Origin: Phycisphaerales bacterium
Lineage (GTDB): Bacteria > Planctomycetota > Phycisphaerae > Sedimentisphaerales > Anaerohalosphaeraceae
NCBI GenBank assembly: GCA_011053245.1
Contig: DRGS01000105.1
Span: 1 to 13,590, forward strand
Length of the DNA stretch: 13,590 bases
Reading direction: 5' to 3'
In this document: piece after piece, positions 1-13,590 of the stretch
Layout of the letters: every line of letters starts with the position of its first letter
Position numbering within the stretch: the first letter of the stretch is position 1
The notes under the pieces: generated by a model
Databases searched by the model: none
The model's input: only the letters and a program-made list of their open reading frames with translations
Told to the model about the DNA's origin: nothing
Program-made: the position numbers and the translations under genes

Positions 1-115
1 ATCGGCCACCCGCCACACCCATCGATTATCTCATCAACTCCACCCATACACATTATAGTCCGCCCAAGCCCAACAGTTATCTTCTGATAATCCTCAATAT
101 CGTCATAACTCAGCA
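1..115. repeat. Left arm of a perfect 115-bp inverted repeat
   Basis: Read base by base, positions 1-115 are the exact reverse complement of 311-425 with no mismatch. The match stops at 116/310 on the inner side. On the outer side the left arm reaches the window edge, so the repeat could be longer. The spacer is 195 bp. Both arms, read outward from the spacer, can encode the same peptide in the same relative frame (beginning LSYDDIEDYQKI). This could be a real inverted duplication, an invertible segment, or a fold-back chimera made during amplification or assembly. The sequence alone cannot separate these. Confidence 0.95.
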
Positions 116-134
116 CCCGCCCCCGCCGATCCAT
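1..134 (-). CDS. Partial small open frame reading off the window start
   Basis: On the minus strand the frame is open from 209 down to position 1, following an in-frame TAA at 212-210. The first ATG is at 134-132 (MDRRGRVLSYDD...). Before it the frame reads plausibly (LTRVYPAKGCGYALCADNK), so a non-ATG start further upstream is possible. No Shine-Dalgarno sequence is seen before the ATG. The part inside 1-115 gives the same peptide as the plus-strand frame at 311-425. No family is recognised, and the product could simply be a fragment. Confidence 0.25.
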   Translation of the reverse strand, partial: MDRRGRVLSYDDIEDYQKITVGLGRTIMCMGGVDEIIDGCGGWP

Positions 135-187
135 CAGTTTGTTATCTGCACACAGTGCATAACCGCACCCTTTAGCCGGATAAACTC

Positions 188-216
188 TTGTAAGCCTCTT
201 CGTTTCGGGTTATAAT
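188..216 (+). promoter_or_regulatory. Sigma70-like promoter in the inverted-repeat spacer
   Basis: TTGTAA (188-193) and TATAAT (211-216) are separated by exactly 17 nt. The -10 box is perfect and the -35 box matches TTGACA at four of six positions. It points toward the frame at 244 and the right arm. It lies entirely in the unique spacer, so inversion of the spacer would turn it toward the left arm. Confidence 0.4.
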
Positions 217-243
217 GACAATCTGTAGAAGGATCGCCCCCGC

Positions 244-432
244 TTGGGACGGAAAGTAAAGGGATTAATCCCAATAAAGATCAAAGGCAAGTCAGTGACA
301 ATCAGGGCGATGCTGAGTTATGACGATATTGAGGATTATCAGAAGATAACTGTTGGGCTTGGGCGGACTATAATGTGTATGGGTGGAGTTGATGAGATAA
401 TCGATGGGTGTGGCGGGTGGCCGATGAAGTGA
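244..432 (+). CDS. Small hypothetical protein, 62 aa, running into the right repeat arm
   Basis: A TTG-initiated frame of 62 codons. A purine-rich AGAAGGA lies at 227-233, 10 nt before the TTG, and a promoter-like pair lies upstream (188-216). The N-terminal half is basic (MGRKVKGLIPIKIKGKSVTI). The C-terminal half comes from the inverted-repeat arm and includes two Cys and GCGGWP. No family is recognised. Its existence depends on the inverted repeat being real. It may instead be a chimeric frame created by the fold-back. Confidence 0.3.
   Translation: MGRKVKGLIPIKIKGKSVTIRAMLSYDDIEDYQKITVGLGRTIMCMGGVDEIIDGCGGWPMK
311..425. repeat. Right arm of the perfect 115-bp inverted repeat
   Basis: This is the exact reverse complement of 1-115. 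Just after the arm ends the plus-strand frame closes with a TGA (430-432), so the sequence beyond the repeat boundary supplies the stop codon. No target-site duplication or transposase is visible beside it. Confidence 0.95.
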
Positions 433-488
433 TTTAGGGGGATCGCCTGCGGCCCTGTTAGAGTTTTAAGGAGGTTCAAGGAGCTTAG

Positions 489-692
489 ATGAAAACATTA
501 GCATTGTAAATCTTACCTTTGGCGAGATTGCGAAACAGTACATGTATCGGCACAAAGGATGCGGACAGTCAAACACTTATCGTCCGCCAAAATGGAAATT
601 CGGGGGAATATTTTGAAGGGCGTATTGATGATGTTCGTTTTTATAACTACATTTTAAGCGACAACATAATTGCGCAATTAGCAGGCATATAG
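489..692 (+). pseudogene. Remnant of a secreted LamG-domain protein
   Basis: A good translation start is preserved. AAGGAG lies at 478-483, 5 nt before ATG 489, with a second TAAGGAGG at 467-474. The first codons read MKTLAL, like the start of a signal peptide. An in-frame TAA follows at 507-509. In the same frame the sequence then stays open from 510 to the TAG at 690-692. It ends in a recognisable C-terminal strand set of a LamG/concanavalin-like domain: IVRQNGNSGEYFEGRIDDVR followed by FYNYILSDNIIAQLAGI. Such domains normally span about 150-200 residues inside much larger surface proteins, so most of the gene has been lost while start and end remain. The domain call rests on the (F)xGxIDDVRxYNxxLSxxxIxxL signature. 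An intact translated product is not expected. Confidence 0.65.
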
Positions 693-726
693 CCTTGAAG
701 CCGGCTTAAATTATCAAACTTTACCT

Positions 727-747
727 GGGCGGAATCGGCCCTTTTTT
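727..747 (+). terminator. Weak intrinsic terminator-like hairpin
   Basis: GGGC (727-730) pairs with GCCC (738-741) around a 7-nt loop and is followed directly by six T residues (742-747). The stem is only 4 bp, so it is weak. It would serve the plus-strand remnant. On the minus strand the T-run lies on the wrong side, so it is not a terminator for the symporter gene. A separate perfect 10-bp palindrome (AAGCCGGCTT) sits at 698-707. Confidence 0.35.
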
Positions 748-773
748 CAAGAGTTGAAATGAAACTGGTTTGG

Positions 774-2738
774 TCAGTTTAAACATATCCTCTTGATCAG
801 CCAGACAAGATGCTTCGGTGTATGCGGAAAGAAACCCTCGAAGGGCTGGATATCATTAACATCTGGCCTCTCGTCTCGGTCATACTTTACGCCGGGACAT
901 CCTCGGTCATAATATAATTTGCCATTAACATTATACCACGGATACTCCCTGCAGCCCTTGGGCCTTACCGGATGGATCGAGCAAAGTCCATCTTTGAGAA
1001 GGCTGCACACGCACCTTTCGGACCGGATGAACTTTGCGTTTTTATTTTCCATGACCGATTCTGCGCCGATTTTCGCTGCCTCTTCTTCTGTTATCAAGGG
1101 TGTACCTATTACATTGCAGCATACGGAACAGGCATCCTTTAAACACTCCAGCCTCATCGGTTTATTCGCCGTAACCAGACGATAGAGTTTATTTTTCCTC
1201 GCTGCTAAAACGCTTCTTATAAGTATCCAGTTGACATTGCCGGCCATGACTTTTTTGCTTTGTGCCAGTGCTACGCCAACAGCAAGTAAGAAAGACGAAG
1301 CGACCAAGCTGCAAACCGGCGCCATGAATACGAGACTGTCCCTGCCGGTCAATTTTGCGAATACCGCCGTGCCCCACCCGGCTATGAAACCTATCGATAC
1401 GGCTATCACCGCCCAGCCGGACAAAACCTTGAGCTTGTCCTTGCCGATCAGCAATGCCATGATCACAAGCGGGCACAACCCAAGCTGAGCTCCGAATATC
1501 GCAAAGACCAGATCGGCTACGGAGAAACCTGCTTGCGACAACAACTGAACAAGTACCGTGGAAATTACTGCTGCGAGTACAAGGATCAATCTGGATATGT
1601 TCAACTGGCTGCGTGACTCGAAGCTTTCTTTGAGGGGACGTCTGGCAAAATACGAAAAGACATCGACGTAAAGCGTATGCGAAACAGCTATCAGTTGCGT
1701 CGACGCAGTTGACAGCATTGCACCGTAAAGGCCCAGCACCGTTATGAACATAACGCTAATCGCAAAGAACCCACCCGTATTGCCGATCACATTGATAAGC
1801 GATATCAGCGGGTTAATACCTTCGGCGGGACGTACGATCATAAAAACAAAGCAAGCCAGCAGAACCAGCACTGTCCATGTAATCGCTGCGTTGGAAACTC
1901 CGCTCCACAATCCTACGGTTACCGTCTTTCTTTCCTCTGCGCCGGCGATACGCTGCCATACGCTCATGTCCGAGATAAAAGACGGGACATTGATAACAAA
2001 AATACCCACCATAAAACTGAGCAACCCGGCACGGCCGGCAACTGAAAAGCGCAATGTTGACGCGGGTATATTGCTGAAGCTGATCGACCAGCCGCCATGG
2101 GTAAGAGCATAATAAACATAGAATACGGACAGCGAGACCAACAGCAGCCATATCGAGAGCATCTGCACACGGTCGGTAACGATTACCGCCCGAAACCCGC
2201 CGAAAGCGGTATAAAGAAACGCAACCGTTGACAGAACAATAACTATTGTCCAGGGATGGACCGTCGGGATAAGTCCGGCAAAGAATTTTGACCCGACCGT
2301 AAGTTCAGTCGCAAAGGCTCCGAGGAAGCCAAGACTCGTACAGATCGCCCCCACACGTGCCAAAGCCGGTGAGTTGAACTGATCGCCCAGAAACTCATGC
2401 AGAGTGGGGCGTCGCTCGTATGTCGACATTTTTTCCCATATCCGTTTCGCAAATACTCGTACCACGAACAGACCTGCCACAGTCGTAACCACCGTCCACA
2501 ACAGCCATATTCCAAAATAACCGGCAAGTTCGAAAAATGCCATGATAACCGTTGCGAAGGATATGCTTGTCGCTACGGTACTCGACGAAAACTCCGCCGA
2601 GTTCTTCACACAAGCCTGCCTCCTCTGGCCCAATGGCAGCAGATCGGCTACGCCTTTGGTTCGCCGTCCGATGGTCAGACCGATACTCAGGTAAACAACC
2701 AATACAAACAGCAATGAGAATATGATGGTAGTAGTCAC
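774..2738 (-). CDS. Sodium:solute symporter fused to a YkgJ-type Cys-rich domain, 654 aa
   Basis: Inner-membrane transporter of the sodium:solute symporter (PutP/SSS) family with an extra C-terminal domain. Residues 1-495 are hydrophobic with about 12-13 membrane segments and the family signature YTAFGGFRAVIVTDRVQ (176-192). A segment at 340-362 (AMLSTASTQLIAVS...) matches the family helix whose Ser/Thr (S343, T344 here) help bind sodium. Ordinary members end near 450-550 aa. Here residues 532-614 carry a YkgJ-like zinc/iron-chelating module: C532-x4-C537-x2-C540-C541, C576, C578, C586, C596 within PVRPKGCREYPW, and C614. It should face the cytoplasm. The start is a GTG two bases after the stop of the cyclodipeptide synthase gene (TAAATGTG), implying translational coupling. 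The competing ATG one base upstream meets TGA at once. The substrate cannot be read from sequence; the neighbour suggests a cyclic dipeptide or related solute (inference). Confidence 0.88.
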   Translation of the reverse strand: MTTTIIFSLLFVLVVYLSIGLTIGRRTKGVADLLPLGQRRQACVKNSAEFSSSTVATSISFATVIMAFFELAGYFGIWLLWTVVTTVAGLFVVRVFAKRIWEKMSTYERRPTLHEFLGDQFNSPALARVGAICTSLGFLGAFATELTVGSKFFAGLIPTVHPWTIVIVLSTVAFLYTAFGGFRAVIVTDRVQMLSIWLLLVSLSVFYVYYALTHGGWSISFSNIPASTLRFSVAGRAGLLSFMVGIFVINVPSFISDMSVWQRIAGAEERKTVTVGLWSGVSNAAITWTVLVLLACFVFMIVRPAEGINPLISLINVIGNTGGFFAISVMFITVLGLYGAMLSTASTQLIAVSHTLYVDVFSYFARRPLKESFESRSQLNISRLILVLAAVISTVLVQLLSQAGFSVADLVFAIFGAQLGLCPLVIMALLIGKDKLKVLSGWAVIAVSIGFIAGWGTAVFAKLTGRDSLVFMAPVCSLVASSFLLAVGVALAQSKKVMAGNVNWILIRSVLAARKNKLYRLVTANKPMRLECLKDACSVCCNVIGTPLITEEEAAKIGAESVMENKNAKFIRSERCVCSLLKDGLCSIHPVRPKGCREYPWYNVNGKLYYDRGCPGVKYDRDERPDVNDIQPFEGFFPHTPKHLVWLIKRICLN

Positions 2739-2740
2739 AT

Positions 2741-3457
2741 TTAGCCAACTTTAAGTTCGACATTGATCCTGTCCGCCAGAGGCTTCGGAACATCGGCGAA
2801 TTTCCCCCTTGCTACGTCCACCAGGGCATGTAGTTCAGAACCGGGATAAAGTTCCACCCGCCATTTACGCTCGGACAACGCGCTGAAAACGGCTATTTCC
2901 TCCAGAAGATATTGACAACACAACTCTATCGCCTCGTCCATCTCCACGGCTATCTTACCCACCCGCTGGCTCTGCCTCCGGGCAAATGAAACGGCATCCT
3001 TTTCGATCGCAGCCTTAAACCCGGCATCGGTTGCAAAGAGCCTGTCAATCGCAGCCCTCGATTGCCGGTAGGCATCGCTTTGTAAATGTTCGTTCCATCG
3101 CGTAAGTTTCACATTGCCTCTCGAAATCGATTCGATAAACCCGCCGGCTTGGGCAATAAAGGCGTCCCCCTGCATGTGTGCAGCCTCCAAAGCTTCATCC
3201 GGTGCCAAACCGTTAACTATACGCTGATTGAAACGGCACAGATCGTCGCCTACAACAACAAGACACTGCTCGAATCTCTCCGATGCCCAGTTGAGCAAAG
3301 CTTTTAGCGAGTCGCCTTCGAAAATGGGATTCTCGATACTAATGCCAAGATAGCATTTCTTCTGAGCGAACAACTCATCCTCTGACATCCGTGGAAGGAT
3401 CTTAATGATCTTTACAGAAGGCAACTCAGGGTTTTTACAATCCGAATCCGATCTCAC
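2741..3457 (-). CDS. tRNA-dependent cyclodipeptide synthase (CDPS), 238 aa
   Basis: CDPSs join two amino acids taken from aminoacyl-tRNAs into a 2,5-diketopiperazine. They are soluble cytoplasmic Rossmann-fold enzymes related to class-Ic aminoacyl-tRNA synthetases. The length matches AlbC (239 aa). From memory of AlbC, CYLGISIENPIFEG aligns with its ALIGISAGNSYF, making S40 the nucleophile (AlbC S37) and N43 the N40 position. NWASERFEQCLVVVGDD aligns with QWAGQRFERTDVVYVD. YLLEEIAVF places Y183 and E187 at AlbC Y178 and E182. ELYPG gives Y204-P205 at the Y202-H203 positions. The catalytic set therefore looks intact. The start is GTG with GGAG 8 nt upstream; an internal Met (residue 24) is the alternative. 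The gene overlaps the regulator by 23 bp and is 2 bp from the symporter, so the three are one operon. The amino-acid specificity is not readable by eye. Confidence 0.85.
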   Translation of the reverse strand: MRSDSDCKNPELPSVKIIKILPRMSEDELFAQKKCYLGISIENPIFEGDSLKALLNWASERFEQCLVVVGDDLCRFNQRIVNGLAPDEALEAAHMQGDAFIAQAGGFIESISRGNVKLTRWNEHLQSDAYRQSRAAIDRLFATDAGFKAAIEKDAVSFARRQSQRVGKIAVEMDEAIELCCQYLLEEIAVFSALSERKWRVELYPGSELHALVDVARGKFADVPKPLADRINVELKVG

Positions 3458-4589
3458 TGCATAATCTCCGTATACTGATCAATTTCTGACACGTCTCATC
3501 GTAACCCAGACTCGTCCCGTAAACATCCGCCGCAGTCGCCTCGACCGTTGCGTTATCGATAAACGGTACGACATAGCCACTGCTCAAAACATAGACCCAC
3601 AGATTATTCATAGCGATATCCGAGTGCTGCAAAATTTCGTCTACTTCACTGACTCTGCCCTTACACGACTCGATCTGCAATTTCTCTGCAAGGATCTGAT
3701 CGAAGGTTTCAAGTTCCCGCTCGTATCTTACGCGTTCGGATTCGAATCTCTTTTTCAACAATTCGCATATTCTCTGATGGATCGGTGCGGCATCTGCCTG
3801 CGGCGGGTCCCGATAGATCATCAGTATCTTCTGGAAATTTTCTTCCCACAGATAACTGTAATCGAAAGTGCTAAAGTCCAGCATTACCTCCGGCTGACGA
3901 ACGATACCGATTATATGCGAGATCCTGTTTTTGCGTGTCGACTCCCACTTTGCCAGTTCCCCCGCGGTAACACGAGGCGTCACGTCCTTGAGATTATCGA
4001 TAAGCTGCAATACCGCGTCTAAGTAGAATGGTGCGACACCCTGCAGGATGTTTCCGATCTTGCTGTAAAGCTGGCCCGATATCGGATACTGATACGTCGG
4101 CGACATAAAGTTATCCATCTGATCGGCTGTGAATATTACCGGCGCGGTAGTCAGAAAAATACTGAGTTCATCCTTTAAGCCGCCCGAGCCGATCGCGCGC
4201 CCTACCTCGCTGGGCGAACTGCTCTCGACAATATCCAGCAGGGCGTCGAGTTTTTTAAGTACCGGCGAAAGGGAAGGCGTAGCTTCGGCTAACATCCCGG
4301 CACTGGTCCGCATATCGGCAACCGACTGCTTAACCGAGTCCAGTACCTGTATGGAAACCAGCACCTGACACAAGGGAACAAACTCGATCGTGTCAAAGGT
4401 CTGTACGATCTTGATCGCCCTTGAAGGCTGCAGTATAGCAGAGCCGGCTTCGATCATTCGATAGTGCGAGGCAGCTAATCCCATCGTCGAAGCTATCTGC
4501 GAAGATGAGATGCCTCCCAATTTGTCACGCATGCCCTGAAACACCAATCCAAGTGCCTGGGCGAGAGGATTTTTAATCTTTTGTGACAT
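3435..4589 (-). CDS. XRE-type HTH regulator with long unknown C-terminal part, 384 aa
   Basis: Probable DNA-binding regulator of the CDPS unit. Residues about 8-65 have a Cro/C1-like helix-turn-helix pattern: helix two around SSSQIASTMG (28-37), recognition helix around LAASHYRMIEAG (38-49). The remaining 320 residues are soluble, mostly helical in character, and match no family I know. Residues 280-320 (KKRFESERVRYERELE...) look like a coiled coil. The start chosen is ATG 4589, with GGAGG ending 8 nt upstream. A longer frame begins at 4643, but that lies in the promoter region and has no ribosome binding site. The stop overlaps the CDPS start by 23 bp. The large C-terminal part could be a sensor for the cyclic dipeptide, a metal or a partner protein (inference). 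It could also be a phage-repressor-like protein with another role. Confidence 0.7.
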   Translation of the reverse strand: MSQKIKNPLAQALGLVFQGMRDKLGGISSSQIASTMGLAASHYRMIEAGSAILQPSRAIKIVQTFDTIEFVPLCQVLVSIQVLDSVKQSVADMRTSAGMLAEATPSLSPVLKKLDALLDIVESSSPSEVGRAIGSGGLKDELSIFLTTAPVIFTADQMDNFMSPTYQYPISGQLYSKIGNILQGVAPFYLDAVLQLIDNLKDVTPRVTAGELAKWESTRKNRISHIIGIVRQPEVMLDFSTFDYSYLWEENFQKILMIYRDPPQADAAPIHQRICELLKKRFESERVRYERELETFDQILAEKLQIESCKGRVSEVDEILQHSDIAMNNLWVYVLSSGYVVPFIDNATVEATAADVYGTSLGYDETCQKLISIRRLCSEIGFGL

Positions 4590-4645
4590 TTTACATGCCT
4601 CCAATAATCGGTAATCATTGACTCGCGTTAGTGCTCTACGCACAA

Positions 4646-4674
4646 AGTATACCCTGTAATGTAAAAAAATGAAA
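4646..4674 (-). promoter_or_regulatory. Candidate promoter of the regulator-CDPS-symporter operon
   Basis: Read on the minus strand, TTTCAT (4674-4669) and TATACT (4651-4646) are 17 nt apart. The -10 is good and the -35 is poor. A poor -35 with nearby repeat words fits a regulated promoter, but this is not proof. It leaves about 50 nt of leader before ATG 4589. Confidence 0.4.
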
Positions 4675-4707
4675 GCTAAAATGTTAAAATTCTTGTCATA
4701 TTACATT
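4655..4707. promoter_or_regulatory. Inverted TGTAAT/ATTACA words, possible operator
   Basis: TGTAATGTAA (4655-4664) contains two copies of TGTAA. An oppositely oriented ATTACATT lies at 4700-4707. The first copy sits in the spacer of the candidate minus-strand promoter, where a repressor would block RNA polymerase. The half-sites are AT-rich and short and lie 35 bp apart, so chance occurrence is quite possible. Confidence 0.25.
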
Positions 4708-4795
4708 TCCACCCCCTCGTAAAGCCTTATTTTGCCGATGTTTAGAGTTTTTAACAAAGCTAAGATAAAAATATTTAACAAAAAAGAAAAATAAC

Positions 4796-4824
4796 TTGAC
4801 ATTTGGCTGTTTATGGTTTATTAT
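4796..4824 (+). promoter_or_regulatory. Near-consensus sigma70 promoter for the envelope operon
   Basis: A perfect -35 TTGACA (4796-4801), an exact 17-nt spacer and TATTAT (4819-4824) form a strong vegetative promoter just upstream of the gene at 4889. The flanking DNA is AT-rich, like an UP element. The expected transcript starts near 4831, giving a leader of about 58 nt. It diverges from the regulator promoter about 120-150 bp away. Confidence 0.75.
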
Positions 4825-4853
4825 TTATGTAGATAAGTTAAAGAATTGAAACC

Positions 4854-4869
4854 GCCTGCCAAAGCAGGC
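4854..4869 (+). promoter_or_regulatory. 6-bp hairpin in the 5' leader
   Basis: GCCTGC (4854-4859) and GCAGGC (4864-4869) form a perfect 6-bp GC-rich stem with a CAAA loop. It lies 8 nt before the GGGAGG ribosome binding site (4878-4883). It could stabilise the mRNA 5' end or tune translation. It has no T-run, so it is not a terminator. Confidence 0.5.
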
Positions 4870-4888
4870 AAAACGAAGGGAGGCACAA

Positions 4889-6847
4889 ATGAAAGCGGCA
4901 AAAGCAAACATTACGGCCAAAATCACTCTTTTGGCGGTGGCAGCACTGATAATCATGGCAATTCAACCGGCCCAAGCCAAAAAATCACGATCAGGACAAG
5001 CCAAATCACAGCGAAAAAGCACAGAAACCCGGCAGGAGGAGCAAAAGGCACCACCTACTCGCAAAGCCCGGCCCGCCGCCAAAGCACGTTCGGCATCAGC
5101 CAGAAAAACGCCCACTCGCTCATCACGCTCAAGATCAACGACTGCAAGGACCGCTGCTAAGAGCACCCGCTCCAAACCCCGTTCAACTTCGGCGACCAGA
5201 ACCACTGCCAGAACGAGTCCGCGATCCCAACCCCGTTCCACTTCCTTGCCCAGAACCACCGTCAGGACGACCTCCCGAAGTGCCCCCTCAGTGAGTACAC
5301 ATGTCAGGTCGTCCCGGACTTCCGTTTCTAAACCACAACGCACTGTCAGGGTTACATCATCTGTCCCGACCGTAACAGTCAACCAACGGTCTGTCCCAAC
5401 TGTAACGACCAAAATAAAGTCTGCACCAACCGTAACCATTAAGAAACGGACTGCACCAATTGTAAAGTCTGCCCCGATTGTAAGAACCGAAACACTGCGC
5501 ACCCCAACCGTAAAGGCCAAAAAGTCCCCTGCTCCAAAAGCAACTACTCGCAAAACCTCTCGAATCGCAGTAAAACTTGAATCGCCGAAGACACCCATGC
5601 CTGCATCGACAAGCAAAAGATTAATTGCGCCAAAGACTGCCGTCACGCTCAAGACAGCCGACATGGGGACAAAAAACAAACGAATCGCTAACCGCATAGT
5701 TCGCAATGACGCTACATCGGTCAAACGCAAAGGGGGAAATGTCAGGATCGCTGACCGCATCTCATCTGAGCGTACGGTAGCTGCGGTTGTAACAGAAAGC
5801 CCCGAAGCCGCCGTACTGGTAACAGAACCGGCTATCTTTACAAACAGTTATGCTAATCGCACCTCAAGGGCGACCACCAGAAACCAAACGCTCATCGTAC
5901 AAAACGTAAGCGGAACCCGTCACCACAGCTATGAGGATCGCCACCACTATGCAAGGAACCTGCAAAGTTACGCACACGTTTTTCGAGACACCCGCAGCAG
6001 ACTATGCCACCGCATGATCTGGCCAAGGTACAGCTTCAACATATCGTACCAATGGGGTCGCAGCACCAGCTACCGCCGCGTCTATCCCTATTACCATCGC
6101 CGATACGCATTCGTAAGCCTCAACGGCTGCTGGCCATCCGGATACAACTATGTCCGATACCATTGGTATCCCAGCCATTCCTATGACTGGTATGGCTATC
6201 ATCCCATCGCTCGCCAGCTCGGCAACACATACAACTACTATACATACAATTACTATAACGACGGCGCGACGGTTACCGGCTACAGCAGCGATGACGGTAC
6301 CGTAAACCACGAGACATTCGCCGACATCCGTGAAAAACTCGCCGCCGAAGACAGCACAGAACCCGAACCGGAAAAACTCGCCGACACGATCTTCGCTGAA
6401 GCCGTCACAAATTTTGAAAACGCCGAGTACGCCATTGCCGCCGAGAAATTCGCCACGACAATGGAACTGGCACCCGAAGATAACATCGTCCCCTTCGCCT
6501 TCATCCAGGCTCTCTTTGCCGATGACAAGTATCTCGACTCCGCTGTCGTTTTGCGAGCGGTCCTCGAACACACATCACCCGAAAAGGACGGCATCTTCTA
6601 TCCGAGAGGGCTTTACCTTGAAGAAGAAACCCTCCTGGCACAGATCGACAAACTCGCCTCCCAAGCTCGGCATTTCGATTTCACTCCTGACAAGCATCTG
6701 CTGTTAGGCTATCAATTACTCGGCATCGGCGAGATGGACAAGGCCATCGAGCATCTGACAAAGGCTGCGCAAAATCCCGAAAACAGTAAAGCCGTAACTG
6801 TCCTGCTCGAACTCACCGACCAGATCAAAGCGAACGGTACCAATTAA
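4889..6847 (+). CDS. Exported basic/aromatic protein with C-terminal TPR-like domain, 652 aa
   Basis: A signal peptide covers residues 1-30 (hydrophobic ITLLAVAALIIMAI, cleavage after AQA30). Residues 31-300 are low-complexity and rich in Arg, Lys, Ser, Thr and Pro, including 10-residue repeats (SVPTVTVNQR, SVPTVTTKIK, SAPTVTIKKR at 158-187). Residues 344-456 are dense in Tyr, His and Trp (HHSYEDRHHYARN..., YHWYPSHSYDWYGYHP). Residues 474-652 are acidic to neutral and helical, with TPR-like units near 498-532 and 602-633 (LLLGYQLLGIGEMDKAIEHL). The start has GGGAGG 5 nt upstream and a strong promoter. The basic tract may bind polyanions such as nucleic acid, surface polysaccharide or peptidoglycan, and TPRs normally hold protein partners. 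Both roles are inference. No named family is recognised. It heads a likely operon with the propeller protein (35 nt gap). Confidence 0.8.
   Translation: MKAAKANITAKITLLAVAALIIMAIQPAQAKKSRSGQAKSQRKSTETRQEEQKAPPTRKARPAAKARSASARKTPTRSSRSRSTTARTAAKSTRSKPRSTSATRTTARTSPRSQPRSTSLPRTTVRTTSRSAPSVSTHVRSSRTSVSKPQRTVRVTSSVPTVTVNQRSVPTVTTKIKSAPTVTIKKRTAPIVKSAPIVRTETLRTPTVKAKKSPAPKATTRKTSRIAVKLESPKTPMPASTSKRLIAPKTAVTLKTADMGTKNKRIANRIVRNDATSVKRKGGNVRIADRISSERTVAAVVTESPEAAVLVTEPAIFTNSYANRTSRATTRNQTLIVQNVSGTRHHSYEDRHHYARNLQSYAHVFRDTRSRLCHRMIWPRYSFNISYQWGRSTSYRRVYPYYHRRYAFVSLNGCWPSGYNYVRYHWYPSHSYDWYGYHPIARQLGNTYNYYTYNYYNDGATVTGYSSDDGTVNHETFADIREKLAAEDSTEPEPEKLADTIFAEAVTNFENAEYAIAAEKFATTMELAPEDNIVPFAFIQALFADDKYLDSAVVLRAVLEHTSPEKDGIFYPRGLYLEEETLLAQIDKLASQARHFDFTPDKHLLLGYQLLGIGEMDKAIEHLTKAAQNPENSKAVTVLLELTDQIKANGTN
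5360..5449 (+). repeat. 30-bp tandem repeat inside the exported protein gene
   Basis: Three consecutive 30-bp units (5360-5389, 5390-5419, 5420-5449), each beginning with a TCTGYMCC-like word and containing CCGTAAC or CTGTAAC, encode SxPTVTxxxx. A shortened 18-bp unit (5450-5467) and further degenerate copies follow. The copies have diverged, so this is an old in-frame expansion. Confidence 0.8.
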
Positions 6848-6882
6848 GACATATGATAAACATGCAACGAAAGGATGGTCCC

Positions 6883-8010
6883 ATGAAACTTATGAAAATA
6901 ACAATAATAATTATGACATTGATGATCTCCGTCTCTGCACAAGCGGTCAACTGGATAGCCTTTGCCGTTGCCCCTTCCGCCCAGGACCAGCAAAGCCCGG
7001 ACATCCACGACAACACCATAGTATGGCAGCAGCTTGACGCCGGCGACTGGGACATTTATGCCGCTGATATAACCGACCCCTACAACCCGGCTGTTTTCCC
7101 CGTAGCTGTCTTTGAAGACGACCAGACCGAACCTGCCGTTTACGCAGACACCGTCGTATGGCAGGATTTCATCGCTACCGACTGGGCTATCGTCGGAACA
7201 AAATTAGACGACATTGGCAATGTTTTCACCATCGCCGATTACGAGCAGGATCAAACAAACCCTGCCATCTATGAAAACACCGTCATCTGGCAGGACAACT
7301 ACTACGGTGACTGGGACATTTGCGCCGCCGACATAACAATACCCGACACTCCTGTCGAAACTCTTGTCACACCATTTGAAGACGACCAGACGAACCCTGC
7401 GATATATCAAAATACGGTACTATGGCAGCACGGCTCGGCGCCGGACATCGATATTTATGCCGTTGATATTTCCGATACGGCTAACCTCCAGCACTTCCTC
7501 GTCGCCGGGTTCAACCTTGACCAGCAAACGCCTGCTGTCTTTGGTTCCACCGTTGTCTGGGATGATAATTTCTTCGGCGACTCCGATATTTTCAGTGCTG
7601 ACATCTACGAAACCGCAAGACCGATAGAAAACGCCATCATCTCGAAAAGTCTATCGCAAACCAACCCCGACATCGACGGCCACATAATCGTCTGGCAGGA
7701 CGACCGCAACGGCAACTGGGACATATTCGGTTTCAACCTGACAACCGGCAAAGAATTCGTCATAACTGATGACCCCTTCGACCAGATAAACCCCGCCATC
7801 AGCGGTAACGTCGCAGTCTGGCAAGATAACCGTGACGGTCCGCAGAATATTTACGCTGTAATACTTGATGGTCCCGAAGTCGCTCAGTGCCTTGCCAAAC
7901 CCGTCGGCGATGTCAATGGCGACTGCATGGTAAACATGACGGATTTCGCCGCGATATCGGCCCACTGGCTCGAATGCAATCTCCAGCCGCAAGAAGTATG
8001 CTGGCAGTAG
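6883..8010 (+). CDS. Secreted seven-repeat beta-propeller with dockerin-like C-terminus, 375 aa
   Basis: A signal peptide covers residues 1-21 (KITIIIMTLMISVSAQA). Seven repeats of 42-45 residues follow, each with the core DQxxPAIxxNxVVWQDNxxGDWDIYAADI. They begin near residues 35, 80, 123, 168, 213, 258 (SQTNPDI) and 300. This is the expected number for a seven-bladed TolB/WD40-like propeller. Residues 341-363 (VGDVNGDCMVNMTDFAAISA then HWL) are a single dockerin-type calcium loop (D343, N345, D347 and the DF pair), seen at the end of many planctomycete surface proteins. Four Cys cluster at residues 336-373. Start: ATG 6883 is preferred because AAAGGA lies 7 nt upstream; an in-frame ATG at 6853 has no ribosome site. 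The protein probably anchors or assembles on the cell surface; the ligand is unknown. Confidence 0.85.
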   Translation: MKLMKITIIIMTLMISVSAQAVNWIAFAVAPSAQDQQSPDIHDNTIVWQQLDAGDWDIYAADITDPYNPAVFPVAVFEDDQTEPAVYADTVVWQDFIATDWAIVGTKLDDIGNVFTIADYEQDQTNPAIYENTVIWQDNYYGDWDICAADITIPDTPVETLVTPFEDDQTNPAIYQNTVLWQHGSAPDIDIYAVDISDTANLQHFLVAGFNLDQQTPAVFGSTVVWDDNFFGDSDIFSADIYETARPIENAIISKSLSQTNPDIDGHIIVWQDDRNGNWDIFGFNLTTGKEFVITDDPFDQINPAISGNVAVWQDNRDGPQNIYAVILDGPEVAQCLAKPVGDVNGDCMVNMTDFAAISAHWLECNLQPQEVCWQ

Positions 8011-8051
8011 AGTTAAATAAATAATATTCAAAAAAGAAAGGTGTGTGCAAA

Positions 8052-8462
8052 ATGTTTAAGAATGCAAAAACAATTACGATGATGTCCGCGGCAATTCTTT
8101 GTGTAATGATCGCAGCCGGATGCCAGGAAGGCGCCCAGATAGGCACGGCCATCGGCGCACTGGCAGGAGCCGGGATCGGGCAACTGGCTGGCGGTGACTC
8201 CGAGGCAACATTGATCGGTGCCGCAATAGGTGCTGGTGCCGGCTATATCTTCGGCAACGAAAGCGACAAGGAAAAAACGCAGGACCAACTCTACGCCGTA
8301 AATGACCGGGTTAACAGCCAGATCGTAAATGTAACCAACAGCAACGGCTCGATCGTACAGGTCAGACTCAGACGCCAGAACGTCGGTTGGGTTGGAACCA
8401 GAGGTGAATACTACCCGACACTTCCGACAGAGGATCAGCTAAGACCCGTTTATGGTTTTTAG
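8052..8462 (+). CDS. Glycine-zipper lipoprotein, 136 aa
   Basis: The N-terminus has a lipoprotein signal: hydrophobic stretch TMMSAAILCVMIAAGC with lipobox IAAGC and acylation at C24. Residues 31-65 form a glycine-zipper membrane module (GTAIGALAGAGIGQLAGG, then IGAAIGAGAGYIFG) with GxxxG-type spacing, as in Gly-zipper outer-membrane lipoproteins. The C-terminal half (70-136) is polar with a possible small beta fold (GSIVQVRLRRQNVGWVGTRG). ATG 8052 is preferred over the GTG at 8043 because GAAAGG ends at 8041, too close to the GTG. It lies 41 nt after the propeller gene with no terminator between. It is probably an envelope-stability protein co-expressed with its neighbours. Confidence 0.8.
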   Translation: MFKNAKTITMMSAAILCVMIAAGCQEGAQIGTAIGALAGAGIGQLAGGDSEATLIGAAIGAGAGYIFGNESDKEKTQDQLYAVNDRVNSQIVNVTNSNGSIVQVRLRRQNVGWVGTRGEYYPTLPTEDQLRPVYGF

Positions 8463-8503
8463 TTGAAACGGTTTTGAAATTGGCTTCGTTTTTCATTATT
8501 TTT

Positions 8504-8588
8504 ATCCGCGGATTACGCAGATTAACACGGATTTTTTTAAAAACTTTGCCACAGAGGTCACAGAGAACAAAGAGAACCACAGAGATTA
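8504..8588. repeat. Dispersed-repeat-like block (ATCCGCGGATTACGCAGATT / CACAGAGGTCACAGAG type)
   Basis: The block joins two words. The first is ATCCGCGGATTACGCAGATT with a following AACACGGATTTTTTT, starting at a perfect 10-bp palindrome (8504-8513). The second is CCACAGAGGTCACAGAGAAC followed by AAAGAGAACCACAGAG, with CACAGAG three times. I recall both words from intergenic regions of many environmental bacterial genomes, including planctomycetes, where they also give spurious short proteins (minus-strand reading VLCDLCGKVF). The recall is from memory and the copy number in this genome is unknown. Confidence 0.6.
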
Positions 8589-8605
8589 ATATCGAATCTG
8601 GCTGG

Positions 8606-8624
8606 GTTGGTTCGTTGAACCAAC
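8606..8624. repeat. Perfect 8-bp hairpin in the intergenic region
   Basis: GTTGGTTC (8606-8613) and GAACCAAC (8617-8624) pair perfectly around a GTT loop. No T-run follows on either strand, so it is not a classical intrinsic terminator. It lies 144 bp after the lipoprotein stop. Apart from this hairpin, the repeat block and the hairpin at 8741, the region 8463-8821 shows no supportable gene. Confidence 0.6.
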
Positions 8625-8740
8625 TATTGCGATACGAAAAGACCCTGCCACGAAGTAAACTTCTATCATGGTCTTTGCCTATAATGAGTAAAGCTTCGTT
8701 TGGGTTAGGTAATTTAGTTTTTGGTTTTTAGATCTAACGC

Positions 8741-8763
8741 GTGTGAAAGAAAGCATTTCACAC
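8741..8763. repeat. Perfect 8-bp inverted repeat GTGTGAAA/TTTCACAC
   Basis: GTGTGAAA (8741-8748) and TTTCACAC (8756-8763) form a perfect 8-bp stem with a 7-nt loop. It lies about 60 bp beyond the stop of the minus-strand Cys-rich gene (8822). It could act as a bidirectional 3' structure between the two convergent units, though no U-tract follows it on either strand. Confidence 0.5.
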
Positions 8764-8821
8764 CCTACGGTTTCGGCTACGACGCAGCAGGCAAGATGGG
8801 GGTCTATGGAGAGATGGTTTT

Positions 8822-9310
8822 TCAATGGCCGGTTAGTCGGACATGTCTGAGTACGTCTCCTGATTTAATTGATGTGCCACTGATGCACCCTGTCACATTG
8901 CAGAAAGAAATTGCGTTATTAAAATCAAGTTTTGGTGTTAATCCGACCACCACCATGTCGGCATTGGGTTTGCAACTACAGTTGACCAGTTTTTTGAACA
9001 TAACATCGCAATGGGGGCAGTGCAACTCATGTTTTACTCCATCGGCCAGTTCTCCCGATATTGTAATCTTGTCGAAATCCCCCTCAATAGCCGAAAGAAT
9101 AAATTCTCCCTCCATTCCCGGCCTTTTAAATTTAAGGCGCAGTCCGGGTACACCGTTTATTTTATGTTCTTTGTCAATAATATTGCAGCCATCGGGACAG
9201 TATGCCTCGGTTACAATATATCTCACTTTCTCGTCATCCGACTCTTTTGTGCCTTTTTTTCGCTGGGCCAGAGGGATAATCAATCTTCCATCTTTACTGA
9301 ATCGCTTCAT
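8822..9310 (-). CDS. Cys-rich unknown protein, possible metal-binding, 162 aa
   Basis: No family is recognised. It is soluble, with no signal peptide or membrane segment. It starts MKRFSKDGRLIIPL and has an AAAAGGAG ribosome site ending 6 nt before ATG 9310. An upstream in-frame TTG at 9316 is less likely. Eight cysteines fall in pairs: C38-x3-C42 (YCPDGC), C98-x2-C101 (HCPHC), C111/C113 (CSC) and C137-x4-C142 (CNVTGC). This suggests one or two zinc-ribbon or iron-sulfur sites. The middle has LRLKFKRPGMEGEFILSAIE, beta-strand-like. The antisense strand is open over the same stretch, but the ribosome site and the paired cysteines favour this strand. It stands alone, convergent to the lipoprotein operon. 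Confidence 0.65.
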   Translation of the reverse strand: MKRFSKDGRLIIPLAQRKKGTKESDDEKVRYIVTEAYCPDGCNIIDKEHKINGVPGLRLKFKRPGMEGEFILSAIEGDFDKITISGELADGVKHELHCPHCDVMFKKLVNCSCKPNADMVVVGLTPKLDFNNAISFCNVTGCISGTSIKSGDVLRHVRLTGH

Positions 9311-9343
9311 GTGCAACTCCTTTTCTATTTTGAGCTTAGTTTT

Positions 9344-9421
9344 TCAGACGTCCGGATTATAGAACATCTCGATGTAATTGAACATATATTTTTTCGCATC
9401 CTCAAAAGTTTCGTATATCGC
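9344..9421 (-). pseudogene. C-terminal remnant of an IS3-family transposase (OrfB)
   Basis: On the minus strand a frame of about 25 codons ends at TGA 9346-9344. It reads AIYETFEDAKKYMFNYIEMF then YNPDV. IS3-family OrfB proteins carry a near-identical stretch close to their end, of the form (Y/F)xTxEEAKxxIFxYIExFYNxxRRHSxLGY. Here the copy is cut right after FYNP, losing the RRHS motif. No upstream catalytic DDE region and no terminal inverted repeats are visible nearby. This is a dead fragment marking an old insertion. From 9422 to 9663 I see no supportable gene, RNA or terminator, only AT-rich sequence before the next gene. Confidence 0.65.
9356..9383 (-). promoter_or_regulatory. Candidate promoter of the Cys-rich gene, inside transposase remnant
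   Basis: Read on the minus strand, GTTCAA (9383-9378) is followed after 16 nt by a perfect TATAAT (9361-9356), 45 nt before ATG 9310. The same bases encode the FYNP end of the IS3 transposase remnant, so the promoter may have arisen from insertion-sequence DNA. The -35 is poor. Confidence 0.35.
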
Positions 9422-9663
9422 ACTATTGACAGATAATCTCGTAGCAGTACCTTGGTTTCGAGTATAACCTTAGTGTTGGGGGTAATATAATTTGTGGCTG
9501 GTAATTTGGGGTGGTTTCTGTTATAAATTGCTCTTTCCGGGGAACGGTAGAATTGCGGTTATATCGTAATAGTATTTCCCTGAGTCGTAAAAGCTGGTAA
9601 CTTCTTTTTATATAAGGTGTTAGCGGCGAACTGAGAAGTATTTTAAGTTTGAATTGGTGTTAG

Positions 9664-10440
9664 ATGTTTGCTATTATAAGTGATATACATTCGAATTTAG
9701 AGGCTCTGACGACGGTATTAGCTGATATCGAGGGGCGGGAGATTAAGACTATTTACTGTCTTGGCGACGTTGTCGGGTATGCGGCGAATCCGAAGGAGTG
9801 CATGGATCTGGTTATCGAAAGGACGAAGATGAGCGTTCTTGGTAATCATGACTATGCGGTTCTGTATGAGCCGACGAATTTTAATCTCGGTGCGGAGCAG
9901 GCGACGTATTGGACCCGCAGAGTTTTAGAGCAGGAAGAAGATGACGCTAAGCGTGCTTTGCGTTGGGGGTATCTGGGCGACCAGGAGATGCGCCTGACGA
10001 TCGAGCGGAAGTTGGGCGATGTCAAGGCTCATATCGACCTTGCTCATGCTTCGCCGCGAAGGCCGATCAACGAATATGTTTTTCCGGATGACGTTTATAC
10101 AAGCCCGGCGAAAATAAAGCTGCTCTTTGAGAAGACGAAGCATATTTGCTTTATCGGGCATACGCATCTTCCGGGAGTTTTTCTTGAGGATCCGGATTTT
10201 TATACGCCGGACGAACTTGGCGGCGTGTATCCTATTCTTAAAGATGAAAAGGCTATTATCAATGTGGGTTCGGTCGGGCAGCCGAGGGATCGGGACTGTC
10301 GTGCAAGCTATGTTTATGTCGAAGAGAATGAGGTGCATTTTGTGCGTTTGGAGTACGATCATGAGGCGGCTGCGAAGAAGATATACGCGATTGAACAGCT
10401 TGACGATTTCGAAGGTGACAGGCTTGCCGACGGCAGATAA
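9664..10440 (+). CDS. Calcineurin-like metallophosphoesterase, 258 aa
   Basis: A complete set of metallophosphoesterase metal-binding motifs is present in order: SDIHSN (D7, H9), GDVVGYAANP (D35), GNHDYA (N61, H62, D63), H128 in LAHASPRRP, GHTHLP (H166, H168) and NVGSVGQPRD (200-209). The protein is soluble with no signal peptide. This form (DIHSNLEAL near the start, GDVVGYGxxP, GSVGQPRD near the end) belongs to the bacterial YfcE/diadenosine-tetraphosphatase-like group; the physiological substrate is usually unknown. No clear Shine-Dalgarno precedes the ATG. The insert at residues 75-120 (QATYWTRRVLEQEEDD...) is helical and may cover the active site. It is 39 nt upstream of yidC and may be cotranscribed with it. 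Confidence 0.88.
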   Translation: MFAIISDIHSNLEALTTVLADIEGREIKTIYCLGDVVGYAANPKECMDLVIERTKMSVLGNHDYAVLYEPTNFNLGAEQATYWTRRVLEQEEDDAKRALRWGYLGDQEMRLTIERKLGDVKAHIDLAHASPRRPINEYVFPDDVYTSPAKIKLLFEKTKHICFIGHTHLPGVFLEDPDFYTPDELGGVYPILKDEKAIINVGSVGQPRDRDCRASYVYVEENEVHFVRLEYDHEAAAKKIYAIEQLDDFEGDRLADGR

Positions 10441-10479
10441 ACAGGTAACATATTTTTTCTCACGTTAGGGTTTTTTGAT

Positions 10480-12489
10480 ATGAATACAAAACGATTCGTT
10501 GTAGTTTTTCTTGTTTGCTTTGTCGGGCTTTGCGGTTTTCTCATTTACGAAACGGGATTATTCGATCAGCAGGGGCAGGCGTCAAAGGGGTTAATTACGC
10601 TTGCGGGTCAGAGTTTTCTGGAAGCGGCTGCGAAGTCTGTCGGACTTACCGACGACGAGTTCGACCTTTCAAACTTTAGAGCGGAAAAAAACGAAGATCA
10701 AATTCGCAGACTCGGCTCGCTTGACCCTGATACCGGTTATGAATTCGGATTGGAGATAACCAATAAGGGTGCGGGTATAAGGTCGGTTACTTACAGCCGG
10801 TTCGACGACAGGGATCCGGATGAGCCTGAGAATCTGCAAGTGCTTTCGCCGGTTGAGTCATCGGGGAAATATCTTTATTCGCTTGCGAACGGTAATTTCG
10901 ATCTTCTCGATCAAAAGAAGCGTATCGATCTTGGCGGGTTGAACTGGCGATTTATTGAGGGCGCAAGCGAAAGAAAAGTTTCTCTTGAATTGGTGCTGAA
11001 AGAAAACAACGGCAAAGACGCGATACGATTCGTTAAGACTTATTCTATCGAGAGGGAAAGCTTCCAGATCGATTGCCAACTCAGCGTTGAGAATCTTTCC
11101 GATCAGGCGTTGAAGACGAAGTTTGATATGCAGGGGCCGGTGGGTATAAATCGGGAGGGGACGCGGGCGGATATGCGAAAGGCCATCAGCGCTTATCTTT
11201 TGGCCGACGGGACAATAGAGTCGGTCAGTAAGGATGTTAATAAACTTCGGAAAACGACAAAGGCGTATCTTAAGGCGCTATCGGCTATGGAAAGGGATGC
11301 GGAGAAGGAAGAACTTCGTTTGAAACTTGATAATCTGAATGCGAGATTTGCATGGGCGGCGATAAGCAATAAGTATTTTGCCGCGATAGTTCACCCGGTA
11401 GAAACCGAGGGTAACGGCAAAGCGAGATTCGGGATGGGGCAATATTTCGATCCGGAGATCGCGGTAAAGAAACCGAGCAAAAATGTGAACGTAGGGCTTA
11501 CGCTGCGAATGGATCAGGTGAATTTGTCGGAAGCTGGCGGGGGCGGAGCGAAAAAAGATTTTGGTTTTAGTCTGTATGTCGGGCCAAAGGACAGGGATAT
11601 CTTTGAAGAGAATGAAGAGTATAGTAAGTTGGAGTATTTTCAGACGATTGATTTCAAGGCCTGTTGCTGCCCGGTTTCGGTTATTCGGCCCTTGGCGTTC
11701 GGGATCATGAGTTTTATGAAGTGGATGTATACGGCGATGGGGCCGCTGGGTAATTACGGTGTTGTTATAATGGTACTGGTCTTTCTTGTGCGTTTGGTGA
11801 TGCATCCGCTTACGAAGAAGGGGCAGATTTCCATGATGTCGATGCAGAAGATCAGCAGCCATCCGAGGATGGAAGAGATCAAAAGGAAATATGCCAACAA
11901 CAAGACCGAATTGCAAAAGCAAACGATGCAGTTTTATAAAGATCAGGGGGTGTCACCTGCTGCGGGCGCTATGGGTATGATGCCGATGATGCTCCAGATG
12001 CCGATCTGGATCGCGTTGTGGACCTCGATAAATATCAGTTTTGAACTTCGCGGAGCCGGCTTCCTTCCGTTCTGGATCACGGACCTGTCGGTGCCGGACG
12101 CTCTTATCCGATTCAAGGCGTTCGATCTTCCGATATTTGGTGAGATAAGTTCGTTCAATCTTTTGCCGATACTTATGGGTGTTGTGATGTACTTGCAGCA
12201 AAAGCTGATGCCGCATTCTTCTGCGGCTTCGAATCCTCAGGCTGCCCAGCAGCAGAAGATGATGCAGATCATGATGCCGCTGATGTTCCCGATCATGCTT
12301 TATAAGGGCCCGTCGGGTGTGAATCTTTATATTCTGTCGAGTATAACGGCTGGTGTTTTCGAGCAGATTGTTATTCGTAAGCACATCCGCGAAAAAGAAG
12401 AGGACGAAGGGCAGGGGTTGGTCGCGGTGACGAGTAAGACGGGCGGCAAGGTTAAGAAGAAGAAACCCAAACCGTTTTATAAGGGTTAA
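10480..12489 (+). CDS. yidC: Membrane protein insertase YidC, 669 aa
   Basis: Inserts and folds inner-membrane proteins, alone or with the Sec translocon. The Gram-negative layout is complete: an N-terminal membrane anchor (residues 5-23), a large periplasmic beta-sandwich domain (about 60-395), then the conserved five-helix core (about 400-635). The core starts with ..PLAFGIMSFMKWMYTAMGPLGNYG. Arg438 in VFLVRLVMHPLT is the conserved hydrophilic-groove arginine. The cytoplasmic loop KISSHPRMEEIKRKYANNK follows, then the Met-rich MGMMPMMLQMPIWIALW. The protein is longer than E. coli YidC (548 aa), mainly in the periplasmic domain, including a charged helical stretch at 250-285. The C-terminal tail is strongly basic (GGKVKKKKPKPFYKG), a feature linked to ribosome binding in other YidC/Oxa1 proteins. 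The ribosome binding site is weak. It precedes mnmE by 17 nt, a classical pairing. Confidence 0.96.
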   Translation: MNTKRFVVVFLVCFVGLCGFLIYETGLFDQQGQASKGLITLAGQSFLEAAAKSVGLTDDEFDLSNFRAEKNEDQIRRLGSLDPDTGYEFGLEITNKGAGIRSVTYSRFDDRDPDEPENLQVLSPVESSGKYLYSLANGNFDLLDQKKRIDLGGLNWRFIEGASERKVSLELVLKENNGKDAIRFVKTYSIERESFQIDCQLSVENLSDQALKTKFDMQGPVGINREGTRADMRKAISAYLLADGTIESVSKDVNKLRKTTKAYLKALSAMERDAEKEELRLKLDNLNARFAWAAISNKYFAAIVHPVETEGNGKARFGMGQYFDPEIAVKKPSKNVNVGLTLRMDQVNLSEAGGGGAKKDFGFSLYVGPKDRDIFEENEEYSKLEYFQTIDFKACCCPVSVIRPLAFGIMSFMKWMYTAMGPLGNYGVVIMVLVFLVRLVMHPLTKKGQISMMSMQKISSHPRMEEIKRKYANNKTELQKQTMQFYKDQGVSPAAGAMGMMPMMLQMPIWIALWTSINISFELRGAGFLPFWITDLSVPDALIRFKAFDLPIFGEISSFNLLPILMGVVMYLQQKLMPHSSAASNPQAAQQQKMMQIMMPLMFPIMLYKGPSGVNLYILSSITAGVFEQIVIRKHIREKEEDEGQGLVAVTSKTGGKVKKKKPKPFYKG

Positions 12490-12506
12490 CTCTGGAGGCA
12501 TGAGAG

Positions 12507-13590
12507 GTGTCTTATCCGGGTTCGGTCAATGAGACTATTGCGGCTGTGAGCAGTCCTTCTGTTCGGGGAGGGGGGGCGAGCGAATCTATTCTGCGTGTGT
12601 CGGGGGATGAGAGTTTCGCAATTGTCGCAGAGCTTTTCGGGGTTGATGTTCGCAAGAATGAGCGGGGGATAATCAGCGGTCGGATCACTATCGAAGACGG
12701 TTTTGAAGTTGAGGCTCTGGCATATTTGTTTGCAAGCGGCAATTCTTATACAGGTCAGGACTTAGCTGAGGTTCATGTTTTCGGGTGCGGTGGAGTTGTC
12801 GAAAGGATCCTCGAAATGATGCTCGACAGGAGCAGGCTTGCCGGGCCGGGTGAGTTTACGTTGCGGGCATATCTTAACGGTAAGATGGACCTTAGTCAGG
12901 CGGAAGCGGTGGCTGAGATCGTTGCCAGCAGTAACAGGTTTCAATTGGCGGCAGCGGAAAGACTTCTGGCAGGGAAACTTTGCGAGACGACAGGTAAGGT
13001 CCGTAAGGAGATACTCGACGTATTGAGTCTGATCGAAGCGGGGATGGATTTCAGTGAGGAGGGTATCGAATTCGTTACACGCGATGCAGCGGCGGCGACG
13101 ATACGGGGAATAGCCGGTCATCTTGAGGGAATATTGGCGAGCAGTATCCGTTACGAAGAGGTGATCGATATGCCGTCGGTTGGGCTGGCGGGTTTGGCAA
13201 ATGCGGGTAAGAGCAGTTTGCTTAATTCGCTGCTCGGGGAAGACAGGAGCATCGTTTCCGAACGAAAGGCTACTACGAGAGATGTGTTGAGCGGGGAGCT
13301 TGAACTTGACAATTGCTGCGCGGCGGTTTTTGACTGTGCGGGGATCGGCGGCAAAGGCAGTGCTGTAAATCTGCTGGACGAACTTGGAAGAGAGGCGGCG
13401 AAGGAGGCTCTGAAAAATGCGGATATGGTTGTCCTCTGTGTTGATGTTACTATGGACGATATCTCTATTGCAGGTAAATTAGACATCGAAGTTGATATTG
13501 TGGCGGCGACGAAGTGCGATATGTTAGATGAAGCGAAACTTATCGCAAAGACAGAGGAGCTTAAAAATTTGTTCGGCAAGGAAGTTGTGC
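12507..13590 (+). CDS. mnmE: tRNA modification GTPase MnmE, N-terminal 361 residues (runs off window)
   Basis: With MnmG, MnmE makes 5-carboxymethylaminomethyl-uridine at the tRNA wobble position. Start: GTG 12507 with GGAGG 8 nt upstream. The N-terminal folate-binding domain is clear: ETIAAVSSPSVRGGGASESI (9-28), NSYTGQDLAEVHVFGCGG (79-96) and GPGEFTLRAYLNGKMDLSQAEAV (113-135). The helical domain and the G domain follow. G1 is G229-LANA-GKS (229-236), G2 is ATTRD (255-259), G3 is DCAG (276-279) and G4 is TKCD (335-338). The usual forms are GxPNxGKS, GTTRD, DTAG and NKxD, so three motifs are altered, most notably Asn to Thr in G4. The C-terminal CxGK motif lies outside the window. It sits next to yidC, as in many bacteria. 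Confidence 0.93.
   Translation, partial: MSYPGSVNETIAAVSSPSVRGGGASESILRVSGDESFAIVAELFGVDVRKNERGIISGRITIEDGFEVEALAYLFASGNSYTGQDLAEVHVFGCGGVVERILEMMLDRSRLAGPGEFTLRAYLNGKMDLSQAEAVAEIVASSNRFQLAAAERLLAGKLCETTGKVRKEILDVLSLIEAGMDFSEEGIEFVTRDAAAATIRGIAGHLEGILASSIRYEEVIDMPSVGLAGLANAGKSSLLNSLLGEDRSIVSERKATTRDVLSGELELDNCCAAVFDCAGIGGKGSAVNLLDELGREAAKEALKNADMVVLCVDVTMDDISIAGKLDIEVDIVAATKCDMLDEAKLIAKTEELKNLFGKEVV

Follow-up and report, generated by a model that had tools for sequence, protein, structure and literature searches.

The products of cyclodipeptide synthases (CDPSs) are mostly regarded as secondary metabolites that are made together with tailoring enzymes. In the accounts available to us, the pulcherriminic acid locus of Bacillus comprises the CDPS YvmC, the P450 CypX, the transporter YvmA and the MarR regulator YvmB (PchR), and it has links to iron and to biofilms. 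Its transporter is of the MFS type, whereas the locus described here carries a Na+:solute symporter. A role beyond secondary metabolism was raised by Skinnider et al. 2018 (PMC5767969), who suggested from nearby PAS domains that some CDPS products are perhaps quorum-sensing metabolites, and who pointed to siderophore pumps in CDPS operons of Burkholderia. The transporters named in the available text of that paper are mostly MFS efflux systems and no XRE-CDPS-symporter-YkgJ unit is described there; the strings 'planctomycet' and 'symporter' each occur 0 times in its main text. The papers found by our literature search likewise describe no such system, which agrees with a preliminary description of this DNA that knew of none with this composition.

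The cassette considered here consists of an XRE-type regulator, a CDPS, a symporter and a YkgJ domain, and it is conserved in the Sedimentisphaerales (Planctomycetota). Like the Bacillus pulcherriminic acid locus, it combines a CDPS with a dedicated regulator and a transporter. The window is the whole 13,590-nt stretch of contig DRGS01000105.1 that was analysed, and its features are collected in Table 1. The three ORFs of the cassette are all on the minus strand and their coordinates are those of the preliminary description: the stop of the HTH gene and the GTG start of the CDPS gene share 23 bp (3435-3457), and 2 bp (2739-2740) separate the CDPS and symporter genes. The genes overlap and their order is kept in related genomes, in keeping with the single unit originally proposed. 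The most likely start of the regulator is the ATG at 4589, as the original coordinates implied, because the alternative GTG at 4643, which would lengthen the protein, adjoins the apparent -10 element and the relatives align from the same Met. There is no Rfam match in the window at gathering score.

Table 1. Features of the cassette and of the divergent operon in the window.
Feature	Coordinates	Strand	Details
Sodium:solute symporter fused to CxxCxxCC (YkgJ-like) domain	774..2738	-	654 aa
CxxCxxCC domain	897..1145	-	residues 532-614; PF03692 E 2.3e-07
CDPS	2741..3457	-	238 aa; overlaps regulator gene by 23 bp
XRE-type HTH regulator	3435..4589	-	384 aa, from ATG 4589; leads the operon
Regulator C-terminal domain	3444..3995	-	residues 199-382; PLD-like fold lacking the HKD motif; presumed sensor
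Apparent -10 (TATACT) of regulator-CDPS operon	4646..4651	-	from alignment of loci
Site A, operator-like motif	4661..4690	.	overlaps expected -35 region of regulator promoter
Site B, second motif copy	4764..4791	.	same orientation as A; 4 bp upstream of divergent operon -35
Divergent operon promoter TTGACA-N17-TATTAT	4796..4824	+	11/12 consensus matches; best site in 400-9000
F3	4889..6847	+	predicted exported protein, 652 aa; signal-like N-terminus by eye
F4	6853..8010	+	predicted exported repeat protein, 385 aa; DIYxxNTVVWQD repeats (by eye); dockerin-like end
F5	8043..8462	+	glycine-zipper protein, 139 aa; lipoprotein-like N-terminus (by eye); PF13488 E 3.4e-11

There are 16 genomes with the CDPS among the 161 of the order, and the regulator and the symporter (subfamily counted at E<=1e-60 in the same 161) are found in those same 16. 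A 17th genome of the order carries a regulator gene truncated by the contig end. A class-wide search for the regulator returned 10 of 397 genomes, all ten already in the order list, and a phylum-wide Pfam search for CDPSs returned 3 of 392 at E<=0.001, of which one (G003) alone is over the cut-off and the other two are weak. The carriers of the cassette are a group of uncultured planctomycete bacteria. The preliminary description had allowed for a chance neighbourhood in one genome and had proposed a neighbourhood survey; the trio recurs across related genomes, and because its gene order does so the arrangement is not a matter of chance.

The CDPS matches both PF16715 (E 9.5e-13, 48.8 bits against a cut-off of 27) and TIGR04539 (E 5.7e-25, 88.2 bits against 45), and the closest solved chains among the matches listed are 9j61 and 5ocd. 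Its active site is intact, although the preliminary description had left room for a dead one. The catalytic Ser, Tyr, Glu and Tyr are S40, Y183, E187 and Y204, corresponding to S37, Y178, E182 and Y202 of AlbC, whose roles are described in the available text of PMC5935735, in a register deduced from alignments with other solved CDPSs. The homologous sequences compared here and below are drawn from the 120 matches listed per search. The enzyme looks active, because S40, Y183, E187 and Y204 are kept, together with N43 and P205, in 120/120 of the CDPS sequences listed, of 207 found. The letters of the NYH subfamily stand for N40, Y202 and H203. The family studied here has N43 and Y204 but Pro (P205) instead of His in 120/120 listed sequences, and therefore falls outside that subfamily; it has the residues of the XYP subfamily, which is defined by Y202 and P203 with a variable residue 40: Y204 and P205 are invariant in the same 120, and so is the Asn that takes the X position. 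The XYP residues are also present in 9j61 when aligned with the window CDPS.

The substrate pockets of the CDPS hardly vary. Mean conservation over 14 mapped pocket positions, a set in which residue 155 was taken over 154 and 157 was omitted after the data had been viewed, is 0.969 compared with 0.673 in the core, and 0 of 20000 random sets were as high. Fuller sets, run later, gave 0.946 for all 15 positions (0/20000 random sets as high) and 0.932 for the 12 positions away from the catalytic residues (1/20000), and when the set was moved by one residue the mean was 0.778 (1093/20000). This points to one common product, and thus a single compound should serve the whole family. The mapped letters, about YGVGWVFE for P1 and about D/A, S, F, R, G, E, L for P2, fit no product motif in the available text of PMC5816076. 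The ten window ORFs scanned with Pfam include no P450, CypX-like or other, and no cyclodipeptide oxidase or known CDPS methyltransferase. Thus, the locus in the window is not of the pulcherriminic type, and the usual tailoring neighbours are lacking among these ORFs, as the preliminary description had implied.

The regulator falls just under the HTH_3 cut-off (PF01381, 21.8 bits against 23), and all 28/28 aligned regulators match this family with E up to 0.1. Its N-terminus models like the HTH fold of HigA, and some 300 further residues beyond the HTH are conserved. A sequence search of the PDB gave only a weak match to an immunity repressor (E 0.023), and a Foldseek search with the first regulator model gave 374 matches at E<=10 and 0 at E<=0.001, nearly all of the 50 listed being HTH proteins. 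The C-terminal domain resembles the phospholipase D superfamily in its modelled fold only, in a protein whose 150-200 segment is of low confidence; the catalytic motif HxK(x)4D is found in 0/114 regulator sequences, and the regulator does not qualify as an enzyme of that superfamily.

A HigA-like fold in a gene that overlaps another, together with a patchy presence in genomes, could be taken to indicate a toxin-antitoxin-like pair in which the HTH protein restrains a CDPS that drains charged tRNA. We regard this as extremely unlikely, since the cassette keeps one chromosomal neighbour in every contig that extends to it, is linked to a transporter and YkgJ, and has a regulator with all those additional conserved residues. 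There is also no PADLOC match for the regulator, CDPS or symporter protein, in a library of defence systems rather than a full toxin-antitoxin one.

The symporter exceeds the gathering score of PF00474 (25.4 bits against 22.8; 38 bits for its relative in locus L055), and a sequence search of the PDB found no relative at E<=1. Among named models, sss (TIGR00813) and panF come nearest, with scores far under the cut-off in both cases, and some sources name its relatives Na+/proline or sodium/pantothenate symporters. These names, and the fact that CDPSs take aminoacyl-tRNAs as substrates (PMC5816076, in the text available), would suit a homeostatic loop in which the symporter takes up an amino acid and the CDPS diverts surplus charged tRNA into a dipeptide; the level of this dipeptide would reflect translation status, and uptake would be tuned by the regulator. 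Such a loop seems quite unlikely: it leaves unexplained why the operon for exported proteins described below should carry the same operator, and it is compatible with a signalling role and so offers no clean alternative to one.

The symporter is followed by a domain that matches PF03692 at 31.8 bits (gathering score 23). Nine Cys are invariant in 14 aligned fusion proteins (C532, C537, C540, C541, C578, C586, C596, C614 and C652), and the last of these sits beyond the end of the domain. The fusion noted in the preliminary description is present in the window, but it is not general: symporter and YkgJ are fused in three genomes and the window, are two adjacent genes in 11 and are cut in two, so that YkgJ is a separate small gene in 11 of the 14 genomes that span the junction. 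The fusion is a derived state. The flagellin lysine methylase FliB has a CX4CX3CC pattern that, according to the available text of PMC8598068, coordinates a [4Fe-4S] cluster and drives a SAM-dependent transfer of methyl groups. The YkgJ pattern of the cassette is CX4CX2CC and both proteins have eight or more conserved Cys; by this analogy the domain probably holds an Fe-S site. The substrate of FliB is flagellin, and the likeness lies in the Cys pattern.

The resemblance to FliB, and the precedent of pulcherriminic acid as a CDPS-derived iron chelator in the accounts available, could also be read as signs of a metal-linked metabolite locus. The YkgJ domain would then tailor the CDPS product to a secreted chelator or redox-active diketopiperazine, which the symporter takes back up; the regulator would set the supply only, and F3 to F5 would be envelope proteins that are required along with the product. 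However, no outer-membrane siderophore receptor is found in the ten window ORFs scanned, which, as mentioned, also lack a P450 or oxidase, and two stand-alone YkgJ proteins (150 and 159 aa) match PF03692 only, with no SAM domain. We therefore consider this explanation unlikely.

The strongest clue to function is the divergent operon together with the paired operator-like sites in front of it, both of which are absent from the preliminary description. Its first gene, F3, combines TPR repeats (matches below the Pfam cut-off) with two stretches, one rich in K/R/S/T and the other in Tyr. It adjoins the cassette in 18/18 cases in which the contig extends that far: BLAST matches show it in 16 (window included) and a cut N-terminus in two. 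F3 is ruled out as a part of the cassette itself, since its family is present in 130/161 genomes of the order at E<=1e-5, with the weak matches covering mainly the TPR part, and is common in genomes without the cassette. It is a neighbour and a probable target of the cassette. F4 is present in 13/20 records, and its dockerin match, like a PD40 propeller match in one relative, is below the cut-off; F5 is present in 6/20.

In the region between the two operons, the -10 element of the regulator operon is aligned and mostly TATAAT-like in 16/18 loci and gapped in L060 and L069. A promoter scan did not call this element and offered another weak minus-strand site at 4687-4658. Site A has the consensus GCAAAAANNNGCAANCTAANTTGTCAAAAT, from which the window copy differs at 4 positions. 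Both sites are present in 18/18 cassette loci. They were compared with 20 cassette-free stretches, picked by score and contig size, in 19 of which F3 was recognised. The leave-one-out minimum is 15.7 for site A, compared with a maximum of 0.5 in these 19 regions, and 17.3 for site B, compared with 3.3, in a test that is not wholly independent because the instances were placed by a consensus built on the same sequences. The maximum for site B in 360 shuffled regions is 12.8. In 25 genomes, the pattern of site A has 11 matches and that of site B with its -35 has 8, every one at a cassette. The paired operators are thus tied to the cassette.

The cassette could stand beside F3 by ancestry only, with A and B being sites of different regulators or promoter background. 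One ancestral cassette site followed by losses fits the F3 tree, and resemblance of this kind is frequent among AT-rich promoters. However, the sites are missing from the 19 cassette-free F3 promoters despite the scattered presence of the cassette on that tree (5 changes, at least 2 of them forced, in a gene tree to which paralogy could add scatter, as some genomes have several F3 matches). In addition, the resemblance between A and B exceeds that of 499/500 column shuffles. Vertical descent alone thus appears very unlikely.

The interpretation that we favour, at slightly less than even odds, is that the cassette is a self-contained circuit, in which the XRE regulator with its noncatalytic PLD-like domain controls its own and the divergent operon and the CDPS product is the likely ligand. 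The CDPS would join the residues of two aminoacyl-tRNAs to one particular cyclic dipeptide, and the PLD-like domain would sense a small molecule, most likely this dipeptide or a form modified by YkgJ. The regulator would bind the two operator copies, probably repressing itself from site A over its own promoter and probably activating from site B the genes of the Tyr-rich/TPR protein, the repeat protein and the glycine-zipper protein, which are predicted to be exported. The symporter, which would be Na+-coupled, would most likely import the dipeptide or a precursor, and the Cys-rich YkgJ domain may modify the dipeptide or confer a redox response. We infer that these sites are bound by the HTH protein and that its ligand is the cyclodipeptide; whether it represses or activates, what the symporter carries and in which direction, and what YkgJ does are proposed in the same way.

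A broader and more tentative proposal is that the cyclic dipeptide may act as a signal controlling the cell surface. A CDPS dipeptide shared across the lineage, either an autoinducer or an internal reporter of charged tRNA, would possibly be read by the PLD-like sensor, recaptured by the Na+ symporter and gated or tailored by the Fe-S site, so setting the exported surface proteins. What would suggest a quorum-sensing role is the operators and the gene linkage. Because the operator pair and the linked genes are defined, the question of whether the CDPS product is a signal can be addressed directly in DNA-binding assays that include or omit the product.

A small cyclic molecule derived from amino acids is also read by a cytoplasmic DNA-binding receptor in the DPO-VqmA system of Vibrio, as is proposed for the cassette. 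Unlike the cassette, that system has a molecule that is not known to be made by a CDPS, a receptor with a PAS domain, and no known symporter or YkgJ. TrmB-type regulators, which are winged-helix sugar regulators of archaea, join an HTH to a noncatalytic PLD-like sensor fold, as the window regulator appears to do. No sequence link between the two was found, and TrmB is absent among the Foldseek matches listed for the regulator models. The pulcherriminic acid locus has P450 tailoring; the cassette differs in its YkgJ domain, in a regulator of the XRE-PLD-like kind and in the predicted exported proteins that are encoded divergently. What is new here is this exported-protein neighbour, with two copies of one operator-like motif in the shared promoter region. 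The synthase thus comes with its own regulator, a transporter and a defined operator pair, one of which lies on a different operon. If the proposed signalling role is correct, this would be, as far as the literature searched shows, the first CDPS signalling system in which synthase, transporter, receptor and target promoter are united in one cassette.

The regulator, cyclodipeptide synthase (CDPS), symporter and YkgJ locus is a conserved cassette that is accompanied by a probable target operon. Its three minus-strand ORFs confirm the cyclodipeptide locus of the preliminary description, including the 23-bp overlap and the 2-bp gap between genes. The first gene encodes an XRE-type HTH regulator in which conservation peaks at residues 177-192 (0.97), within the 150-200 stretch, and the structure model has confidence under 50 over the overlapping residues 158-192. 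PADLOC gave no match at the cassette genes.

Features of the window
Feature	Position	Strand	Description
Inverted repeat	1-115 and 311-425		perfect, 115 nt, arms 195 nt apart, at contig end
Reading frame	510-692	plus	end GRIDDVRFYNYILSDNIIAQLAGI
Symporter-YkgJ ORF	774-2738	minus	Pfam: sodium:solute symporter joined to CxxCxxCC domain; last operon gene
CDPS ORF	2741-3457	minus	Pfam and NCBIfam cyclodipeptide synthase, above cut-off; middle gene
Regulator ORF	3435-4589	minus	HTH_3 match just under cut-off; first operon gene
Regulator residues 150-200	about 3990-4142	minus	
Third conserved stretch	4590-4888 (region)		TAAG...TGTTTA...TTGAC, weaker, between sites A and B, also in relatives
Site A	4661-4690		begins 9 bp from the regulator's apparent -10, overlaps its expected -35 region
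Site B	4764-4791		ends 4 bp ahead of TTGACA of the F3 promoter
F3 promoter		plus	TTGACA-N17-TATTAT
Ordinary genes	9664-13589		metallophosphoesterase, YidC, MnmE/TrmE, after the locus

The inverted repeat is possibly a fold-back assembly artefact. The nearby reading frame may encode the C terminus of a LamG-like domain, with its 5' part out of frame.

Searches at E<=1e-3 give 178 homologues for the regulator and 207 for the CDPS; in each case the 120 best-scoring ones were covered. Two peptide patterns, run against the GTDB species genomes, found 17 regulator-bearing loci, whose record titles name Phycisphaerales, Phycisphaerae, Sedimentisphaerales, Anaerohalosphaeraceae or unclassified Planctomycetota, except for one archaeal MAG title. 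The cassette on a 3.1-kb contig titled Methanofastidiosia archaeon (L012) probably lies on a misbinned planctomycete contig. Among 161 genomes of the order Sedimentisphaerales, profiles matched the CDPS in 16 (E<=0.001), the symporter in 16 (E<=1e-60) and the regulator in 17 (E<=0.001). The same 16 genomes carry all three, the 17th regulator being cut by a contig end, which bears out the proposal that the trio is a real unit rather than a chance neighbourhood. The regulator is found in 10 of 397 genomes sampled from the class, all of them already among the order matches, and any Pfam CDPS match in 3 of 392 sampled from the phylum, one of these above cut-off. Between regulator, CDPS and symporter, pairwise distances show correlations of 0.66-0.77, and between the neighbouring gene F3 and these three, of 0.25-0.54; these values come from related loci and are descriptive rather than a test.

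The divergent neighbour F3 encodes a protein that, judged by eye, is predicted to be exported; it combines a K/R/S/T-rich and a Tyr-rich stretch with TPR repeats. When the neighbourhoods in 20 records, made up of the window plus 19 stretches drawn from 17 genomes, are clustered, F3 appears in 16, with F4 downstream in 13 and F5 in 6, and every other flanking gene recurs in at most 2. Two contigs (L031 and L063) end within an F3-like signal and low-complexity N-terminus, and L065 and L066 are the CDPS sides of split loci whose partner pieces, L068 and L069 respectively, carry F3. Thus, F3 is present in 18 of the 18 loci that reach its place. The F3 family is widespread in the order (130 of 161 genomes at E<=1e-5), and none of the four cassette parts has a homologue in 20 stretches from cassette-free genomes, some of them short. 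The cassette was thus acquired or lost next to a pre-existing locus. Cassette presence requires five changes on the F3 tree, at least two of them forced by well supported branches; the tree is that of a single gene, and paralogy may contribute to the scattered pattern. In cassette-free loci L093, L094 and L096-L102, F3 to F5 are often followed by recurrent proteins of about 190, 115 and 359 amino acids (families 4, 5 and 3, in 8-9 of the 20 stretches), and this arrangement suggests a longer operon past F3-F5 in such genomes.

Two blocks stand out as conserved in the divergent promoter region, the operator-like sites A and B; the comparison covers 18 cassette loci, taken from the window and 17 genomes. 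Scored against the entire consensus, the best plain matches average 27.2/30 for A and 25.1/28 for B, and dinucleotide-shuffled sequences average 19.5 and 18.7; discrimination by short sub-patterns is poor. Upstream of cassette-free F3 genes, plain matches are 17-22 (A) and 16-20 (B), and one such locus (L097) reaches 22 for A, equal to the weakest cassette locus. With a leave-one-out matrix, the lowest scores among cassette loci are 15.7 (A) and 17.3 (B), and every hit falls where the site is expected; the best scores are 6.1 and 12.8 in 360 shuffled cassette regions and 0.5 and 3.3 in 19 cassette-free regions. The consensus used initially to locate the sites was built from the very sequences under test, which favours cassette loci; the cassette-free regions serve as the fair control. 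The match between A and B in the same orientation outscores 499 of 500 column shuffles. A genome-wide pattern search (up to 3 mismatches; 25 genomes, 17 with the cassette and 8 without) gave 11 matches to site A and 8 to site B plus its -35, every one at the cassette, and a backwards control pattern gave none. The copies are too diverged for the pattern in six cassette genomes (A) and nine (B); with 4 mismatches, site A of the window also lies beyond the limit.

In the simplest reading, the HTH protein would be the single local regulator and would bind at both promoters, and we consider it very probable that it controls both. Bound at site A, over its own -35, it would be expected to repress; at site B, upstream of the F3 -35, it would be expected to activate. 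Both the binder of the sites and the sign of regulation are inferred. A more tentative idea, to which we give slightly less than even weight, is that the CDPS product is the regulator's ligand.

The CDPS looks active from its residues. Counterparts of AlbC S37, N40, Y178, E182 and Y202, with roles as given in PMC5935735, are kept in all 120 sequences (best 120 of 207), including the window copy, so the active-site-dead enzyme raised as a possibility by the preliminary description is not what is seen. Pro replaces AlbC H203 in each of the same 120. By alignment the enzyme is XYP-like and its X residue is Asn, and the nearest solved chains are 9j61 and 5ocd. Mean pairwise identity among the best 120 of 207 sequences is 0.55. 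Over 14 placed positions of pockets P1 and P2, mapped by alignment from PMC5816076, mean conservation is 0.969, compared with 0.673 in the core; 0 of 20,000 random position sets match this value. The mean is 0.946 for all 15 positions (0/20,000 as high) and 0.932 without those <=2 residues from a catalytic residue (1/20,000), and a set displaced by one residue has 0.778 (1,093/20,000). Active-site cores are conserved in general, and pocket conservation is support rather than proof; because the family is variable elsewhere and nearly invariant in its pockets, it most likely makes one common compound.

The symporter-YkgJ fusion is not the general form: 11 of the 16 genomes have two adjacent matches instead (one YkgJ piece among them is cut at a contig end), 3 have one full-length match, and in the remaining 2 a contig end truncates the only match. 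The fusion is a derived state. On the F3 tree, the window groups with the three fused relatives and with a cut locus, which fits a single fusion event.

We found no paper joining Sedimentisphaerales and cyclodipeptide in searched literature that covers few subscription papers, and the available parts of PMC5816076, PMC5767969 and PMC2922099 do not describe the four-part unit. Nine Cys are invariant across 14 fusion proteins. In FliB, CX4CX3CC holds the [4Fe-4S] cluster on which SAM-dependent methyl transfer depends (PMC8598068). The YkgJ domain has a similar CX4CX2CC core, and by analogy only it may have a tailoring or redox-gating role.
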